Made by a program: the position numbers and the translations under genes
The notes under the pieces: model-generated
The model's database searches: none
Told to the model about the DNA's origin: nothing
What the model saw: the letters and a program-made list of their open reading frames with translations, nothing else
In this document: one piece after another, positions 1 through 64,000 of the stretch
How the letters are laid out: every line of letters starts with the position of its first letter
Numbering within the stretch: the stretch's first letter is position 1
Source of the DNA: Sulfodiicoccus acidiphilus
GTDB taxonomy: Archaea; Thermoproteota; Thermoprotei_A; Sulfolobales; Sulfolobaceae
Reading direction: 5' to 3'
Length of the DNA stretch: 64,000 nucleotides
Assembly: GCF_003967175.1 (NCBI RefSeq)
Contig: NZ_AP018553.1
Location: 1,537,982 to 1,601,981 of the forward strand

Positions 1-2
1 AG

Positions 3-1367
3 AACGTTCCGCAGTTCGTCGTGCTTGAGTACGCCGTGTGGAAGCTGGGAGGGGTCCTAGTTCCTCTCAATCCAATGTACACTCCCAGGGAACTGGAGTA
101 TTACTTCAGGGATTCCGACGCGAAGGTAGTTGTGGCAACCTGTGAGTCCCTATCTAAAGCGAGGGAGGCCGCCAAGGGTAGGGTGGTAGTCCAGACCTCA
201 CCTGACACCTTCCACCCGCTCCCAGACCAGGTTAGGGAGAAGTGGAAGGTGGAGAGCTGCGAGGAGGGACTCTACCTCAAGGGCAGGAGCACCTTCCACG
301 TGGAGGTCCAGGACCCAGAGGACGTTGCCTTGTTGGTGTACACGTCGGGGACGACGGGGGACCCCAAGGGGGCGGTGATAAAGCACAAGAACCTCTACGC
401 AAGTTCCTGGATATATAGGGAGTGGTTCAAGTTCACTCCTCAGGACAAAGTCCTCGGTGCAGCTCCCCTCTTCCACGTTACTGGACTGGTGTTTCACGTA
501 GCTACGTCGGTACTCTCAGGTGCGTCGTTGAGGCTTTTCTACAGGTTCGATCCAGACTTGGCGCTCTCTACGGTTGAGGAGGAGAAGACGACGGCGACCA
601 TGGCGGCGGCTACGGCCTTCATAGCTATGGTCCCCAAGCTAAGGGGGAGGGATCTGAAGTCGATGAGGCTCTGGTCTTCCGGTGGAATGGCAGTACCTCT
701 CTCGCTAGAGAAGCAATGGAGAGAGGGGACTGGGAGCTGGATATACGTGGCCTGGGGACTCACCGAGACCACGTCTCCCGCGACTCTCTGGCCCTACCCC
801 TACGAGGGAGACGTTCCCCTCGACCCCAAGACTAACGTCGTGAGCTCCGGAATTCCCGTCTACTACACGTGGGTTAAGCTGGTAGATTCGGAGCTGGTGG
901 ACGGTGAGGAGGTAGGGGAGATAGCAGTGAAGGGTCCTCAGGTGGTTGACGGTTACTGGAACAAGCCTGAGGCCAACGCCAAGACCTTCAGGGACGGTTG
1001 GCTCCTCACGGGGGACGTGGCCAAGCTAATCAACGGCTGGGTCTACATAATAGACAGGAAGAAGGATCTCATAAACGCCTCTGGCTTCAAGGTGTACCCC
1101 AGGGAAGTGGAGGAGGTGATCTACCTTCATCCCGCTGTTGAGGAGGTTGCAGTGGTAGGGGTACCTGACCCTTACAGGGGGGAGACAGTCAAAGCGTTCG
1201 TGAAGTTGAAGGATGGATACTCAGGGAACGAGTCCCTCAAGAGGGAGCTCGAGTTGTTCTGCAGGGAGAGGTTGGCGGCTTACAAGGTGCCTCGAGAGGT
1301 GGAGTTCGTAGATGAGGTGCCTAAGACCGCAAGCGGTAAGATTCTAAGGAGGGCGTTCAGGGCTTGA
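3..1367 (+). CDS. Acyl-CoA synthetase (AMP-forming), 5' end cut by window
   Basis: Adenylate-forming enzyme that activates a carboxylic acid, probably a fatty acid, with ATP and CoA. The frame is open to the left edge and already reads like the family before the first possible start (GTG at 21), so the true N-terminus lies outside the window. Counting from 21, the AMP-binding P-loop YTSGTTGDPKG is at residues 107-117. A WGLTETTSP motif, the hinge region DRKKDLINASGFKVYPREVE and the C-terminal lysine motif KTASGKILRR follow. The stop overlaps the start of the thiolase-like gene by four bases, so the two are probably co-translated in an acyl-CoA pathway. The exact substrate is not readable. Confidence 0.93.
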   Translation, partial: NVPQFVVLEYAVWKLGGVLVPLNPMYTPRELEYYFRDSDAKVVVATCESLSKAREAAKGRVVVQTSPDTFHPLPDQVREKWKVESCEEGLYLKGRSTFHVEVQDPEDVALLVYTSGTTGDPKGAVIKHKNLYASSWIYREWFKFTPQDKVLGAAPLFHVTGLVFHVATSVLSGASLRLFYRFDPDLALSTVEEEKTTATMAAATAFIAMVPKLRGRDLKSMRLWSSGGMAVPLSLEKQWREGTGSWIYVAWGLTETTSPATLWPYPYEGDVPLDPKTNVVSSGIPVYYTWVKLVDSELVDGEEVGEIAVKGPQVVDGYWNKPEANAKTFRDGWLLTGDVAKLINGWVYIIDRKKDLINASGFKVYPREVEEVIYLHPAVEEVAVVGVPDPYRGETVKAFVKLKDGYSGNESLKRELELFCRERLAAYKVPREVEFVDEVPKTASGKILRRAFRA

Positions 1368-2515
1368 GTGTCGTCGGCTTCGCCGGGTCCGTACATAAGA
1401 AGTACGAGGGCTCGGCCTTCGATTTGGCCAACGAGGTCGTGGATAAAGCGTTGGACTCGGCAGGAATGGAGAGGAAGGACGTGGACGGGCTAGTGAGTAC
1501 ATTCCTTCCTGGGGTGTGGGACGGTGCAACCTACAGGCACTTCTTCACGAACCAACTTAGGCAGGCCCTCAACATCAAGGCCAAGTACGTAGACGTCCTA
1601 GACTTCGGAGGGGCCTCGGCCATGGCCTCTATCTACAGGGCCCACAAGGCGGTGAAGGGAGGAGAGGCCGACGTAGTCCTCTGTCTCGTAGGAGGTAAGG
1701 GATCCGAGGTGAGGAGCAGGGGGGTGACGGTGGATTCGATAGACAGGGTGGAGGGAGGAGTTGCCCTCACTCCCTTCGATTGGCTGCTCAGGACCAACGT
1801 CGACCTCAACCCAGTGACGGACTACGCTCTAGTGGCTGCTAGGCACTCGAAACTGTTCGGAACTACTGACCAACAGAGGGCCTTGATCGCGGTCTACCAG
1901 AGATTCAACGCCGGAGCTAACCCAACCGCGCTATACAGGGATCCCCTCACGGTGGAGGGAGTACTCAGCTCACCCACCGTCTCCTGGCCCCTGCACTTAC
2001 TGGAGGTGGTGTATCCTGTCGACGGGTTTCACGCCTTCCTAGTCTCCAGGAGGTCCTCCAAGATGAGGTCTGTGGAGATCAAGGGCTACGGCGAGGCTCA
2101 TTGGCACGAACTCCCTCCAGAAATGCCAGACATAGTCACCACTCCAGCCGCGGAGTCGTCGAGGCAGGTGAGGGAGTTCCTCCACAAGGTAGACGCCCTA
2201 GAACTCTACGACTCCTTCACGGTGACTGTGATGTTGCAATTGGAGGACATAGGTGTAGTGGAGAAGGGGAAGGTGGGGTCTTTCTTAGAGAGGACCGACC
2301 TAACCTACAAGGGGACCCTCCCAACCAACACGGGAGGGGGTAGCCTCAACGTGGGTCAGCCGGCCTACATGAGTGGCGGCGTGGTGTTGGAGGAGGCCCT
2401 CCTTCAGCTCAACGACATGGCTGGCCACAGGAACGTAGGGGCCAGGAACGTGCTCACCAACGGTATAGGGGGGTGGAGCAGGTCCCACTCTGTCACTTTA
2501 GTGTTGGGAACCTGA
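1364..2515 (+). CDS. Thiolase-like protein without catalytic cysteine
   Basis: Thiolase-superfamily protein of 383 residues, the usual size for archaeal SCP2-type thiolases. The TTG start overlaps the previous stop (TTGA). Where thiolases have the acylated Cys in a C-A-S motif this protein has G83-A84-S85 within LDFGGASAMAS, and the only cysteine is elsewhere (VVLCLVGG). Near residue 320 the sequence is NTGGGSLNVGQP, so the catalytic His of the usual G-H-P motif is Gln. Family knowledge: thiolase-fold proteins lacking Cys include Ltp2-type retro-aldolases, which work with a DUF35 partner; no DUF35 gene is visible here. It may be a C-C lyase rather than a thiolase. Family assignment is firm, reaction is not. 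Confidence 0.88.
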   Translation: MSVVGFAGSVHKKYEGSAFDLANEVVDKALDSAGMERKDVDGLVSTFLPGVWDGATYRHFFTNQLRQALNIKAKYVDVLDFGGASAMASIYRAHKAVKGGEADVVLCLVGGKGSEVRSRGVTVDSIDRVEGGVALTPFDWLLRTNVDLNPVTDYALVAARHSKLFGTTDQQRALIAVYQRFNAGANPTALYRDPLTVEGVLSSPTVSWPLHLLEVVYPVDGFHAFLVSRRSSKMRSVEIKGYGEAHWHELPPEMPDIVTTPAAESSRQVREFLHKVDALELYDSFTVTVMLQLEDIGVVEKGKVGSFLERTDLTYKGTLPTNTGGGSLNVGQPAYMSGGVVLEEALLQLNDMAGHRNVGARNVLTNGIGGWSRSHSVTLVLGT

Positions 2516-2608
2516 GTGCAGCCGGCGCACAAGGACATCATCACCATCTGGGACGTGATCAATTTGAGAACTTCTAGTGTGCAGTTCTTGGAGACGACTT
2601 ACCTGTGA
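2516..2608 (+). CDS. Very short ORF directly after the thiolase-like gene
   Basis: A 30-codon open frame begins with GTG on the base after the thiolase-like stop and ends with TGA. I do not recognise the product. It could be a chance frame, a remnant of the small partner that often follows such thiolases, or a microprotein. No ribosome-binding site of its own is evident beyond the preceding gene end. Confidence 0.15.
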   Translation: MQPAHKDIITIWDVINLRTSSVQFLETTYL

Positions 2609-2636
2609 GGGTCAGAATAAAAACGGTGTAAGCTGC

Positions 2637-2649
2637 TAAATATAAATTT
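2637..2649 (+). promoter_or_regulatory. TATA box of the semialdehyde dehydrogenase gene
   Basis: The AT-rich TAAATATAAATTT is centred about 28 bases before the ATG at 2672, the spacing of an archaeal TATA box to a start codon at or next to the transcription start. The mRNA is therefore probably leaderless, consistent with the lack of a ribosome-binding site. Confidence 0.6.
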
Positions 2650-2671
2650 CAGTTTCTCCACATTCTTCACT

Positions 2672-4120
2672 ATGACTAAAACAGGCGTCTTCATTGGGAA
2701 GTACATCGTGCCGGAAGATAGGGAGTACTACCAAATCAGAAACCCCGCCGACACCTCTGAGTTGGTGGCGGAGTTCCCCTTGATGAAGAGGGAGGACGTT
2801 GGGGCGGCGGTAGAGGCGGCCAGGAAGGGATTCGAGACTTGGTCCAACATGCTCCCAGTGCAGAGGGCTAACGTCCTCTACAGGGCGGCCGAAATAGTGC
2901 AGTCGAGGTTCGACAAAATGGCAGAGCTCCTCACCAGGGAGGAGGGTAAGACAGTCCAAGACAGTGCCTTCGAGGTAACGAGGACGGTAAACCTCCTCAG
3001 GTTCTACGCCGGGCTCATCACCACTAAAGAGGGAAAGGTCATACCATCACAGGACCAGAGGACAACCATTCTGACGTATAGGGAACCCCTTGGGGTGATA
3101 GGGGTAATAACGCCCTGGAACTTCCCCCTCTCCTTACCTGCGTGGAAGATAGTTCCGGCTATCGCCACAGGAAACGCGGTGGTGTGGAAGCCCGCCTCCA
3201 TAACCCCCGTGGTTGCCACCGAGCTAGTGAGGGCTCTCTACGAGGCGGGACTCCCAGAGGGGGTCGTGAACACTGTCGTCGGTCCAGGGAGCACTGTGGG
3301 AGACGAGATGACTAGCCTCAATCAATTCGACGCCATCACCTTCACAGGCTCGCTTCAGGTCGGCAGGGAAGTGGCGAAGAAGGTGGGAGGCAGGTTCACT
3401 AGGCTACAGCTGGAACTGGGAGGCAAGAACGCCACCGTCCTATCCAAGAAGGGAAAACAGGACCTAGCCGTGGAACAGGTAGTAAGGGCGGCTTTCGGTC
3501 TCACTGGACAGGCCTGCACAGCTACGTCGAGGTTCTTAGTCCCGGAGGACCTACATGACTCCGTGCTCTCGAAGCTTGTTGAGAGGACGAGGAGGCTCGT
3601 TGTAGGGAACGGTCTGAAGAAGGGCGTAGACGTGGGGCCGTTGGCCAGCAGGGAACAGTACGAGAAGGTCCTCTCCTACATCGATGTAGGGAAGTCTGAG
3701 GGGGCTAAGTTAGTACTCGGAGGGGAGCCCTTAAAGGGAGCTGAACACGAGCGTGGGTACTTCGTCCAGCCCACAATATTTGACGGTGTAACAAGTGACA
3801 TGAGGATCGCTAGGGAGGAGATATTCGGACCCGTACTTTCCGTGATGAGTTACAGGAACATGGACGAAGCCTTAGACATAGTCAACGGGACCGAGTACGG
3901 GCTAGTCGCGGAGATCGTCACAGACGACCTATCCGAGGCAGCGGACTTCTCTCGGGCCGCCAAAGTTGGTGTAGTAAAGATCAACAAGCCCACCACGGGA
4001 CTGGAGCCGTGGGTACCTTACGGGGGAGTCAAGGGCTCCGGGAACGACGTTTACAAGGAGATGGGAGAGGAAGCCTTGGACTTCTTCACGAGGTACAAGG
4101 CGGTGTACTTGGGCTATTAA
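2672..4120 (+). CDS. Aldehyde dehydrogenase, probably 2,5-dioxopentanoate (alpha-ketoglutarate semialdehyde) dehydrogenase
   Basis: NAD(P)-dependent aldehyde dehydrogenase of 482 residues, a full-length family member. Visible active-site features are N150 in PWNF, K173 in WKPAS, E248 in LELGG and the nucleophile C282 in GQACTATSR. The next gene encodes 2-keto-3-deoxyarabinonate dehydratase, whose product is 2,5-dioxopentanoate; in Sulfolobus solfataricus the equivalent dehydrogenase and dehydratase are also neighbours. The inferred reaction is the last step of oxidative pentose breakdown, giving 2-oxoglutarate. The ATG is chosen because a TATA box lies 28 bases upstream. A T6 tract follows the stop. 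Substrate is inferred from context; the ALDH assignment is certain. Confidence 0.93.
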   Translation: MTKTGVFIGKYIVPEDREYYQIRNPADTSELVAEFPLMKREDVGAAVEAARKGFETWSNMLPVQRANVLYRAAEIVQSRFDKMAELLTREEGKTVQDSAFEVTRTVNLLRFYAGLITTKEGKVIPSQDQRTTILTYREPLGVIGVITPWNFPLSLPAWKIVPAIATGNAVVWKPASITPVVATELVRALYEAGLPEGVVNTVVGPGSTVGDEMTSLNQFDAITFTGSLQVGREVAKKVGGRFTRLQLELGGKNATVLSKKGKQDLAVEQVVRAAFGLTGQACTATSRFLVPEDLHDSVLSKLVERTRRLVVGNGLKKGVDVGPLASREQYEKVLSYIDVGKSEGAKLVLGGEPLKGAEHERGYFVQPTIFDGVTSDMRIAREEIFGPVLSVMSYRNMDEALDIVNGTEYGLVAEIVTDDLSEAADFSRAAKVGVVKINKPTTGLEPWVPYGGVKGSGNDVYKEMGEEALDFFTRYKAVYLGY

Positions 4121-4136
4121 CAGGTGAGGGCCCACC

Positions 4137-4142
4137 TTTTTT
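4137..4142 (+). promoter_or_regulatory. T6 tract: terminator of the dehydrogenase gene and/or TATA region of kdaD
   Basis: TTTTTT followed by AG lies 17 bases after the dehydrogenase stop and is centred 26 bases before the kdaD ATG at 4166. Oligo-T tracts terminate archaeal transcription, and the position also fits a TATA element, so it could serve both roles. No other promoter-like sequence is seen in this 45-base gap. Confidence 0.4.
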
Positions 4143-4165
4143 AGCTCCCTCTCCGCCCGTTATTC

Positions 4166-5016
4166 ATGAAGTTCTTCAGGGCAGTCAAGGGCGGAGAAGT
4201 TAGTACGTTTTTGCTGGACGGGACTCAAGTTTACTTCTTGAAAGGCGACGTAGTTCGAGCCCTCCTCGACGGTCCCTCCCGTGGGGAGGAAGCCGCGATC
4301 GACGTTAACTCCCTCCTCGCGAGAGGAGAATGGGGGGCTGGAAGATAACCAAGCCCCTAGATCCACCTGAGGTGTGGGGGGCTGGAATATCCTACGAGGC
4401 AGCTCGTGGGAGGTACACAGAGGACGTCAAGGACAAGGGGATGACAATATACGATATGGTATACAACGCTGAGAGGCCAGAAATATTCTTCAAGGCGACT
4501 GCGAACAGGTGCGTAGGGCACATGGAACCTATTAGGGTTAGGTCCGACTCCAGCTGGACCCTCCCGGAGCCGGAACTAGGCGTAGTGTTGTCGTCTTCGG
4601 GGAGGCCCTTGGCCTTCACCGTGGTTGACGACGTCTCTGCCAGGGACATAGAGTCAGAGAATCCACTTTACCTCCCACAGTCCAAGATATATGCAGGTAG
4701 TTGCGCGGTGGGGCCCTTCTTGGTGACGCCGGACGAGGTGGGAGATCCGTATTCACTGGAGGTGAATCTGAGGATCCTCAGGGGAGGAAAAGAGGTGTTC
4801 TCTGGGAGGACCAACACCTCCAGGATGAGGCGGAGGATAGACGAACAGGTGAAGTACCTAACTAGGGACAATCCTGTTCCAGACGGCACACTGCTCTCTA
4901 CCGGTACCGGTATAGTCCCAGGAAGGGACGTAGATCTCAGGGAAGGGGACGTAGTAGAGATCACGATAGATAAGTTGGGGACTCAGGTGACTCCGGTGGT
5001 GAAGGGAAAGGGCTAG
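4166..5016 (+). pseudogene. kdaD: 2-keto-3-deoxy-D-arabinonate dehydratase, one frameshift
   Basis: FAA-hydrolase-fold enzyme that dehydrates 2-keto-3-deoxyarabinonate to 2,5-dioxopentanoate in pentose oxidation. The reading frame is split: 4166-4348 encodes the small N-terminal domain (starting MKFFRAVKGG), and 4330-5016 the catalytic domain (WKITKPLDPPEVWGAGISY, then RPEIFFKAT, PEPEL and DDVSARD with likely metal ligands, and LPQSKIYAG). One more G in the G6 run at 4332-4337 joins them exactly as GEWGGWKITKP, giving 283 residues, close to the 298 or so known for the S. solfataricus enzyme. Alternatives are re-initiation at the in-run ATG (4330) or -1 slippage on the run. The catalytic domain alone lacks the conserved N-terminal domain. 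Confidence 0.9.
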
Positions 5017-5083
5017 ATTTACTTTTCACGACGTTAAGTAAAAAACAAGATATTAAATTGGCTCTCCCTACAAAGTGTGGATA

Positions 5084-5095
5084 ATATTTAAATAC
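5084..5095 (+). promoter_or_regulatory. TATA box of the glcS-like gene
   Basis: ATATTTAAATAC lies about 40 bases before the GTG at 5129, leaving a leader of roughly 10-15 bases that contains a weak GTGAG ribosome-binding candidate. Confidence 0.5.
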
Positions 5096-5128
5096 TGGTT
5101 TCAGGAGCTCACTTAATTTAGTGAGAAT

Positions 5129-6721
5129 GTGGCTAAAAGAAAGGCTTTATCGAGGACCGCCACGTGGGCCATAGTGGCGGTGATAGTGATAGTGGTGATA
5201 GTGGGGGGTGTGTTCGGCTACCTTGCCACGAGGCCCCACGTCACCACTCCCACGACCACTCCCACAACTCCTCCACCAACACCGACCAACACCTCTTCTC
5301 AAGTGGTGTTCTACACCTGGTGGGCCACCACTGGAAAAGTCGCACTTGAGCACCTGATACCAGCCTTCGAGAGCGTCTATCCCAACTACAAGGTCGTTCC
5401 GAGCCTAGTGCCTGGAGCGGGGGGAACTAACGCCAAGTTCGCTATCCTCGCACTGATCGAGGCCGGGAAGCCACCGGCGACCTTCCAGACCCACATGGGT
5501 CCGGAGATGATATCCTACGTGGAGGCCGCCCCACAGGGGATTAAGGACTTCGTCAACATAACTCCAATAGCTGAACAAATGGGCCTGATACAGCACGCCG
5601 TCCCAGCGGTCCTAGAGGCTGGCTCCTTCAACGGCACCCTACTCTCCATGCCAGTTAACGTGCACAGGGGCTCCCTCCTCTACGTCAACTGGCCACTCCT
5701 CAAGAAGTACGGCCTCCCCTTCCCCTACAACTTCTCCACCCTGGTCTACGACACGGAACAGCTCCAGGCCCACGGCGTCAGCGCCTGGGAGATACCTGGG
5801 GCCGACGGAGGGTGGGACCAGCTCAACGTCTGGGAGGACATATTCCTCTCCCTGGCTGGCCCTAGGCTCTACAACGAGATAACCTACGGCGTCCTTCCCA
5901 TGAATTCCACGGTGATGCACATCATAAACGAGACCGACCAGTACTTCCTCATGTTCGCCAACACCGACTACCCAGGCTGGCAGTCCATAACCTGGACCCA
6001 GGGACTCACCAACCTGGCCCAGGGGAAGGTGGCCTTCCAGGCCAACGGGAACTGGCTCACCAACTACGCCTACGACTTCCTCAACGTCACGGTGGTTCCG
6101 GCAACACCGCAGTACCTCAGCATGCCTAACACCACCATAGTGGAGACTCCCTTCCCCGGGACGCAGAACTATTACGCCATAGTTATAGACTCCGTTGGAA
6201 TACCCGTAGGTCCTTCGGAGCAGGCCGGAATAGCGCTAGCCAAGTACTGGGCCTCTTGGCAGGGACAGCAGATATGGACCAAGTGGAAGGCTGTCACCTT
6301 CTACGACAACGTCACCACGGACTACTTCAACACCCCAGCACAATGGTACGACTACCAGGCCCTCCTCCACACCCCCGCCCAGGACTTCGTCTATCAGCTC
6401 TCGGACGGAGGTACCTTCGACGACGTCTTCGGCCAACTGACGTCGGGCATGTTGACCTACCAGGAGGTTGGAGCTGTGGGAACTTCCGCCTGGCTCAGCA
6501 CCTTGAACTCCTCCATCCACGAGGAGTACCAGGAGTGGCAAGCGGCGGCCAAGCTGGGCCTAGGGTTCCTGGGGTTCCCAGGGCACCCCTTCGCTGACTA
6601 CTACCCGCCCTGGGTAAACGCAAGCGACTCCAGCAGCTCCAGCACCACGTGGGGAGGAGGTTACCTGATCCTAGCTGCCGGAAGCCTAGTGCTTGGGGCG
6701 GTTGAAGTACTTAGAAAGTGA
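5129..6721 (+). CDS. glcS: GlcS-type glucose/sugar-binding protein of an ABC transporter
   Basis: Extracellular solute-binding protein of 530 residues resembling S. solfataricus GlcS (binds glucose, galactose and mannose). The N-terminus has a charged KRKA stretch before a hydrophobic helix, the layout of a class III signal processed by PibD, then a Thr/Pro-rich linker at about residues 36-55. The binding domain starts at VVFYTWWATTGKVALEHL and includes PGAGGTNAKFAILALIEAGKPP cut into GlcS-like blocks, GNWLTNYAYDF and GFPGHPFADYYPPW. A Ser-rich linker and C-terminal hydrophobic anchor end it. Start GTG at 5129 gives the signal; ATG at 5127 is out of frame. No GlcT, GlcU or GlcV partner is visible in the window, so it is an orphan here. 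Its position in the pentose cluster suggests it may bind a pentose or a mix of sugars. Confidence 0.92.
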   Translation: MAKRKALSRTATWAIVAVIVIVVIVGGVFGYLATRPHVTTPTTTPTTPPPTPTNTSSQVVFYTWWATTGKVALEHLIPAFESVYPNYKVVPSLVPGAGGTNAKFAILALIEAGKPPATFQTHMGPEMISYVEAAPQGIKDFVNITPIAEQMGLIQHAVPAVLEAGSFNGTLLSMPVNVHRGSLLYVNWPLLKKYGLPFPYNFSTLVYDTEQLQAHGVSAWEIPGADGGWDQLNVWEDIFLSLAGPRLYNEITYGVLPMNSTVMHIINETDQYFLMFANTDYPGWQSITWTQGLTNLAQGKVAFQANGNWLTNYAYDFLNVTVVPATPQYLSMPNTTIVETPFPGTQNYYAIVIDSVGIPVGPSEQAGIALAKYWASWQGQQIWTKWKAVTFYDNVTTDYFNTPAQWYDYQALLHTPAQDFVYQLSDGGTFDDVFGQLTSGMLTYQEVGAVGTSAWLSTLNSSIHEEYQEWQAAAKLGLGFLGFPGHPFADYYPPWVNASDSSSSSTTWGGGYLILAAGSLVLGAVEVLRK

Positions 6722-6753
6722 GAGCGATAAATCTCTGGAGTTAAGGGAAAGCG

Positions 6754-6759
6754 TTTTTT
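6754..6759 (+). terminator. Oligo-T terminator after glcS
   Basis: A TTTTTT tract 33 bases after the binding-protein stop, before the ATG of the SDR gene, fits an archaeal intrinsic terminator. Confidence 0.45.
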
Positions 6760-6781
6760 CCTGGACTTCATCCATCATCCC

Positions 6782-7678
6782 ATGTTAAGAAAAGGGAAAG
6801 TATGTGTCGTCACAGGTGGAGCGGCAGGAATAGGAGCGGCGATCTCCTACAGGCTTGGTCAAGAGGGATGCCACATAGTCTTAGTCGACGTCAACCAGGA
6901 ATGGGGGAAGTGGAGGGAGATGTGGTTGAAAGAGAGGGGTGTGGACTGTTCGTTCGTCCAGGCCGACGTCTCCTCCGAGGAGCAGGTGAGGAGGGCCGTG
7001 TCAGAGGTGGAGGGAACTAAAGGAAGGATAGACGTCCTAGTTAACAACGCAGGGGTGGGTACACACGGGAAGTCCATAGAGGAGCAGACACTTCAGGACT
7101 GGAGGAGGGTGATCGATACCAACTTGACAGGTACGTGGCTAATGACTAAGTACTCCATCCCCCTCCTGAAGGGAGGCGTCATCGTTAACGTGGCCTCCAC
7201 TAGGGCGTTTCAATCGGAGCCAGACACGGAACCCTACTCGGCCTCCAAGGGAGGGATAGTTGCACTAACCCACTCCCTAGCAGTAAGCCTCTCTAGGTAC
7301 GGTATAAGAGTTGTCTCCGTGTCCCCAGGGTGGATAGACACGTCCAGCTGGAGGGTCCCTCCAGTGGAGTCTCTACTCACCTCTCTAGATCACGGTCAGC
7401 ACCTGACCGGGAGGGTGGGGAGGCCGGAGGACGTGGCGGCGCTAGTTTCCTTCCTCACCTCAGAAGACGCCTCATGGATCTCCGGGGTCAACTTCACGAT
7501 CGACGGTGGAATGACCGTCAAGATGATCTACCTCGACGAGGGCACGATAGGGTCGGCCACCGCTAAACTCACCAACGACCCAGAGCTCGGAAGTACTTTG
7601 GCCTCCGTTCTCTCTAGGGCTGCCAAGGATCAAGGGGTGAGGGAAAAGTTGCTGAATCTCCTCAGGCAGTTCACGTGA
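6782..7678 (+). CDS. SDR-family NAD(P)-dependent dehydrogenase
   Basis: Classical short-chain dehydrogenase of 298 residues. The nucleotide-binding TGGAAGIG is at 11-18, NNAG at 88-91, and the catalytic S139, Y152 and K156 (YSASK) are intact. A C-terminal extension of about 45 residues beyond the usual end (after TIDGGMTVK) is unusual. The gene sits between glcS and a sugar-acid dehydratase, in a module that also holds KdaD and the dioxopentanoate dehydrogenase, so oxidation of a sugar or polyol (for example an aldose 1-dehydrogenase step) is a reasonable inference. It ends four bases from the convergent dehydratase gene. The family is certain, the substrate is not. Confidence 0.9.
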   Translation: MLRKGKVCVVTGGAAGIGAAISYRLGQEGCHIVLVDVNQEWGKWREMWLKERGVDCSFVQADVSSEEQVRRAVSEVEGTKGRIDVLVNNAGVGTHGKSIEEQTLQDWRRVIDTNLTGTWLMTKYSIPLLKGGVIVNVASTRAFQSEPDTEPYSASKGGIVALTHSLAVSLSRYGIRVVSVSPGWIDTSSWRVPPVESLLTSLDHGQHLTGRVGRPEDVAALVSFLTSEDASWISGVNFTIDGGMTVKMIYLDEGTIGSATAKLTNDPELGSTLASVLSRAAKDQGVREKLLNLLRQFT

Positions 7679-7682
7679 GGGT

Positions 7683-8942
7683 TCACAGCTCCCAGTCAGG
7701 CCAGTACTTCCTCATAGTCTGCTCGTCCAAGTCCACCCCGAGTCCAGGCTCGTCGTATAACTTCAGGTATCCGTCTTGGAACCAACTTCTCTTAGGTTTA
7801 ACGATCTCTCCCCAGAACGGGACGTCGTGTCCGTGGAACTCTATGAAGCCCAACGTGTTGGAAACTGACGCGGTGTGGGCGTGGGCCATAGTGGCTATGG
7901 GAGAGGCGATGTTGTGTGGGGAGTACTCCACGTCGTACATGGCAGCCAACTCAGCTATCCTCCTCCCTTCACTTATCCCCCCTGCCTTAGCTATGTCAGG
8001 TGCCCACACCCTCACTCCGGTGTTCAAGAGGTCCTTGAACTGGTACACTGTGTAGAGGTTCTCTCCGGTCTCTATCGGCGTAGAGCATAGGGATGTAAGG
8101 ATCCTCAACTCCTCTAAGTTACTTACCGACATCACCGCCGGAGTCGGGTCCTCTATCCACCTGAGCCTGTAGGGTTCTAGGGCCCTGCAAACCCTGGCTG
8201 CCGAGTTCAGGTTGTACCTCCAGTGCAGGTCCACCATGATCTCCACTTCGTCTCCCACCGCGTCTCTAACTGCCCTCACTATGGAGCCCATGTAATCTAC
8301 GTCCTTTAGGGAGAGGTCTCCCGACCTTATTTTCCTAGGGTCGGTGTGAGGCGTGGGGACGTCCAAGTCGAACTTCATGGCCCTGAAGCCCTCGTTCTTC
8401 ATCCTCCTGGCCCTCTCGGCGTAAGACTCTGGGGAGTAATCCTGGTTCCAGGACTCCACTGACATCCGGCCGTGTATGGGGTTGGTTCGTGACGCGAGTC
8501 TCTCCCTCTCCACCTCAGCTTCCTTCACCCACGGGAGATCCACCGGGAGCTGAACGGCGTTCATCGCCTCCAATCCCTTCCCCCCGTGGGCATCGACGTA
8601 GAAGGGAATCTCCTCCCTGTCCCCGCCCAGGAGCCTGTACACAGGGACGTTGAGGAACTTCCCCACCAGGTCGTGCAATGCGATGTCTACGCCGGAGACG
8701 GCGTGATAGAAGGTGGTGCCCGAATAAAGGCCTGCGTAACGGAGCTTCTGACCTATCCTGTTGAACTTGAGGGCGTCCTCTCCAATTAAAAGGGGTCTTA
8801 GTTCCCGCACTATCTCTGCAACTCCCGGCGCCGGTCCTGCCTCGCCAGTGCCGTAGAGCTCTCCAGCGTATACCCTGACGAAGGTCCACTGGAAGTTAGC
8901 TTGGGTGGTGTAGGCCTTGACGTCCGTTATCTTCAATTCCAT
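7683..8942 (-). CDS. Enolase-superfamily sugar-acid dehydratase (arabinonate/xylonate/mannonate type)
   Basis: Mandelate racemase/enolase-superfamily protein of 419 residues. Features include KFD, the metal ligands D in MVDLHWRYN, E in RWIEDPTP and E in PIETGENLY, and the catalytic His in EYSPHNIASP. Such enzymes remove water from aldonates to give 2-keto-3-deoxy acids. Because KdaD and the dioxopentanoate dehydrogenase lie a few kilobases away, an aldopentonate (arabinonate or xylonate) is the best guess, which would complete a Weimberg-like route to 2-oxoglutarate. Gluconate or mannonate remain possible. It does not read like the S. solfataricus gluconate dehydratase GnaD as I recall it. 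The gene is convergent with the SDR gene. Confidence 0.9.
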   Translation of the reverse strand: MELKITDVKAYTTQANFQWTFVRVYAGELYGTGEAGPAPGVAEIVRELRPLLIGEDALKFNRIGQKLRYAGLYSGTTFYHAVSGVDIALHDLVGKFLNVPVYRLLGGDREEIPFYVDAHGGKGLEAMNAVQLPVDLPWVKEAEVERERLASRTNPIHGRMSVESWNQDYSPESYAERARRMKNEGFRAMKFDLDVPTPHTDPRKIRSGDLSLKDVDYMGSIVRAVRDAVGDEVEIMVDLHWRYNLNSAARVCRALEPYRLRWIEDPTPAVMSVSNLEELRILTSLCSTPIETGENLYTVYQFKDLLNTGVRVWAPDIAKAGGISEGRRIAELAAMYDVEYSPHNIASPIATMAHAHTASVSNTLGFIEFHGHDVPFWGEIVKPKRSWFQDGYLKLYDEPGLGVDLDEQTMRKYWPDWEL

Positions 8943-9233
8943 AAGGTGGTGGAGGGGAGGACTAAGAAAAACGTTGAGGTTAACTTGAATACGGCCCGTG
9001 AGGGAAATTCTCCCGCTCCACCATTCTCGCCAACTCTCGACAATTCATAGAGACAGCCTCTTATCTGCACTCTTTTCAGTCAGGATTCTTTCTAAACGTT
9101 TTTCAGAGCGTCTACCAAAAAACCGACGAATTATGCATAAAATTTATTCTTCTCCCCTAGGGTGATGAAAGATAATCTCCAGCTATCGTTCCAGTATTAA
9201 AAAGTTTTCTGTGAACGTTCTACTTGAAATATA

Positions 9234-9354
9234 TATATACATGTAAGTTCACTTTACAGAGAGCAGGTAGAAGCCGACAACTTTTGTTCGATCCAGTACG
9301 GTAAAATAGTTGCAATCGAATTGTATCTAAACTTAATGAAAGTACATGTATATA
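9234..9354. repeat. Inverted repeat TATATACATGTA / TACATGTATATA in the divergent promoter region
   Basis: TATATACATGTA at 9234-9245 is the exact reverse complement of TACATGTATATA at 9343-9354, 97 bases apart. The right arm lies about 50 bases before the proposed glycosidase start. It could be a pair of binding sites for one regulator or TATA-like sequence on both strands. Confidence 0.45.
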
Positions 9355-9375
9355 CCGCGGTTAACCACATTGTCT

Positions 9376-9384
9376 GTTTATATG
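9376..9384 (+). promoter_or_regulatory. TATA box that fixes the glycosidase start
   Basis: GTTTATATG is centred 26 bases before an in-frame GTG at 9406, implying leaderless translation from there and excluding the upstream in-frame ATGs at 9346 and 9382, which precede or overlap the TATA box. Confidence 0.5.
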
Positions 9385-9405
9385 TTGGAAGTCCCCACAC
9401 TTCTC

Positions 9406-11199
9406 GTGGACTACATCTGGAGGAAGTTCCTCGTGGGGGTGAACTATTGGCCCTCTCAGGGGAACGTCAAAGCGTGGAGAGATTTCAAGATAGACGTCGT
9501 CAGGAAGGACTTCGACGCCGCTAAGAAGCTGGGGATAGACGCTGCCAGGGTATTCGTAATGGCACAGGACTGTTCGACGCCCGAGGGATCCCTTTTGGAG
9601 GAGTGTGGCTCAGGGCTTAAAGAAATGGCGTCGGAAGCACATACAAGGGGGATCTTGCTCTTCCCCACCTTGCTTGTGGGCCACATGAGCGGGAAGAACT
9701 GGCCCATTCCTTGGGAAGGGGAAGGTCTGTACTCACCGGAGGGAGTCGAGTCCGGGAGGAGGTTCGTTGCCCAATTGGTCCTGACACTCAGGGACTCTCC
9801 GGCTGTCGCGGGGTGGGTATTGACCAACGAGGTCACACTCTACAGAAGGCCCTCCTCCGTGGGGCAGTTCAGGGTCTGGCTCCTCTCCTTGGCGTCGACA
9901 GTCAGGTCTCTGGATCCGCACCGTCCAGTGTCTGTTGGAGATTCCATCTCACTGTTCAGTCCACCTTACCTCAGGCCAGAGAACGTGAGAGACCTGGTGG
10001 ACTACGCCTCTCCCCATCTATACATGTACGATCACGACGAGTCTAGGCATACCATGTATTACTTCTCGGCGCTGGAGTACGACAGGGCAACCGCTGGCAA
10101 GGTCCTCCTAGAGGAGTTCGGCCTTCCCACCTCCACCTACGGAGAGGAGTCTCACGCTGGTTTCGTGGAGGTGGTCTTGCATGGTGCACTGCTTTACGGG
10201 GCAGAGGGTGCCCTCTACTGGTGCCTGTCCGACTTCGACGCCCCGGGAGACGAGCCCTACCTCTGGGAGCCCCACGAACTCAAGTTCGGTCTATTGAGGG
10301 CCGACCTCTCATCGAAGAAAGCCGCCGAGGTGGTGAGGAAGTTCTCTGAAAAGTTGAAGGAAGTGGACCTCTCCGGTTTCACCTTTCCTAGGAAGGACTC
10401 AGCTATCCTAGTTCCAAATTGGGCATGGAGGGACTACCAGTTCCTCCCTGAGACGGGGTGGAGGGACGAGCTCTCCAGAGTCTTGGCTCAGTCCTTCTCT
10501 TTAGCTAGGGCGGCGTCATTGCAAGTGACTTTCGCCGCAGAGGAGGGAGACTGGCCTTTCAAGTTACTTCTCGTCCCCTCGACACCGAGGCTCCTCTCCA
10601 CGACCTGGAGGAAGCTTCTAGGGTTCGTGGAGCAGGGAGGAACGCTCTACTACTCCACCGTGAGACTCACGAGCCACTCCTCAGCCTCCGACTTCTGGGA
10701 GGAACTATTCGGCGTGAGGCCTTCCCTGGTGGCGGGTTCCCCTGGAGTGAGGCTGCAGGACCCCGTCCTCAGGATGAGTGAGGAGTTCGCGTTCACTGGT
10801 ACAGCCCTGACTTACTCCTTCACGCCAGTAGATGCGGAGGTGTTGAGTGTGGATGGATCTGGGAGACCCGTTCTCTTCTCGGCTACGAGAGGTAAGGGAA
10901 GGGCGATCCTCCTCACAATCCCGGCAGAGCTCTTACTATCGAGGTCCCAGGGCTGGGAATTCAGTTCCTTCTACTCCTGGCTGGGGGATCTGTCCCAGGC
11001 ATCTAGGACCCCGTCCTCGGGTGACCCACGAATCGAGGTTCAATACCTGCAGGGTAGGAACGAGCTACTGCTTGGCGTCATAAACCACTCCTCCGAGGAG
11101 AAGGAGGTCAAACTCAACGTTGGTAGGAGGATGGCGCTCGATCAAGTCCCTGGAAAGCTGAAAGGTAAATCCGCCACCCTCACGTTGCTCTCCACGTGA
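9406..11199 (+). CDS. Clan GH-A glycoside hydrolase (GH5/mannanase- or GH42-like)
   Basis: TIM-barrel glycosidase of 597 residues from the GTG at 9406, whose product starts VDYIWRKFLVGVNYWP; the frame could open at 9346. The N-terminal barrel carries the likely acid/base Glu in TNEVTLYRR and the likely nucleophile Glu in LLEEFGLPT, the order and spacing of clan GH-A. WVLTNE and LYWCLSDFD also fit. The C-terminal half (from about KDSAILVPNW) resembles the Rossmann-like trimerisation domain of GH42-type enzymes, followed by a small beta domain. No signal peptide is seen, so it should be intracellular and act on imported oligosaccharides, perhaps beta-mannosides or beta-galactosides. Family class is likely; specificity is open. 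Confidence 0.82.
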   Translation: MDYIWRKFLVGVNYWPSQGNVKAWRDFKIDVVRKDFDAAKKLGIDAARVFVMAQDCSTPEGSLLEECGSGLKEMASEAHTRGILLFPTLLVGHMSGKNWPIPWEGEGLYSPEGVESGRRFVAQLVLTLRDSPAVAGWVLTNEVTLYRRPSSVGQFRVWLLSLASTVRSLDPHRPVSVGDSISLFSPPYLRPENVRDLVDYASPHLYMYDHDESRHTMYYFSALEYDRATAGKVLLEEFGLPTSTYGEESHAGFVEVVLHGALLYGAEGALYWCLSDFDAPGDEPYLWEPHELKFGLLRADLSSKKAAEVVRKFSEKLKEVDLSGFTFPRKDSAILVPNWAWRDYQFLPETGWRDELSRVLAQSFSLARAASLQVTFAAEEGDWPFKLLLVPSTPRLLSTTWRKLLGFVEQGGTLYYSTVRLTSHSSASDFWEELFGVRPSLVAGSPGVRLQDPVLRMSEEFAFTGTALTYSFTPVDAEVLSVDGSGRPVLFSATRGKGRAILLTIPAELLLSRSQGWEFSSFYSWLGDLSQASRTPSSGDPRIEVQYLQGRNELLLGVINHSSEEKEVKLNVGRRMALDQVPGKLKGKSATLTLLST

Positions 11200-11245
11200 T
11201 AGGTCACACGGGAAAGGTTTTTAGCTACGACCCTATTGAACCCCC

Positions 11246-12211
11246 GTGAAAGTACTAGTTTTAGGTTGTAGAGGGTGGGGAGAGGTCCACCTCAGGGCCC
11301 TGAGCAAATTGGGAGTGGAGCTCTCAGTATACGCTAGAACTAGCGAGGCGGTAGAGGAGTGCGCGTCCAAGTTCGAGGTGTCGTCGACGTTCACCGACAT
11401 CAACCAAGCCCTTCATTCCGACGCCGACGTGGTAGACGTGGTACTTCCCCACGACCTCCACGCTCCAGTGAGCGTGAAAGCGATGAAATTGGGAAAGGAC
11501 GTCACAGTGGAGAAACCGATCGCCGCCTCCCTACGCGAGGCCCAAGAGATGACGTCCACCTCGAGGAGTTCTGGCAGGAAACTCATGGTCACTGAACAGT
11601 TCCACTTCGATCCATCAGTGAAAAGGACCAAAGAGATCGTGGAATCGGGCAAGATAGGGAAGGTGCACACCGTGATCGTAAGGTCGCAGCTCCGGTGGTC
11701 TGGCTCGGGGTGGAGGAGGGAGGCCTCCCACATGGGTGGGGGAGCCCTAATAGACGGGGGAGTGCACTTCGCTGACACCCTCCTCCAATTGGGAGGAGAG
11801 TATGAGGACGTCGCAGGCTACACGTACAAGGGAGCTGGGTTGATTGAGGGGGAAGACACGGGAATGGCCGTCTTCAAGTTCAAGGGCGGAGCCCACGGTT
11901 TCTTCTTCTACACCTGGGCCTACCCAAACCCACCTCCCGTCCCTAGGTTCGAAGTAGTGGGGAGCGACGGGAGCGTGGTGGACGACGTGTGGAACAGACC
12001 GAAGGGCAGGATGGCACCTTACGGTCCCCTACTCGTAAATGGAGTTAGGGAAGACGTAGAGGACCAAGACTTATACACGTCCATGTTCAGTCAATTCTTC
12101 AAGGCTGTTGAAGAAGGGACTGACGTTCCCTTCCCTCCCGAACTAGCAGTAGCCGACCTGAAGGCGATCTTGGATGTGTACGACGCTAGCGAAAAGAGGA
12201 GACGTGTTTGA
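11246..12211 (+). CDS. Gfo/Idh/MocA-family oxidoreductase
   Basis: NAD(P)-dependent sugar oxidoreductase of 321 residues. It has an N-terminal Rossmann start (VLVLGCRGWGEVHL), the family's EKP motif in DVTVEKPIAAS, and GGGALIDGGVHFAD, where the C-terminal-domain catalytic His is expected. The GTG start follows the glycosidase by 46 bases, and the gene may be read with it. The last 26 bases overlap the convergent vapC. Members of this family oxidise or reduce sugars, inositols and 3-keto-glycosides; the substrate cannot be read. It is one of five in the window. Confidence 0.9.
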   Translation: MKVLVLGCRGWGEVHLRALSKLGVELSVYARTSEAVEECASKFEVSSTFTDINQALHSDADVVDVVLPHDLHAPVSVKAMKLGKDVTVEKPIAASLREAQEMTSTSRSSGRKLMVTEQFHFDPSVKRTKEIVESGKIGKVHTVIVRSQLRWSGSGWRREASHMGGGALIDGGVHFADTLLQLGGEYEDVAGYTYKGAGLIEGEDTGMAVFKFKGGAHGFFFYTWAYPNPPPVPRFEVVGSDGSVVDDVWNRPKGRMAPYGPLLVNGVREDVEDQDLYTSMFSQFFKAVEEGTDVPFPPELAVADLKAILDVYDASEKRRRV

Positions 12212-12602
12212 CTTCCCTGAACTTCTTGCTCCATGTCTCGTAGAATAGGTCGTCAGCGGTGATCAAGTTGACTCCCCTCTTCAAAGCGAGGGCGAGGTAG
12301 GACGCCTCAGCGAGGTCGAGCTCACTGTCGTAAGCGAGTCCGGCCGCCTCCTCACCGAAGTAGTCTAAGGGGTATAACCTGAAGCCGTACAGGTACAGGC
12401 TCCTGACGATCTCCTGGAGGCCTTCCTTACTTAAATTGTTCGCCCTCCTCACGGCGTTTATTACCTCGAAAGGCATGAAGCACGGTGCGGATATGCTGAC
12501 CTTCCCTGTGACGTACAACTCCCTCAACTTGAGGGACTCTTCGGAGTACCTCTCCATCACGTACCACTTGGATATTACTGAGGAATCAGCAACGACCTCC
12601 AT
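12186..12602 (-). CDS. vapC: VapC-type PIN-domain toxin (ribonuclease)
   Basis: PIN-domain protein of 138 residues with the acidic residues expected for a Mg-dependent RNase: D6, E46, D96 and D117 (ITADD). Family knowledge: VapC toxins cleave tRNA or rRNA and are silenced by VapB. It overlaps the upstream vapB by 28 bases, the usual coupled arrangement. Its 3' end overlaps the convergent oxidoreductase gene by 26 bases. Confidence 0.9.
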   Translation of the reverse strand: MEVVADSSVISKWYVMERYSEESLKLRELYVTGKVSISAPCFMPFEVINAVRRANNLSKEGLQEIVRSLYLYGFRLYPLDYFGEEAAGLAYDSELDLAEASYLALALKRGVNLITADDLFYETWSKKFREVKHVSSFR

Positions 12603-12811
12603 CTCCTGATCTCCTCGGTACTATCGTAGCGTCCCTCTGGTTTGATCCTGTTCTTTTCATTGAGAAGGAGGGCTGTCGCTATGTCCCTCCCGTTGGCCCT
12701 CTCGATTTCCTCAATAATGGCCCTCCTCATTACTTCGCTCCAGTTTATCTGGGGGAGGGCCTCCATTCTCTTCTTGAGGTCTCCGTCCACCCTCACAGTT
12801 ATTATGGGCAT
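12575..12811 (-). CDS. vapB: VapB-type antitoxin, ribbon-helix-helix
   Basis: Small protein of 78 residues. The start MPIITVRVDGDLKKRM and following helices (INWSEVMRRAIIEEIE) are typical of ribbon-helix-helix VapB antitoxins, which bind their own promoter and the toxin. The C-terminal tail (about residues 50-78) would wrap VapC. A TATA box 27 bases before the ATG suggests a leaderless vapBC mRNA. Confidence 0.88.
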   Translation of the reverse strand: MPIITVRVDGDLKKRMEALPQINWSEVMRRAIIEEIERANGRDIATALLLNEKNRIKPEGRYDSTEEIRRWRSLLIPQ

Positions 12812-12830
12812 GTTGTATAGCTGTGTATTT

Positions 12831-12843
12831 CACATATATATCG
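12831..12843 (-). promoter_or_regulatory. vapBC TATA box with nearby TGTG/CACA half-sites
   Basis: Read on the minus strand, CGATATATATGTG is centred about 27 bases before the vapB ATG. The adjoining TGTG-N5-CACA at 12822-12834 is a possible operator for autorepression, which is an inference. Confidence 0.5.
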
Positions 12844-13672
12844 TTTGTCCCTTACAGAAAATACTGTAAGTGGTGGGTGAAGAAGTTGAGGAAACACCCT
12901 GAGATTCCTCACTTGACCCACTTTCCTTCCGCTTTCAGGATAGCTTTCGATCTCTAATGATATAGACGGGAACTTTGGGAGGGGATTCCCTCAACTAGAC
13001 TTTAGTAGATTAAGGATGAAAAGAGGGCCGAGTTTTCACTCAACGGTTGACGGCGGCTTGGAGACTGTGAAGAACGAAAGTTTAATTTCAATCCCCACTT
13101 CGTTCGACTCCGTCGTTGTTCCCTAGTTAGGGCTCCCTGCTAGATCAAGACTTAGTGGATTCAGCTAGCACATTATGAAGTATTCGAAAACCGTTTTACT
13201 TTCTCGTCAGATTCTCAGCCTAACAGGTCCAATGTTGGATGTCGTCCTCCTCACCTTGATTCCAGTCCAATTAGCTTCTGCCGAGTAGAAGAGATTAGGC
13301 GATGTCAGGACCACCCCACCTACCTTGTCGAGGAAGGTTATCTAAACTCTCTCAGACGATTTGTGCTCCTAGACTTTTCGCGTTGAGAGTTATACCTTCG
13401 GAGAGATGGAAAATTCCAGCGCTGAATACAACTTCACAGGGGTGTCCTCCGTACCGTTCGCGGATACCCGCGACTCTTAACTTCAGCCCCTTGAGGGCCT
13501 CTACGTCCTGAAGGGGTTTGAGTCTCGACTTCCCTAGGGTTTCATTTCCTAAGTGGAGAATTCGCTTCTTCCTCACACACTTGAGCAACTTTGTGACCTC
13601 GAAATCCCTTCACTCTCCAACTAGTTGTCCGCCATTAATCTACACACTTCTAACAACATCCCTTTGAGAAAT
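12844..13672. other. 830-base region without a recognisable gene
   Basis: No gene can be named. On the plus strand, about 12862-12957 stays open and encodes YRKYCKWWVKKLRKHPEI and about fifteen more residues, basic and aromatic like a piece of a transposase, ending in TAA. On the minus strand, 13352-13588 is open for 78 codons (LRVAGIRERYGG, EVVFSAGIFHLSEG) with no recognised family. Both may be decayed insertion-sequence fragments. The right end holds the promoter of the next operon. Confidence 0.3.
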
Positions 13673-13681
13673 ATTTATATA
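13673..13681 (+). promoter_or_regulatory. TATA box of the first sugar-transporter operon
   Basis: ATTTATATA lies about 35 bases before the ATG at 13712, which would leave a leader of roughly ten bases. Confidence 0.55.
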
Positions 13682-13711
13682 GTTATGAAGTTGGTTTTCC
13701 TTTAGGTCGAA

Positions 13712-16048
13712 ATGTCTAAGGAAAGAAAAGAGAGGACACTAGGTGTCCGTAGAATAGTTTCCGCCCTCCCCGCCACCTTAGCGTTGTTAGTTTTCCTCGT
13801 AGGATTCGTCGCATCTGCCCCGTTAATGGCTCAGACCCAACCTACTCAACCTACCTTTTCCTACGCCTCAAACTATCCTACTTTCTCTGTAGCTAACGGA
13901 GACGGCCCCTTCGTGGCAGGAAACTGGAACGACTTCGCTCCAAGCGTTAGATACGGGGACAACTCCCACCTGATGGCCTTCGTACTGGAACAGTTGGCCG
14001 ATGAAGAGCAGTACAGTGGAAAACTAATACCGTGGCTGGCTACCAACTGGACGTTCAGCGATAACTACCACGTCCTCACAGTCTATTTGAGACAGGGCGT
14101 TTACTTCTACTACAACGGTTCTTACAACGGTACTACAGAGGTGATAAAGTGGCCTTTCACAGCAAAGGACGTAATTACCACTTTCCAAATATACTTCAAG
14201 GTGTACGGGAACCCATTTGGCGTGACTATGAGTTCGCCCAACCCATATGAGGTGGTGTTCAACTTCAGTACGCCTAACATACCGTTCGCCGAGTACACCA
14301 TTCTCTCGGGGCAGTACATCGTACCGTGGGAGCAGTATGCTCCACTCCTCAACTCCTCCAACCCGGCCAACGCTGTCATCCCAGTTCCAATAGGCACAGG
14401 CCCATACTACGTAGTGAGCCAAAGCACTAGTGAGGTCGTTCTGCAACGCAATCCAATCTACTGGATACCAGGAAGGCCTTTCATTCCCACCATAGACTTC
14501 TACGGGCTCTATAACCCTCAAGTCTACGCCATGCTGGCCGAGGGCAAACTTCAGTGGGCAAGTAGCGGCTCCAACGGGCCGACTTCAATATACGGTCTTT
14601 TCATCGACAAGAATCCCCAGTACTATGGAGCGATGATGGGCTTCCCCAACAAGACTGGAGGCAGTAATTGGTACCTCTTCGTGAACTTAGAGAAGCTCAA
14701 CTACTGGCCGTGGAACCAGACTTGGTTCAGGTACGCCCTCGGAATGTTAGCTAACACCACCGAGCTGAGTGAAGTGGCCACCGGGTTCCTCGCTAATGGA
14801 GGAGCTCCAGTTGCGACGACGTTCTATCTACCTCCAATACTCGGACAGAGCTGGCTCAACTCTTCAGTGTACTCGGCAGGGATCGTTCCCTACAACGTGA
14901 GCGGAGCACTACAAATAATGGAGTCTCACGGTCTTAAGGTCGTCAACGGGTTGTTAAGCTTCCCCAACGGAACACCCTTACCTCCCGTTACCCTCTACAT
15001 GTACGAGGATTGGGGAGACGTTTGGGCACAGGCATATGCGTACGCTGGAGAACTCAAGGCAGCTGGACTGCAGGTAAATCTAGTCTCTGTCTCGCCGTCC
15101 ACATTGAACTCCTACTTGGAGGAAGGTAACTACGAGTTGGCCTACTTCTACGGTAGTGGTGGTCTAACCCAACCGTTCGGACTCTGGGAGGGCCAGTTCA
15201 TACCACCTCTGGTGGAGTTATTCCAACTATCTAATGGGGTTTACGCGGGTAACTTCAGCACGTTACAGGACACGACCTTCACTCTACCTAACGGAACCTA
15301 TGTTGGGAACTACACGGCACTAACGGTCTACCTAAAGAATATTAATCAATTGAGCTCTACTCAATTGAGTTCTGCCTCCCCAGTCTACGTCGCTAACTTG
15401 ACCGCCGTCAGGAACGGAACTGTCCTCACCGACTACGAGAGGTGGGTACCACCTCAGCAGTTCATCAATCTATACATAGAATCTGGGGAGACCGCTAATC
15501 AGACTCAGCTGTCGATGATAGCTAGTCAGATGGCCGCGATACTTGAGAAATACGTTCCAATAGTCCCCTTCACTCAGAACGAATATCCCTTCGAGGAATG
15601 GGAGGATCAGTATTACGTAGGCTTCAGCACGCCCCAAGACCTTTACTATCCTAACGTTTACGTGGGGAATGCCAACGGCCCCTCTACCCCCATACTTCTG
15701 AACATAGCGCCAAGACCACCTGGGATGACCGACGCTCAAATGATAGCTTACACCAACGCTGCTTGGCACGACCTCTTGAACTACCTCTACGGAGTCTCCA
15801 ACACCGCCACACCGCAGTCGCTACTTAACATGTTGCAACCTACAACGACCACTTCGTCACCTCCACCAACAACTAACACGACAACGACCAACCACACCAC
15901 AACACCCCCCACCACAACACCCCCGACAAACACCACCACAACACCCCCCACTCACCCCGGAATCAGCGCAGCTGAAATCGCGGCCATCGTCGTCGTAGTG
16001 ATCGTGGTAGTGGCAGTGGTGGCAGTGGTAGCCCTGAGGAGAAGGTAA
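13712..16048 (+). CDS. Opp-family ABC transporter binding protein (oligosaccharide type), copy 1
   Basis: Extracytoplasmic binding protein of 778 residues in the dipeptide/oligopeptide class, which in Sulfolobales imports cellobiose-like oligosaccharides. It has a Sec-type signal (basic start, hydrophobic segment at about 24-38, then ASAPLMAQTQ), a periplasmic-binding domain beginning FSYASNYP, and many N-glycosylation sequons. A Thr/Pro/Asn linker at about 710-745 leads to a C-terminal membrane anchor (IAAIVVVVIVVVAVVAVVA) ending RRR. It heads an operon of binding protein, double ATPase and two permeases. The last 98 bases are nearly identical to the paralogue at 22787. Oligosaccharide specificity is inferred from the neighbouring glycosidases. 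Confidence 0.92.
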   Translation: MSKERKERTLGVRRIVSALPATLALLVFLVGFVASAPLMAQTQPTQPTFSYASNYPTFSVANGDGPFVAGNWNDFAPSVRYGDNSHLMAFVLEQLADEEQYSGKLIPWLATNWTFSDNYHVLTVYLRQGVYFYYNGSYNGTTEVIKWPFTAKDVITTFQIYFKVYGNPFGVTMSSPNPYEVVFNFSTPNIPFAEYTILSGQYIVPWEQYAPLLNSSNPANAVIPVPIGTGPYYVVSQSTSEVVLQRNPIYWIPGRPFIPTIDFYGLYNPQVYAMLAEGKLQWASSGSNGPTSIYGLFIDKNPQYYGAMMGFPNKTGGSNWYLFVNLEKLNYWPWNQTWFRYALGMLANTTELSEVATGFLANGGAPVATTFYLPPILGQSWLNSSVYSAGIVPYNVSGALQIMESHGLKVVNGLLSFPNGTPLPPVTLYMYEDWGDVWAQAYAYAGELKAAGLQVNLVSVSPSTLNSYLEEGNYELAYFYGSGGLTQPFGLWEGQFIPPLVELFQLSNGVYAGNFSTLQDTTFTLPNGTYVGNYTALTVYLKNINQLSSTQLSSASPVYVANLTAVRNGTVLTDYERWVPPQQFINLYIESGETANQTQLSMIASQMAAILEKYVPIVPFTQNEYPFEEWEDQYYVGFSTPQDLYYPNVYVGNANGPSTPILLNIAPRPPGMTDAQMIAYTNAAWHDLLNYLYGVSNTATPQSLLNMLQPTTTTSSPPPTTNTTTTNHTTTPPTTTPPTNTTTTPPTHPGISAAEIAAIVVVVIVVVAVVAVVALRRR
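15951..16048 (+). repeat. 98-bp anchor segment shared with 24828-24925
   Basis: These 98 bases, encoding the C-terminal membrane anchor of the binding protein, match 24828-24925 with a single mismatch, although most of the two proteins differ clearly. This points to gene conversion or selection on the anchor. Confidence 0.85.
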
Positions 16049-16179
16049 CTGTTAGACTCTAAAAGTTAGGAATTTTTTATATTCTTATAATTTCAATTTG
16101 TTGAGTGTAACCACTTCCGAGTTTCGAAACGATAATGAAAATGCTTAAATCGTACCTCGCCTACCTTCACGTGAGTCCG

Positions 16180-18012
16180 ATGGCCTCCGTCATGTCAGTG
16201 AAGAACTTGGTCGCTGGCTACTACACTCCAACAGGAGTGATCGTTACTGTTACAGGGGTGTCCTTCGACGTTAACGAGGGAGAGATATTCGCCATCGTTG
16301 GGGAGTCCGGATGTGGCAAAAGCACTTTGGCCGCAGCTATATATAGACTCCTTAAACCTCCCGGCAAAGTATTCCACGGAAAAGTCCTCTTTCATGGAAG
16401 AGATCTGTTGGAGTTAAATGAAGAGGAGGTAAGGAAAATTAGAGGAAAGGAGATCTCCTACGTTCCGCAGTACGCCATGGACGCACTGGATCCGGTTAGT
16501 AAGATTGGAAAACTGATGAAGAGATTCCTAGAAGAGCACGATTACAACGAGGGAGAGGCGGAAAGGGAGGTAGTTGAGAAACTCAAGATGATGAGGCTCC
16601 CCGAACAAGTTGTGAACATGTATCCGATGGAGTTGTCGGGAGGAATGAGACAGCGAGTCGTGCTCGCCACGTCTATGCTTCTCAACCCAAGATTGGTGAT
16701 TTTGGACGAACCCACTACAGGCCTGGACGTACTGGTCCAATATGGAATATTGAAGGATCTGAAGCAGGTGCAGAGGCAGCTGGGATTTTCAGTGATAATA
16801 ATATCCCACGATCTGCCGATGATAATGATGTTAGCGGATAGGGTCAGCGTGATGTATGCTGGCGAGTTGGTGGAGGTTGGAGCGAGAGATCAATTGCTTG
16901 AGAACCCTAAGCACCCCTACACCTCGTTGCTCCTTAGGAGCGTTCCATCCATTATGAAGAGACGCGACAAGCTACTCACGATACCCGGAAGCCCACCTCT
17001 CTTAACTTCCTTACCCAAAGCGTGTAGGTTCTCTCCCCGCTGTCCCTTCAAGGTAGACGCCTGTGAGGAGGGTCACCCCGTCCTCGCCGGTAATTCCCAC
17101 ACCTGGAGGTGTTTCGTGACACAGGACGGAAGAGACGTGAATTCGCTCTCACTTCCAATCGATTACTTCGGAGGAGAAGAGGTGACAGAGGGTAAAACGG
17201 GCACCGCGTCTGAGGGAGACGTCGTAATGGAGGTGAGGAACCTGACCAAGGTGTTCAGAGTAGGAAGGGGGCTTATAAGTAAGGAGGACTTGGTCGCTGT
17301 CAACAACGTTTCCTTCACGTTGAGGCGTAACCTAATCACGGCCTTGGTTGGAGGAAGCGGACACGGAAAGTCTACTATTGCCAGGATACTAGCTGGGATA
17401 GAGCGACAGACCTCTGGAGAGGTGTTCGTCAAGGGGAAAGACTACTCCTCGTTTTCCTCTAGGAACACGAGGGAGTACAGATCTGAGGTGCAGATGATTT
17501 TCCAAGATCCTTACTCATCCCTAGATCCGAGACACACGGTGAAGTGGCACATTGAGAGGCCCCTGAGGCTCCACGGCAAGGTGAAGAACGACGAAGAACT
17601 CGAATCAAAGGTGAGAGAGATCCTAAACGTGGTGGGTTTAAGGCCAGCGGAACGTTATGTGGGTAAGTTACCCCACCAACTCTCTGGAGGCGAACGCCAA
17701 AGAACTGCTGTGGCAAGGGCGTTAGCCGTCGAGCCTGAAGTTCTGATCGCCGACGAGCCTGTGTCGATGTTAGACGCATCGGTCAGAGCTGGAGTTCTAA
17801 ACTTGCTGAAGAAGCTCAAGGGGTTTGGAATGAGTATACTGTACATCACACACGATCTCGCTACAGTCTCCTACGTCGCCGACGAAATGATGGTGATCCA
17901 TAATGGCCAAATAGTGGAGAGGGGGGAAGTGTGGCAGGTGATAAACTCCCCTTCTCACGAGTACACTAAAGCCCTCATAGAAGCCGTGCCTGATCCGTAC
18001 AAGAGGTTGTGA
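16180..18012 (+). CDS. Opp-type ABC transporter ATPase, DppD and DppF fused, copy 1
   Basis: Two ABC ATPase domains in one chain energise import by the permease pair downstream. Numbering from the frame's first ATG (16135), Walker A is at 56-63 (GESGCGKS) and 406-413 (GGSGHGKS). The first domain has LSGGMRQ at 167-173 and Walker B VILDEPTTG; the second has LSGGERQ and IADEP. Between them lies an oligo-HPY region with Cys 297, 303, 310 and 326; in some DppD proteins such cysteines hold a [4Fe-4S] cluster. The start is uncertain: ATG 16180 or 16192 aligns best with the paralogue, while 16135 adds an unmatched leader. Usually these domains are separate OppD and OppF proteins. Confidence 0.9.
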   Translation: MASVMSVKNLVAGYYTPTGVIVTVTGVSFDVNEGEIFAIVGESGCGKSTLAAAIYRLLKPPGKVFHGKVLFHGRDLLELNEEEVRKIRGKEISYVPQYAMDALDPVSKIGKLMKRFLEEHDYNEGEAEREVVEKLKMMRLPEQVVNMYPMELSGGMRQRVVLATSMLLNPRLVILDEPTTGLDVLVQYGILKDLKQVQRQLGFSVIIISHDLPMIMMLADRVSVMYAGELVEVGARDQLLENPKHPYTSLLLRSVPSIMKRRDKLLTIPGSPPLLTSLPKACRFSPRCPFKVDACEEGHPVLAGNSHTWRCFVTQDGRDVNSLSLPIDYFGGEEVTEGKTGTASEGDVVMEVRNLTKVFRVGRGLISKEDLVAVNNVSFTLRRNLITALVGGSGHGKSTIARILAGIERQTSGEVFVKGKDYSSFSSRNTREYRSEVQMIFQDPYSSLDPRHTVKWHIERPLRLHGKVKNDEELESKVREILNVVGLRPAERYVGKLPHQLSGGERQRTAVARALAVEPEVLIADEPVSMLDASVRAGVLNLLKKLKGFGMSILYITHDLATVSYVADEMMVIHNGQIVERGEVWQVINSPSHEYTKALIEAVPDPYKRL

Positions 18013-18071
18013 ATTCCCCCTTGCTATTTCCCTTAACTTGCCCCCTACGTGCTTTCATATATTAGAAAATC

Positions 18072-18080
18072 TTTATATAC
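18072..18080 (+). promoter_or_regulatory. TATA box before the permease genes, copy 1
   Basis: TTTATATAC is centred 26-27 bases before the permease ATG at 18102, indicating a second, leaderless transcript for the two permeases. Confidence 0.6.
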
Positions 18081-18101
18081 CATGTCATCTAAATCACTGC
18101 G

Positions 18102-19124
18102 ATGGACATTAAAGGGGTTAAGGTCATCATAAGGAAAGTTGTCATGTACGTCGTAGCGTTCTTCTTGGCCATAACCGTTAACTTCATTCTACCGAGGCTA
18201 ATGCCGGGGAGCGTCCTTTCCACATTGTACGCAGAACTATCTGGAGCGTCCTCTGGACTCTCCGCCAGTACTGCTGTGGGAGGAGTCGCTGGGATTCAGC
18301 AGAACATCCGCGCCCTTGAGGCGGAATTCGGCCTCACCCCTCAACCTCTCCCTGTTCAATACGGGAAGTATTTACTCGGTGTATTCACAGGACATTTAGG
18401 GGTCTCGATAACTTACTATCCTCTCTCAGTCTCGCACATAATAGCCTCGTCCATATGGTTGTCCATAGGGGAGGTGGTCGTCGCCGCTACTGTGGCCTTC
18501 TTCTTAGGATCTTGGCTTGGCTCTCTTGGAGCCGTCAGGAGGGGAGGAAAACGTGACGGAGTAATAGTAGCAATTGTTTCCATCCTGGCCACCGTCCCGG
18601 CGTTCGTTGTCATTATGTATTTAGAAATGTTCTTCTCAGCTCAGTTGGGCTGGTTTCCAATAAGTTACCCCACTGTCACCCCCAATTTGAGTGGGGTCGA
18701 GAAGCTCCTGAGTTTCTATTTCCTCCCCATGGTAGGCTTTATGGCCTCCCTACTGTCGGGTTTCGTACTTGGAATGAGAAATACAATGATACACACCCTG
18801 AAGGACAACTACGTTCTGTATGAAGAGGCATTGGGTTTCAGACCTAGGACCATAAGGAACACCGTTTACAGGAACTCCAGGCTTCCCAACATAACTAACT
18901 TCGCAATTACGTTGGGAATAGGCATAAGCGCGGCACTCACGATAGAGGGACTGTTGGGCATACCTGGAACCGGCTATTACTTGGGACAGGCCCTCGTCAA
19001 TAGAGACATACCGTTGTTGCAAGGTATCTTCCTAGTCATAGTTATAATGATGATAGTCTCTCTTGCAGTCGTGGACGTCACTTACAGTATCTTAGATCCG
19101 CGTGTTAGGAGGGGAAGCTCGTGA
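18102..19124 (+). CDS. Opp/Dpp-type ABC transporter permease B, copy 1
   Basis: Integral membrane permease of 340 residues with about six hydrophobic segments. The start (VVMYVVAFFLAITVNFILPRL) and the MPGS motif are typical of DppB/OppB. The binding-protein-dependent loop with an EALGFR coupling helix appears near residues 243-248, and YSILDPRVRRG ends the protein as in the family. It overlaps the second permease by four bases (GTGA), so the two are translationally coupled and form the channel for the double ATPase. Confidence 0.92.
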   Translation: MDIKGVKVIIRKVVMYVVAFFLAITVNFILPRLMPGSVLSTLYAELSGASSGLSASTAVGGVAGIQQNIRALEAEFGLTPQPLPVQYGKYLLGVFTGHLGVSITYYPLSVSHIIASSIWLSIGEVVVAATVAFFLGSWLGSLGAVRRGGKRDGVIVAIVSILATVPAFVVIMYLEMFFSAQLGWFPISYPTVTPNLSGVEKLLSFYFLPMVGFMASLLSGFVLGMRNTMIHTLKDNYVLYEEALGFRPRTIRNTVYRNSRLPNITNFAITLGIGISAALTIEGLLGIPGTGYYLGQALVNRDIPLLQGIFLVIVIMMIVSLAVVDVTYSILDPRVRRGSS

Positions 19125-20065
19125 GTTCTTCCTCAATGTTGAGGAACGTTAGGACCGCCCTTTCGACGAACAAGTATATGACGGCAGGACTGGCCATAGT
19201 TCTGGCCGACTTGGTGTTCGGAATAATTGGGGCGCTATGGACCCCATATCCTCCAAACGCGATGTTCAATCCTTCTCAACCTCCATCCCTGGCACACCTC
19301 TTGGGCACCGACGGTTACGGCCACGACGTGTTCTCGGAGATGATGGCAGATACGTTACCGACACTGCTGGTGGGTTTCGCGGTGGGTTTGGGGAACGCAT
19401 TGATAGCGTTGGTAGTCGGCTTAGTCGGTGGGTATTACGGCGAGGGTATATGGGGGGCTGTCATAGACGTGGCGACGATACTGGCCCTCACCATACCTGG
19501 GATAATTCTCCTAGTCGTGATAGGGGCCTACTTCGCTTCCGCTAAGGCGGCCTTAGGTTACGGAGTCGTGGTGTTGGCTCTATCGCTCACGGGTTGGGCG
19601 TGGGGAGCTAAGGTGATCAGATCTCAAGTGCTCTCGATATCGAAGGAGGAGTATATCCTCGCCTCGAAAATAGTGGGAGAGAGGTCTTCCAGAATCATAT
19701 TTGGCCAAGTACTCCCTCCCGTACTGCCGTTGGCTGTGGGCGGATTCCTCTTCGGGACGCTCTACGGCATACTTTCACTGGTTACGGCAGAGTTTTGGGG
19801 GGTCATTCCGGTCTCTACCCAAAACTTGGGAACCATGCTCTCTCTAATAGCTTCAAGCGGTGCCTACTTGACTAATCAGTGGTGGTGGATACTGGGAGCC
19901 ATGCTACCCATACTCGTCCTAGCCGTGGGAATAGGTTTTATGAACATCGGGTTCGATCAGATAGCAGATCCAAGACTGAAGGAACAGAAAACGACGAGTC
20001 AGGAAAAGATTCAGGTCTCTACGGACGAGGGAGAGATAGAGGTTCTCCTGAAGGAAACAAGTTAG
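19121..20065 (+). CDS. Opp/Dpp-type ABC transporter permease C, copy 1
   Basis: Second permease, 314 residues. LAHLLGTDGYGHDVFSEMM near residue 55 is the DppC/OppC signature and about six membrane segments follow. The coupling-helix region is around SKEEYILASKIVG. A charged cytoplasmic tail of about 30 residues follows IADPRLKEQ. The GTG start overlaps the permease B stop. T-rich sequence after the stop (20069-20085) may terminate the operon. Confidence 0.92.
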   Translation: MSSSSMLRNVRTALSTNKYMTAGLAIVLADLVFGIIGALWTPYPPNAMFNPSQPPSLAHLLGTDGYGHDVFSEMMADTLPTLLVGFAVGLGNALIALVVGLVGGYYGEGIWGAVIDVATILALTIPGIILLVVIGAYFASAKAALGYGVVVLALSLTGWAWGAKVIRSQVLSISKEEYILASKIVGERSSRIIFGQVLPPVLPLAVGGFLFGTLYGILSLVTAEFWGVIPVSTQNLGTMLSLIASSGAYLTNQWWWILGAMLPILVLAVGIGFMNIGFDQIADPRLKEQKTTSQEKIQVSTDEGEIEVLLKETS

Positions 20066-20173
20066 GGTTTTTCATTTTTATATTCTAAAATTTTCATTTC
20101 TAACTAACCTATTGAAACGGCAAAGCGGCTCGAAACTCCATCACTCATAATAGCTTAAATTTACGGCGATCAC

Positions 20174-22400
20174 GTGTGGGTTGAGTTGTCGTCGGACAGA
20201 GTAGATCGACTACTCAGAAGTATGTCGCTAGAGGAGAAAGTAGCCCAACTTCAGGGTATATCCATCTACAAGCTGGTGGAAGACGGTCAGTTCTCTACCT
20301 CGAACGCAGACAAATTCATAGCCAACGGCATAGGCCACATATCTAGAGTAGGTGGGACAAGACTGGGACTTCGTCCCAAAGACGTAGCTAAGTTGGTTAA
20401 CCAGATACAAAAGTACCTAGTGGAGAGGGGTAAAGTGCCCGCAATCGTCCACGAGGAAGCCTTGAGCGGTTTAATGGCGCCTACTGCAACGATCTTCCCC
20501 CAAGCAATAGGGTTGGCCAGTTCGTTCGACGTTGAACTACTGGAGGAGATCGGATCTACGATAGGTAGACAGACGAGGTCGGTGGGAGCTGTTCAAGCAC
20601 TCTCCCCCGTCTTAGACGTAGTTTGGGATCCACGATGGGGAGGGTTGAAGAGACGTACGGGGAGGACCCGTATCTGGTGGCATCCCTCGGCGTATCTTAC
20701 ATCAAGGGACTTCAAAGGGAGCGAGTGGTCGCTACGGCCAAGCACTTCGCCGCCCACGGCGTACCAGAGGGGGCAGGAACACGGCACAAGTACATGTAGG
20801 GGAGAGAGACCTCAGGGAGGTGTTTCTTCTCCCGTTCGAAGCCGCGGTTAAGGTGGCTAAAGTGAAGTCAATTATGGCGGCGTATCACGACCTGAACGGG
20901 GTCCCGTGTCACGTTGACAAGTGGTTACTGACCGAGATCCTCAGGAAGGAGTGGGGTTTCGATGGAAATGTGGTCTCCGATTACGACGCTATAAGGATGT
21001 TAATAGACGTCCACAGGATCGCGGAAGACGAATTGGACGCCGCCGTTCAAGCTCTAGAGGCGGGAGTAACTATAGAACTTCCCGATTCCCCAGCGTGTTT
21101 CTCTAGAATTGTAGACGCCGTCAAAGCTGGTAAGCTTTCCGAGGCTGTAGTAGATGAAAGGGTGAGGGAAGTTTTGAGGGTCAAAGAGTGGACCGGAGTA
21201 CTAGACAACCCCTTTGTAAACGAGTCTGAGGTTCCGGAGAAGCTGGATTCGAAAGCGGCACGCGAGCTGTCCTTGAGGGCAGCTAGGGAATCTATAGTTC
21301 TATTGAAAAATAACGGGGTTCTACCTTTGAGTAAGACCCTCTCGTCCGTATCCATCATTGGACCTAACGCCTTCTCTGGAAGAAGTTTGATGGGAGATTA
21401 CCACTATCCATCGCACGTCGGTATAGAGGCGGGGGAGCCGGAGACGATCTCTATACTTCAGGGAATCAAGGAGAAGGTTCCGGTGGTTCACTTCGCCGCG
21501 GGTTGTGAAGTGAGTGGGAGTTCGACAGAAGGGTTTAGGGAGGCCGTTGAGGTGGCGGAGAGGGGACAAGTGATAGTGGCAGTAGTGGGGGAGAGGTCGG
21601 GAGGATTCTGGCTCAATGACCCTCGCCTGTCCTCTGGAGAAGGTGTTGACAGAGCTTCCCTGGATTTGCCTGGAGCGCAGTCCGGTTTGCTGCGGGAATT
21701 ACTAAGACTGGGAAAGCCCTTAGTACTCGTTCTAGTCAACGGCAGGCCCCTCGCCATAGGAGAGTTTGTGGAGCGAGTTGACGCAGTCTTAGAGGCCTGG
21801 TATCCAGGCGAGGAAGGGGGAAGAGCAGTTGCCGACGTCCTGTTCGGAGACTACAACCCTTCAGGTAGACTTCCAATTTCCATACCAAGAGCCGTGGGTT
21901 CCATCCCTAATTACTACTACAGGCACCCCTCATCCTACAAAAGGTACGTGGAGCTCGATTCGGAGCCGCTATTTCCTTTCGGTCACGGTCTGAGTTACAC
22001 GAGCTTCCGATACTCGTCCCTCAAAGTGGAGCCGAAGTCAGTGGAACCTGGAGGTTACGTGAAAGTTTCAGTGCAGGTCGAGAACGTAGGGACGCGCTTT
22101 GGTACTGAAGTGGTTCAACTCTACGTTTCTAAGAAAAAGGCGTCTGTATCGAGGCCCGTGAGGCAACTCAAGGGTTTCAAACGGGTTAGCCTCGACCCCC
22201 AGGAGCGCGCTATCGTCCACTTTAAAGTTCCCTTGTCAGCTTTGGGATTTTTAGATAGAGACATGCGGTGGGTCTTAGAGAGTGGTGAATACGTCGTAGA
22301 AGTGGGGAGTTCGTCCAGCGAGATTAAAGTTCTCGACAGTTTCGAGGTTGTAAGGGAGAAAGCGGTCATTAGAAATGAATTTTTCTCAGAGATTTGTTAG
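20174..22400 (+). pseudogene. GH3 beta-glucosidase/beta-xylosidase, two frameshifts
   Basis: Glycoside hydrolase family 3 enzyme, about 742 residues when repaired, matching the archaeal beta-xylosidase/beta-glucosidase size. The first frame (from GTG 20174, SLEEKVAQLQG) breaks in DPRWG. Adding one G to the G4 run at 20637-20640 restores WGRVEETYGEDPYLV and KHFAAHGVPEG. Adding one G to the G5 run at 20769-20773 restores RNTAQVHVGERDLREVFLLPF. The rest has the nucleophile Asp in NVVSDYDAI, the C-terminal sandwich domain (ESIVLLKNNGVLPL, LFPFGHGLSYT) and a fibronectin-like domain. Without repair the catalytic domain is lost. It presumably cuts oligosaccharides delivered by the transporter just upstream. 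Confidence 0.9.
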
Positions 22401-22786
22401 TAGCAATACTTCGAACGATTTTAAGTTAGGTCGCTCCTTGCGACGGTCCTGAGTGGAAGGAGAAGCGCAATAGAGGGACGTAGCTTTCAGGAACTACCGT
22501 CGTACTGTTTGAAGCAAAATAAAATACTATCTGATTTCCATACAGATGATGTTTATATCTAAATCGTTTTTATAAACTAAGGACTAAGTTCATGATATTC
22601 ACCACAAATAATAATAAATTTTTCACAGATAAATAACATGGTTCTGGTGAAGAGATAGTGCGAACGATAAAGAGCCGACGCGTCAATATCTTGAATATAG
22701 TTCTCTAATGTAAAAAATATAGTGATACGGATGTGTTACAATAAAGTTTATATAACGGTGCAAGAGAGACTCAGAGAGGAAGTGAA
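22401..22786 (+). other. AT-rich promoter region of the second transporter operon
   Basis: No gene is seen in these 386 bases. GTTTATATAA at 22746-22755 is a TATA box about 36 bases before the ATG at 22787, and GAGAGGA at 22774-22780 is a possible ribosome-binding site if the leader is long enough to include it. Confidence 0.5.
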
Positions 22787-24925
22787 ATGAAGAAAATGAA
22801 AAAACAGTTTAATATGTCCTCGCAAATAAAGATAATCGCACTGGTAGTAACTGCGCTCACAATTGGTGGTGGTTTACTTCCGATGTCCCTAGGTCTAGTT
22901 GCGAACGCTCAAAGTCCTCCAACTTTCTCCTACGCGTCCAGTTATCCCGTGTTCACTGTAACAACAGGGTCCGGTTTGTTACCTACAAGCAACTGGAACG
23001 TGTTTGGAGCAGGAGCTCACGGAGACAACAATTGGGAGGACTGGATCTACCAGCCCTTAGCAGACGCCGATTTCATGACAGGCCAGCTCTATCCGATTCT
23101 TGCTAAAAACTGGACCTTCGCCGACAACAACCACGAGATGATCGTCAACCTGAGACGGGGTATAGTGTTCTACTACAATGGAACTTGGAGCAACGGATCT
23201 AACGTCGTCATCACGTGGCCTTTCACGTCTAAGGACGTTCTAGCTACCTTCAAGGACTACTTCGCCGTTTACGGGAACCCCTACAACGTGACCGTGACAG
23301 CTAACGGACCCTATCAAGTGATCTTCTACTCGGGTACCGTTAACATACCCTACGACTACTACACAATTCTGACGACCTACATACTTCCGTGGGAGCAGTA
23401 CGGAAACTTGAGCAGTCCGACCACCGCAGTTATATCTGTTCCTGTGGGTACAGGTCCATATTACCTCTACAAGGCTACCCCGACTCAGGCCTACTTCCTC
23501 AGGAACCCAGACTTCTGGATCCCGGGGAGGCCCTTCATTCCCGAGATATCATTCATACCAGCCACCAGCAACGCCTACTCCTACGGCCTCTTGGCCAAGG
23601 GACAGGCTCAGTGGGGAGGTACCGGAAGCACTGGTTCCACCCCGTTCTCGAAGCTTTTCACTTACGCTAATCCGACTTACTATGGAGGGATGGCTAGTAT
23701 AGGCAACGGTTCTGGCGGGCAACCGTCTTTCCTGTGGATAAACTACGAGAAGCTAAACTACTGGCCTTGGAACGAGACGTGGTTCAGGTACGCCCTCTCC
23801 ATAGCTCTGAATAGGACGGCCATTAGCGTCGGAAGCCAATTCGGTATCACCACGGGTGCCCCTCCGACATCGGCCACGTTCCTCCCATCGCCAATGGAAC
23901 AGGAATGGATAAACTCCTCGGTGATTCAGGAAGCCAGCACCGTGGATCAGTACAATGTGTCTGGCGCCCTCAGCATACTCGAGTCTCACGGACTCAAGAT
24001 CGTTAACGGACAACTCAGTTTCCCCAACGGGACTCCTTTGCCTGCTGTGACAATGATAAACTACGAGGGCTTCTCAGATACGTTCGCCACTAGCGTTCTG
24101 ATAGCCAACGAGTTGAAGCAGAACCTAGGCTTACAGGTCTCAGTGATATCGGTCCCTCCGAGCGAGATGTTCACCGATGAAGACGCTGGACAGTACGACC
24201 TCATTTACTGGCTGACTAACGCCTACTCTCCGTACTTCGTATACGACTCCGCCTTCATACCACCTCTCGAGCAACTTCCAAATGGGACCTTCGTAACTAA
24301 CGTGACTGCTCTCAACGGTACGATCTACACCGACCCAGGTAGGTGGGTGCCACCTCAACAGTTCATAAACCTCTGGATAGAGGCGGGAGAGACCACTAAC
24401 GTTACTCAGTTGAGACAGATATACAGCGCGATGGCTGCGATACTGACGAAAGACCTACCAGCCATACCTGTGGTCTTCGACGCGTACCCGAGGTACGAGT
24501 ACGAGACGCAGTACTACGTGGGCTTCTCGACTCCACTCTACTTCTACACTTGGAACGTCGAACCTTGGATAGAGGGGAACGAGTTGATGTTACTCAACAT
24601 AGCTCCTAGGCCACCTGGCATGACGCAATCCCAAATGGTCGCCTACACTAAGGCCGCGTGGAACGACTTAACAAGTTTCCTCTACGGTACTTCAAACACC
24701 GCTACACCTCAGTCACTACTTAACATGTTGCAACCTACAACGACTACGACCACACCCCCTCCACCAACAACTAACACTACCACCAACCACACCACCACAA
24801 CGCCTCCCACCACCACACCACCTCCATCTCACCCCGGAATCAGCGCAGCTGAAATCGCGGCCATCGTCGTCGTAGTGATCGTGGTAGTGGCAGTAGTGGC
24901 AGTGGTAGCCCTGAGGAGAAGGTAA
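22787..24925 (+). CDS. Opp-family ABC transporter binding protein (oligosaccharide type), copy 2
   Basis: Paralogue of the binding protein at 13712, 712 residues. It has a Sec signal (hydrophobic stretch about 14-38, LGLVANAQSP), a binding domain starting FSYASSYP, many N-x-S/T sites, a Thr/Pro linker and the same C-terminal anchor and RRR end. Compared with copy 1 it lacks about 65 residues, largely in the segment before DYERWVPPQQF (copy 1 has an extra block near its residues 500-570). It leads a second full binding protein, ATPase and permease set, so it probably handles a different sugar set, perhaps alpha-galactosides given the GH36 gene downstream. Confidence 0.92.
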   Translation: MKKMKKQFNMSSQIKIIALVVTALTIGGGLLPMSLGLVANAQSPPTFSYASSYPVFTVTTGSGLLPTSNWNVFGAGAHGDNNWEDWIYQPLADADFMTGQLYPILAKNWTFADNNHEMIVNLRRGIVFYYNGTWSNGSNVVITWPFTSKDVLATFKDYFAVYGNPYNVTVTANGPYQVIFYSGTVNIPYDYYTILTTYILPWEQYGNLSSPTTAVISVPVGTGPYYLYKATPTQAYFLRNPDFWIPGRPFIPEISFIPATSNAYSYGLLAKGQAQWGGTGSTGSTPFSKLFTYANPTYYGGMASIGNGSGGQPSFLWINYEKLNYWPWNETWFRYALSIALNRTAISVGSQFGITTGAPPTSATFLPSPMEQEWINSSVIQEASTVDQYNVSGALSILESHGLKIVNGQLSFPNGTPLPAVTMINYEGFSDTFATSVLIANELKQNLGLQVSVISVPPSEMFTDEDAGQYDLIYWLTNAYSPYFVYDSAFIPPLEQLPNGTFVTNVTALNGTIYTDPGRWVPPQQFINLWIEAGETTNVTQLRQIYSAMAAILTKDLPAIPVVFDAYPRYEYETQYYVGFSTPLYFYTWNVEPWIEGNELMLLNIAPRPPGMTQSQMVAYTKAAWNDLTSFLYGTSNTATPQSLLNMLQPTTTTTTPPPPTTNTTTNHTTTTPPTTTPPPSHPGISAAEIAAIVVVVIVVVAVVAVVALRRR

Positions 24926-25036
24926 CCCATTTCTGATTTTATCTTTTCTTTTTTCATATATCTCTCCTAGACCTATTCATCAAATAATAACAATTTTTAT
25001 TAAGGGACGTTTAGAGTTTAAAACGGAGATAGAGAC

Positions 25037-26880
25037 TTGAACTCCCTATTGGATGTGGATAGGTTGGTCGCAGGGTATTATACGCCCACAGGAGTCCTAG
25101 TGACAGTCACCGGGGTGACGTTCAACATTGAGCGAGGGGAGATATTCGCTGTAGTTGGGGAATCCGGATGTGGCAAGACCACCTTGGCCGCCGCCATATA
25201 CAGGATCCTGAAGTACCCAGGCAAGGTCTTTCACGGTTCCATAACGTTAGATGGAAAGGACCTTCTACAGATGAGCGAAGACGAAGTCAGAGAGGTCAGA
25301 ATGAAGAAGATATCCTACGTACCTCAGTACGCAATGGACGCCTTAGACCCAGTAACTAAGGTGGGAGACTTCATGAGGAGGGCGCTCGCGGAACACGGGT
25401 ATCCAAGCGACAACATGGACGAACTGATATTGGAGAAGTTGAAACTCATGAGGTTGCCAGAGAGAGTAATTAACATGTACCCGATGGAGCTCTCTGGGGG
25501 ATGAGACAGAGGGTTGTCCTGGCCACCTCGCTTCTCCTAGATCCTGAGTTGGTCATCTTGGACGAACCCACCACTGGTCTCGACGTCTTGGTTCAGTACG
25601 GTATACTCAAAGACTTCAAGTCGATCCAGAGAAACAAGGGCTTCTCGGTCATAATAATCTCCCACGACTTACCGATGATAATGATGTTCGCCGATAGGGT
25701 AGCGATAATGTACGCCGGCGAGTTCGTTGAAGTAGGGAAGAGGGATGACCTCCTGGAAAACCCTAAGCACCCTTACACCTACCTCCTCCTGAGGAGTGTG
25801 CCCTCCCTAGTGAAGAGGAGGGACAGACTGCTCTCCATACCTGGAAACCCTCCGCTGCTAACTACCATACCAGCGAGCTGTCGTTTCGTGGATAGGTGTC
25901 CTTACAGGGTCAACGTTTGCTCAGAGAGACACCCTCTCCTGAGGGGGGATGGAGATCCTTCTCACTTCTCCAGGTGTTTCGTCACAGAAGAATCTAAGAC
26001 CAGCGTCAGCGAACTGCCTCTGTCCGACGACTTCTATGTGAAGACTGAGGAGTTGGAGAACATACAGCCGCTCCTACCTCAGGGACAGGAGGTTCTCGAG
26101 GTCGAGGGACTCACAAAGAAGTTCGTCGTAAGTAAGGGGTTCATGAGGAAGGGAGAGCTCCTGGCCGTCGACGACGTCTCCTTCAAGTTGAGGAGCGGCG
26201 TCATAACCGCCTTAGTGGGAGGGAGTGGACATGGCAAGTCAACCATAGCTCGAATATTGGGGGGAATAGAGACTCAGACAGCGGGGAAGATCGTGGTCGA
26301 CGGCGTCGACTGTTCCCCGCCGTCGACTAGGGAGAAGATGTGGTACAAGTCCAGGGTGCAGATGGTGTTCCAGGACCCCTACTCGTCCCTAGACCCTAGA
26401 CACACCGTGAGGTGGCACATAGAGAGGCCCTTAATTCTCCACAAGAAGGTCTCTAGTCAGGAGGAATTGGAGGAAAGGATCAGGACGACACTTCAAGGCG
26501 TCGGCCTCAAACCACCGGAGAGGTACATGGAGAAGTACCCTCACCAATTGTCGGGTGGGGAGAGACAGAGGGTCGCGGTGGGAAGGGCATTAGCCGTCCA
26601 GCCCAAGGTTCTGATCGCCGACGAGCCGGTCTCGATGTTGGACGCGTCTGTTAGGGCAGGCATACTCAACCTCCTGAAGGGACTGAAGAAACTCGGCGTC
26701 AGCATACTCTACATCACCCACGACATAGCCACCGTCAGTTACGTCGCAGACGAACTAATGGTAATCTACAACGGAAAGATAGTGGAGAAGGGAAACGTGT
26801 GGGACGTTGTGGTTGACCCCAAGCACGAATACACTAAGCAGTTGATCGAAGCTGTACCTGACCCATACAAGAGGCTCTAG
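25037..26880 (+). pseudogene. Opp-type double ABC ATPase, copy 2, one frameshift
   Basis: Paralogue of the fused ATPase at 16180, about 614 residues when repaired. The TTG start (MNSLLDVDRLVAGYYTPTG) is preceded by GGAGAT. The frame stops inside the first signature motif: MELSGG then TGA. The G5 run at 25496-25500 needs one more base to read LSGGMRQRVVLATS as in copy 1. As written, an ATGA overlap would restart translation at 25501 and give two polypeptides, one with Walker A and one with the rest. The second domain has GGSGHGKST, LSGGERQ and IADEPVSM. Cysteines of the oligo-HPY region are kept. The break is probably a sequence error; a split, coupled gene is the alternative. Confidence 0.9.
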
Positions 26881-26912
26881 GGCACCTCACCCTCACACGT
26901 CTATATTGAAAA

Positions 26913-26921
26913 TTTATATAA
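26913..26921 (+). promoter_or_regulatory. TATA box that fixes the start of permease B, copy 2
   Basis: TTTATATAA lies about 37 bases before an in-frame TTG at 26954 that is preceded by GGTGGG. Earlier in-frame starts (from 26906) lie inside or before this promoter. Confidence 0.55.
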
Positions 26922-26953
26922 GCCTAAGTCTAAGGAATACGTATGGTGGGATT

Positions 26954-27976
26954 TTGAATCTTAAAACGGTCAAGGTCTACGGCTATAAGCTTGCCATATA
27001 TATCGTCTCCTTCTTCCTGGCCGTGACCGTTAACTTCCTTCTACCGAGACTGATGCCAGGCAGCGCCATCTCTACCTTGTTAGTCGAGCTGGAGGGAGCT
27101 CAAGGTGGGTTTGCCGCCTCTGGTACCTCCTCTCTATTCATACAGCAGGAGGTGAAGCAGTTAGAGGTGGCCTTCGGACTAACTCCGCAACCCTGGCCTG
27201 TCCAATACGTTCATTATATAGAGGGAATATTCACCGGAAACTTGGGAGTCTCAATACTCTTCTACCCAACCAGCGTCGCTCACGTCATTTTCTCCTCAAT
27301 CGGCTGGTCTCTGGGGCTAGTCTTCGTTTCCTCCATAATAGCGTTCTTCCTAGGGTCCTGGCTTGGGGCAGTCGGAGCGACTAGAAGGAGGGGGAAGGCC
27401 GACACAACCCTCGTAATTGCGGCTTCTATTTTGGCCGCCGTTCCTGCATTCGTAATTCTGATGTATTTAGAGATGGGACTTTCAGTTAACGTTGGGATAT
27501 TCAGGATATCGTTTCCCACGAACGTCGGGATGACCCCTAAGGGAGTGTATAACTTGGTGGACTTCTATACGCTGCCTGTCCTTGGCCTCATGCTTTCACT
27601 GTTGTCGGGATTCGTATTGGGGATGAGGAACAACATGCTCCACACCCTGAAGGACAACTACGTTTTCTACGCCGAGGCCCTGGGGTTCAGGGACAAGACA
27701 GTCAGGAAGATGGTATATAGGAACTCCATGCTCCCCAACGTCACTGGATTCGCCCTGAGCCTGGGGCTTGCCATAAGTGCGGCCCTGACGGTCGAGGGGC
27801 TGCTCTCAATTCCTGGAGCGGGTTACTTCTTCGGGCTCGCCCTGACCTCTAAGGACTTACCCCTCCTCCAGGGGTTCTTCTTCGTCATCATACTCATGCT
27901 CCTAATCTCCATAGCCGTAGTCGAAATGGTCTATACTGCCATAGATCCTAGGGTCAGGTTGGGGGGAAGTCAATGA
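26954..27976 (+). CDS. Opp/Dpp-type ABC transporter permease B, copy 2
   Basis: Membrane permease of 340 residues from the TTG at 26954, aligned with copy 1 (LNLKTVKVYGYK against MDIKGVKVIIRK). The frame itself opens at 26906, but that start would lie upstream of the TATA box. It has the TVNFLLPRLMPG start, six membrane segments, an EALGFR coupling region and the AIDPRVRLGG end. Coupled to permease C by an ATGA overlap. It pairs with the ATPase upstream and permease C downstream. Confidence 0.9.
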   Translation: MNLKTVKVYGYKLAIYIVSFFLAVTVNFLLPRLMPGSAISTLLVELEGAQGGFAASGTSSLFIQQEVKQLEVAFGLTPQPWPVQYVHYIEGIFTGNLGVSILFYPTSVAHVIFSSIGWSLGLVFVSSIIAFFLGSWLGAVGATRRRGKADTTLVIAASILAAVPAFVILMYLEMGLSVNVGIFRISFPTNVGMTPKGVYNLVDFYTLPVLGLMLSLLSGFVLGMRNNMLHTLKDNYVFYAEALGFRDKTVRKMVYRNSMLPNVTGFALSLGLAISAALTVEGLLSIPGAGYFFGLALTSKDLPLLQGFFFVIILMLLISIAVVEMVYTAIDPRVRLGGSQ

Positions 27977-28929
27977 GTAGTGATATACTCACCAAAGTCA
28001 GGAAGACCCTCTTCGCGAACAGGTTCCTAACGGCTGGCATAGTGTTGGTCCTGATAGACCTGGCCATAGGTATAGTAGGAAGGGTGTGGACACCTTACCC
28101 TCCAGGTGCCGACTTCGGTATTTCTCAACCACCGTCTTTGGCCCACTTGCTAGGTACTGACGAGTTCGGTCACGACGTCCTCTCTGAGATGATGTACGAC
28201 ACCTTGCCTACCTTGATAGTTGGGTTCGGCGTTGGTCTATCCATCGCGCTGATATCCACTGTCATAGGATTGGTAAGCGGCTACTACGGTAGGAAGGTGT
28301 CCGGGGTAGTGATCGACGTGTTGACAACTACTGCCCTAACCATACCCGGCGTGGTTCTCCTGGTTGTGATAGGTGCCTACTTCCGAACGGCCAGCGAGAG
28401 TCTAGGCTACTTGGTGATAGTGTTCGCACTAGCGATCACGGGCTGGGCGTTCGGGGCCAAGCAGATCAGGTCACAAGTGTTGGGACTGGCGAACAGGGAG
28501 TACGTTCTTGCTTCTAAGATGTTAGGTGAGAAGTGGTACAGGATCCTTTTCACCCAACTGCTACCTCCCATCCTACCTCTCACCGTGGCACAGTTCCTCT
28601 TCGGTACGCTTTACGGAATTCTCTCCTTAGTGACAGCGGAGTACTGGGGGGTTCTGGCGGCCACTACCAACAACTTAGGTACAATGATAGCGTTCATAGC
28701 TGCAAACGCAGCTTACCTGAGCAACCAGTGGTGGTGGATATTGGGAGCTATACTGCCAATAATAATCCTAGGGGGCGGACTGGGGTGCCTGAACTTGGGG
28801 CTAGACGAATTCATAGATCCGAGGCTCAAAGTGGTCGAACCAGAGGTACCGCTCAAGGACATAGAGCTGCCCATAGACCAAGGAACGGTGGTCGTCAAGG
28901 CGGAGCAGAGGAAGGTCAAGACAAGGTGA
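27973..28929 (+). CDS. Opp/Dpp-type ABC transporter permease C, copy 2
   Basis: Second permease of 318 residues with LAHLLGTDEFGHDVLSEMM near residue 54 and about six membrane segments. The C-terminus is cytoplasmic and charged after FIDPRLKVVEP. Start ATG overlaps the permease B stop. Close paralogue of the protein at 19121. T-rich sequence follows the stop. Confidence 0.92.
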   Translation: MSSDILTKVRKTLFANRFLTAGIVLVLIDLAIGIVGRVWTPYPPGADFGISQPPSLAHLLGTDEFGHDVLSEMMYDTLPTLIVGFGVGLSIALISTVIGLVSGYYGRKVSGVVIDVLTTTALTIPGVVLLVVIGAYFRTASESLGYLVIVFALAITGWAFGAKQIRSQVLGLANREYVLASKMLGEKWYRILFTQLLPPILPLTVAQFLFGTLYGILSLVTAEYWGVLAATTNNLGTMIAFIAANAAYLSNQWWWILGAILPIIILGGGLGCLNLGLDEFIDPRLKVVEPEVPLKDIELPIDQGTVVVKAEQRKVKTR

Positions 28930-28983
28930 TTTTTCCTTATTTACCTCCACAGCTTATTATTTTCTCCCGCGTTTATTCCCCGC

Positions 28984-30912
28984 ATGACTGATCAGGACTT
29001 TGGAGGTCTGAAGTTTCAACTCGAGAACTCTAGGATAGTGAACGTAGAACCTGAGGTGGCCTATATTTCCCTAATCCGTGGGAGGAGCGACACGAAGCTG
29101 GCCACTTTGGTGGACGTGGAGGGCTTAGAGGGTGGTGTGGCCCTTACGAACCTGGACCTGTTAGGTTGGGAGAACTTCACTGAATACACCAACTCCGCAC
29201 CCGCATGGTCTACCTCTCCTATACCTGCCCCTTTCAAGAGGTTGGCCTATCCCAGGAACGAGGGGAGACCAAGTCCTTGGCTCCACCCCGTCTTCTTCCG
29301 CAAGCTACCTCAAGTTCCCTCCTTCACCCAACTCCTTCTCCTCAAAGGAGCCAAGTTTCACGTGTGGGTACCGATCTCCGATGAAAGAGGGATATCGAGG
29401 GTGATGCGTGAAGAGGACGGCCCTAGTCTACACCTTCAAGTGGGTAAGGACGTGGAATTGGAGGGAGGTGTGAGGGCGGTAGTTTGTGAGGGGAACGACT
29501 TAAGGGAGACACTGGAGTTGTGTGGGAATCACGTCAAGTTGGTGCTGGGCCTCAGGAGTAGTGGGATGCCCCACCCATTGAAATTCCTGGGGTGGTGCTC
29601 GTGGAACGCCTTCCTCCAGAGGGTGAGCCTCAAGGACGTTAAAGACGCAGTGGATAAGCTCTCCTCGTTGGGAGTTAAGTGGGCCATACTAGACGATGGT
29701 TGGGAGGACGTCAAAGAAAGGAGGTTGAGGTCCTTCGGTACAGACGAGAGCAAGTTCCCGGGAGGTCTCAAGGAGGCTGCCGAGGTCATCAAGTCCAAGA
29801 TGAGTTGGGCGGGGGTGTGGATCGCCACAAACGGGTATTGGAATGGATTCGATCCCGAGACGCTGAGTTACAAAGGGGTTGAGAACGGTCGAGGGGGCCT
29901 CACTCCAGACCCCGCCGAGGGATTCCCCTTCTATTTGGACTACTTCAGGAAGGTGAAGAGAGCTGGCTTCGATCTAGTTAAACTGGACAACCAATCGTCC
30001 TTAGCTTTGGACTTTGGAGGACCGTATACGAGGGGGGAGTTCGCGAGCGGCGTGGAGGTCGAAGCACACGGTGCGCTTTACGGTCTGGGACTTGATGTCA
30101 TAGACTGCATGAGTCAACTGCCAGAGAACATACACTTCCTCTACAGGGCACAGGTCATCAGGAACAGTATGGATTACGTACCTAACTCCGGAGACGCGAC
30201 GAAGTTGCACGCGATCTTCAACGTCTACAACGCCTTGTTCACGAGGTGGTTCGGAACTCCGGACTTCGACATGTTCATGTCTCACGACAGGTTCTCAACC
30301 TTTCACGCTCTACTTCGGGCCATATCCGGTGGGCCGGTGTACCTCACAGACGTGCCTGGAAGGAGCGATCCCCAACTTGTGTCGAAGTTGAGACTTTCTG
30401 ATGGACGCCTCCCCCTCCCGGACGGTGTGCTGACCCCCTTCGGGGACGTGTTCCGAGATCCCTACAACTCCACTAACCCTCTCAAGGCCTTCAACGTCGC
30501 CAACGGATCCCACCTCGTGTTGATCGCCAACGTCAACAGGGAGGGAGTGGAGGAGGAGGGCTCGTTCAGTGTAGGAGAATTGGGTCTAGGAAACTCTGTG
30601 GTCTACGATTACTTCTCGGAAGAAGTGAGGGAGGTAAGTCCAGAAGAGAAGTTGGCCTTCCGTCTAGGGGAACTCCAGTTCAAGTACTTCATCGTCGTTC
30701 CCAAGAGGGAGTTCTCGCCCGTGGGGCTAGTTAACGTCTTCGTATCACCCAAGGGGTTCGCTTGGGGAGGCAACGTGGCGGTGGCGGAGGACGAGGGAGA
30801 GTTCCTCGTCCACGGAGAGGAACTGTGCACCGACGACGGGAGGAAGGTGGATGGAACTTCCAAGGTGAGGGTAAGACGGGGATCCAGGATCGGGCCCTGC
30901 GGTTACCTTTGA
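28984..30912 (+). CDS. galS: GH36 alpha-galactosidase (GalS-like)
   Basis: Glycoside hydrolase family 36 protein of 642 residues, the size of Sulfolobus GalS and plant raffinose-synthase-like proteins. Visible features: LGWCSWNAF, AILDDGWEDV, the nucleophile Asp in VKLDNQSS and the likely acid/base Asp in VIDCMSQ. No signal peptide, so it is intracellular. It would release galactose from alpha-galactosides such as melibiose or raffinose. A TATA box (TTATTATTT, 28954-28962) sits 26 bases before the ATG, giving a leaderless transcript separate from the transporter operon just upstream. It is convergent with the oxidoreductase that ends nine bases away. Confidence 0.93.
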   Translation: MTDQDFGGLKFQLENSRIVNVEPEVAYISLIRGRSDTKLATLVDVEGLEGGVALTNLDLLGWENFTEYTNSAPAWSTSPIPAPFKRLAYPRNEGRPSPWLHPVFFRKLPQVPSFTQLLLLKGAKFHVWVPISDERGISRVMREEDGPSLHLQVGKDVELEGGVRAVVCEGNDLRETLELCGNHVKLVLGLRSSGMPHPLKFLGWCSWNAFLQRVSLKDVKDAVDKLSSLGVKWAILDDGWEDVKERRLRSFGTDESKFPGGLKEAAEVIKSKMSWAGVWIATNGYWNGFDPETLSYKGVENGRGGLTPDPAEGFPFYLDYFRKVKRAGFDLVKLDNQSSLALDFGGPYTRGEFASGVEVEAHGALYGLGLDVIDCMSQLPENIHFLYRAQVIRNSMDYVPNSGDATKLHAIFNVYNALFTRWFGTPDFDMFMSHDRFSTFHALLRAISGGPVYLTDVPGRSDPQLVSKLRLSDGRLPLPDGVLTPFGDVFRDPYNSTNPLKAFNVANGSHLVLIANVNREGVEEEGSFSVGELGLGNSVVYDYFSEEVREVSPEEKLAFRLGELQFKYFIVVPKREFSPVGLVNVFVSPKGFAWGGNVAVAEDEGEFLVHGEELCTDDGRKVDGTSKVRVRRGSRIGPCGYL

Positions 30913-30921
30913 TCCAACACG

Positions 30922-31992
30922 TCAGGCGACGTAGTTGAGGTCCAAGGGGATCCTTTGGGACCTCCCAGTCCAAGAGGACACGTAAAGGCCCTTTATCACC
31001 TCCAGGGCCCTCGTTCCCTCCTCCGCGTTTATCGGGAACTCCCCCCCGTCGGCGTAGGCCTTGAGGAAGTCCCTGAGCAGCAGCATGTGGAGTCCCCCTG
31101 ACTGGGTCACCGTGTCTGAGTTAGTGACTGAAGGCCCAGATCTCCTTCCTTCCCTGGTGAACATGGAAGTGATCGTGTAGTCCGTCACCTCGGCCTGCCC
31201 CTCCGTTCCGACCACCCTCAACCTCCTGAACTGCCTGTCGCTCGGCCTGGCACTGACTGTGAGGGAGAGGGAGGCCAACGCTCCCCCGGAGAACTTAATC
31301 ACCCCAACTGCAGTGTCCTCGACCGTGATAGATGGATGGTCAGCGTTAGAAGTGAAGCCGAAGACTTCCTCCACCTTCCCTCCGAGCCAGCAGATCAGGT
31401 CGACCGTGTGTATTCCCTGGTTGGTGAGGACTCCTCCCCCCTCAGTGTTCCACAGTCCCCTCCAACTTCTAGCCAGCTCGTCCTTTTTGTAGTAGGCGAT
31501 CTCGTCCCTGTACCAACTGAGCTGGGCCTCCAGGAGGAAGATCCTCCCCATTTTGCCCCCATCTACTGCGGATTTGAGCTCGCGTAGCTCTGGAGCGTAC
31601 CTTTCTTGGTAGACTACGCCGACTTTCCTCCCCAGTTTCCTTGCTCTAGACGAGAGCTCCTTGGCACCGGCCAACGTCGTTGAGAGCGGTTTCTCCACTA
31701 TCACGTCCTTACCGTACTCCAAGGCCATTATGGCTTGTGGCGAGTGCATGTAGGTGGGGGTCGCTATCACCAACACCTCAACGTCGTGGTCCTTGAGGAC
31801 CGAGTCCAGAGTGAAGTGGTAGGGGACACTCAACTTCCTACCGACGTCCTCGGCCACCTGTGGTACTTGGTCTACTACGGCCACTAACTTAGATACTCCA
31901 TCCCTCTCCAGTTCCCTGATCAGCCTAGCGTGAACCTTGCCTATGTTCCCAAGCCCGACCACGGCAACTCCCACAGGCCTCGTCTTCACCAC
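30922..31992 (-). CDS. Gfo/Idh/MocA-family oxidoreductase
   Basis: Sugar oxidoreductase of 356 residues: Rossmann GLGNIGKVHARL, EKP in DVIVEKPLSTT, and GGGVLTNQGIHTVDL with the expected catalytic His. GTG start one base after the stop of the TIM-barrel gene and preceded by GAGGTG, so the two form an operon. The pairing of a MocA oxidoreductase with a xylose-isomerase-like barrel recurs at 51342-54205. Likely acts on a free or bound sugar through a keto intermediate; the substrate is not determinable. Confidence 0.92.
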   Translation of the reverse strand: MVKTRPVGVAVVGLGNIGKVHARLIRELERDGVSKLVAVVDQVPQVAEDVGRKLSVPYHFTLDSVLKDHDVEVLVIATPTYMHSPQAIMALEYGKDVIVEKPLSTTLAGAKELSSRARKLGRKVGVVYQERYAPELRELKSAVDGGKMGRIFLLEAQLSWYRDEIAYYKKDELARSWRGLWNTEGGGVLTNQGIHTVDLICWLGGKVEEVFGFTSNADHPSITVEDTAVGVIKFSGGALASLSLTVSARPSDRQFRRLRVVGTEGQAEVTDYTITSMFTREGRRSGPSVTNSDTVTQSGGLHMLLLRDFLKAYADGGEFPINAEEGTRALEVIKGLYVSSWTGRSQRIPLDLNYVA

Positions 31993-31993
31993 C

Positions 31994-32809
31994 TCAGGCC
32001 AATTCTCTCATCAGGTTCACCATTCCCGTGAACGACTCCCGCGTACTCTCCTCTGGGTTCCCTGAGGGAGCCCGATAGTGTGTCTCCAGCGAGAGCACGA
32101 AGGAACTCCCCTTCACTTCCTCGAAGAAGCCAGCGTAATCTATGGAACCAGCGCCGATCGGTTTCCACACGAAGTGTCCGTTTTCCACGGTGGCGTCCTT
32201 CAAGTGAACGTGAAGGACGGTGTCCCTCACTTGCTGATACCCCCTAGGATATGGAGTTTCCCTAGCGAAGAAGGCGTTACCTGGGTCCCACAGCGTCCTT
32301 ACCCAACGTGTCTTGATCCTCTCTAGGAACTTCCTCACTTCAGCTCCCGTTCCGACGTTGCAACTGTACTCGTTCTCGATCACCAACACCACTCCCTCGC
32401 TGGCCGCCAGGTCGATCGCTGGACCGAAGCGTTGCTCCAGGAAGTCTGTCACGTCCTCGAACTGCCTCTCGAACCAGAACGTGAATATCCTAGTGAACTT
32501 TAAGTCTAACCTCTTCGTTAGCTCCACTGCCCTCCGGAGAACAGTGAGGTGCTTCCTGTAGGACTCATCGTCGGCTATCCTGCACTTGAACGCCGGAGAG
32601 TCGACGTTGGAGACTGTAAGTCCAGCCTCCTTGACCATAGCCAGAGCCTCGGAGAGTTGACCTTCAGCCAATTCGGTGACGTTCTTACCCCACAAGTTCC
32701 TCAGCTCCACATGTGAGGCCCCCAACTCTCTAATAACCTTCAGGGAGTGTCTGAAGTCCTGCGAGATCTCATCGGATATCACTCCCAATTTCCAAGGCAG
32801 ATCTAACAC
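31994..32809 (-). CDS. Xylose-isomerase-like TIM-barrel protein (sugar phosphate isomerase/epimerase family)
   Basis: AP-endonuclease-2/xylose-isomerase-like barrel, 271 residues. Metal ligands expected at E in VLVIENEYS, D in LWDPGNAFF, H in LHVHLKDAT and E in LSLETHYR are all present. Relatives include isomerases, epimerases, inosose dehydratases and 3-keto-glycoside lyases. GTG start with a TATA box (CGTTAAAACTG at 32831-32841, minus strand) 27 bases upstream, hence leaderless. It is translated just before the MocA gene, and the two probably act in sequence on one sugar. Confidence 0.9.
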   Translation of the reverse strand: MLDLPWKLGVISDEISQDFRHSLKVIRELGASHVELRNLWGKNVTELAEGQLSEALAMVKEAGLTVSNVDSPAFKCRIADDESYRKHLTVLRRAVELTKRLDLKFTRIFTFWFERQFEDVTDFLEQRFGPAIDLAASEGVVLVIENEYSCNVGTGAEVRKFLERIKTRWVRTLWDPGNAFFARETPYPRGYQQVRDTVLHVHLKDATVENGHFVWKPIGAGSIDYAGFFEEVKGSSFVLSLETHYRAPSGNPEESTRESFTGMVNLMRELA

Positions 32810-32876
32810 AATCGATCCTAACTCTCCAGCAGTTTTAACGATTCCCTTTTACATGTTATGTCAATCTGAGGGCCGG

Positions 32877-33785
32877 TCATAGGGTAAATACGTCACTACC
32901 CCTCTTCACAGTATTTACGTAGTCCTCTATGGACTTCCTCAGGTCGAAGCGAGGCCTCCAACCTAGCTCTCTCTCGGCTAAAGTGTTGTCTATCTCGGTC
33001 ACGTACTTGACCGACGGGGAGGGTGAAATAACGTATTGAGTCCCTGGAACGATCTCCCTCACAGCCTCGACGAACTCCATAACTGTGCACGAGAAGCCGC
33101 CAGCGTTGTACACCTTGGACGGTGCTGAAGCGATCTCCCCGAGCCTAGCTGTAACCTCCACGGCGTCCCTGACGTAGATGTAGTTCACCCTGTCGTCGGG
33201 GTTCCTTATGACAACCTTCTCCCCCCTGAGGGCGGCGTCGACTATGGCACTCGAGTACTGAGACGACGGCCCTCTCACCCTCCCAGGGCCAAACACCACG
33301 CTGGGTCTCACCGCCCTGAACTCCAGCAAACCCTTTCTATCGTACCAGAGCCCCACCATTTCCCCGTAGTACTTTGTGACCCCGTATAGAAGGGAGGGCT
33401 TACCCGCATGTTCCTCCCTGACGGGTCTAGGTACGTCCAATCCGTAAACGGATATCGAGCTAGCGAAGACGAACCTCTTCGCGCCGTACTTGGAGCTGGC
33501 CTCCAGGAGGTTCTCCGTTCCCCTCACGTTTACCCTGAAGGCCTCGGTTGGGTTGGACTCACAAGCGTCGGCCATCAGGGCCGCCATGTGGAATACCACA
33601 TCCGGCCTGTACTCAGAGAAGACTCTGTCCACCTCCTCCCTGTCTGACACGTCCAGCTTAACGTACTTCACCCCTCTCTTGAAAGGGGAGGAAGACCTTC
33701 CGGTCGCGATCACTTCTCCAGCATTTGCTAGCCTCTCAACTAGGAACTTTCCCATGAACCCACTAGCCCCTGTGACTAGGTACAT
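32877..33785 (-). CDS. NAD-dependent epimerase/dehydratase (extended SDR)
   Basis: Extended short-chain dehydrogenase of 302 residues, of the UDP-glucose 4-epimerase/threonine dehydrogenase type. It has the N-terminal TGASGFMGKF, the catalytic Ser region ASSISVYG and Tyr/Lys in YGVTKYYGE, then RPSVVFGPGR. It may epimerise or oxidise a sugar, sugar acid or nucleotide sugar. A TATA-like CCTTTTTTTAAG (33807-33817, minus strand) sits 27 bases before the ATG. Its place between a uronate-isomerase-like gene and the TIM/MocA pair hints at uronate or aldose metabolism; uronate dehydrogenases belong to this same superfamily. Confidence 0.9.
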   Translation of the reverse strand: MYLVTGASGFMGKFLVERLANAGEVIATGRSSSPFKRGVKYVKLDVSDREEVDRVFSEYRPDVVFHMAALMADACESNPTEAFRVNVRGTENLLEASSKYGAKRFVFASSISVYGLDVPRPVREEHAGKPSLLYGVTKYYGEMVGLWYDRKGLLEFRAVRPSVVFGPGRVRGPSSQYSSAIVDAALRGEKVVIRNPDDRVNYIYVRDAVEVTARLGEIASAPSKVYNAGGFSCTVMEFVEAVREIVPGTQYVISPSPSVKYVTEIDNTLAERELGWRPRFDLRKSIEDYVNTVKRGSDVFTL

Positions 33786-33827
33786 GAAATTACGAGCACC
33801 TCTACCTTAAAAAAGGTTAGACCGAGC

Positions 33828-35114
33828 TCAGCCGTACATCCTACTTTGATTCTCCCAGAGGAGGGCCGAAGCTACTTCGATCGCTAGATCTAGGCTTAGC
33901 CACCCGTCGTCGACCATTCTAGACAGCGTCCTTGCCGTGACCTCCCTGGCGGTCACCGCCTTACCGTAAACCCAGTCGGCTACGTAGGCGTCGCTGAAGA
34001 ACCCTCCCACCTTTACGTACGGTAACATCTCCAACCTCGTCTTGAGAACGCGCTCCACGGTTGAGGGGTAGTTGGAGTACCACCAGTAGCCGTCCAAGTT
34101 CACGTTAGGGAAGTTCTTGGAGATCACGGCCAGTTTGTGATCCAACTCAGGATTTGCGTTCATTAAGTCGAACCTCAAATCCATGTACTCCGAGAAGAGC
34201 GAAGTCAAGTCGAGTTCCCTCCCGATCGTTGCGTAGTCGGGCGGCGACGCCCCAGGGACAGGCCTCTCCACTCCCACCATGAGTTGGACTGGAATTTTAC
34301 TCTCGAGGCACGAGTCGAGGAGCTCCCTGAGGGCGAACCCCCTAAGTTCCCTCAAGTCCTCCCCTCGGAGTTCCCTTCCCTCCACGAGGAGCCTGAGGAG
34401 TTGGCCTCCTCTAGACCCCCTTCCCTTTCCCAAAGAGAGATGGGAGAGGCCCAACGTTACGGCCTTAGGTGACACTCGACCCAACTCTCTTCTCATCAGT
34501 TCCCCTAGTTCCACCACGTCCTCGAGGGAAATTTTGTGCGCGTCGGCCAGCTTAACTAGGGATTCCCTGCTCAAATCGACGGAAACGGCGTCAGCCCTGA
34601 GGGCGAAGGAGAAGAGGTCCTGATCGACCTGGGGGACCTGAGTTCCTGGGGAGAGTGTGAGGAGCGAGCGCCTCACTCTAGCCTTACTCAACACCTCCCT
34701 CGCCCTGTTCTCGTCCAGCGCGGCCTGGTCGATCAACCTCAACACATCCTTGAGGTTACCCTCGTTAAGCGAGCTCACACCGTAGAGATCCCTAAGGATC
34801 CTTGCGAGGGCCCAGGAAGTGGACGTGTTTCTGATGTACTTCAGTGACCGGCCGAGGTCCTCCAACGTGGGCTCCTCTCTGGTGCCACCTAGGGATCGTA
34901 CCTCCGTGGAAATGTAGTGGTATAGGAGTACGTCTTTCGCGCTCGCGTGTGCCAGTCTACCTGGAGTGAGGTGATTGTGGACGTCGTAGAGTTGGACCGA
35001 ATCCACGTGTTCCTTCAACCTAGTGTAAGAACTCACATGTCGACATCCCCCTACCCGTAAAAAACCCAAATGGTCCTTCCAGCGCGCGTTGTGTAGGTCA
35101 GTAGACGTAGTCAC
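33828..35114 (-). CDS. Uronate-isomerase-like amidohydrolase
   Basis: Amidohydrolase-superfamily protein of 428 residues. YDVHNHL near residue 44 gives the HxH-type metal site and NLDGYWWYSNYP near residue 365 recalls the D-x-x-W segment of glucuronate/galacturonate isomerases (UxaC), but the protein is diverged and shorter than the roughly 460-470 of typical UxaC. The GTG start overlaps the stop of the upstream GH-like gene (GTGA), so the two are coupled; a later in-frame GTG is possible. Predicted role: isomerisation of a hexuronate to a keto acid inside the cell. Family is fairly sure, the exact substrate is inferred. Confidence 0.75.
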   Translation of the reverse strand: MTTSTDLHNARWKDHLGFLRVGGCRHVSSYTRLKEHVDSVQLYDVHNHLTPGRLAHASAKDVLLYHYISTEVRSLGGTREEPTLEDLGRSLKYIRNTSTSWALARILRDLYGVSSLNEGNLKDVLRLIDQAALDENRAREVLSKARVRRSLLTLSPGTQVPQVDQDLFSFALRADAVSVDLSRESLVKLADAHKISLEDVVELGELMRRELGRVSPKAVTLGLSHLSLGKGRGSRGGQLLRLLVEGRELRGEDLRELRGFALRELLDSCLESKIPVQLMVGVERPVPGASPPDYATIGRELDLTSLFSEYMDLRFDLMNANPELDHKLAVISKNFPNVNLDGYWWYSNYPSTVERVLKTRLEMLPYVKVGGFFSDAYVADWVYGKAVTAREVTARTLSRMVDDGWLSLDLAIEVASALLWENQSRMYG

Positions 35115-36916
35115 CTAACCTTCACTGGGAACCAAGTAAGGGAATTTGGAGCGAGGCTCACCTCTACCTTAGTCACCTCGTTGGACTCCTCCTTGCTCAC
35201 TACCTTCACCTGTCCTCCCTTCGGTTCCTGCACTTCCCCCTCACGTTCAAACGAAACCTCTGGGAGTAGTTCCTCAAGTTCATCAAGGTGGCCCTGTTCC
35301 CCTCCAGTAGGAACACAAGGTCCGTGAGCGTACTCCCTATGGACTCGATCCACACTCCCGTGTGTACCCCCACAATGTCCCTCAAGTACTGCCTCACTAT
35401 CTCAGGGAAGGCCGAAACTAGGTAGGGAACGTATTTGGTGAAACCTGTCAAGTAGATTGTCGACTTCGTTCTCTTTCTCGTCAACACAGGCCAGTTTCCC
35501 GTTCCATCGTAGACGTAAAGCAGTGCGTCACCTTCCTCTAAGTTGACTAATGGCCCCACGGGGAATCCCTGAGGTATCCTGTGACCCCTAGCGTGACCCC
35601 TCCCCTTCTCGACGAAAGCGAGGCCGTCAGTGACCCTGGCCCTCAGTGGGTGTCTCTTGTCCAGTCCTAACAAGGAGCTCCCGAGGTTCCCTGCTCCCGC
35701 ATCTGCCAACCTCTCCACCGCGCTCGACGTTAGAATGAGGTTAACTCCTCGTTCGCTAAGGGCAGCTAAGTCCAGCTGATCCACGTCCCCCTCAGTGATT
35801 AGGGCCAAGTCCCCTTGGGCCAGGAAGTCGGGCCTCTTGAAGGCCACGGGGATCCCTATGGTGGCGAGGTAGTCTTCCAGGTAGTCGTCGAAGACTTTCC
35901 TCCTACTGGACTGCAGTGCGATCCTGTAGAGGCCCAACCTAGTTGAGGCTCCCTTCCTCCAGCTTGAGATCTTCGGTATTTCCCCTACCGCTCGCTCCAC
36001 TAAGCTGACTTTCTCACTGTCAAATACCAACGACCCATCGAACAATGTCAGTTCCTCAAGCCCCCAAGAGCGCTCAGCACGAACTGGTGTGTAAATGTCT
36101 CTGGGCTAGCAACCTCCTCCCAGGTGAGCCCGTCGTAGGTGTCCAGCCACACCCCTTTGATTTCTCCCCCGGCTATCGTCTTCACTAAGTCAGTGGCGTG
36201 CAGGGACCCGGTGGGAGGGGTGTTCTCTCTCGACTCGGCCCCCACGTATAGTCCGTCGAAGACCTTGGCCAACCTCCTGAGCGCCACTCCCCTGTGATAG
36301 AAGAGTTCCCTCCACTCGGCCACTTTCAATAACACCTTCACCTTACCGTTGGCCTTCCTTGCCTCCCCCATCACGTCGCTCCTAGATACGTCCTCCAATA
36401 GGTCGCTGGAGTATTCGGCCCACATTGCCGACGTAGTTGGATCGTTGGATGCCAACCTCATTATTAGACTGTCCCTGGAGATGGAAGTTCCGAATCTTTC
36501 GTTGAACCTATCTACGTCCCTCTGGGAGTAGCACCACTGGGCCCAGAAGTCGTCCACCACGACCTCGTCGAACGTGGATGCCTGCTGAGAGACCACTAGC
36601 CTGACCAGTTTCCTATTACGTTCATCTCCCACGCATATGACCCTGAAGCCGTATTGTTCACCCTCTCCCCACCCCTCTCCCCACGTTCCGATGGCCATTC
36701 CCCCGCCACCTCGAACGACTTCGAGAGCTCCTCGGCTACCTTCTCCACTTCCCTCCTTTCCACCAACAATCCGTCCCTGTAGTTCTCGAGGTACACCTTG
36801 ACAATGCCTAGCTTCTTAACCCTCCTCGAGAAATCCTCCACCTGCTCCTCGTTTCTAGACATTCGTTGGACAGAGTTGGCCGTGACGTAAACGGCGAGCT
36901 TGGGGTCCTGCTCCAC
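35111..36916 (-). pseudogene. Putative glycoside-hydrolase-like TIM-barrel protein, unassigned family, three frameshifts
   Basis: Three frames (36596-36916, 36048-36698, 35206-36045) plus a C-terminal tail in a fourth piece (to 35111) join into one protein of about 602 residues. Each join needs one extra C on the plus strand: in the C5 runs at 36700-36704 (restoring EVAGGMAIGTWGEGWGEGEQ), 36061-36065 (SALGGLEELTLFDG) and 35236-35240 (NVRGEVQEPKGG). I do not recognise a named family. The N-half is barrel-like with VDDFWAQWCYSQ, which resembles a DDFW motif of some GH-like barrels, and VWLDTYDGLTWEE. The C-half has a Rossmann-like segment (ALITEGDVDQLDLAALSERGV) and a small beta domain. GTG start with a TATA box at 36938-36946. 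The stop overlaps the uronate-isomerase-like gene, so a role in releasing a uronate or related sugar is inferred. Confidence 0.7.
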
Positions 36917-36937
36917 CTGCTAAGTGAAGAGACCTGA

Positions 36938-36946
36938 AATATATTG
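36938..36946 (-). promoter_or_regulatory. TATA box of the leftward uronate operon
   Basis: AATATATT is centred 26 bases before the GTG at 36916 read on the minus strand, so the leftward operon starts as a leaderless mRNA. It lies next to the 19-bp palindrome. Confidence 0.55.
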
Positions 36947-36949
36947 TTT

Positions 36950-36968
36950 AAGTTCGATGGTCGAACTT
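36950..36968. promoter_or_regulatory. Perfect palindrome AAGTTCGA-TGG-TCGAACTT, likely operator of divergent operons
   Basis: Two 8-bp arms are exact reverse complements around TGG. The site sits just upstream of the TATA box of the leftward operon and 33 bases upstream of the rightward TATA-like AATCATATTA (37001-37010). This position fits a dimeric regulator controlling both operons. No other copy was noticed in the window. Confidence 0.6.
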
Positions 36969-37032
36969 GGCGTACGCTTTCTCATTCGATGTCGGAGGTT
37001 AATCATATTAGTTACTACCTTAAATTAAATGT

Positions 37033-37788
37033 ATGAACAAGAGTAGACGATTCAAGAGGCTATTTCCCGACGGAATGTCGCTCATCGTTGCCATGGACCA
37101 CGGCGTTACGTACGGCCCGATGAAGGGTATCGAAAGGCTAAAGGTGGCCGTGGAAAGGGTATCTCGGGGTGGAGCTGACGCAGTTATGGTCTCGGTGGGT
37201 TCGATCAAGTCCATCGAAGACGTCCTCTCTCCTTCCATCTCTGTGGTTGCCACGGTTTTCGACAGGGAAGACGTGGTAGCGGCCCTCAAGTTGGGGGCTG
37301 ACGGAGTTAAGACCACCTACTTCGGCGAGGTACCACTACCCTCAGGCCAGGCAGTTAGGTTGAGGGAGGTCGCCAGGGAGGCTGACGATTGGGGCGTCCC
37401 TTACCTCATCGAGGTCGTTCCAGTGGACGAGAGGGGGGAGGTGGTCTACGAGCCACGGAGGGTCGCTCTCTCCGCCAGGGTGGGTGCTGAGCTCGGTGGA
37501 GACGTGGTGAAGGTGCCATACACCGGAGATCCACGGAGCTTCAGGGAGGTGGTGGAGGGATGTCCAATTCCTGTAGTGATCATGGGGGGCCCGAAATTGG
37601 ACAGACAGGACCAGGTCCTCTCAATGGTCAGGGAGGCAGTAGACGCTGGAGGTGCAGGGGTGGCCTTCGGTAGGAACGTATGGGGGCACCAGGACGTCGA
37701 AGGAATGACAAGGGCGTTGAGGGGAGTGATTCACCAGGGTTGGTCGGTCCAGATCGCCATGGCCTCCTCTTTCACCCAAGAACGGTAG
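37033..37788 (+). CDS. DeoC/FbaB-type class I aldolase
   Basis: Aldolase of 251 residues resembling archaeal class I fructose-bisphosphate aldolases and LacD-like enzymes. AMDHGVTYGP near the N-terminus and the likely Schiff-base Lys in DVVKVPYTGD are seen, with a phosphate-binding VVIMGGPK and GVAFGRNVW. A TATA-like AATCATATTA 27 bases upstream indicates leaderless translation from ATG. Seven bases separate it from a PfkB kinase, so phosphorylation then aldol cleavage of a keto sugar or sugar acid is the natural reading. It could also be an ordinary Fba, or a 2-amino-3,7-dideoxy-heptulosonate synthase homologue. Confidence 0.85.
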   Translation: MNKSRRFKRLFPDGMSLIVAMDHGVTYGPMKGIERLKVAVERVSRGGADAVMVSVGSIKSIEDVLSPSISVVATVFDREDVVAALKLGADGVKTTYFGEVPLPSGQAVRLREVAREADDWGVPYLIEVVPVDERGEVVYEPRRVALSARVGAELGGDVVKVPYTGDPRSFREVVEGCPIPVVIMGGPKLDRQDQVLSMVREAVDAGGAGVAFGRNVWGHQDVEGMTRALRGVIHQGWSVQIAMASSFTQER

Positions 37789-37795
37789 ACCGAGA

Positions 37796-38767
37796 TTGAC
37801 CTCAACCCTTCTGATAGGGTTTTCGATGGTAGACGTTTTGGTGCGTGTACCAAGGCTTCCCGGCCCGGGGGAGGTTGTCCAAGCACACACGCTGACTAGC
37901 CCAGGTGGGCACCCTGTCAACGTCTCCGTTGACCTGAGGGGATTGGGATTCCACGGCCGAATCTGTGTCTCCTCTGCTGTGGGGCCGGATCCGTGGGGGG
38001 CCTACTTGGCTGAGGAATTAGGATCGGTCGGTGTGACCTTCGTCCCCCTGGTAGTTCCCTTGGAGACCGGCAGGACAGTGGTAATAGTGGAGGACGGCCT
38101 AGACAGGAGGTTCCTCACCTTTCACGGCGCGAACGAGGCGCTCAGCAGGGACTGGACCCTGAAGCTCTTGGAAAGCGAGAACCCGGACCTCCTGTACTTA
38201 GCCATGGGACTGGTGGGAGAAGTGGACACGGCAGCTCCGGAACTGTTGGATAGGGCTAGGGAGCTCGGGGCTGTGACAGTACTCGACTTCAGTCTCTCTG
38301 GGGGAAAGAGGAAGGAGATAGCCTCAGCAGTGAAGCACGCCGACGTCGTTCACTGTAACGTCGATGAACTCCTCTCCCTCAGCGGTGAGTCGGAGCTTCT
38401 CAAGGCGGCGAAGTTGAGGGGAAACTCGACGGCCCTGTTCGTGACTGATGGGAGTAGGGGTGCGCACCTGTTCGTCGGGGATCGTCACCTAGCCCAAGGT
38501 CCCTTCCAGGTGGAAGAGGCGAACCCGACTGGGGCGGGGGATGCCTTCACGGCCGGGCTTATCTTTCGTCTCCTCGTCGACAGAAGGGCACTGTCCGACC
38601 TAGATCAACAGGCAGCTTCGTTGACCTTCGCGCAGGCGGTGGGGGCGGCGAAGGTGACCAAGCTCAGGTCCTCAGGAGTCACGATGGAGGAAGTGAACAA
38701 GGTATTGGAGGCTCAAGGGGAATCCGTGATGTCTACGTTGATTGTGGAGCGGATCCGCGACTCCTAG
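37796..38767 (+). CDS. PfkB-family carbohydrate kinase
   Basis: Ribokinase-fold sugar kinase of 323 residues. It has the N-terminal GGHPVNVSVDLRGLG substrate region and the C-terminal NPTGAGDAFTAGL anion-hole motif with the catalytic Asp. TTG start seven bases after the aldolase stop. Candidate substrates are 2-keto-3-deoxygluconate, 5-dehydro-2-deoxygluconate (as in inositol breakdown) or a ketohexose; the sequence does not decide. It likely feeds the neighbouring aldolase. Confidence 0.92.
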   Translation: MTSTLLIGFSMVDVLVRVPRLPGPGEVVQAHTLTSPGGHPVNVSVDLRGLGFHGRICVSSAVGPDPWGAYLAEELGSVGVTFVPLVVPLETGRTVVIVEDGLDRRFLTFHGANEALSRDWTLKLLESENPDLLYLAMGLVGEVDTAAPELLDRARELGAVTVLDFSLSGGKRKEIASAVKHADVVHCNVDELLSLSGESELLKAAKLRGNSTALFVTDGSRGAHLFVGDRHLAQGPFQVEEANPTGAGDAFTAGLIFRLLVDRRALSDLDQQAASLTFAQAVGAAKVTKLRSSGVTMEEVNKVLEAQGESVMSTLIVERIRDS

Positions 38768-38801
38768 AAACCTTTATTGAGCTCCGAGGAGTTGGTTTCC
38801 C

Positions 38802-39875
38802 ATGGACAAACTCAGAGTCGGCGTGATAGGCGTAGGAGGACATGGCAGGAATAGACATCTCGTCCCTTACAGGAGACTCGAAGATGTAGAGTTAGTTGCG
38901 GTGGCCGACGTGAACCAAGACACCGCCAGGAAAGTGGGGGAGGAGTTCGGTGTGGCCCACTACGTGGACTACAAGGAGATGTTGGACAAGGAGAAGCCCG
39001 ACTTAGTGAGCGTTGTAACACCGACCGGACTGCACGCTAGAATAGCGTCAGACGCACTTAAGGCGGGGGCCGACGTGTTAGTTGACAAGCCCGCAGGGGC
39101 GAACCTAAGGGAGGTCATGGAACTTTTCAACCTCTCGAGGGAGGTCAGGAAGAGAGTCATGGTGGGCTACTGGTCTAGGTTCTCTCCGGCCCTCTCTTAC
39201 GTTCTCAGCCTCGCCAGGGACGGGGCGCTTGGCCAGGTGTATCACGTCTCGGCCTCCATAGTTAGAAGGCGGGGAATTCCGGGGTTACCAACCTTCATAG
39301 ACAAGTCGCTCAACGGTGGAAGAGGTGCCCTCCTGGACATAGGGTGCTACGTCATAGACAACGCCTTGGCACCGCTGGGCTTCCCACCTCCCAGGAGCGT
39401 TTCTGGAGCAATTTACTCTAAGATAGGAGTGAGGAGGGAGGAAGTCCCCTTGAACTGGGGTTCCTGGGATCCGTCAAAGTTCGACCTAGAGGACTACGCA
39501 GTTGCTTTGGTCAAGTTCGATCGCTTCACCATGTCCCTGGAAGTCGGGTGGGCCGCCAACGTCTCCCATCAGGGTGAGGTCACCTTGGTGAGGATTCTAG
39601 GAGACGAAGGCGGGGTGGAGATGAGGGGGACAGAGGCCATCACTGACGTCACCTTCCACGGAGTTCAGGCCGGCCACGTCGTTGACGTGAAGCCCCACCT
39701 GAAGAAGGCGGACCTGCCCTTCGAAATGGTGAGGGAGTTCGTGAGCTCGGTGAGGGAAGGAAGAGACCCCTCTCCCAACCTCAGGGAGAGCTTGATACTC
39801 CACGCCGTTATAGATGGTATCTACAACTCCGCGGAGGAGGGGAAGGAAGTCACCCTAACCTCACTTTCAGGGTGA
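38802..39875 (+). CDS. Gfo/Idh/MocA-family oxidoreductase
   Basis: Oxidoreductase of 357 residues. It has VGVIGVGGHGRNRHL at the N-terminus, DKP in place of the usual EKP (DVLVDKPAGAN), and GGRGALLDIGCYVIDN, where the usual catalytic His is replaced by Tyr. CCTTTATTGA at 38771-38780 is a TATA candidate 26 bases before the ATG. It follows the kinase gene and overlaps the convergent GH38 gene by 26 bases. In an isomerase-type uronate route it could reduce a ketouronate, but this is a guess. Confidence 0.9.
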   Translation: MDKLRVGVIGVGGHGRNRHLVPYRRLEDVELVAVADVNQDTARKVGEEFGVAHYVDYKEMLDKEKPDLVSVVTPTGLHARIASDALKAGADVLVDKPAGANLREVMELFNLSREVRKRVMVGYWSRFSPALSYVLSLARDGALGQVYHVSASIVRRRGIPGLPTFIDKSLNGGRGALLDIGCYVIDNALAPLGFPPPRSVSGAIYSKIGVRREEVPLNWGSWDPSKFDLEDYAVALVKFDRFTMSLEVGWAANVSHQGEVTLVRILGDEGGVEMRGTEAITDVTFHGVQAGHVVDVKPHLKKADLPFEMVREFVSSVREGRDPSPNLRESLILHAVIDGIYNSAEEGKEVTLTSLSG

Positions 39876-42783
39876 CGATCTCCCTGTTTCCGTAGTCCAA
39901 GGAGACCGAGTTCCCTTCCACCCTGAGTTTCTTCTGAACACCGTTAAGTTCTAACAAGTCCGTGGCCTCTGCGGCACTCACTGGCCTGTTGAACCTTAGG
40001 ACGCAGTTTCCCCTCCTGTTCTGGAACTCGAAGAGTCTGAGCACCACGGAGTCGTCGTCCTCCCCGATCTTCACGGCCTCCAGCACTAGGTCTCCCTCAA
40101 CCGACAGCTGAGAAGGAAGGTCGGAGGAGGCCCTGACTACCCTGAGTGGCACGTTTAGCTCCCATGCCCTCCTAACTGGAAGTCCGTCCCTCCAGGTTCC
40201 CCGGTGTGGGAGGAGAGAGTAGGTGAACTTCGTCTCTTCTAGGTCGGTAGCTGGGTCTGGGAATATGGGTGTCCTAGTCAGGGTGATCCCGACCGAACTT
40301 CCCTTAACGGCCACGCCGTATTTTCCGTCGTTCAGGAGAGAAACACCGTAGTCTCCCTCAGAGAGATCTACGAACTTCTGCATTGGGGCCTCGAACCTCG
40401 CAGCCTCCCAGCTGGTGTTCCTGTGGGTTGGTCTCTCCGTCACCCCGAAGGGCGCGTCCACCACGTAATTCTCGGCGTTGACATCGAAGTCGAACCACGC
40501 CTTAACCATCAATTCCCTGTCCCTCATCCTCACAACCGTGAAGAAGTCGAGTCTGTCGGAGTCCGCCAGTAACCTCACCTTTTGCTCTATTTCGTTCCTT
40601 CCGAACTTCCTTATAGTGGTCACTTCTCCCATGAGAGGTCCGCGCGCCGTCACTTCGACGTGAGACGCCTTAATGTGGGTCGAGGCTAGTTCGTAGCTCG
40701 CCTCGACGTCCCACGCATCGTTAGGACCTGGAACGTTCTCGTACACCACAATTCTGTTGCCGCCTCCCTTGATGACCTGTCTTCCCTCCCTAAGGTCGAC
40801 CACCGACTCCACTTCCCCGCTCTGATTCAACGTCACCCTCAGCAGGCCGTTATCGAGGACTATCCAGTCGTCTCCCTCCTCCACCCTCACCGGTGTGGTG
40901 GGTTGAGAGGGCGAGAGCTTAGAGCAACCCATTGGGGGGACCGTCGTCCTGACCAACGTTCCACCTTCAACCTCCTGACCCCCTTCTAACTCAGCGTTCA
41001 CCTTAACGTAGTCGGTCCTGCTCCACTGGAGCGAGTTGCAGGCAACCAACTGGTCTCCCGAACCAAGGAGCTTGGAGAGGGCCTCCCCAGTCAGGGACTC
41101 TGCCTCATTGATCACTTCCTCCAGTTCCCTGTAGGCGACTTTGTAGACGTCCCTTATGGCGGAGCCTGGGAGTACGTCGTGGAACTGGTCCTTCAGTACG
41201 ACCTTCCATAGGCGCTGGAACCTCTCTCTAGCGTAAGTTCCTGCAATCGAGGACCAGATCTCGGCCTCCCTTAGGGCGAGTTCTGCCCTCCTGTTGAGAT
41301 ACTTCATTGCGGAGTGCGAAGTGAACACCCCCCTGTGCGTCTCGACGTAAAGCTCACCTCTCCACTGGTCGACAGGGGATATCTTGGAGAGCTCCGTGCT
41401 CACTCCTCCCAGGGACACCTTGGGTAGTACTGGCAGTTCTTCTATCGCCTCCGCCCTTAGTAACATCTCCTCGGTGGGGCCACCCCCTCCGTCGCCGTAG
41501 CCGTAAGCGTAGAGCATGGGCTGGTCCTTCTCCTTCCACCCTCTCCACTGTTCTACCACGCTTGAGGCACTGAAGTCCGAGTTGTAACCTCCCTTCCCGT
41601 GTCCGAAGGCCACGGCCGGGATCTTGGAACCGTCGGGGGCAACCCAGTGGAACACGTTGTAGGGGAAAGTGTTGGTGTCGTTCCAGAACACCTTGTGTGT
41701 CGCGAAGGCCTTTGCCCCTCCTAGTCTGGCTACCTCGGGGACGGTAGATGCGAAGCCGAACGTGTCTGGGAGCCAGAGGACTTCTGCCAGTCTTCCGAAC
41801 TCCCTCAGGAAGAACCTCTGGGAATACAACAACTGCCTAGCCAGAGACTCTCCTGTGACCATGTTGGTGTCAGTTTCCACGTAAGAGGCGGCTAGTTCCC
41901 ACTTCCCCTCCTTCACCTTTTCCTTAATCCGCTGGAAGAGCTCTGGGTGGTCCTCCTTCAGCCACTCGTAGTATATCGATGCGCTCTGGACGTGGTGGAA
42001 GTCGTACCTGTCCATCAGAGTGAGGACTGTGGAGAAGGTCCTGTGCACTTTCCTCCTAGTCTCGTCGAAGTTCCAGAGCCATGCCGTGTCTATGTGGGCG
42101 TGTCCCACCGCTATCAATAGGCCGCGTTTTCCGTACTTCCTCCTCAGTTCCCCCAATCCCTCCTTCAGGTACAACAGGGCCTTCTCGAACCTAGAGCCGT
42201 CTTCCTCCTCAGCGTATATGGGCTCTAGGTCCTTCTCGATGGACGCAGGAAACCTTTCCACCCACCTAGGGAGGCCTGCTGCCTTAACGGCGAGGATGAG
42301 CTGATCCCTAGACACAGTCCTGAATGGTGCCTTGGCTAAGGCCTTGGAGAGCAAGGAGAGCATGTCCTCTTCCAACTCTGGATCCTTGAGCGACCTGACT
42401 GCGTCTAGGATAGAACTTCCGTAAGCCCAAAGTCTGAGGGCACTGAAGTCCCTCTCCACCGCAACAGGCGTTCCTAAGTTAACTTCCACCTTCTCCCCGA
42501 AGTCCATGAGGTTAGAGAATTCGACGCTCACCTCGTGCCTGCCCACCGGAACAGGCACAGATATGTGATATCTGTCTATCTCGAAGTGAGGTCTCCCGTC
42601 GAGCTTGACCAGTGCACTGCCCGCACTGTCCACCACCATCAGCCTGAAGTTTCCACCTGTCGAGTCCACGTTCACTTTCCCCACGTTCCCTTTGGCCTCT
42701 TCCCACTTGAGGAAGGTGGGTCTCTTGAACGAGCTCGCGAGGACGTAGTTAAGCCGTGATTCGAGTTCTTGATGAGTTCTCAT
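39850..42783 (-). CDS. GH38 alpha-mannosidase
   Basis: Large intracellular alpha-mannosidase of 977 residues, matching the S. solfataricus GH38 enzyme in size and layout. HAHIDTAWLW gives zinc ligands, and WLPDTFGF contains the nucleophile Asp. HHVQSASIYYEW and the C-terminal all-beta region (from about residue 580) are as expected. No signal peptide. It would trim mannose from oligosaccharides or from N-glycans. A TATA-like AAAAATAAAAAT (42801-42815) sits 25 bases before the ATG, suggesting a leaderless transcript. Confidence 0.95.
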   Translation of the reverse strand: MRTHQELESRLNYVLASSFKRPTFLKWEEAKGNVGKVNVDSTGGNFRLMVVDSAGSALVKLDGRPHFEIDRYHISVPVPVGRHEVSVEFSNLMDFGEKVEVNLGTPVAVERDFSALRLWAYGSSILDAVRSLKDPELEEDMLSLLSKALAKAPFRTVSRDQLILAVKAAGLPRWVERFPASIEKDLEPIYAEEEDGSRFEKALLYLKEGLGELRRKYGKRGLLIAVGHAHIDTAWLWNFDETRRKVHRTFSTVLTLMDRYDFHHVQSASIYYEWLKEDHPELFQRIKEKVKEGKWELAASYVETDTNMVTGESLARQLLYSQRFFLREFGRLAEVLWLPDTFGFASTVPEVARLGGAKAFATHKVFWNDTNTFPYNVFHWVAPDGSKIPAVAFGHGKGGYNSDFSASSVVEQWRGWKEKDQPMLYAYGYGDGGGGPTEEMLLRAEAIEELPVLPKVSLGGVSTELSKISPVDQWRGELYVETHRGVFTSHSAMKYLNRRAELALREAEIWSSIAGTYARERFQRLWKVVLKDQFHDVLPGSAIRDVYKVAYRELEEVINEAESLTGEALSKLLGSGDQLVACNSLQWSRTDYVKVNAELEGGQEVEGGTLVRTTVPPMGCSKLSPSQPTTPVRVEEGDDWIVLDNGLLRVTLNQSGEVESVVDLREGRQVIKGGGNRIVVYENVPGPNDAWDVEASYELASTHIKASHVEVTARGPLMGEVTTIRKFGRNEIEQKVRLLADSDRLDFFTVVRMRDRELMVKAWFDFDVNAENYVVDAPFGVTERPTHRNTSWEAARFEAPMQKFVDLSEGDYGVSLLNDGKYGVAVKGSSVGITLTRTPIFPDPATDLEETKFTYSLLPHRGTWRDGLPVRRAWELNVPLRVVRASSDLPSQLSVEGDLVLEAVKIGEDDDSVVLRLFEFQNRRGNCVLRFNRPVSAAEATDLLELNGVQKKLRVEGNSVSLDYGNREIVTLKVRLG

Positions 42784-42800
42784 CGAAATGTGAGCTGCTA

Positions 42801-42815
42801 TGAAAAATAAAAATC
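42801..42815 (-). promoter_or_regulatory. TATA box of the GH38 gene
   Basis: On the minus strand the T-rich AGATTTTTATTTTTC is centred 25 bases before the ATG at 42783 in a 43-base gap after malA, giving the mannosidase its own promoter. Confidence 0.5.
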
Positions 42816-42826
42816 TTCTCGCTAAC

Positions 42827-44824
42827 CTATCCGAGCTTCACCTCCTTCCTCTTCCCTCCTACCTTCAAAGTCCTCTTGCTCTCGCCTAACACAGTGACCT
42901 TGTCCACCAACAGTTCCCCAGAGAAGGTCAGGGCTCTTCCCTTTGTCGAAGCGATCGTCCCGTCCCTCAACTTCAGCTCTCCCCCATCGCCGTACACCAC
43001 GAAATCCACCCCTTCCTCTCCCGTCATCGGCACTACGGCACCTTCCCTAGCATATAGTGGGATCTCCGAGACGGAGTCTGCCCACGTCGGGCCAGCGTAC
43101 TCCTTCCCTGTCCAGAACTCGGACCACCTCCCTCTCGGTAGGTAGACTTTCCTACTTTCAACGCCAGGAGCCACAATGGGGGCCTGAAGTAGGTGGGAGC
43201 CGACCATGAACTCATCGTCGAGCCTGTAGACGTTCTCGTCGTCTTGGAAGTGATAGGCCAAAGGCCTTACGATAGGGTGCCCCTTCTCGTGGGCCTCTAG
43301 AACCAGCGCACTTAGGTAGGGTAAGAACGCGTACCTTAGGCTGACCACCCGTCTTACCTTCTCCTTCCAAAGGTCCGGCAAGTTGTAGGGCTCTTGGTCC
43401 ACTCCACCCTTTGCCTTGTGGTTCCTGAACAGGGGGAAGAAGAGGGCGGCCTCGTAGAACCTCACTAGAAGTTCGGGCGAGGAGGACGCATTGACCCTCT
43501 GGAACCTCCCCGAGAACCCCCCTATGTCACATCCAACGTATGGAACACCGCTCACTGAAAGTCCCTGGATCAGCACCAGTTGTAGCCTGAGATCGTCCCA
43601 GCTGGACACGTTGTCTCCTGTCCAGACGGCGGTGTACTTCTGGGAACCGGCGTACGCTGCCCTCGAGAGGACGAAGACGTCATCCCTGGTTTCCCTCAGG
43701 GCAGCGTAGGTCGCTTGGGCCTCGTAGTAACCGTAGGCGTTGTGGACGACGGCGTGGGGAACTTTCCTTCCGTCGTCCAGCGTGTGCACCGCGTCCTCGT
43801 CGATCGTCTTGCTCTCCTTGAAGAGCACTGCCGGCTCGTTCATGTCCAACCATATGGCGTCCACTCCTTGCGACAGGAGTTCCTTGAGCTTGGCCTTCCA
43901 CCAACTCCTCGCCCTCTCGTTGAGGAAATCTATCCAAGCCGAGTGACCAGGCCACATCCTATCCACGTAGATCTCTCCCGTTGGCCTCTCCACGAAGCAA
44001 CCAAGGGCCTCCGCGAACGGCCCGTAGCCCTGTTCGACCTTAAGGCAAGGGCTCACTATCGTGATCAGCTTAACTCCCATTGAATGTAGCTTCCGGGACA
44101 GTTCGGCCGGGTCTGGGAACCTTCCCCTGTCCCACGTGAACATCCTGTACTTATCCATGTAGTCTATGTCGAGGTACACCGCACTTACCTTGAACCCTTC
44201 CTTAAGGTGCTCCTCGACTATCTTCACCACGTAGTCCTGGGGGTAGTACGAGTACCTGCTTATTTGGTATCCCAGGGCCCACTCTGGCAGTAGGAACGGC
44301 TTCCCCGTGAGCTCCGTGTAGGCCTCCACCACTTCTTCAACTGACTTCCCTTGAAACACGAAGAGTTCCGCCGATCGCTCTGGGACGAAGAACGTCAACT
44401 TGTCGTACTCAAAGTTTCCGACGTCGACCACGACCCTGGAGGCCGAGTTGACGAAGTAGCCAACCGTTTTCCCGTCCGTAACTGAGATGAGGAAGTTGAT
44501 TGATTTGTACATGGGGTCCGTGTACCAGAAATACACGCCCCCGACGTCGGTGTTCCACATCTGTACAGTTATCCTCCTCCGATCGAGTTCGAACGCCTTC
44601 TCTCCCAGTCCCAGGACGTGTTCCCTGAAGCCGAGCTTCTTCTGAATTACTATTCCGCTCCCTTTCAACGGGGACGGTGGTTGTCCCTCGTAAACGTCCA
44701 AGGACTCGGGCAGTTCGCCCAAAGAAGACCCATCACCCTTGAACGGGAACTCCACCACAGGCCTCGGGTCGTTCACGGAGACCTTGAAAGTGTTCTTACC
44801 CCTTAGCACATCCACCTTGGGCAT
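42827..44824 (-). CDS. malA: GH31 alpha-glucosidase (MalA-like)
   Basis: Alpha-glucosidase of 665 residues, close to the 693 or so of Sulfolobus MalA. The catalytic Asp is in DAIWLDMNEPAVLF, and the region before it (AVYLDIDYMDKYRMFTWD) and after it (AVWTGDNVSSWDDLR, YVGCDIGGFSG) is well kept. N-terminal beta domain includes VLGLGEKAFELDRRR. It hydrolyses terminal alpha-1,4 glucose from maltodextrins or imported oligosaccharides. No signal peptide. A TATA-like element (ATTTAAGC, 44848-44855 on the plus strand) lies 27 bases before the ATG, so the mRNA is leaderless. Confidence 0.95.
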   Translation of the reverse strand: MPKVDVLRGKNTFKVSVNDPRPVVEFPFKGDGSSLGELPESLDVYEGQPPSPLKGSGIVIQKKLGFREHVLGLGEKAFELDRRRITVQMWNTDVGGVYFWYTDPMYKSINFLISVTDGKTVGYFVNSASRVVVDVGNFEYDKLTFFVPERSAELFVFQGKSVEEVVEAYTELTGKPFLLPEWALGYQISRYSYYPQDYVVKIVEEHLKEGFKVSAVYLDIDYMDKYRMFTWDRGRFPDPAELSRKLHSMGVKLITIVSPCLKVEQGYGPFAEALGCFVERPTGEIYVDRMWPGHSAWIDFLNERARSWWKAKLKELLSQGVDAIWLDMNEPAVLFKESKTIDEDAVHTLDDGRKVPHAVVHNAYGYYEAQATYAALRETRDDVFVLSRAAYAGSQKYTAVWTGDNVSSWDDLRLQLVLIQGLSVSGVPYVGCDIGGFSGRFQRVNASSSPELLVRFYEAALFFPLFRNHKAKGGVDQEPYNLPDLWKEKVRRVVSLRYAFLPYLSALVLEAHEKGHPIVRPLAYHFQDDENVYRLDDEFMVGSHLLQAPIVAPGVESRKVYLPRGRWSEFWTGKEYAGPTWADSVSEIPLYAREGAVVPMTGEEGVDFVVYGDGGELKLRDGTIASTKGRALTFSGELLVDKVTVLGESKRTLKVGGKRKEVKLG

Positions 44825-44847
44825 GTACTATGTATTGCTCGAGAACG

Positions 44848-44855
44848 ATTTAAGC
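44848..44855 (-). promoter_or_regulatory. TATA box of malA
   Basis: Minus-strand GCTTAAAT is centred 27 bases before the malA ATG at 44824. Confidence 0.5.
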
Positions 44856-45043
44856 CTGGAGGTTCAAACGACCTCTAAGTGGAAACGACACGTGGTAAAC
44901 GGATGTTCCCCTTTCTCCACCTCATGGCTCTGCGCACTTCCCCTCTGCAGATTGAGATTTAAGTAAATACGAGATTCACTCATATCAATAGTAGAAAGTC
45001 TTTTAGGAAAACTCATACTTATACTGCAGTAGGTGATGTATAA

Positions 45044-45199
45044 ATGATAACCACAGGGGTTGAAGCAAAGAAGAAGGAAGTGCCGGTTGAGTTTGTTGAT
45101 CTAGGAGAACTTCCAGAGGAGTACGTGAGGTCCGAGTTCCCAGAGGATTGGAAGTACATCCAGCGAGTAAGGGATTCACTTAATCACTGGTTTCTTTAG
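45044..45199 (+). CDS. Small hypothetical protein, 51 residues
   Basis: An open frame with an excellent ribosome-binding site (AGGTGATG about nine bases before ATG) encodes a 51-residue acidic/basic protein starting MITTGVEAKKKEVPVEF and containing DLGELPEEYVRSEFPEDW. I do not recognise it. It sits alone between malA, which runs the other way, and a 440-base gap. The strong leader is unusual in this window, where most genes look leaderless, which supports a real gene. It could be a small regulator or subunit. Confidence 0.6.
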   Translation: MITTGVEAKKKEVPVEFVDLGELPEEYVRSEFPEDWKYIQRVRDSLNHWFL

Positions 45200-45643
45200 C
45201 CCAGACAATTAGTTTCAGACCTCTTAGTAAACAGTTTCAGTTAGCTGCTCACTTCTCCCTCCCCTAGGGTAGACACCAGAGGAACGGACGGGAGCGCCAG
45301 TGATTCCGCTTCGAGGAATTCGTTAGGAATGCGTGAAAAAAGGCCTTTCCTACCTCGTTGAGGTATGGGAAGGGATCCGGCTATGGGACACGGCAGTCCA
45401 GTTCGACACCTCTAATTGGAGCAACTTCCCACTTAGTCAACACCTTCGGCGAATTAACAAACTATGGCTATGTCCATAGTTAACTATGTCACTTCGTAGG
45501 AGTGGTTTAGTGAATTCGAGGTGCCAAAGTGGACTTGTTCTCCAGAGGGTCAGAGACACGATCTCGTTATAGGTAAGTCTGGCCGATTCCAAAGTTAGAT
45601 AACGCGCTCGAAGAGTCCCTCTGGGTGCCCAACGAGGTTCGAA
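45200..45643. other. 444-base gap after the small gene
   Basis: No gene is recognised. An 8-bp inverted repeat AACTATGG-N6-CCATAGTT at 45460-45481 could form a hairpin or a protein-binding site. No tRNA or other RNA could be folded by eye. Confidence 0.35.
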
Positions 45644-47290
45644 CTAGTCTACTTCTCCTCCCCGAAGTGAGAAGAGGTCCTTCAGCACCTTCCAGGCAAG
45701 CTTCGGTTGCCTGTCCCTGGTGACCACCCCTTTCCTGTTGAGGACTGTCCTCGTGGGTCCCCTACGGCCCTGCGGGGTCCTGAAGTCGGCGAAGTTCCAG
45801 ACGTGCAACCCCGCCACGTACTCTAGGGAGCTCAACGATTCCACGTATCGTCTTATCATCTCAGCCTGATACTCCTCGGTCCAGGCAACCGGTGGGTCCC
45901 AGTGGACGCCGCTCAAGGCGTCTGCGCCGAACTCCGTGACTAGGACAGGTTTCCCGAATTTCCTTCTCACCTCCTCCACAGTCTCCACAGCCTTCCTCGT
46001 CCCTTCCTCCAGATCGCCGGAGTAAGTGTACCAACCGAAGTACATGTTAACTGAGACTACGTCGTCAACCTCGGTCGCCCTGTCTTCCAGGAACCTATTT
46101 GAGGCGTGCGTGATCGGCCTGGTGGAGTCCAAGGCCCGTACTACGTCCTTAAGGGCCGACGCGAAGGCCCTCGCTTCCTCCGTCCTAGAGTCCGGCTCGT
46201 TCATCAGGCTGTACATGATCACGGATGGTCTGCTCCTGTGCTGTACGACCATCTCACGCGTGACGTTTACGGCCTTCTCTAGGAAGCTCCTGTCCCTGAA
46301 GTGTCTCTCCCCTAGACCCACTAGGGGGGTCTCGAGTATGACCAGAAAGCCCATCTCGTCGGCGAGGTCTAGGTGCTCGTCGCTGTATGGATAGTGAGAG
46401 GTCCTGAAGGAGTTAGCTCCTACCTCCTTCATCATCTGGAAGTCCCTGATTAGGGCTGGACCCGGGATCCTTCTCCCGAACGTTGGGAAATCCTCGTGAC
46501 GTCCGAACCCCTTGAGGAACAGTTTCCTCCCATTGAGTCTCAGTCCCTCTGACTCCACTTCCACCGTCCTGAACCCCACTCGTTCGTACACCTCGTCGTT
46601 TCCAACCCTCACCTCTAACGAGTAGAGCCTGGGGACCTCCGGAGACCACGGAGTGACCGTCACCCTCTGCTCCAGGACGAAGCGATCTACCACTCCCATC
46701 TTCCAGGTCTTCCCCAGTTCCCTGAGCTCCACCACGACCTCCGCCTCCGAGTTCGACCGTCCCTCCACCCTGAGGTTCCCATCAGCGTCTCCCGTAACGA
46801 AGAGGTCCTCAGCGTGCACCGAAGGCGTTGCCTCCAAGTACACCGGCCTATGTATTCCACCGTAATGGAAGAAATCGAAGTAGGTGTCGTTGAACCCATC
46901 TCCAGGTGGGATGGAGTCTGGAGCGATAGTGTTGTCCACCCTCACCACTAACCTATTCCACCCTCTCCTCGGAGAGCACTTCAACCTGAACTTAGTGAAG
47001 GAACCTTCGTGTTCTCCCAACTCCTCACCGTTGAGCCACGCCCTAGTTCTATATCCGGCTCCTTCGAAGACGAGCCACATGTCTCCCTGGGGAGGTTCGA
47101 CGCGGAAATCCCTGAGGTACCACCCCACTGTTCCCAACTGGTCCCAGGCGGGGTTCTGCTCGTTCCACGAAGCTGGGACGTATATGGGTTCGCCCTCGAA
47201 CCCGCGAGAGTAGTCGCCCTCTCCTTTGGGATCTGGCCTGAAGCGCCAGAATCCAGAGAGATCGAACCTCCACCTCGAGTCCGTCCTCAA
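45644..47290 (-). CDS. GH2 beta-glucuronidase/beta-galactosidase
   Basis: Family 2 glycosidase of 548 residues with the sugar-binding jelly-roll, immunoglobulin-like and TIM-barrel domains in order. KGFGRHEDFPTFG and TSHYPYSDEHLDLAD mark the barrel, the acid/base Glu is in YSLMNEPDS and the nucleophile Glu in LVTEFGADAL. Size and motifs suit the beta-glucuronidase-type proteins of Sulfolobus. TTG start ten bases after LacS, so the two form an operon. The uronate-isomerase-like gene elsewhere in the window fits release of glucuronic acid, but galactosidase activity is possible. Confidence 0.9.
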   Translation of the reverse strand: MRTDSRWRFDLSGFWRFRPDPKGEGDYSRGFEGEPIYVPASWNEQNPAWDQLGTVGWYLRDFRVEPPQGDMWLVFEGAGYRTRAWLNGEELGEHEGSFTKFRLKCSPRRGWNRLVVRVDNTIAPDSIPPGDGFNDTYFDFFHYGGIHRPVYLEATPSVHAEDLFVTGDADGNLRVEGRSNSEAEVVVELRELGKTWKMGVVDRFVLEQRVTVTPWSPEVPRLYSLEVRVGNDEVYERVGFRTVEVESEGLRLNGRKLFLKGFGRHEDFPTFGRRIPGPALIRDFQMMKEVGANSFRTSHYPYSDEHLDLADEMGFLVILETPLVGLGERHFRDRSFLEKAVNVTREMVVQHRSRPSVIMYSLMNEPDSRTEEARAFASALKDVVRALDSTRPITHASNRFLEDRATEVDDVVSVNMYFGWYTYSGDLEEGTRKAVETVEEVRRKFGKPVLVTEFGADALSGVHWDPPVAWTEEYQAEMIRRYVESLSSLEYVAGLHVWNFADFRTPQGRRGPTRTVLNRKGVVTRDRQPKLAWKVLKDLFSLRGGEVD

Positions 47291-47300
47291 GGAGGATACC

Positions 47301-48745
47301 TCAATGTCTCAGTGGCTTCACCGGCGGAACCCTGTTGAGGTGCTCTAGGTCATCTGGTACACCGCTGGATTTGGCCACCTCCCTATAGACTAGGGCGCTC
47401 GGTTTCCAGTATTGTCTCTTGGTCGAGTAGTCGACTTGGATGAGACCGAACCTCGGCGTGAACCCAGAGGCCCACTCGTAGTTGTCCGCCAGCGACCAGT
47501 GCAGGTAACCTCTCACGTCGGCACCGTCGTCGATGGCCCTCCTCACACTGCTTAAGTGGGTGACAAGGTAGTACGGCCTCTGGTAGTCCGCCTCGTCAGC
47601 TATTCCGTTCTCAGTCACGTACATCTTGAGTCCGTACCTCCGCCAGTACTTCACTAGGACGTCGTGAAGTCCCTCTGGGTAGAACTCCCAGCCGAAGTCG
47701 CTCGTCGGCCTTCCAGCGGAGCTCAGTGAGTTCCTCTCACAACCGTGACCGTAGCCTCCAACGCCCCTGTACCCCTTTTCGACCGCCTTCACCACTGTCC
47801 TCGTGTAGTAGTTGACACCTATCCAGTCAAGTCTTCCCTTCAGGTCGTCCCTCACTTCTTCGCCCAGTTTCCCCCTAATTACAGCGTCGAAGAACTTCCA
47901 CCTATTGTCGTGTTCGGCCTGCTCCGCCGCTTCCTTGTCCTTCTCGGTCAGGGGTTCGAAAGAACTGTTCGCGTATATGATTCCCACTGGTTTCCGAGTC
48001 ACCGACTTGGCGGCGTCGTAAGCCCTGCAGTGGGCCTGGACTATGTTCCTGAAGGCCCTCTCCGTCAACTCGAAGCTTAGGTGTCCCGGTGGGAAACCCG
48101 ACTTCACGCTGGTGTAGCCAAGTCCCCACACGACGTTCGGCTCGTTCATGGTGGAGTACTCGTCCGCAATGTCCTCGAACTTCCAGGCCACGTACGCTGC
48201 GAACCTGGCGAACTCCGCGACGGTGGTGGTGCTCAGCCAGCCCGTCGGTCCCGTTAGGTCCCCTTTCCTTACCCTCACAGGGTCGTGGACCCAGAGTGGG
48301 AGGGGCCAGTGGTAGAAATTGAGGACGAAGTGGATGCCCCTGGACTTGATGTCCTTAAACATCTCCCTGTAGTGTTCCAGAGCTGTCTTGTTGACGTACT
48401 GATCAAGCGTCTTTAGGTCCCCCACTTCCACTTCCAAGACCTTTCCGTCCCTCTCTGTGAACTTCACTCTGGGGGAGGGTTGGGGAAGAGCCTCGACCAC
48501 TCCACCCCTATCCTAGCCATGGTTAGTCCCATCCTCTCCGCGTTGTCGTGGAAGGTCCTGTAGTTTACCCAGTAGGCGGGACCGTCCTCTGGGAAGTCAC
48601 CACTAACCAGTCCCGCCGCGATGTTCTCCTGGTCGTGGACCCACTTGAACCAGTCGCTGTTGGGGTCGGAGTCTCCAGAGCCCATCTCCGATTGAAACCC
48701 AGCCTGCGACCATCCGAACCTGAAGTCCTTTGGGAAGCTTATCAT
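47301..48745 (-). pseudogene. lacS: GH1 beta-glycosidase (LacS-like), one frameshift
   Basis: Broad beta-glycosidase (beta-galactosidase/beta-glucosidase) of family 1. The N-terminus (48464-48745, [18 protein letters not shown] to [13 protein letters not shown]) and the rest (47301-48500, from RVKFTERDG) are in different frames. One more G in the G5 run at 48471-48475 joins them as NPPPRVKF, giving about 481 residues against the 489 of S. solfataricus LacS. The acid/base Glu is in STMNEPNVV, the nucleophile Glu in YVTENGIAD, and the C-terminal PPVKPLRH matches LacS. Without repair there is no intact enzyme. Downstream GH2 is ten bases away. Confidence 0.93.
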
Positions 48746-48839
48746 TCTCTCAGGCCAATTTTAGAGGGCGAAACGATATTAACGTTACCTGCCCAGCGAT
48801 AGGGGCAAGACCTATAGGTCCGTTAGAGGGTGTATACAA

Positions 48840-49943
48840 GTGGAACTTAGGCGTCAGGCTACTGCCCTCTTCGTGACCTACTTCCTTGCCTGGTCCGTGG
48901 TACCCATCTACGGGTTGTTCTCCACTTACCTCTTCTCAGCCGATGGGGTCCCGATCTTGGAGGTGGGGGCCTTCGGAACCTCCTACGCCGCCTCCTCAAC
49001 GGTTGGACAATACGTCTTGGGAAGGATGTCAGACGCAACGTCGAGTAGGAAGACGGTGATGCTAGTAGCGTTGGTGGGGATGTCTTCCTCTACCTTAATG
49101 GACTTGCTGTATCGCTCCACTTTCACTTTGGCCTTCTCTGGGATAAGTGCCGCCTTCTTCGCAGGCGGTTTCGCTTCGACCGTCCTGGCGTCATCTGTGG
49201 AACTGAGTGGAGGTGCGGGCTCCAACATCAGCCTCGTTAGGATCGGCGGGGCCCTTGGGTGGATCGTGGGGAGCCTCCTCATCCCTTACCTTCTGACTAC
49301 AGGTGGGACTCCTCGTACATTCCTGGTATTGGAGGTACTTTTGGTGGGGAGTGTCCTCTTCGCCTGGTTTTCCATACGAGATTCCCACGTCACGTCTGCT
49401 CCTCCGGTCGAATTAAGGAACGGGCCCATTTACCTCTACGCTGGATTGGCGGGAGTGATAACGTCCTCCGCCTCTTGGATGCTACCTCCCTTCGTGGAAG
49501 CGTCCGGTGGATCCATCCAGTTCTTGGGCAGGGTGATCGCGTTGGGAGCTGCGGCGGAAGTTCCATCCATGCTACTTGCTGGGAGACTCTACGACAGGTA
49601 CAAGAGTGGAGCGCTGTTGCTTTTTAACGGTGCGATCCTGAGCGTGGCCGTTTTCCTATATGGACTGCTCCCACTCAACTTGCTCCCGTTGGCCCAAGTT
49701 GCGAGGGGAGCGGGCTACGGACTTTTCGTGGTCTCGGTACCAGCGATCCTCGCCGGCCGAGGAGGCAAAAGAGGGGAAGTGGCCGGTGCATTCCTAGCCT
49801 CCTACTCTGCAGGTTCTGTCGTGGGAGGTGTCGTGGGCGGAGCGCTCTCGGAACTGTTTGGGGCTAGGTCGTTCTTCTTACTCGTGTCGTCCCTTCTGTT
49901 GGCGTCCTCAGTTGCAACGTGGGTTCGACGCCGAGATAGGTAG
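48840..49943 (+). CDS. MFS transporter
   Basis: Major facilitator protein of 367 residues with about 10-12 hydrophobic helices. The loop between helices 2 and 3 reads GRMSDATSSRKTVM, a kept A-motif. GTG start, preceded by GGTG-rich sequence. It is divergent from LacS and convergent with a second MFS gene, which it overlaps by 142 bases. Likely a sugar or sugar-acid permease, judged only by context. Confidence 0.88.
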   Translation: MELRRQATALFVTYFLAWSVVPIYGLFSTYLFSADGVPILEVGAFGTSYAASSTVGQYVLGRMSDATSSRKTVMLVALVGMSSSTLMDLLYRSTFTLAFSGISAAFFAGGFASTVLASSVELSGGAGSNISLVRIGGALGWIVGSLLIPYLLTTGGTPRTFLVLEVLLVGSVLFAWFSIRDSHVTSAPPVELRNGPIYLYAGLAGVITSSASWMLPPFVEASGGSIQFLGRVIALGAAAEVPSMLLAGRLYDRYKSGALLLFNGAILSVAVFLYGLLPLNLLPLAQVARGAGYGLFVVSVPAILAGRGGKRGEVAGAFLASYSAGSVVGGVVGGALSELFGARSFFLLVSSLLLASSVATWVRRRDR

Positions 49944-51136
49944 GGAAGCGCTCCCCTACTCTTTGTGAGCAATATGGTCACCCCAATCAAAACCAGGGGT
50001 ATCGAAATGGTCACTAGTCCCAACCTATACCCAAGGGAGGCTAGTGTTGCCCCGACGTAGAGCGGCCCCACAACGTTGGCGATCGGGAGAGCAGCGTTGT
50101 ACACTCCGTAGGCCGTTCCCCTCTTATCGCGACTAACCAGTTCGGAAACGATGGAGGAACTCGATACGCTGAATGACCCCCACACCAGCGAGTACGAACA
50201 CATGGTAAGGAGGGCCGAAACCCAGTTGAAGGCAGCTGCGTTAACTGTTAGGTACATCGCTCCCAAGAGTACGCTCACTCCCATTACCCTCCACGAGTTC
50301 CCCTTCCTGAGGACCCTGGAGAAAAGGAAAATCATTGGGACCTCCAAGGCGGCCTCCACGCTTAGAGTCGCTGTAGCGAAGGCGGTTCCCGTGTGAAGGT
50401 GGAAGGCGAAGAAGGCGGGAATGTAGAGGTTCTTGGCCACATCCGTGAAAAGGAACAACACGGTAACTAAGGCGAAGAGCCAGAAGGATCGAGGGATGCC
50501 TCCCACCTTTACGTCCACTTCAGCTGTTGGAGGCGGGCTCCTGTTGGTGGCGAGGATGAGCAGTAACAGTATAGCCGACGTCAGGAATATTGGAGTGACG
50601 TTGAACTTCTCCAGCACGTAGCCCGTCACAGCAGTTCCTAGGGAGTAGCCAAGGGAACCTCCAATCCAGAAGTAGCTCATTCTTGACCTGGAGTCTTCCG
50701 CCTCACTGACCGAGGCCATGGCTGCGGGAATTACACCGGGAGCGAAGGCGTTGGCCCCCACAAGGGAACCCACTAGGACCGGGACAGGAGGCCTTGTCGC
50801 GGCCAGGAGGTAGGACACCGCCCCACCGACGGTAGTGATCCACACCACCTTGGACCTCTTCTCGTGGGAATCCGCTACTCTCCCCCACAAAAGGGTAGAG
50901 ACGAAGCTGCTCGCCGATATCCCAGAGAGAGCCACGCTCACAAGCAGAACTCCTACCCCTTCCTCCTTGAGGTAAAGTGGAACCAAGGGGTAGACCAGAC
51001 CTATGACTACCGCGTAAAGAAAGCTAAGCTCCATCTGTTCGAACCTTTTGAACCTCAGGTCTATCGAAGTGAACTTTGAAGAACCGAAATAATAGGGTTT
51101 GCCTCCAATGCTCGCTGAGGGGTTGTCCTTCGTCAC
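49802..51136 (-). CDS. MFS transporter with antisense-overlapping tail
   Basis: Major facilitator protein of 444 residues with about 12 helices and the loop GRVADSHEKRSK as A-motif. After the last helix (VTILLTK) a Ser/Thr/Pro-rich tail of about 50 residues reads through the 3' end of the convergent MFS gene, overlapping it by 142 bases. This is unusual. The start is GTG at 51136 with a T-rich element about 25 bases upstream; ATG 51034 (MELSFLYAVV) is an alternative that would keep all helices. Probably sugar-related. Confidence 0.85.
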   Translation of the reverse strand: MTKDNPSASIGGKPYYFGSSKFTSIDLRFKRFEQMELSFLYAVVIGLVYPLVPLYLKEEGVGVLLVSVALSGISASSFVSTLLWGRVADSHEKRSKVVWITTVGGAVSYLLAATRPPVPVLVGSLVGANAFAPGVIPAAMASVSEAEDSRSRMSYFWIGGSLGYSLGTAVTGYVLEKFNVTPIFLTSAILLLLILATNRSPPPTAEVDVKVGGIPRSFWLFALVTVLFLFTDVAKNLYIPAFFAFHLHTGTAFATATLSVEAALEVPMIFLFSRVLRKGNSWRVMGVSVLLGAMYLTVNAAAFNWVSALLTMCSYSLVWGSFSVSSSSIVSELVSRDKRGTAYGVYNAALPIANVVGPLYVGATLASLGYRLGLVTISIPLVLIGVTILLTKSRGALPYLSRRRTHVATEDANRRDDTSKKNDLAPNSSESAPPTTPPTTEPAE

Positions 51137-51341
51137 GAGCGTTCTCTAAACCTAAAAGGGCGGGAAAGGGCAGGCTTAGGTGAAGGGAACCGCTAGCCCA
51201 TCTCGGTGGATATATGGGGACGTGCATGGTGTCTTCTATCGTTGGAGGAGAGTACGTTCTGGTGGAGCTGGGGAACAGTGGAGGAGTTTCGGTCGAGCTA
51301 CTTTAATTACTCGAGAACTTCAGGAGGACGGTCTAAGATAT

Positions 51342-52367
51342 CTAGGGTGGCTCCCACTTGCCAGTCCTCACTGACTTGTAGGCAGCGTCGATTATCCTGT
51401 TGACGGTTAGGCCATCCCTCAAGTTCTCCTTGGGGTTTTCGCCGGCTTTCATGGAAGTGAGGAAGTGTCTCATCTCCTCCAAGTAACCGTAAAGCTCGTG
51501 CTCCCTCCACACCGGGTACATCCATCCTCCCCTGATGTCCGCCTTCTCCACAACGTAGTCTACCTTGTCCGAGGCCGTGGTGAAGAGCCTCATGCCGGTC
51601 TCCCTCGTGACGTCAACGAAGGCCGACCCATCGGTTCCATATACCTCGTATCTGAGGTCCAATCCCCCTTTCGCGGTCCAACTATTCTCTGCCTGTCCCA
51701 GTCCACGGCCGAACTTCATGAGCACCACGCTGTTGTCCTCAGCCTCCGTCTTGCCCCTGTGCACAGTCAGTTCCCCCCAGGCCAGCACCTGGGAAGGCTC
51801 GATCCCGAAGAGTTTCCTCGCCACTTCCACCGAGTGACACCCCATGTCTAGGAGGGAACCTCCGCCCGATAGGTTCCTATCCCAGAACCAACCACTGTGT
51901 GGACCAGAGTGTGCCTCCCTCGACCTGACCCAGACAACATCCCCAAGCACCCCTGAATTGAGGAAATCCCTGAGTCTGACTATTTGGGGTATGAAAACTT
52001 GGTTCTCAGCGTATCCGTGCAGAACTCCGGCCCTCTCGACTGCGGCCAGCGACCTCTCGGCCTCCTGAGAGTTGCGTCCGAGCGGCTTCTCCACTATAAC
52101 GTGCTTTCCCTCCTCGGCACACCGCGTTACGGCCTTTTCGTGAAGGAAATTGGGCAGGGCCACCAAAACCACGTCCACTTCATTGTCGGAACAGAGTTGC
52201 TCCAAGAAGGAGTCTCCCTGGTAGTACTTCCCTATACCCCACTTCTTAGCGAAGGCCTCCGACCTCCTGGAGCCCACCGCTACAACTTGGGCGTTCAGTT
52301 CCCTGAGTGAGGGCATGTGAAACGTGTCGACGACGAACCCAGTCCCAAGAACTCCGAACCTGAGCAT
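51342..52367 (-). CDS. Gfo/Idh/MocA-family oxidoreductase
   Basis: Oxidoreductase of 341 residues: FGVLGTGFVVDTFHM, EKP in HVIVEKPLGRN, and GGGSLLDMGCHSVEV with the catalytic His. Its ATG has a T-rich TATA-like element (about 52389-52398) 26 bases upstream, within the 30-base gap after the TIM-barrel gene. It is the third gene of a MocA, TIM-barrel, MocA set running leftward. Possible role: oxidation of a glycoside or free sugar at C3. Confidence 0.92.
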   Translation of the reverse strand: MLRFGVLGTGFVVDTFHMPSLRELNAQVVAVGSRRSEAFAKKWGIGKYYQGDSFLEQLCSDNEVDVVLVALPNFLHEKAVTRCAEEGKHVIVEKPLGRNSQEAERSLAAVERAGVLHGYAENQVFIPQIVRLRDFLNSGVLGDVVWVRSREAHSGPHSGWFWDRNLSGGGSLLDMGCHSVEVARKLFGIEPSQVLAWGELTVHRGKTEAEDNSVVLMKFGRGLGQAENSWTAKGGLDLRYEVYGTDGSAFVDVTRETGMRLFTTASDKVDYVVEKADIRGGWMYPVWREHELYGYLEEMRHFLTSMKAGENPKENLRDGLTVNRIIDAAYKSVRTGKWEPP

Positions 52368-52397
52368 ATGTAACTCTTACACTTGGGTAAAAACAGC

Positions 52398-53087
52398 TTA
52401 CTCCAGGGAGGCCCTTACGAAAGCGAGTGACTGGTCCACTCCCCTGATTGGGTCGTCTGGGTCGGCCTCGTACTCTATCATTACCAACGGATCTAGTCCA
52501 CTTTCCCTTAGTGCCCTGAGGAACTCCCTCACCTTCAATACACCCGCTCCCACTGGGACGTCCTCTTCCTCTGAGTTAAGGTCCTTCACGTGGACGTCGA
52601 AGAGTCTCTCTCCGTACTTCTCCAGCACCTTGAAGGGATCCTCCTTGGATCTGGCGAGGTGGCCCAGATCTAGGCAGAGGCCAAGTCGTCTGTCGTAAGA
52701 CTGGAGGAGCTCCCCGGCCGACAGCGCCGAGCCCCACCTGTGCTTAGGGCCGTGGTTGTGTATGGCCACTCTCACGTCGAACTCCTTGGCCAACTGGTCG
52801 ACGGTCGGAAGGGACTCGGGGGAAGGGTCTGCAACTAGTACCTCCACTCCACCCTCCTTGGCGAACGAGAAGAGCGAGCTCAACCCCGTTCCCTCCATCT
52901 TGTTCACCCCGTGAGAGGACACGCTCACCCTGTCCGATACCTCCCTCGCTAGTCGTGCTCCTTCTATATTGGGAGGAACGTGGGCTGGGTAGGCCTCCAA
53001 CACCTTAAGTCCTCTGAGGGAACAGTACTCCACAGCCCTTTGGAAGCCCAATTTCCTGAACGTGTAGCTCTGCACTCCTATCCTCAT
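52398..53087 (-). CDS. Xylose-isomerase-like TIM-barrel protein
   Basis: Sugar phosphate isomerase/epimerase-family protein of 229 residues, shorter than the relative at 31994. It has VAIHNHGPKHRW, CLDLGHLARS, VHVKDLNSEE and VMIEYEADP, giving the expected metal-ligand pattern E/H, D, H, E. ATG start overlaps the upstream MocA stop (ATGA), so the two are coupled. Sits between two MocA oxidoreductases, suggesting it acts on their keto product. Confidence 0.9.
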   Translation of the reverse strand: MRIGVQSYTFRKLGFQRAVEYCSLRGLKVLEAYPAHVPPNIEGARLAREVSDRVSVSSHGVNKMEGTGLSSLFSFAKEGGVEVLVADPSPESLPTVDQLAKEFDVRVAIHNHGPKHRWGSALSAGELLQSYDRRLGLCLDLGHLARSKEDPFKVLEKYGERLFDVHVKDLNSEEEDVPVGAGVLKVREFLRALRESGLDPLVMIEYEADPDDPIRGVDQSLAFVRASLE

Positions 53088-54205
53088 CCTCTCACCTCAG
53101 CTCTAGGTTTGGAGTCCCCCCAACCCAGGTCCTTCGAAAGCGAACTCGGTACCTCGACCTCCACCTCCGCTCCCCTTTGGGCCGACCTGTAGATGGCATC
53201 CATTATCATCAGTTCGAGAGCTCCTTGCTCCGCGGTTGTACCTGGGAAGGGCGCCACGTCCAGACCCGAGGCCACGGCCTCCGAGAACCTCCTCCATATG
53301 TCCAAGTAGAGGAACTGCTGACCTTGAATGGGCTGTGAATTCAGGAACTCACCGTCCAAGGTGGTCATGAACGAGAGATCGTTTCCCTCTAGGTCGACTC
53401 CTCCTCTGTCCCCCATCACTGCCACATGTCTCCTGTCAGCCTTTATGTAGGAGGCCCAACTGGCCTCTACGAACATTGTCATACCATTGGCGAAAGTCAC
53501 CATGCCGAGGGCCGTGTCCTCTACCTCAGTCCTGGTGGACCTCTGTGTCTTCGGGTAGTTGGAGAACATCTCAGGTCTGTCCGAGAAGTTCTGGTAAGTT
53601 ACACCCTTAATCTTGACAGGGATGGGGAAGTCGCTTAGAAACATGGCGAGGTCTATGACGTGGGAACCTATGTCGAAAAGGGCCCCACCCCTCGCTAATT
53701 CCTTGCTCACGAAGGTCGGACCGGCCGGGAGGCCCCTCCTCCTCACGTACTCGGCCCTCGCGTAGTAGATCTTCCCCAACCTTCCCCCCTCGAGGAACTT
53801 CCTAGCTATCAGCGTCCCTTGTCCGAAGCGGTGCTCGTGACCCACCATGAGGATCCTGGCCTTCTTCCTAGCTAGGTCAGCCAGGGTCAGAGCGTCCTCG
53901 ACTGTTGTAGCCATGGGTTTCTCTACGTAAACGTGGGCTCCAGCGTTCAGAACGTCGGAGGCCACCCTGGCGTGGAGGGTGTGGGGAACTGCCACCAGAA
54001 CGGCGTCCGGTGATTCCCTAGCCAACATCTCGGAGTAGTCCCTGTAGGCTCTGACGCCGAACTTCTCTTGAAAGAGTTTGAGTCTCCTCTCGTCGACGTC
54101 TGCCACCGCAACCAGTCTGACCGTCTCCAACTCCCTTATGGCCGGGAGGTGTCCCTCCTGCACCCAACTACCAGCTCCTACACTACATAAGTTAATCGTC
54201 TTCAT
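53084..54205 (-). CDS. Gfo/Idh/MocA-family oxidoreductase
   Basis: Oxidoreductase of 373 residues: CSVGAGSWVQEGHL, EKP in HVYVEKPMATT, and GGALFDIGSHVIDLA with the catalytic His. First gene of the leftward MocA/TIM-barrel operon, coupled by ATGA to the barrel gene. A TATA box (ACTAAAAAATG at 54226-54235 read on the other strand) lies 26 bases before the ATG, giving a leaderless mRNA. Substrate unknown. Confidence 0.92.
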   Translation of the reverse strand: MKTINLCSVGAGSWVQEGHLPAIRELETVRLVAVADVDERRLKLFQEKFGVRAYRDYSEMLARESPDAVLVAVPHTLHARVASDVLNAGAHVYVEKPMATTVEDALTLADLARKKARILMVGHEHRFGQGTLIARKFLEGGRLGKIYYARAEYVRRRGLPAGPTFVSKELARGGALFDIGSHVIDLAMFLSDFPIPVKIKGVTYQNFSDRPEMFSNYPKTQRSTRTEVEDTALGMVTFANGMTMFVEASWASYIKADRRHVAVMGDRGGVDLEGNDLSFMTTLDGEFLNSQPIQGQQFLYLDIWRRFSEAVASGLDVAPFPGTTAEQGALELMIMDAIYRSAQRGAEVEVEVPSSLSKDLGWGDSKPRAEVRG

Positions 54206-54225
54206 CAGGGAAGAGTGGACACGCC

Positions 54226-54235
54226 ACTAAAAAAT
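54226..54235 (-). promoter_or_regulatory. TATA box of the leftward MocA/TIM-barrel operon
   Basis: Minus-strand CATTTTTTAGT is centred about 26 bases before the ATG at 54205. Confidence 0.5.
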
Positions 54236-54397
54236 GTTTCTCGGCACCGTAGTTTCACTCAGGTAGTCGGTATAAACCGTTCTCAACGAGGTCCAACGTA
54301 GGAGTCCTTGAAAGCATTTTTAAAAGGTATATGGAATCGCCGTGACAACCGACATTCGACGACTTTAGTTTAACTTCCATCCAGGTTAGTCCCAACC

Positions 54398-54407
54398 CTT
54401 ATTTATC
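54398..54407 (+). promoter_or_regulatory. TATA box of the first aldo/keto reductase gene
   Basis: CTTATTTATC is centred about 28 bases before the ATG at 54431, giving a leaderless mRNA. Confidence 0.5.
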
Positions 54408-54430
54408 CTTAAGTCAATGATAGGTTCAGT

Positions 54431-55486
54431 ATGAACTACTCGAACTTCGGCGAAAGTGGTCTTAAGGTCTCTACACTCTGCCTAGGTCTATGGCACCTCC
54501 CTCCCTCCAAGGAGGTGGACCAGTTCGGCGTCCCCAAGGTGGACGAGGAGCTCTCTATTAAGATAATAAGGAGGGCGGTCGACTTGGGAGTGAACTTCAT
54601 CGACACGGCAAACGTATACCACGGAGTCATGCAAGGCCCGGACTGGAGACACACGGGGAACGCAGAGAGAATTTTGGGGAAGGCGCTCCAGGGTATGGAC
54701 AGGGAGTCTCTAGTGATTTCAACCAAGGTGAGGGGTAGGGTGGCCGATCACCCCAACGGTGAAGGGCTCTCGAGGAAGCACCTCATGTGGCAGGTCAGAG
54801 AGTCGCTGAAGAGAATGGGGTTGAACTACATCGACGTTTACCTGATGCATAGGCCGGATCCGTCTACGCCGATTGAGGAGACTCTGGAGACTATGGCAGA
54901 CCTGGTGAGGCAAGGCCTAGTGCACTACGTGGGAGAGAGTTACTTCTCTCCAGAGGACGTGCCGTACATGGTGGAGGTCTCGAGGGACCTCAGGCTACCG
55001 TTCCTCGTGATGCAAGAGCCCTACAACTTGCTGGAGAGGGAGGCGGAGGTGGATAAGTTCCCACTGGCTAGGGCTTACGGGCTCGGAGTCATGGCTTACA
55101 TACCCCTGGCCCAAGGAGTCCTCACAGGAAAGTACGCGAACGGCGTGCCCGAAGGCTCAAGGGCCACGTACGTTCCGGAGATCTCGTCTCGCTACCTAAC
55201 GAGAGAGACGCTGGACGCACTCAAGGAGTTTCACTCCATTGCCCAGGAAGTCGGAGTGAAGGACGCCCAACTGGCCTTGGCCTGGATACTGAAGAGGGCT
55301 CAGCAGGTGGGAGTGACGGTGGTCCCTATAATAGGCTCAACCTCTCTGGCACAACTGGAGGAGGACGTGGAGGCAGTGGACGTTAAGCTCTCCGACGACG
55401 TCATGAAGAGGCTCGACGAAGTCTCCAGGAAGGCCAGGGTCAACTGGACAGTGAAGTACGATAGAGTGAAGAGAAGGGGTCACTGA
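54431..55486 (+). CDS. Aldo/keto reductase, copy A
   Basis: NADPH-dependent aldo/keto reductase of 351 residues. The catalytic tetrad appears as D and Y in [12 protein letters not shown] in VISTKVRG and H in YLMHRPD. It would reduce or oxidise a sugar aldehyde or ketone. Its ends share two near-perfect DNA blocks with copy C at 58564 (54491-54555 and 55356-55430). The stop overlaps the convergent alpha-xylosidase gene by seven bases. Substrate not readable. Confidence 0.92.
   Translation: MNYSNFGESGLKVSTLCLGLWHLPPSKEVDQFGVPKVDEELSIKIIRRAVDLGVNFIDTANVYHGVMQGPDWRHTGNAERILGKALQGMDRESLVISTKVRGRVADHPNGEGLSRKHLMWQVRESLKRMGLNYIDVYLMHRPDPSTPIEETLETMADLVRQGLVHYVGESYFSPEDVPYMVEVSRDLRLPFLVMQEPYNLLEREAEVDKFPLARAYGLGVMAYIPLAQGVLTGKYANGVPEGSRATYVPEISSRYLTRETLDALKEFHSIAQEVGVKDAQLALAWILKRAQQVGVTVVPIIGSTSLAQLEEDVEAVDVKLSDDVMKRLDEVSRKARVNWTVKYDRVKRRGH
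54491..54555 (+). repeat. 65-bp block identical to 58618-58682
   Basis: Exact match between the 5' parts of aldo/keto reductase copies A and C, encoding HLPPSKEVDQFGVPKVDEE and neighbours, while the middle of the genes has diverged. Confidence 0.85.
55356..55430 (+). repeat. 75-bp block identical to 59495-59569
   Basis: Exact match between the 3' parts of aldo/keto reductase copies A and C, encoding EEDVEAVDVKLSDDVMKRL and neighbours. Together with the 5' block it suggests gene conversion. Confidence 0.85.
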
Positions 55487-57511
55487 ACCTCAACTCTAAT
55501 TTCCCTCCCCACATACCTCAATTCAGTCCACACTCTCCCGCCTACAAGGATGCGGAACGTGTGTTCCCTCCTCAAATTCCCTATGGCGTCCGAGAGGCGA
55601 AGCTCTCCTTCCGACCGGGTGATTGGAACGACTTGGTATTCCCCTTTCTCGTAACCTAGGCCGTCTCCCTCGTCCTCGTATAGCTCCGACGAGGAGCTGC
55701 CCTCGCCGTAGAGCCTTAGTTCGAGCGGGTCCTGTTCCAGGTCAGCACCCTCAATAGGTCGACCGAGGGGGAGAACGGATCCACCTCTGACGTGAAGGGG
55801 TATCCTGTCTAGCGGGACTTCCACTTCAACACTCTTTCCGCCCTCCACTTCCTCCCACGTCCAGAAGTCGTACCACTTCCCGCGGGGAATGTAAACCTCT
55901 CTCCTTCCGCCCGGGAAGGTGATGGGACTCACCATCAAGGACGGACCGAACATGTATTGGTCGTCCACGTCGAGCACTTCCTCGTCTTGGAAGTCGGCGG
56001 CCAGCGGCCTCATCATAGGTGTCCCCTTCGTAACCTCCCACGCCGCAGTGTAGATGTAGGGAAGGAACCTATACCTGAGCTCTATGAGGGACTTGACGAT
56101 CTCTTCGTCTTTCCCGAACCTCCATGGTTCCTTAGGATAGGACGTTCCGTGCACTCTCATGACGGGGCAGAACACCGACCAGGCGAGCCACCTCAAGAAT
56201 ATCTCCCTGTAGGACTCGTCGGCCGGATCCCCACTGAAGAAACCTCCCGTGTCTGTGGTCCAATAGGGGTAGATGAAGGAGAAGTTGATCCCAGCCTGTA
56301 CCTGTGCCTTGAGGACTCCCCAGTCGTGGTGGATGTCACCCGACCAGACGATGGCACCAGTCCTGTTCTGTCCCAGGTAAGCAGATCTCGTCAACACGAC
56401 CGGCCTGGTGGAGTACTTGGACTTCCAACCCTCATAAACTCCGGACGTGTGAAGGAGAGGGTAGGCATTGACGTACCTAGAGCCCCTGCCTGCCTTCAAG
56501 ACGGAGTCCCTAAGCCCGGTGTAGAAGGTGTACGTACCCCTGTCCCCTCCCGTAGGCTTGAAGAACTCTGGCTCCGACGCGTCGAGCCATAGGCCGTCGA
56601 AGCCTCTCGACAGGATCCTCTGGTCCACCAACTCCCAATAGGCCCTCCTTCCCTCTGGAGACGAGGGATCGTAGTTCAGGCTTCCCGGCACCAAGTGAGG
56701 CCGAAGTTCCTTCACCACATCAGTGGACACACCGAAGTTAGACCACACAGACACGATCACCTTCACTCCCATCCTATGTGCTTCGGTTGTCATGAGGGAA
56801 GGGTCTGGGTGGGTACTCTCGTCGAACTTGAGGGCGTTCCAGCCGTACTTTCCCCAGTACATCCAGTCCTGAACTACCACGTCTATGGGTATCTTCCTCC
56901 TCCTGAACTCAGCCACCACCTCGAGCAGTTCGTACTGCGTCGCGTACCTTTCCTTCGACTGCCAGTAGCCGAAGGCCCACCTGGGCAGTAGAGGTACTCC
57001 CCTGTGAGCTTCCAGTAGGTGGACACGACCCTCTTGGGGTCGGGGCCGTATATCACGTAGTAAACGAACCCGTCCACGTCTTCCGCCTGGAAGTCCACTG
57101 TCGCGAACCCACCCTCAGGCCTCCCCACCTTAACCCTGCTCAGGGAATAGACGTCCCAGACTATCCCCACTCCCCCATCGCTAACCAAGACGGGCAGGGC
57201 TATCTCTCCGTTCCTCTGCACGAGGGTGACTTCCCGATCGGCGTAATTGAAGGTTCCAGGGTGTTGGCCAAGGCCGTAGAAGCCTCTCCCCTTCAATCTG
57301 AGTCTCTGTCTGACGCCGTGGTCCACTGTCCTCTTCGTCTCCTCCGCCAACAGACCTTGGGGGAAAGGAACTGCAACGTCCCCTCCTTCCTGAAGTTAAG
57401 TTCCGCCTCCCCCAGCAATGGGGCTCCTGTGAAGGCCAGCGTCAGGTGATCTCCGACCGATACTCGCAGGGCGTTTGGGGCGACCCTCTCAACTAGTTCC
57501 TCCACTTTCAC
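55480..57511 (-). pseudogene. xylS: GH31 alpha-xylosidase-like (XylS type), two frameshifts
   Basis: Alpha-xylosidase/alpha-glucosidase of family 31, about 677 residues when repaired. Pieces: 57293-57511 (start GTG, MKVEELVERV), 56883-57350 and 55480-56919. One extra G in the G5 run at 57359-57363 restores LSPQGLLAEETKRTVDHG. One extra C in the C4 run at 56999-57002 restores LTGGVPLLPRWAFGYWQSK. Catalytic Asp in GLWLDASEPEFF; YGLGQHPG, WTTDTGGFFSGD and PLAADFQDEEV are as in the family. The enzyme would remove alpha-xylose from xyloglucan oligosaccharides. Its GTG is 44 bases from the start of a divergent aldo/keto reductase gene. Confidence 0.9.
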
Positions 57512-57555
57512 AAGTTAACCGGTCAAGTTAAAAGGGGTGACGCCAATTGGACACC
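57512..57555. promoter_or_regulatory. 44-base divergent promoter with direct repeat CAAGTTAA
   Basis: CAAGTTAA occurs at 57511-57518 and 57524-57531, five bases apart. The AT-rich TTAAAA near 57530 lies 26 bases before the ATG at 57556 and about 20 bases before the GTG at 57511 on the other strand, so one AT-rich core could serve both leaderless genes. Confidence 0.5.
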
Positions 57556-58563
57556 ATGGAGTATAGATTCTTAGGTAAATCTGGACTCAAAGTCAGCGAA
57601 CTGGCCTTGGGCACCATGACCTTCGGTAGGGAGGCCTCCAAGGAGGAGAGCTTCAAGATGCTGGACCTCTACGCGTCGGAGGGAGGTAACTTCATCGATA
57701 CCGCCAACGTCTACTCCAACGGGAAGTCGGAGGAAATAGTGGGGGAGTGGCTCAGGGGTAAGGACAGGGAGGACTTCGTGGTGGCCACGAAGGTGAGGTT
57801 CCCAGTGGGTCAAGGTCCCAATAGGGCAGGACTCTCGAGGAAGCACATTCTCTGGTCCGTGGAACAGAGCCTGAGGAGACTCAACACTGACTACCTCGAT
57901 CTGTACCAGTTCCACGCCTGGGACGACTTCACTCCCCTCGAGGAGTCCCTGTCCACTATGACAGAGTTAGTGGAGGCGGGGAAGGTGAGGTACGTCGGTG
58001 TGAGCAACTTCACGGGATGGCAGCTACAGAGGGCCGTAGACGTCACGAAAGAGCTGGGACTGCAGCCAATCGTGTCAATTCAGCCCCTGTACAACCTTTT
58101 GGACAGGTACCTGGAGCTGGAAGTACTACCCGTAGCTCAAAGGGAGGGAGTTGGGGTCATTCCCTGGAGTCCGCTCAGGGGAGGGTGGCTCACGGGCAAG
58201 TACAGGAGGGGTATGCAGGCCCCGCCAGAAGACACTAGAATAGGGATAGCTGAGAAGTTCGGGTGGTCGGAGTCCTGGAGTAGGTATAACAACGAACGCA
58301 CTTGGAAGGTTGTGGATAGGTTGCTCGAGGTATCGAAGGAGGTGGGAAGGGAACCATCCCAGGTGGCCCTACGCTGGCTCCTTCAGAGGGCTGGCGTCAC
58401 CGCGCCTATCGTGGGAGCTAGGAACGTGCAGCAGCTCAAGGTCAATCTGGGCGCTGCTGGGTGGGTGCTGGAGTCCAAGTACGTCGACTTACTGACTGAG
58501 GTCAGCGAACCCGAGCTGTTCTATCCCTACGACTTCGTCCGGAACGCCCAGAGGAGGAGGTAG
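57556..58563 (+). CDS. Aldo/keto reductase, copy B
   Basis: Aldo/keto reductase of 335 residues from the ATG at 57556 (an in-frame TTG lies nine bases earlier). [18 protein letters not shown] opens the barrel; D and Y are in [11 protein letters not shown] in VVATKVRF, H in LYQFHAWD. It is less like copies A and C than they are like each other. The stop is followed directly by copy C, so both are in one operon that runs to the dipeptidase gene. Confidence 0.92.
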
Positions 58564-59574
58564 TTGAGGTACGTTAACCTCGGGGGAGCCAAGGTCTCCC
58601 AGGTATGCCTGGGCACTTGGCACCTCCCTCCCTCCAAGGAGGTGGACCAGTTCGGCGTCCCCAAGGTGGACGAGGAGCTCTCCATTAAGATAATGAAGAA
58701 GGCGATGGACCTTGGGGTGAATTGTATAGACACAGCTAACGGTTACCACGGCGTCCTCCAGACTGAGGAACCACACCACGTTGGGAACGCGGAGAGGATC
58801 GTGGGCAAGTTCCTCTCCCAGTTAGACAGGGAATCTGTCTTCCTTGCCACGAAGGTCAGAGCGCCCATATCTCCGAGGCCAAACGGGGAGGGGCTCTCCA
58901 GGAAACACGTGAGGTGGCAACTGAGGGAGAGCCTGAAGAGACTCAACACCGACTACGTGGACCTGTACCAGCTCCACTGGCCGGATCCCACTGTTCCCAA
59001 AATGGAGGTGGCCACTACCCTCTACTGGGCCCAGAGCCAAGGATACGTCAACTACCTAGGACTCAGCAACCACCCCGCTCACGACGTGGTTCAGTTCGAC
59101 CATTTGCTGAAGTCCCTCGGCTCAGAAGGTCTATCCTCGGTCCAGGACCCCTACAACTTGCTGGACAGAAGGTTCGAGGAGTCTAGGGCGGTCACCGCAA
59201 AAGAGCTCGGTCTCACTCTCTTGGCTTTCGTTCCCACGGCTCAGGGTGTATTGACGGGTAAATACCTTGCCGGAGGGAGTTGGAAAGTTCCGGAGGGGTC
59301 GAGGGCTACTTACGTGAAGGAGGTAGGTAGGTACTTCAACGATAGGAACTTGAAGGTGGTCAAGGAGGTGGTGAGAGTGGCCGAGGAAGTGGGCGCCACT
59401 CCTGCTCAGGTTGCCATAGCTTGGGTAATCGGGATGGGAGAAGCGATGAGTGTGAAAACGATCCCACTAATAGGGGCGACCAGGGTGGAACACGTGGAGG
59501 AGGACGTGGAGGCAGTGGACGTTAAGCTCTCCGACGACGTCATGAAGAGGCTCGACGAAGTCTCCAGGACGTGA
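58564..59574 (+). CDS. Aldo/keto reductase, copy C
   Basis: Aldo/keto reductase of 336 residues. The TTG start follows the copy B stop with no spacer. Tetrad residues appear in CIDTANGYHG, LATKVRA and LYQLHWPD. Two long blocks are identical in DNA to copy A. The last bases overlap the dipeptidase start (GTGA). The tight packing of B, C and the M19 gene suggests a shared pathway. Confidence 0.92.
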   Translation: MRYVNLGGAKVSQVCLGTWHLPPSKEVDQFGVPKVDEELSIKIMKKAMDLGVNCIDTANGYHGVLQTEEPHHVGNAERIVGKFLSQLDRESVFLATKVRAPISPRPNGEGLSRKHVRWQLRESLKRLNTDYVDLYQLHWPDPTVPKMEVATTLYWAQSQGYVNYLGLSNHPAHDVVQFDHLLKSLGSEGLSSVQDPYNLLDRRFEESRAVTAKELGLTLLAFVPTAQGVLTGKYLAGGSWKVPEGSRATYVKEVGRYFNDRNLKVVKEVVRVAEEVGATPAQVAIAWVIGMGEAMSVKTIPLIGATRVEHVEEDVEAVDVKLSDDVMKRLDEVSRT

Positions 59575-60581
59575 GCGTTCTACCGTCCACCAAGGAACTG
59601 AGGGAGAAGCGAGCTTATCTCTCAGCGATGCAATTTCCACCAATGAGGTTCGTGGACCTTCACCAGGACTTCGCCTTCTCCTCCTTCGCTGGGAGGGATG
59701 TGATAGGCGGAAACGTTCAGTCCAGTTTGAAGTCACTTTCCTCCTTTCAAGAGGTCGTAGTGTTTGGGTCCCTCTTTCCGCACGTCTACACCGACGACGA
59801 GAGGGGCGAAGCGCTTACGGCCTTCTACACGACACCCAACCAGGCAACCTTCTCCTCCGCCGACCTACTTTGGGCGGGGATCAGGTTCTACCTATACTTG
59901 GAACGGAGTGGTAAAGCGTGCTTAGTCAGGTCTCTCTCCGATGTTAATGGAGACGGGGTTAGGATCCTACTTTCTCTCGAGGGAACGGACGTCCTCAGAG
60001 ATCCCCTAGATCTTTACCCGCTGTGGGAGCTCGGGGTTAGGGCAGTGGGGTTAACTTGGAATTACGACACCAAGTTCGCCGCCTCCCGCAGGTCGAAGAG
60101 GGACTACGGACTTACGGGAGAGGGTGAGGAGCTTGTGAAAATCGCCAACGGGTTAGGGATGATATTGGACGTGGCCCACTCCAGCAAGAAGACCGTAATT
60201 GACGTATGCTCCGCCTCCAAGAGGCCGGTGATCGCGTCCCACGCCAACGTCTCGAAGGTGAAGGAGCACGGCCGAAACTTAGACGATGAAGAACTGGAGG
60301 CCATAGTTAAGACCGATGGGGTGGTCGGGATCACCGCGATTCCCCCTACTCTTCCAACAAATGACCTGAGGGGATTGTTGGAGAACATGAATTACGTAGG
60401 AGAGACGTTCGGATGGAGACACGTAGCCTTGGGGACGGACTTCCTAGGAATAAGGGAAGAGAACCTTCCCCAGGGGTTCGAGGACGTCTCTAAGGTCGTT
60501 GATTTGGCGAGAGAATTGGAAGGTAGGGCGGAGCAAGTTCTCTGGGAGAACCCAATTAGGGTGATCAGGGCTCACCTTTAA
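59571..60581 (+). CDS. M19-type (renal dipeptidase-like) metallohydrolase
   Basis: Peptidase M19 family protein of 336 residues with the full metal set: H-x-D in FVDLHQDF, E in LSLEGTD, H in DVAHSSK and H in IASHANVS, with D in LGTDFLG. GTG start overlapping the copy C stop. Family knowledge: membrane dipeptidases split dipeptides, but relatives act on other amides. In this sugar operon the substrate is unclear; it could be an amino-sugar or glycosylamine derivative. No signal peptide is seen. Confidence 0.9.
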   Translation: MSVLPSTKELREKRAYLSAMQFPPMRFVDLHQDFAFSSFAGRDVIGGNVQSSLKSLSSFQEVVVFGSLFPHVYTDDERGEALTAFYTTPNQATFSSADLLWAGIRFYLYLERSGKACLVRSLSDVNGDGVRILLSLEGTDVLRDPLDLYPLWELGVRAVGLTWNYDTKFAASRRSKRDYGLTGEGEELVKIANGLGMILDVAHSSKKTVIDVCSASKRPVIASHANVSKVKEHGRNLDDEELEAIVKTDGVVGITAIPPTLPTNDLRGLLENMNYVGETFGWRHVALGTDFLGIREENLPQGFEDVSKVVDLARELEGRAEQVLWENPIRVIRAHL

Positions 60582-61186
60582 TTTCCTCTACGGGACCGCG
60601 AAATTCCGAACGTCGTTCGCTTCACCGAGCAGTTTGACAAATTCCCCCAGAGATCTCGGAAGAGTAGCTCGAGATTCGTCAAGCGGTTTCCTAGTGCGAA
60701 GTTGAACCTCTCCGGCCTGCCGCCTTAGTTGACTTCGCCTGCCGGCTGACTTCCTCCCCACCTTGTTCCCCTCCAGAGGCTGATCGTTACCTCCGTCTAT
60801 TCCGGGGTGGGTCTCTATAGGGAGCAGTCGGATGACTCATAGAACCACCCTCATTCGAATAGTACTGGAGTTCCATAGGACAGAGCTCTAGTACCAACAT
60901 AGAGGGGAACGTCAGTTGCTCCTTCCCCGATCCCGTCGAGCTAGGGGAGGAGAGTCGTCAGCGCCATTAATAGGTGTACCAAAAAGTGGGATTATGATAT
61001 TCCGTCCAAGAGAGGCTTTCCGCTTCTCAACTGGCGATAAAACTTAACTACACTCATCTATGTGGAAGACCGAGCCTTTACATCTATAATAATCACGTCA
61101 ATGGAAGGGAGGTGACACAAGGTGGGAAGGCTTTCCGCGTCTCAGTCCTGGGTAAAAAGGAGCTAGCGTTAATTGTTGGCTTCGAG
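60582..61186. other. 605-base gap without recognisable gene
   Basis: No gene, RNA or mobile element could be identified. An open frame of about 45 codons just after the dipeptidase stop has no recognised product. Confidence 0.4.
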
Positions 61187-62461
61187 CTAACCTCGTGACT
61201 CTATTTTTCCACTCTCCGCTTCCCTGAGCTCTAGGAGGCCTCCCCTGACCTTCGCCTCAACTTCCACCTTTCCGCCGATACCTTCTCTCTGTTTAAGTGT
61301 GGAGTATAACATGCCCCCCTTTCTATCCACTGAAACGACGATACCTACCTGTTCCGGAACGTCTAGAGCCAGAGAGGCGACTCCACCTTCTAGGTCCATG
61401 TACACCTTAGAGTTTCCTCGAATGTCGGTGAAACGAAGTAGGCCTGTTAGCTGTCCTCCAGATACCGCGATCCTCATCTCTCCAGGCACTAGGTCAATTC
61501 TACCTACTCCTCCGTCCATTTCCACATTAGCTCTACGAGGTGAAAGTCCCATCAACTCAGCCACTCCCCCCTCCATCTCTAAGTCAAAATCCACATCGGC
61601 AGGGTGGGTCACCAGCACGTTACAACCCTCGAAGGACAGGGCGAGTTCGTCATTGCTCGTGGAAATCTCGAAGTCGTCTGGGTCCTCACAGGAGGCCCTC
61701 ACGTGAGGTGCACCTTCCCTCACTTCCAGTGTGCCGCCCTCCATCTCCAAGGTGAGCTTGCCCACCTGTGGAATGTCGGTGTTGTACACTTCCCTCAGGC
61801 TCTTCTCCACCTTAGGGGAGCCAAGTAGGGGGGAGCCAAGTAGGGCGAACCTCAGGACCTTGTCGACGAAAGACGGAACTCCCAACATAGGAAACGTCAA
61901 GTTCTTCCCCATGGGATCCGAGACATTCAATACGTCCCTGCACCTGGGCTCTACTACGACTCTCAAGGATTCTGGACACGTCACTGTGACCACGTCCTTC
62001 ACCTCCTCCAGTACCTCCTTGAGCTTCCCTGGATCCATTTCCTTGAAGTCCACGAAAACACAGTCAGTCACTACCAACTTCCTTCCCTCCTTGAAGAGCT
62101 CGTCCACGAGGTCTTGCGTGACTTCCACCATCATTCTATCTCTCAATATCAATGGAGTCATCTCCTTCCTTTCCAATGGTTCGACGCTCTCCTCCTTTTG
62201 AGTGGCCTCAGTACTTCCTGATACTCCCTTCAAGCTGAGTATCACGCCATACGCTCTTCTCCCCAGATCCGTGAGCCTGTAAGAGTCCTTGACCTTCTCA
62301 ATCAGTCCCTCGAGTTTCCTCATGTGGAAGGCCAGTGCAGGGCTCTCTATTGAGAGCTCGTTCATTATTTCCGAGAAGGTCATCTCTTTCCTCTCCCCGA
62401 GAAGTAGGATAACCTGCCTCCTTACTGGGTGCGAGACCGCCTCGAATATCCTGTCGTCCAT
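61187..62461 (-). CDS. HTH regulator fused to a repetitive beta-helix-like domain
   Basis: Protein of 424 residues from ATG 62461 (MDDRIFEAVSHPVRR); ATG 62470 is possible, but a TATA box (TTATATTTT at 62485-62493) fits 62461 better. Residues 1-75 form an ArsR-like winged helix (SHPVRRQVILLLGE, SIESPALAFHMRKLEGL). A middle region follows, then from about residue 235 a beta-rich domain with repeated MEGG/DGG/EGG turns resembling DUF4097. Such a C-terminus on a DNA-binding protein is unusual and could sense a ligand or membrane state. A 15-bp in-frame duplication gives LLGSPLLGSP. The ABC gene at 63254 is a possible target. Confidence 0.85.
   Translation of the reverse strand: MDDRIFEAVSHPVRRQVILLLGERKEMTFSEIMNELSIESPALAFHMRKLEGLIEKVKDSYRLTDLGRRAYGVILSLKGVSGSTEATQKEESVEPLERKEMTPLILRDRMMVEVTQDLVDELFKEGRKLVVTDCVFVDFKEMDPGKLKEVLEEVKDVVTVTCPESLRVVVEPRCRDVLNVSDPMGKNLTFPMLGVPSFVDKVLRFALLGSPLLGSPKVEKSLREVYNTDIPQVGKLTLEMEGGTLEVREGAPHVRASCEDPDDFEISTSNDELALSFEGCNVLVTHPADVDFDLEMEGGVAELMGLSPRRANVEMDGGVGRIDLVPGEMRIAVSGGQLTGLLRFTDIRGNSKVYMDLEGGVASLALDVPEQVGIVVSVDRKGGMLYSTLKQREGIGGKVEVEAKVRGGLLELREAESGKIESRG
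61811..61851 (-). repeat. 15-bp in-frame tandem duplication in the regulator gene
   Basis: GAGCCAAGTAGGG is repeated with a 15-base period around 61811-61851, adding five residues (LLGSP twice) without breaking the frame. Confidence 0.6.
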
Positions 62462-62597
62462 ATGGTGCATGGTAGACTTTACTATTATATTTTGGCGAGT
62501 GAAGTGGACTTAACTTACGAAGCTCAAACTTATCGACGATTAGGGACTTAGGTGACATTCACGCTGTAAAGCGGAGTTTACAAAGAAGTGGGGGTTA

Positions 62598-62893
62598 AGG
62601 GGGCGCAAAGCCTCGCCTCTCACGGCGGGGACGGACAGTCCCCTTATGGAAACCTTTTTACGGTCATCAAAATACTATTTCTAAGACCTCTACTGTGAGA
62701 GCTGGGTCGCACCCTAGGGGCTGGGGGAACTCGCGCCCGTGGAGAGGAAACCCTCCGTGACCCCCCTTCCGTACTGTTCACAGAAAGGTTCCACGGAACC
62801 TCCGCTACCGAAGGGGATCGAGGTATCTCTGAGGAGCGGGAAATCCCCACCGGGAGATGCCCCTCCGTGAGGGCGGGGTAGTTCACTGATATG
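62598..62893 (+). mobile_element. Decayed or miniature IS200/IS605-type element
   Basis: A hairpin-forming AAGCCTCGCC-TCTCAC-GGCGGGG at about 62608-62632 and ACGGACAGTCCCCTTATGG resemble the left end of archaeal IS200/IS605 elements. The right end GCCCCTCCGTGAGGGCGGGGTAGTTCAC, here described only by its 62858-62886 position and its imperfect hairpin, overlaps the stop of a TnpB-like C-terminal reading frame. The element retains no full tnpA or tnpB. Boundaries are by eye and uncertain. Confidence 0.55.
62699..62881 (+). pseudogene. TnpB C-terminal fragment
   Basis: About 60 in-frame codons ending in GRCPSVRAG and a stop whose DNA forms the element's right-end hairpin, as in IS605 tnpB genes. 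No catalytic RuvC residues or zinc ribbon remain. In intact elements this 3' region also gives rise to the omega RNA that guides TnpB. Confidence 0.45.
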
Positions 62894-63223
62894 GTACTAT
62901 GGGGTGTAAAACTTAGCCGCCGGTAAAGGACGGCCCATTGGAGTAGTTAACACGCCCTTGGAAAATCTCTTACGTGACGTTACCACTCCGTAGCTCGATG
63001 GCAACGGAGAAGATGCGCTGCCATCCCCCCACCCGAAGTCCAAGGGAACTCGACGACGTATCCCCTAGGGTTAACCCATCTATGGTTGTTATCCGTGTTA
63101 GACCTGCCTATACGTAACCTCGAACCATCAGTGGGAACCACCCAGGAGAAGGAACCCTCACTGACCGCTAAGAAGTCGGATCTCTCTCATCTCCCCCAGT
63201 AAGTCCCCCTTTACTTTTCGGCT
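62894..63223. other. 330-base gap between the element and the ABC gene
   Basis: Nothing convincing is seen apart from AT-rich promoter sequence at its right end. A short frame ending near 63200 (GTTQEKEPSLTAKK) may be another decayed insertion-sequence tail. Confidence 0.35.
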
Positions 63224-63230
63224 AATAATT
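63224..63230 (+). promoter_or_regulatory. TATA box of the ABC exporter ATPase gene
   Basis: AATAATT is centred 27 bases before the GTG at 63254, giving a leaderless mRNA. Confidence 0.45.
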
Positions 63231-63253
63231 GTAAATTCGAGTAACAGTAGATC

Positions 63254-64000
63254 GTGATTCGCGCGGAAAACGTTTGGAAGTCCTTCAAAGGGAAAGTGGT
63301 CAACGAGGGCGTTTCCTTCGAGGTATACGAGGGAGAGATAGTTGCCTTTCTCGGCCCGAACGGGGGAGGGAAGACGACCCTAATGAGGCAGGTGTACGGC
63401 GAGCTGAGGAGCGATAGGGGCGAAATATCCGTAGACGGACTCTCCCCCTACCACGCCTTGGAGTTCGTGGGGGTTGTTCCTCAGGACGTCCGCCCAATCG
63501 ATGGTCTGAAGGCCTCAGAACACGTCTACGTAAACGCACTCATTAGGGGATTCCTCGAGATAGGGCCTGGGCCAGGGCAAGGGAGCTGATCAGGAAACTC
63601 GACGTTGAAGACAAGGCGGTGGACAAACTCTCCGTGGGGAACAAGAGGAAGGTATTGATCGCGTCGGCCCTGGTTAACGATCCGAGGTACCTCGTCCTGG
63701 ACGAACCAACAACTGGACTAGACCCTAAGTCGAGGAGGGAACTGTGGGACCTGTTGATAGGCCTCAAGGAGAAGGGGAGGGGAATACTCTTAACCACACA
63801 CTACCTGGAGGAGGCCGAGTACCTAGCGGACAGAATATACTTCCTCAATCGGAAAGTATTGCTGAGCGGGAAGACGTGGGAGCTCAGGAGCAAGCTCTCC
63901 CTCAAGTACGAGGTTGTCAACATAAGGACGGGGGAGAGGTACAAAGTCGAACGGAGCGAACTACCTCAGTTCCTCTACAGGTGCGACTTCGACTACGAGG
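63254..64000 (+). pseudogene. ABC transporter ATPase, one frameshift, 3' end cut by window
   Basis: ATPase of the drug/Na-export (CcmA-like) type. The N-terminus has Walker A GPNGGGKTT at about residues 34-42 and VGVVPQDVRPIDGL as Q-loop. The frame then stops at 63589, but the next frame continues with [23 protein letters not shown] as signature, [12 protein letters not shown] as Walker B and [11 protein letters not shown]. One extra G in the G3 run at 63563-63565 (or at 63569-63571) joins them. The gene runs past the right edge. The neighbouring HTH regulator could control it; a permease would be expected downstream. Confidence 0.85.

Follow-up and report, generated by a model that had tools for sequence, protein, structure and literature searches.

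A 6.3-kb stretch of the Sulfodiicoccus acidiphilus genome carries genes for a 2,5-dioxopentanoate (alpha-ketoglutarate semialdehyde) dehydrogenase (DOPDH), a KdaD homologue, a GlcS-type sugar-binding protein, a short-chain dehydrogenase/reductase (SDR) and an enolase-superfamily dehydratase, which raises the question of whether these neighbours form a single pathway. An earlier note on this DNA had read them as a near-complete oxidative pentose module around an orphan binding protein. The question was addressed using the window (the whole stretch of DNA analysed, 64 kb, at 1.538-1.602 Mb) together with the rest of the genome and the corresponding loci of relatives. The reading favoured here, with a probability of roughly 60%, is that the 6.3 kb does not hold one pentose operon but is the seam at which two gene sets for sugar catabolism meet, a pentose tail on one side and a glycan island on the other, and that the glcS between them has been displaced. 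The features considered are listed in Table 1.

Table 1. Features of the locus, with positions in the window
Feature	Position	Strand	Remarks
Genes resembling acyl-CoA ligase and thiolase, upstream of DOPDH	21..2515	+	
TATA-like promoter element before DOPDH-KdaD, without Ara-box	2636..2650	+	Read by eye
DOPDH, 2,5-dioxopentanoate dehydrogenase	2672..4120	+	NF052305 best match; adjoins KdaD in relatives
KdaD, N-terminal part	4166..4348	+	Own frame, 60 aa then stop
KdaD, C-terminal part	4330..5016	+	Second frame, FAH domain, 228 aa
TATA-like element of GlcS	5084..5094	+	Read by eye; conserved in L009
GlcS-type sugar-binding protein	5129..6721	+	NF040930; no adjoining permease/ATPase
SDR	6782..7678	+	Relative adjoins alpha-mannosidase in Saccharolobus-like genomes
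Enolase-superfamily sugar-acid dehydratase, distinct family	7683..8942	-	MR_MLE domains PF13378 and PF02746
GH5-like beta-mannanase/mannosidase homologue	9346..11199	+	PDB 7bob, E 6e-17
Gfo/Idh/MocA oxidoreductase, after GH5-like gene	11246..12211	+	
GH38 alpha-mannosidase	39850..42783	-	Relative adjoins SDR in Saccharolobus-like genomes

The two proposed gene sets and their counterparts in relatives

The aldehyde dehydrogenase at the left of the 6.3 kb is of the 2,5-dioxovalerate dehydrogenase type, its top NCBIfam match being NF052305 at 533 bits, below the cut-off of 750. In the C-terminal frame of the adjoining KdaD homologue, residues 5-225 align with residues 66-288 of PDB 2q18, the solved S. 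solfataricus KdaD enzyme (336 bits, E 8e-100), and the runner-up in the PDB search reached only 60 bits. The two genes are neighbours in all ten loci compared (eight that were fetched, that of the relative L009 and the window), with one intervening gene in G026. The pair would encode the last two steps from 2-keto-3-deoxy-pentonate via 2,5-dioxopentanoate to alpha-ketoglutarate, and would be fed by a dehydrogenase and a dehydratase, AraDH and AraD, whose genes lie at a distance of 0.4 Mb. That locus, at 1.94 Mb, contains a match to AraDH (2h6e, 443 bits) and an AraD homologue (597 bits, below the cut-off of 650) that is 65% identical to the AraD found near KdaD in relatives, along with another GlcS/T/U. 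This arrangement resembles the oxidative D-arabinose/pentose pathway of Saccharolobus solfataricus (AraDH, AraD, KdaD, DOPDH) and the Weimberg route of Sulfolobus acidocaldarius in that KdaD adjoins DOPDH and counterparts of AraDH and AraD are present in the genome, but differs in that front end and tail occupy two loci, the DOPDH-KdaD unit has no upstream Ara-box and the KdaD frame is split. The dispersal of these functions that the earlier note ascribed to S. solfataricus is less pronounced among relatives, since DOPDH adjoins KdaD and AraD lies within about 6 kb of the pair in four of seven Sulfolobaceae loci. Relatives of the ligase-like and thiolase-like genes also occur near KdaD or AraS-type loci in some Saccharolobus-like genomes: a thiolase relative (about 60% identical) lies within about 5 kb of KdaD/DOPDH in three of the seven Sulfolobaceae loci, and a ligase relative (58% identical) is found beside a second GlcS-type operon in L090, one of two such loci fetched.

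The proposal of a pentose regulon was not supported. The Ara-box AACATGTT of the XylR pentose regulon lies between the KdaD and DOPDH genes of all seven Sulfolobaceae relatives used as controls, but was not found upstream of DOPDH, KdaD, GlcS, the SDR or the dehydratase, even when one mismatch was allowed. An uncontrolled search for common promoter 8-mers that might replace it returned only three short words common to three promoters. Conservation in L009 of the TATA-like element upstream of GlcS suggests that this gene is driven by its own promoter.

The genes on the right have their counterparts elsewhere. In all four Saccharolobus-like genomes, relatives of the dehydratase (73-74% identical) and of the SDR (60-63%) are found next to an alpha-mannosidase, with about 5 kb between them. 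This island is 129-143 kb from KdaD and also contains a GH5-like gene in both of the genomes whose flank was read. The SDR, dehydratase, GH38, GH5-like and Gfo genes of the window correspond to this Saccharolobus glycan-degradation island (GDH-1, SSO3004-type SDR, SSO3006-type alpha-mannosidase; SSO numbers assigned from gene order and papers). The differences are that the SDR and dehydratase are here direct neighbours, with glcS and the pentose tail alongside, and that the mannosidase lies 31 kb further on. In the favoured reading the SDR, dehydratase, GH5-like glycosidase and Gfo/Idh gene would be counterparts of this island, and the dehydratase may act on an aldonic acid freed from glycans or exopolysaccharide. 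Synteny, the missing Ara-box and the genome's own AraDH/AraD locus all point to two separate systems that meet within the 6.3 kb.

Several observations run against the seam. The SDR is present in eight of the nine genomes with KdaD, and 16 of its 17 loci outside Saccharolobus are without any neighbour matching a gene of the window, so that the case for assigning it to a glycan pathway is also weak. Co-occurrence of the SDR with GH38 is likewise weak (12 of 22 genomes against 8.4 expected; P 0.07, a value that ignores phylogeny). G050 groups a related dehydratase (59%), GlcS, an SDR (37%) and GlcV together, as might be expected if these genes, the binding protein among them, worked as a single functional unit. 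The L009 locus has no dehydratase, and matches throughout that genome are weak (33-34% identity). Finally, both mannose and arabinose are absent from the published carbon-source list for the strain.

A binding protein apart from its probable transporter

The GlcS protein is genuine and orphan, as the earlier note had recognised: it scores 756 bits on NF040930 (cut-off 500), and GlcT, GlcU and GlcV are absent from the 64-kb window. The genome-wide search for GlcT/U/V-like genes that the note had proposed located GlcT over cut-off only at 1.94 Mb, where GlcT/U are accompanied by GlcS, and at 2.04 Mb, where a full glcTUV set (2.042-2.045 Mb; all three genes over cut-off) stands with no binding protein beside it, 0.5 Mb from the GlcS of the window. 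In the sampled order, 14 of the 15 GlcT genes over cut-off adjoin a GlcS, the exception being this glcTUV, and 9 of the 23 GlcS copies are without GlcT alongside. Overall, GlcS is encoded three times in this genome and GlcTU twice, and within the stretches read a GlcV adjoins only one of the GlcTU sets.

The binding protein must therefore use transport parts encoded elsewhere, permeases and ATPase both being missing here. The suggestion that it shares an ATPase was thus right as to the source and too narrow as to the parts, since all three transporter genes are found together at 2.042-2.045 Mb, with no binding protein of their own. That glcTUV is the likely partner of the orphan GlcS, which would catch its sugar outside the membrane and pass it to the GlcT/GlcU/GlcV complex for import with ATP. 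The scores of all four proteins correspond to the GlcSTUV glucose ABC transporter of Sulfolobales (CUT1), with the difference that glcS is here detached from glcTUV and that GlcS copies outnumber GlcTU sets. A limited search of the literature for orphan sugar-binding proteins in archaeal transport returned no paper on this locus.

A further reading, tentative and less likely than not, is that a single GlcTUV core works with a number of exchangeable GlcS proteins that differ in specificity and are encoded at scattered sites, and that the dehydratase represents an uncharacterised enolase-superfamily class, with its own set of catalytic motifs, which could act on the aldonic acid of the GlcS-imported sugar.

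Judged from its sequence, the dehydratase is a separate family of the enolase superfamily, apart from AraD and GnaD, to which it is 24-26% identical. Residues D238, E264, E294, H240, D316 and H343, which we take to be three metal ligands together with acid/base residues, are invariant across 11 family members. The family occurs in 10 of the 147 genomes of the order, eight of which have a GlcS over cut-off. Assignments to GnaD (gluconate/galactonate dehydratase, NF040790; 156 bits, cut-off 750) and to D-mannonate dehydratase ManD (NF043051; 163 bits, cut-off 550) were rejected.

Pentose or mannose as the substrate

It is unlikely that the genes form an oxidative pentose module of their own, with the SDR oxidising xylose or arabinose, the dehydratase acting on the pentonate, KdaD and DOPDH yielding alpha-ketoglutarate and GlcS binding the pentose. 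All of its genes lie inside 6.3 kb, growth of the strain on xylose has been published, and the frequency of the SDR among KdaD genomes (see above) favours it, as does L009, where GlcS adjoins the SDR with KdaD-DOPDH next to both. The dehydratase also shares with GnaD-type proteins a KxD motif, a His two residues past the first metal-site position and a D/H pair. The DOPDH-KdaD tail of the supposed module is present, but its completion by the SDR and the dehydratase is unsupported. At 1.94 Mb the genome has its own candidates for both steps, the AraDH match and the AraD homologue, and the dehydratase reaches only 116 bits on the arabinonate dehydratase model (NF040866, cut-off 650), which dismisses it as the AraD of the pathway. 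Both families also occur apart from KdaD: of the 10 genomes with the dehydratase, 5 have no KdaD, and of the 22 (among 147) with the SDR, 14 have none. For the SDR as the sugar dehydrogenase, no evidence was found from models or pathway context: none of the best 25 of 228 curated models was over cut-off, and KdaD, DOPDH, GlcS or the dehydratase was near it in none of 17 further loci outside Saccharolobus. The missing Ara-box and the split KdaD frame also count against the module. In a tree of 22 of the 24 known GlcS proteins (23 over cut-off and L009) plus two outgroup rows, the GlcS of the window groups away from the arabinose-type clade. The GlcT/U of this genome likewise group away from that type. 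No paper on this locus was found in a limited literature search on pentose use by Sulfodiicoccus.

Equally doubtful is a right-hand mannose or mannoside pathway, in which the GH5-like and GH38 enzymes would free mannose, GlcS would import it, the SDR would oxidise it to mannonate and the dehydratase would convert this to 2-keto-3-deoxygluconate. The GH5-like neighbour matches beta-mannanases and mannosidases, the SDR adjoins the alpha-mannosidase in the four Saccharolobus-like genomes, and ManD is the model on which the dehydratase scores 163 bits. Its lid loop is long (a conserved 50-residue region) with invariant Arg159 and Tyr169, features that we presume to resemble ManD. No family model is over cut-off, however, mannose is missing from the growth list, and the SDR occurs without GH38 in 10 of 22 genomes.

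The split KdaD frame and the meaning of the locus

The five genes called within the 6.3 kb are real, with the correction that KdaD had been listed without its first ~60 residues, which are encoded in another frame (Table 1). The frame switches at a six-G run (4332-4337), and the C-terminal frame begins with its own ATG. A continuous KdaD frame was not found here, while the frame is open in L009 and in all eight further full-length KdaD matches from the 147 genomes. The break is likely an assembly error, because the published assembly is PacBio-only and another gene of the window is also split, at a five-G run; runs of at least seven G/C are rare here, as in most other genomes sampled. That the break is instead a real mutation, leaving KdaD dead, the pentose tail decaying and the genes in neutral juxtaposition with no functional unit, would fit the 244 pseudogenes published for this genome and the open frames elsewhere, but is improbable given the likely assembly error, the ATG of the second frame and, outside the break, a conservation of KdaD (79% identity to L009, dN 0.15, dS 2.1, C-terminal part only) nearly like that of neighbouring DOPDH (83%).

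The seam reading corrects a tempting pathway call, in which the closeness of the genes alone had suggested a pentose operon, and the locus offers a well-defined example on which to study archaeal sugar importers whose binding protein is encoded apart.

Gene content of the cluster

All of the reading frames between 2672 and 8942, which the earlier note took for a near-complete oxidative pentose module around an orphan GlcS, were found where it had placed them. As one unit, the module is not borne out: AraDH/AraD-type genes lie at 1.94 Mb, and no Ara-box lies upstream of the cluster's genes. The reading that fits the cluster best is a seam at which a pentose tail, to the left, meets a glycan-type set, to the right, glcS being displaced between the two; the known kinds are unchanged.

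Features of the window (bases 1,537,982-1,601,981 of the single 2,353,189-bp contig) and of the remainder of the genome (genome positions marked)
Feature	Position	Strand	Observation
DOPDH	2672-4120	+	top model 2,5-dioxovalerate dehydrogenase, 533, below curated cut-off of 750
KdaD, two frames	4166-4348, 4330-5016	+	336 bits against solved S. solfataricus enzyme 2q18
GlcS	5129-6721	+	756 bits on its equivalog model, cut-off 500
SDR	6782-7678	+	over the cut-off of no family among the best 25 of 228 tabulated
Dehydratase (enolase superfamily)	7683-8942	-	no family-model cut-off reached
GH5-like	9346-11199	+	top PDB matches beta-mannanases/mannosidases
Gfo/Idh	11246-12211	+	
ABC ATPase paralogue	16135-18012		intact
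Apparent split	20174-22400		overlapping frames
ABC ATPase	25037-26880		two frames
Apparent split	55480-57350		overlapping frames
Second orphan GlcS (L015, 4541-6106)	genome 1,516,541-1,518,106		82% identical to orphan GlcS in genome G084
L016 locus	genome 1,936,000-1,948,000		
glcTUV	genome 2.042-2.045 Mb		GlcT 431, GlcU 413, GlcV 529 bits, all over cut-off

Pentose genes inside and outside the window

KdaD adjoins DOPDH in the window, in the fetched record L009 and in all eight other fetched loci, with one intervening gene in genome G026. The Ara-box, given as AACATGTT in PMC7264815, lies between the KdaD and DOPDH start regions in 7/7 Sulfolobaceae loci, a count that allows for over-long start calls in loci L075, L077 and L079. 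With up to one mismatch it was not found upstream of DOPDH, KdaD, GlcS, SDR or dehydratase in the window, and L009 and the more distant G026 also lack it.

At L016, a GlcS gene is divergent from GlcT and GlcU, which are followed by an AraDH-type and then an AraD-type gene. The former matches D-arabinose 1-dehydrogenase 2h6e over its full length (443 bits); the latter, an arabinonate dehydratase homologue, scores 597 bits (cut-off 650, not reached) and is ∼65% identical to the AraD found near KdaD in relatives. These matches place a pentose front end away from the window. A TrmB-type regulator is located near these genes, and GlcV was not found within the 12-kb locus. The carbon-source list for S. 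acidiphilus HS-1 in PMC6647314 includes neither arabinose nor mannose.

KdaD matches exceed 290 bits in nine of the 147 genomes of the order (next best, 67), and the gene is open end to end in the other eight and in L009. The window frame that begins at 4330 misses ∼60 N-terminal residues; another frame, which runs from 4166 and meets a stop at 4348, encodes them, and the switch is situated at a run of six G. The C-terminal part is so well conserved with L009 (79% amino-acid identity, dN 0.15, dS 2.1) that long decay seems unlikely and, since an ABC ATPase of the window likewise changes frame inside its LSGG signature motif, at five consecutive G, an assembly error is plausible. The two further apparent splits, GH3-like and GH31-like by eye, agree with the published count of 244 pseudogenes in this genome, which was assembled from PacBio reads only (PMC6647314). 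Separately, runs of exactly seven G/C number 73 in 21 kb of L012 (Thermogymnomonas acidicola), where ∼3 are expected and frames are broken, a pattern suggestive of a sequencing artefact there.

The SDR, the dehydratase and the glycan-type set

Close SDR relatives (E <1e-96) occur in 22 of the 147 genomes, 14 of which lack KdaD, although their presence in 8/9 KdaD genomes counts against reading the cluster as a seam. In 4/4 Saccharolobus-like genomes the SDR is located beside a GH38 alpha-mannosidase and ∼5 kb from the dehydratase, which lies beyond genes that we take, from their sequences, to be GDH-1-like (the GDH family was confirmed) and thermosome-like; KdaD is 129-143 kb from this island. 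In the two of these four genomes whose far flank was read, the mannosidase is followed by a relative of the window's GH5-like gene (45%) and, farther along, by one of its Gfo gene (43-44%). The 17 other SDR loci have none of KdaD, DOPDH, GlcS or dehydratase nearby, and in one of them (genome G053) relatives of two other window genes adjoin the SDR. The mannosidase-SDR pair fits published descriptions in which SSO3004 is a reductase of 33 kDa and SSO3006 an alpha-mannosidase (PMC10302679, PMC6105217), and many of SSO3004-3050 are stated to encode carbohydrate-active enzymes (PMC8037382).

The dehydratase family is present in 10/147 genomes, the nine others being 62-74% identical to the window copy, with a second copy (59%) in G050. 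KdaD is absent from five of these ten genomes, and GlcS is over cut-off in eight, against 0.7 expected by a statistic that ignores phylogeny. The window dehydratase is 24-26% identical to the AraD and GnaD-type enzymes of its own genome. Residues D238, H240, E264, E294, D316 and H343, presumably metal-site and acid/base candidates, are unvarying across the 11 family members, and region 118-172, which we take to be the lid, has ∼50 residues versus ∼10 in AraD-/GnaD-type proteins. Dehydration of D-xylonate and L-arabinonate has been assigned to Sso2665 (PMC9795676), which, from its position, we take to be the gene at 2.49 Mb in G131; this is GnaD-like, being 60% identical to the GnaD of S. acidiphilus and 27% to the window dehydratase.

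Probable displacement of glcS and layout of the locus

The genome-wide search for GlcT/U/V that the earlier note had proposed located glcTUV. Over cut-off, ten genomes hold 23 GlcS and 15 GlcT matches; GlcS lies within ∼2 kb of every GlcT except that of the S. acidiphilus glcTUV, and GlcT is absent beside 9/23 GlcS, spread over five genomes. In a tree that took in 22 labelled GlcS, the window protein groups with L009 (100/99), and the orphan state needs six changes, of which well-supported branches require three or more. Both S. acidiphilus sets join glucose-type, not arabinose-type, transporters in a small GlcT-GlcU tree whose type labels were assigned by gene neighbourhood. The window GlcS has its own conserved TATA-like element, common to L009, so that co-transcription with KdaD is not required.

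L009 (JAFMDM010000006.1), titled Euryarchaeota, is syntenic with this Sulfolobales window, with DNA 66-74% identical over five long segments, and the contig is possibly mis-binned or mis-named. GlcS-SDR and KdaD-DOPDH adjoin as in the window, but their order and orientation differ; the locus has no dehydratase, and the rest of the L009 genome gives just weak 33-34% matches. The rearranged order and the missing dehydratase indicate that the layout of the locus is fluid.
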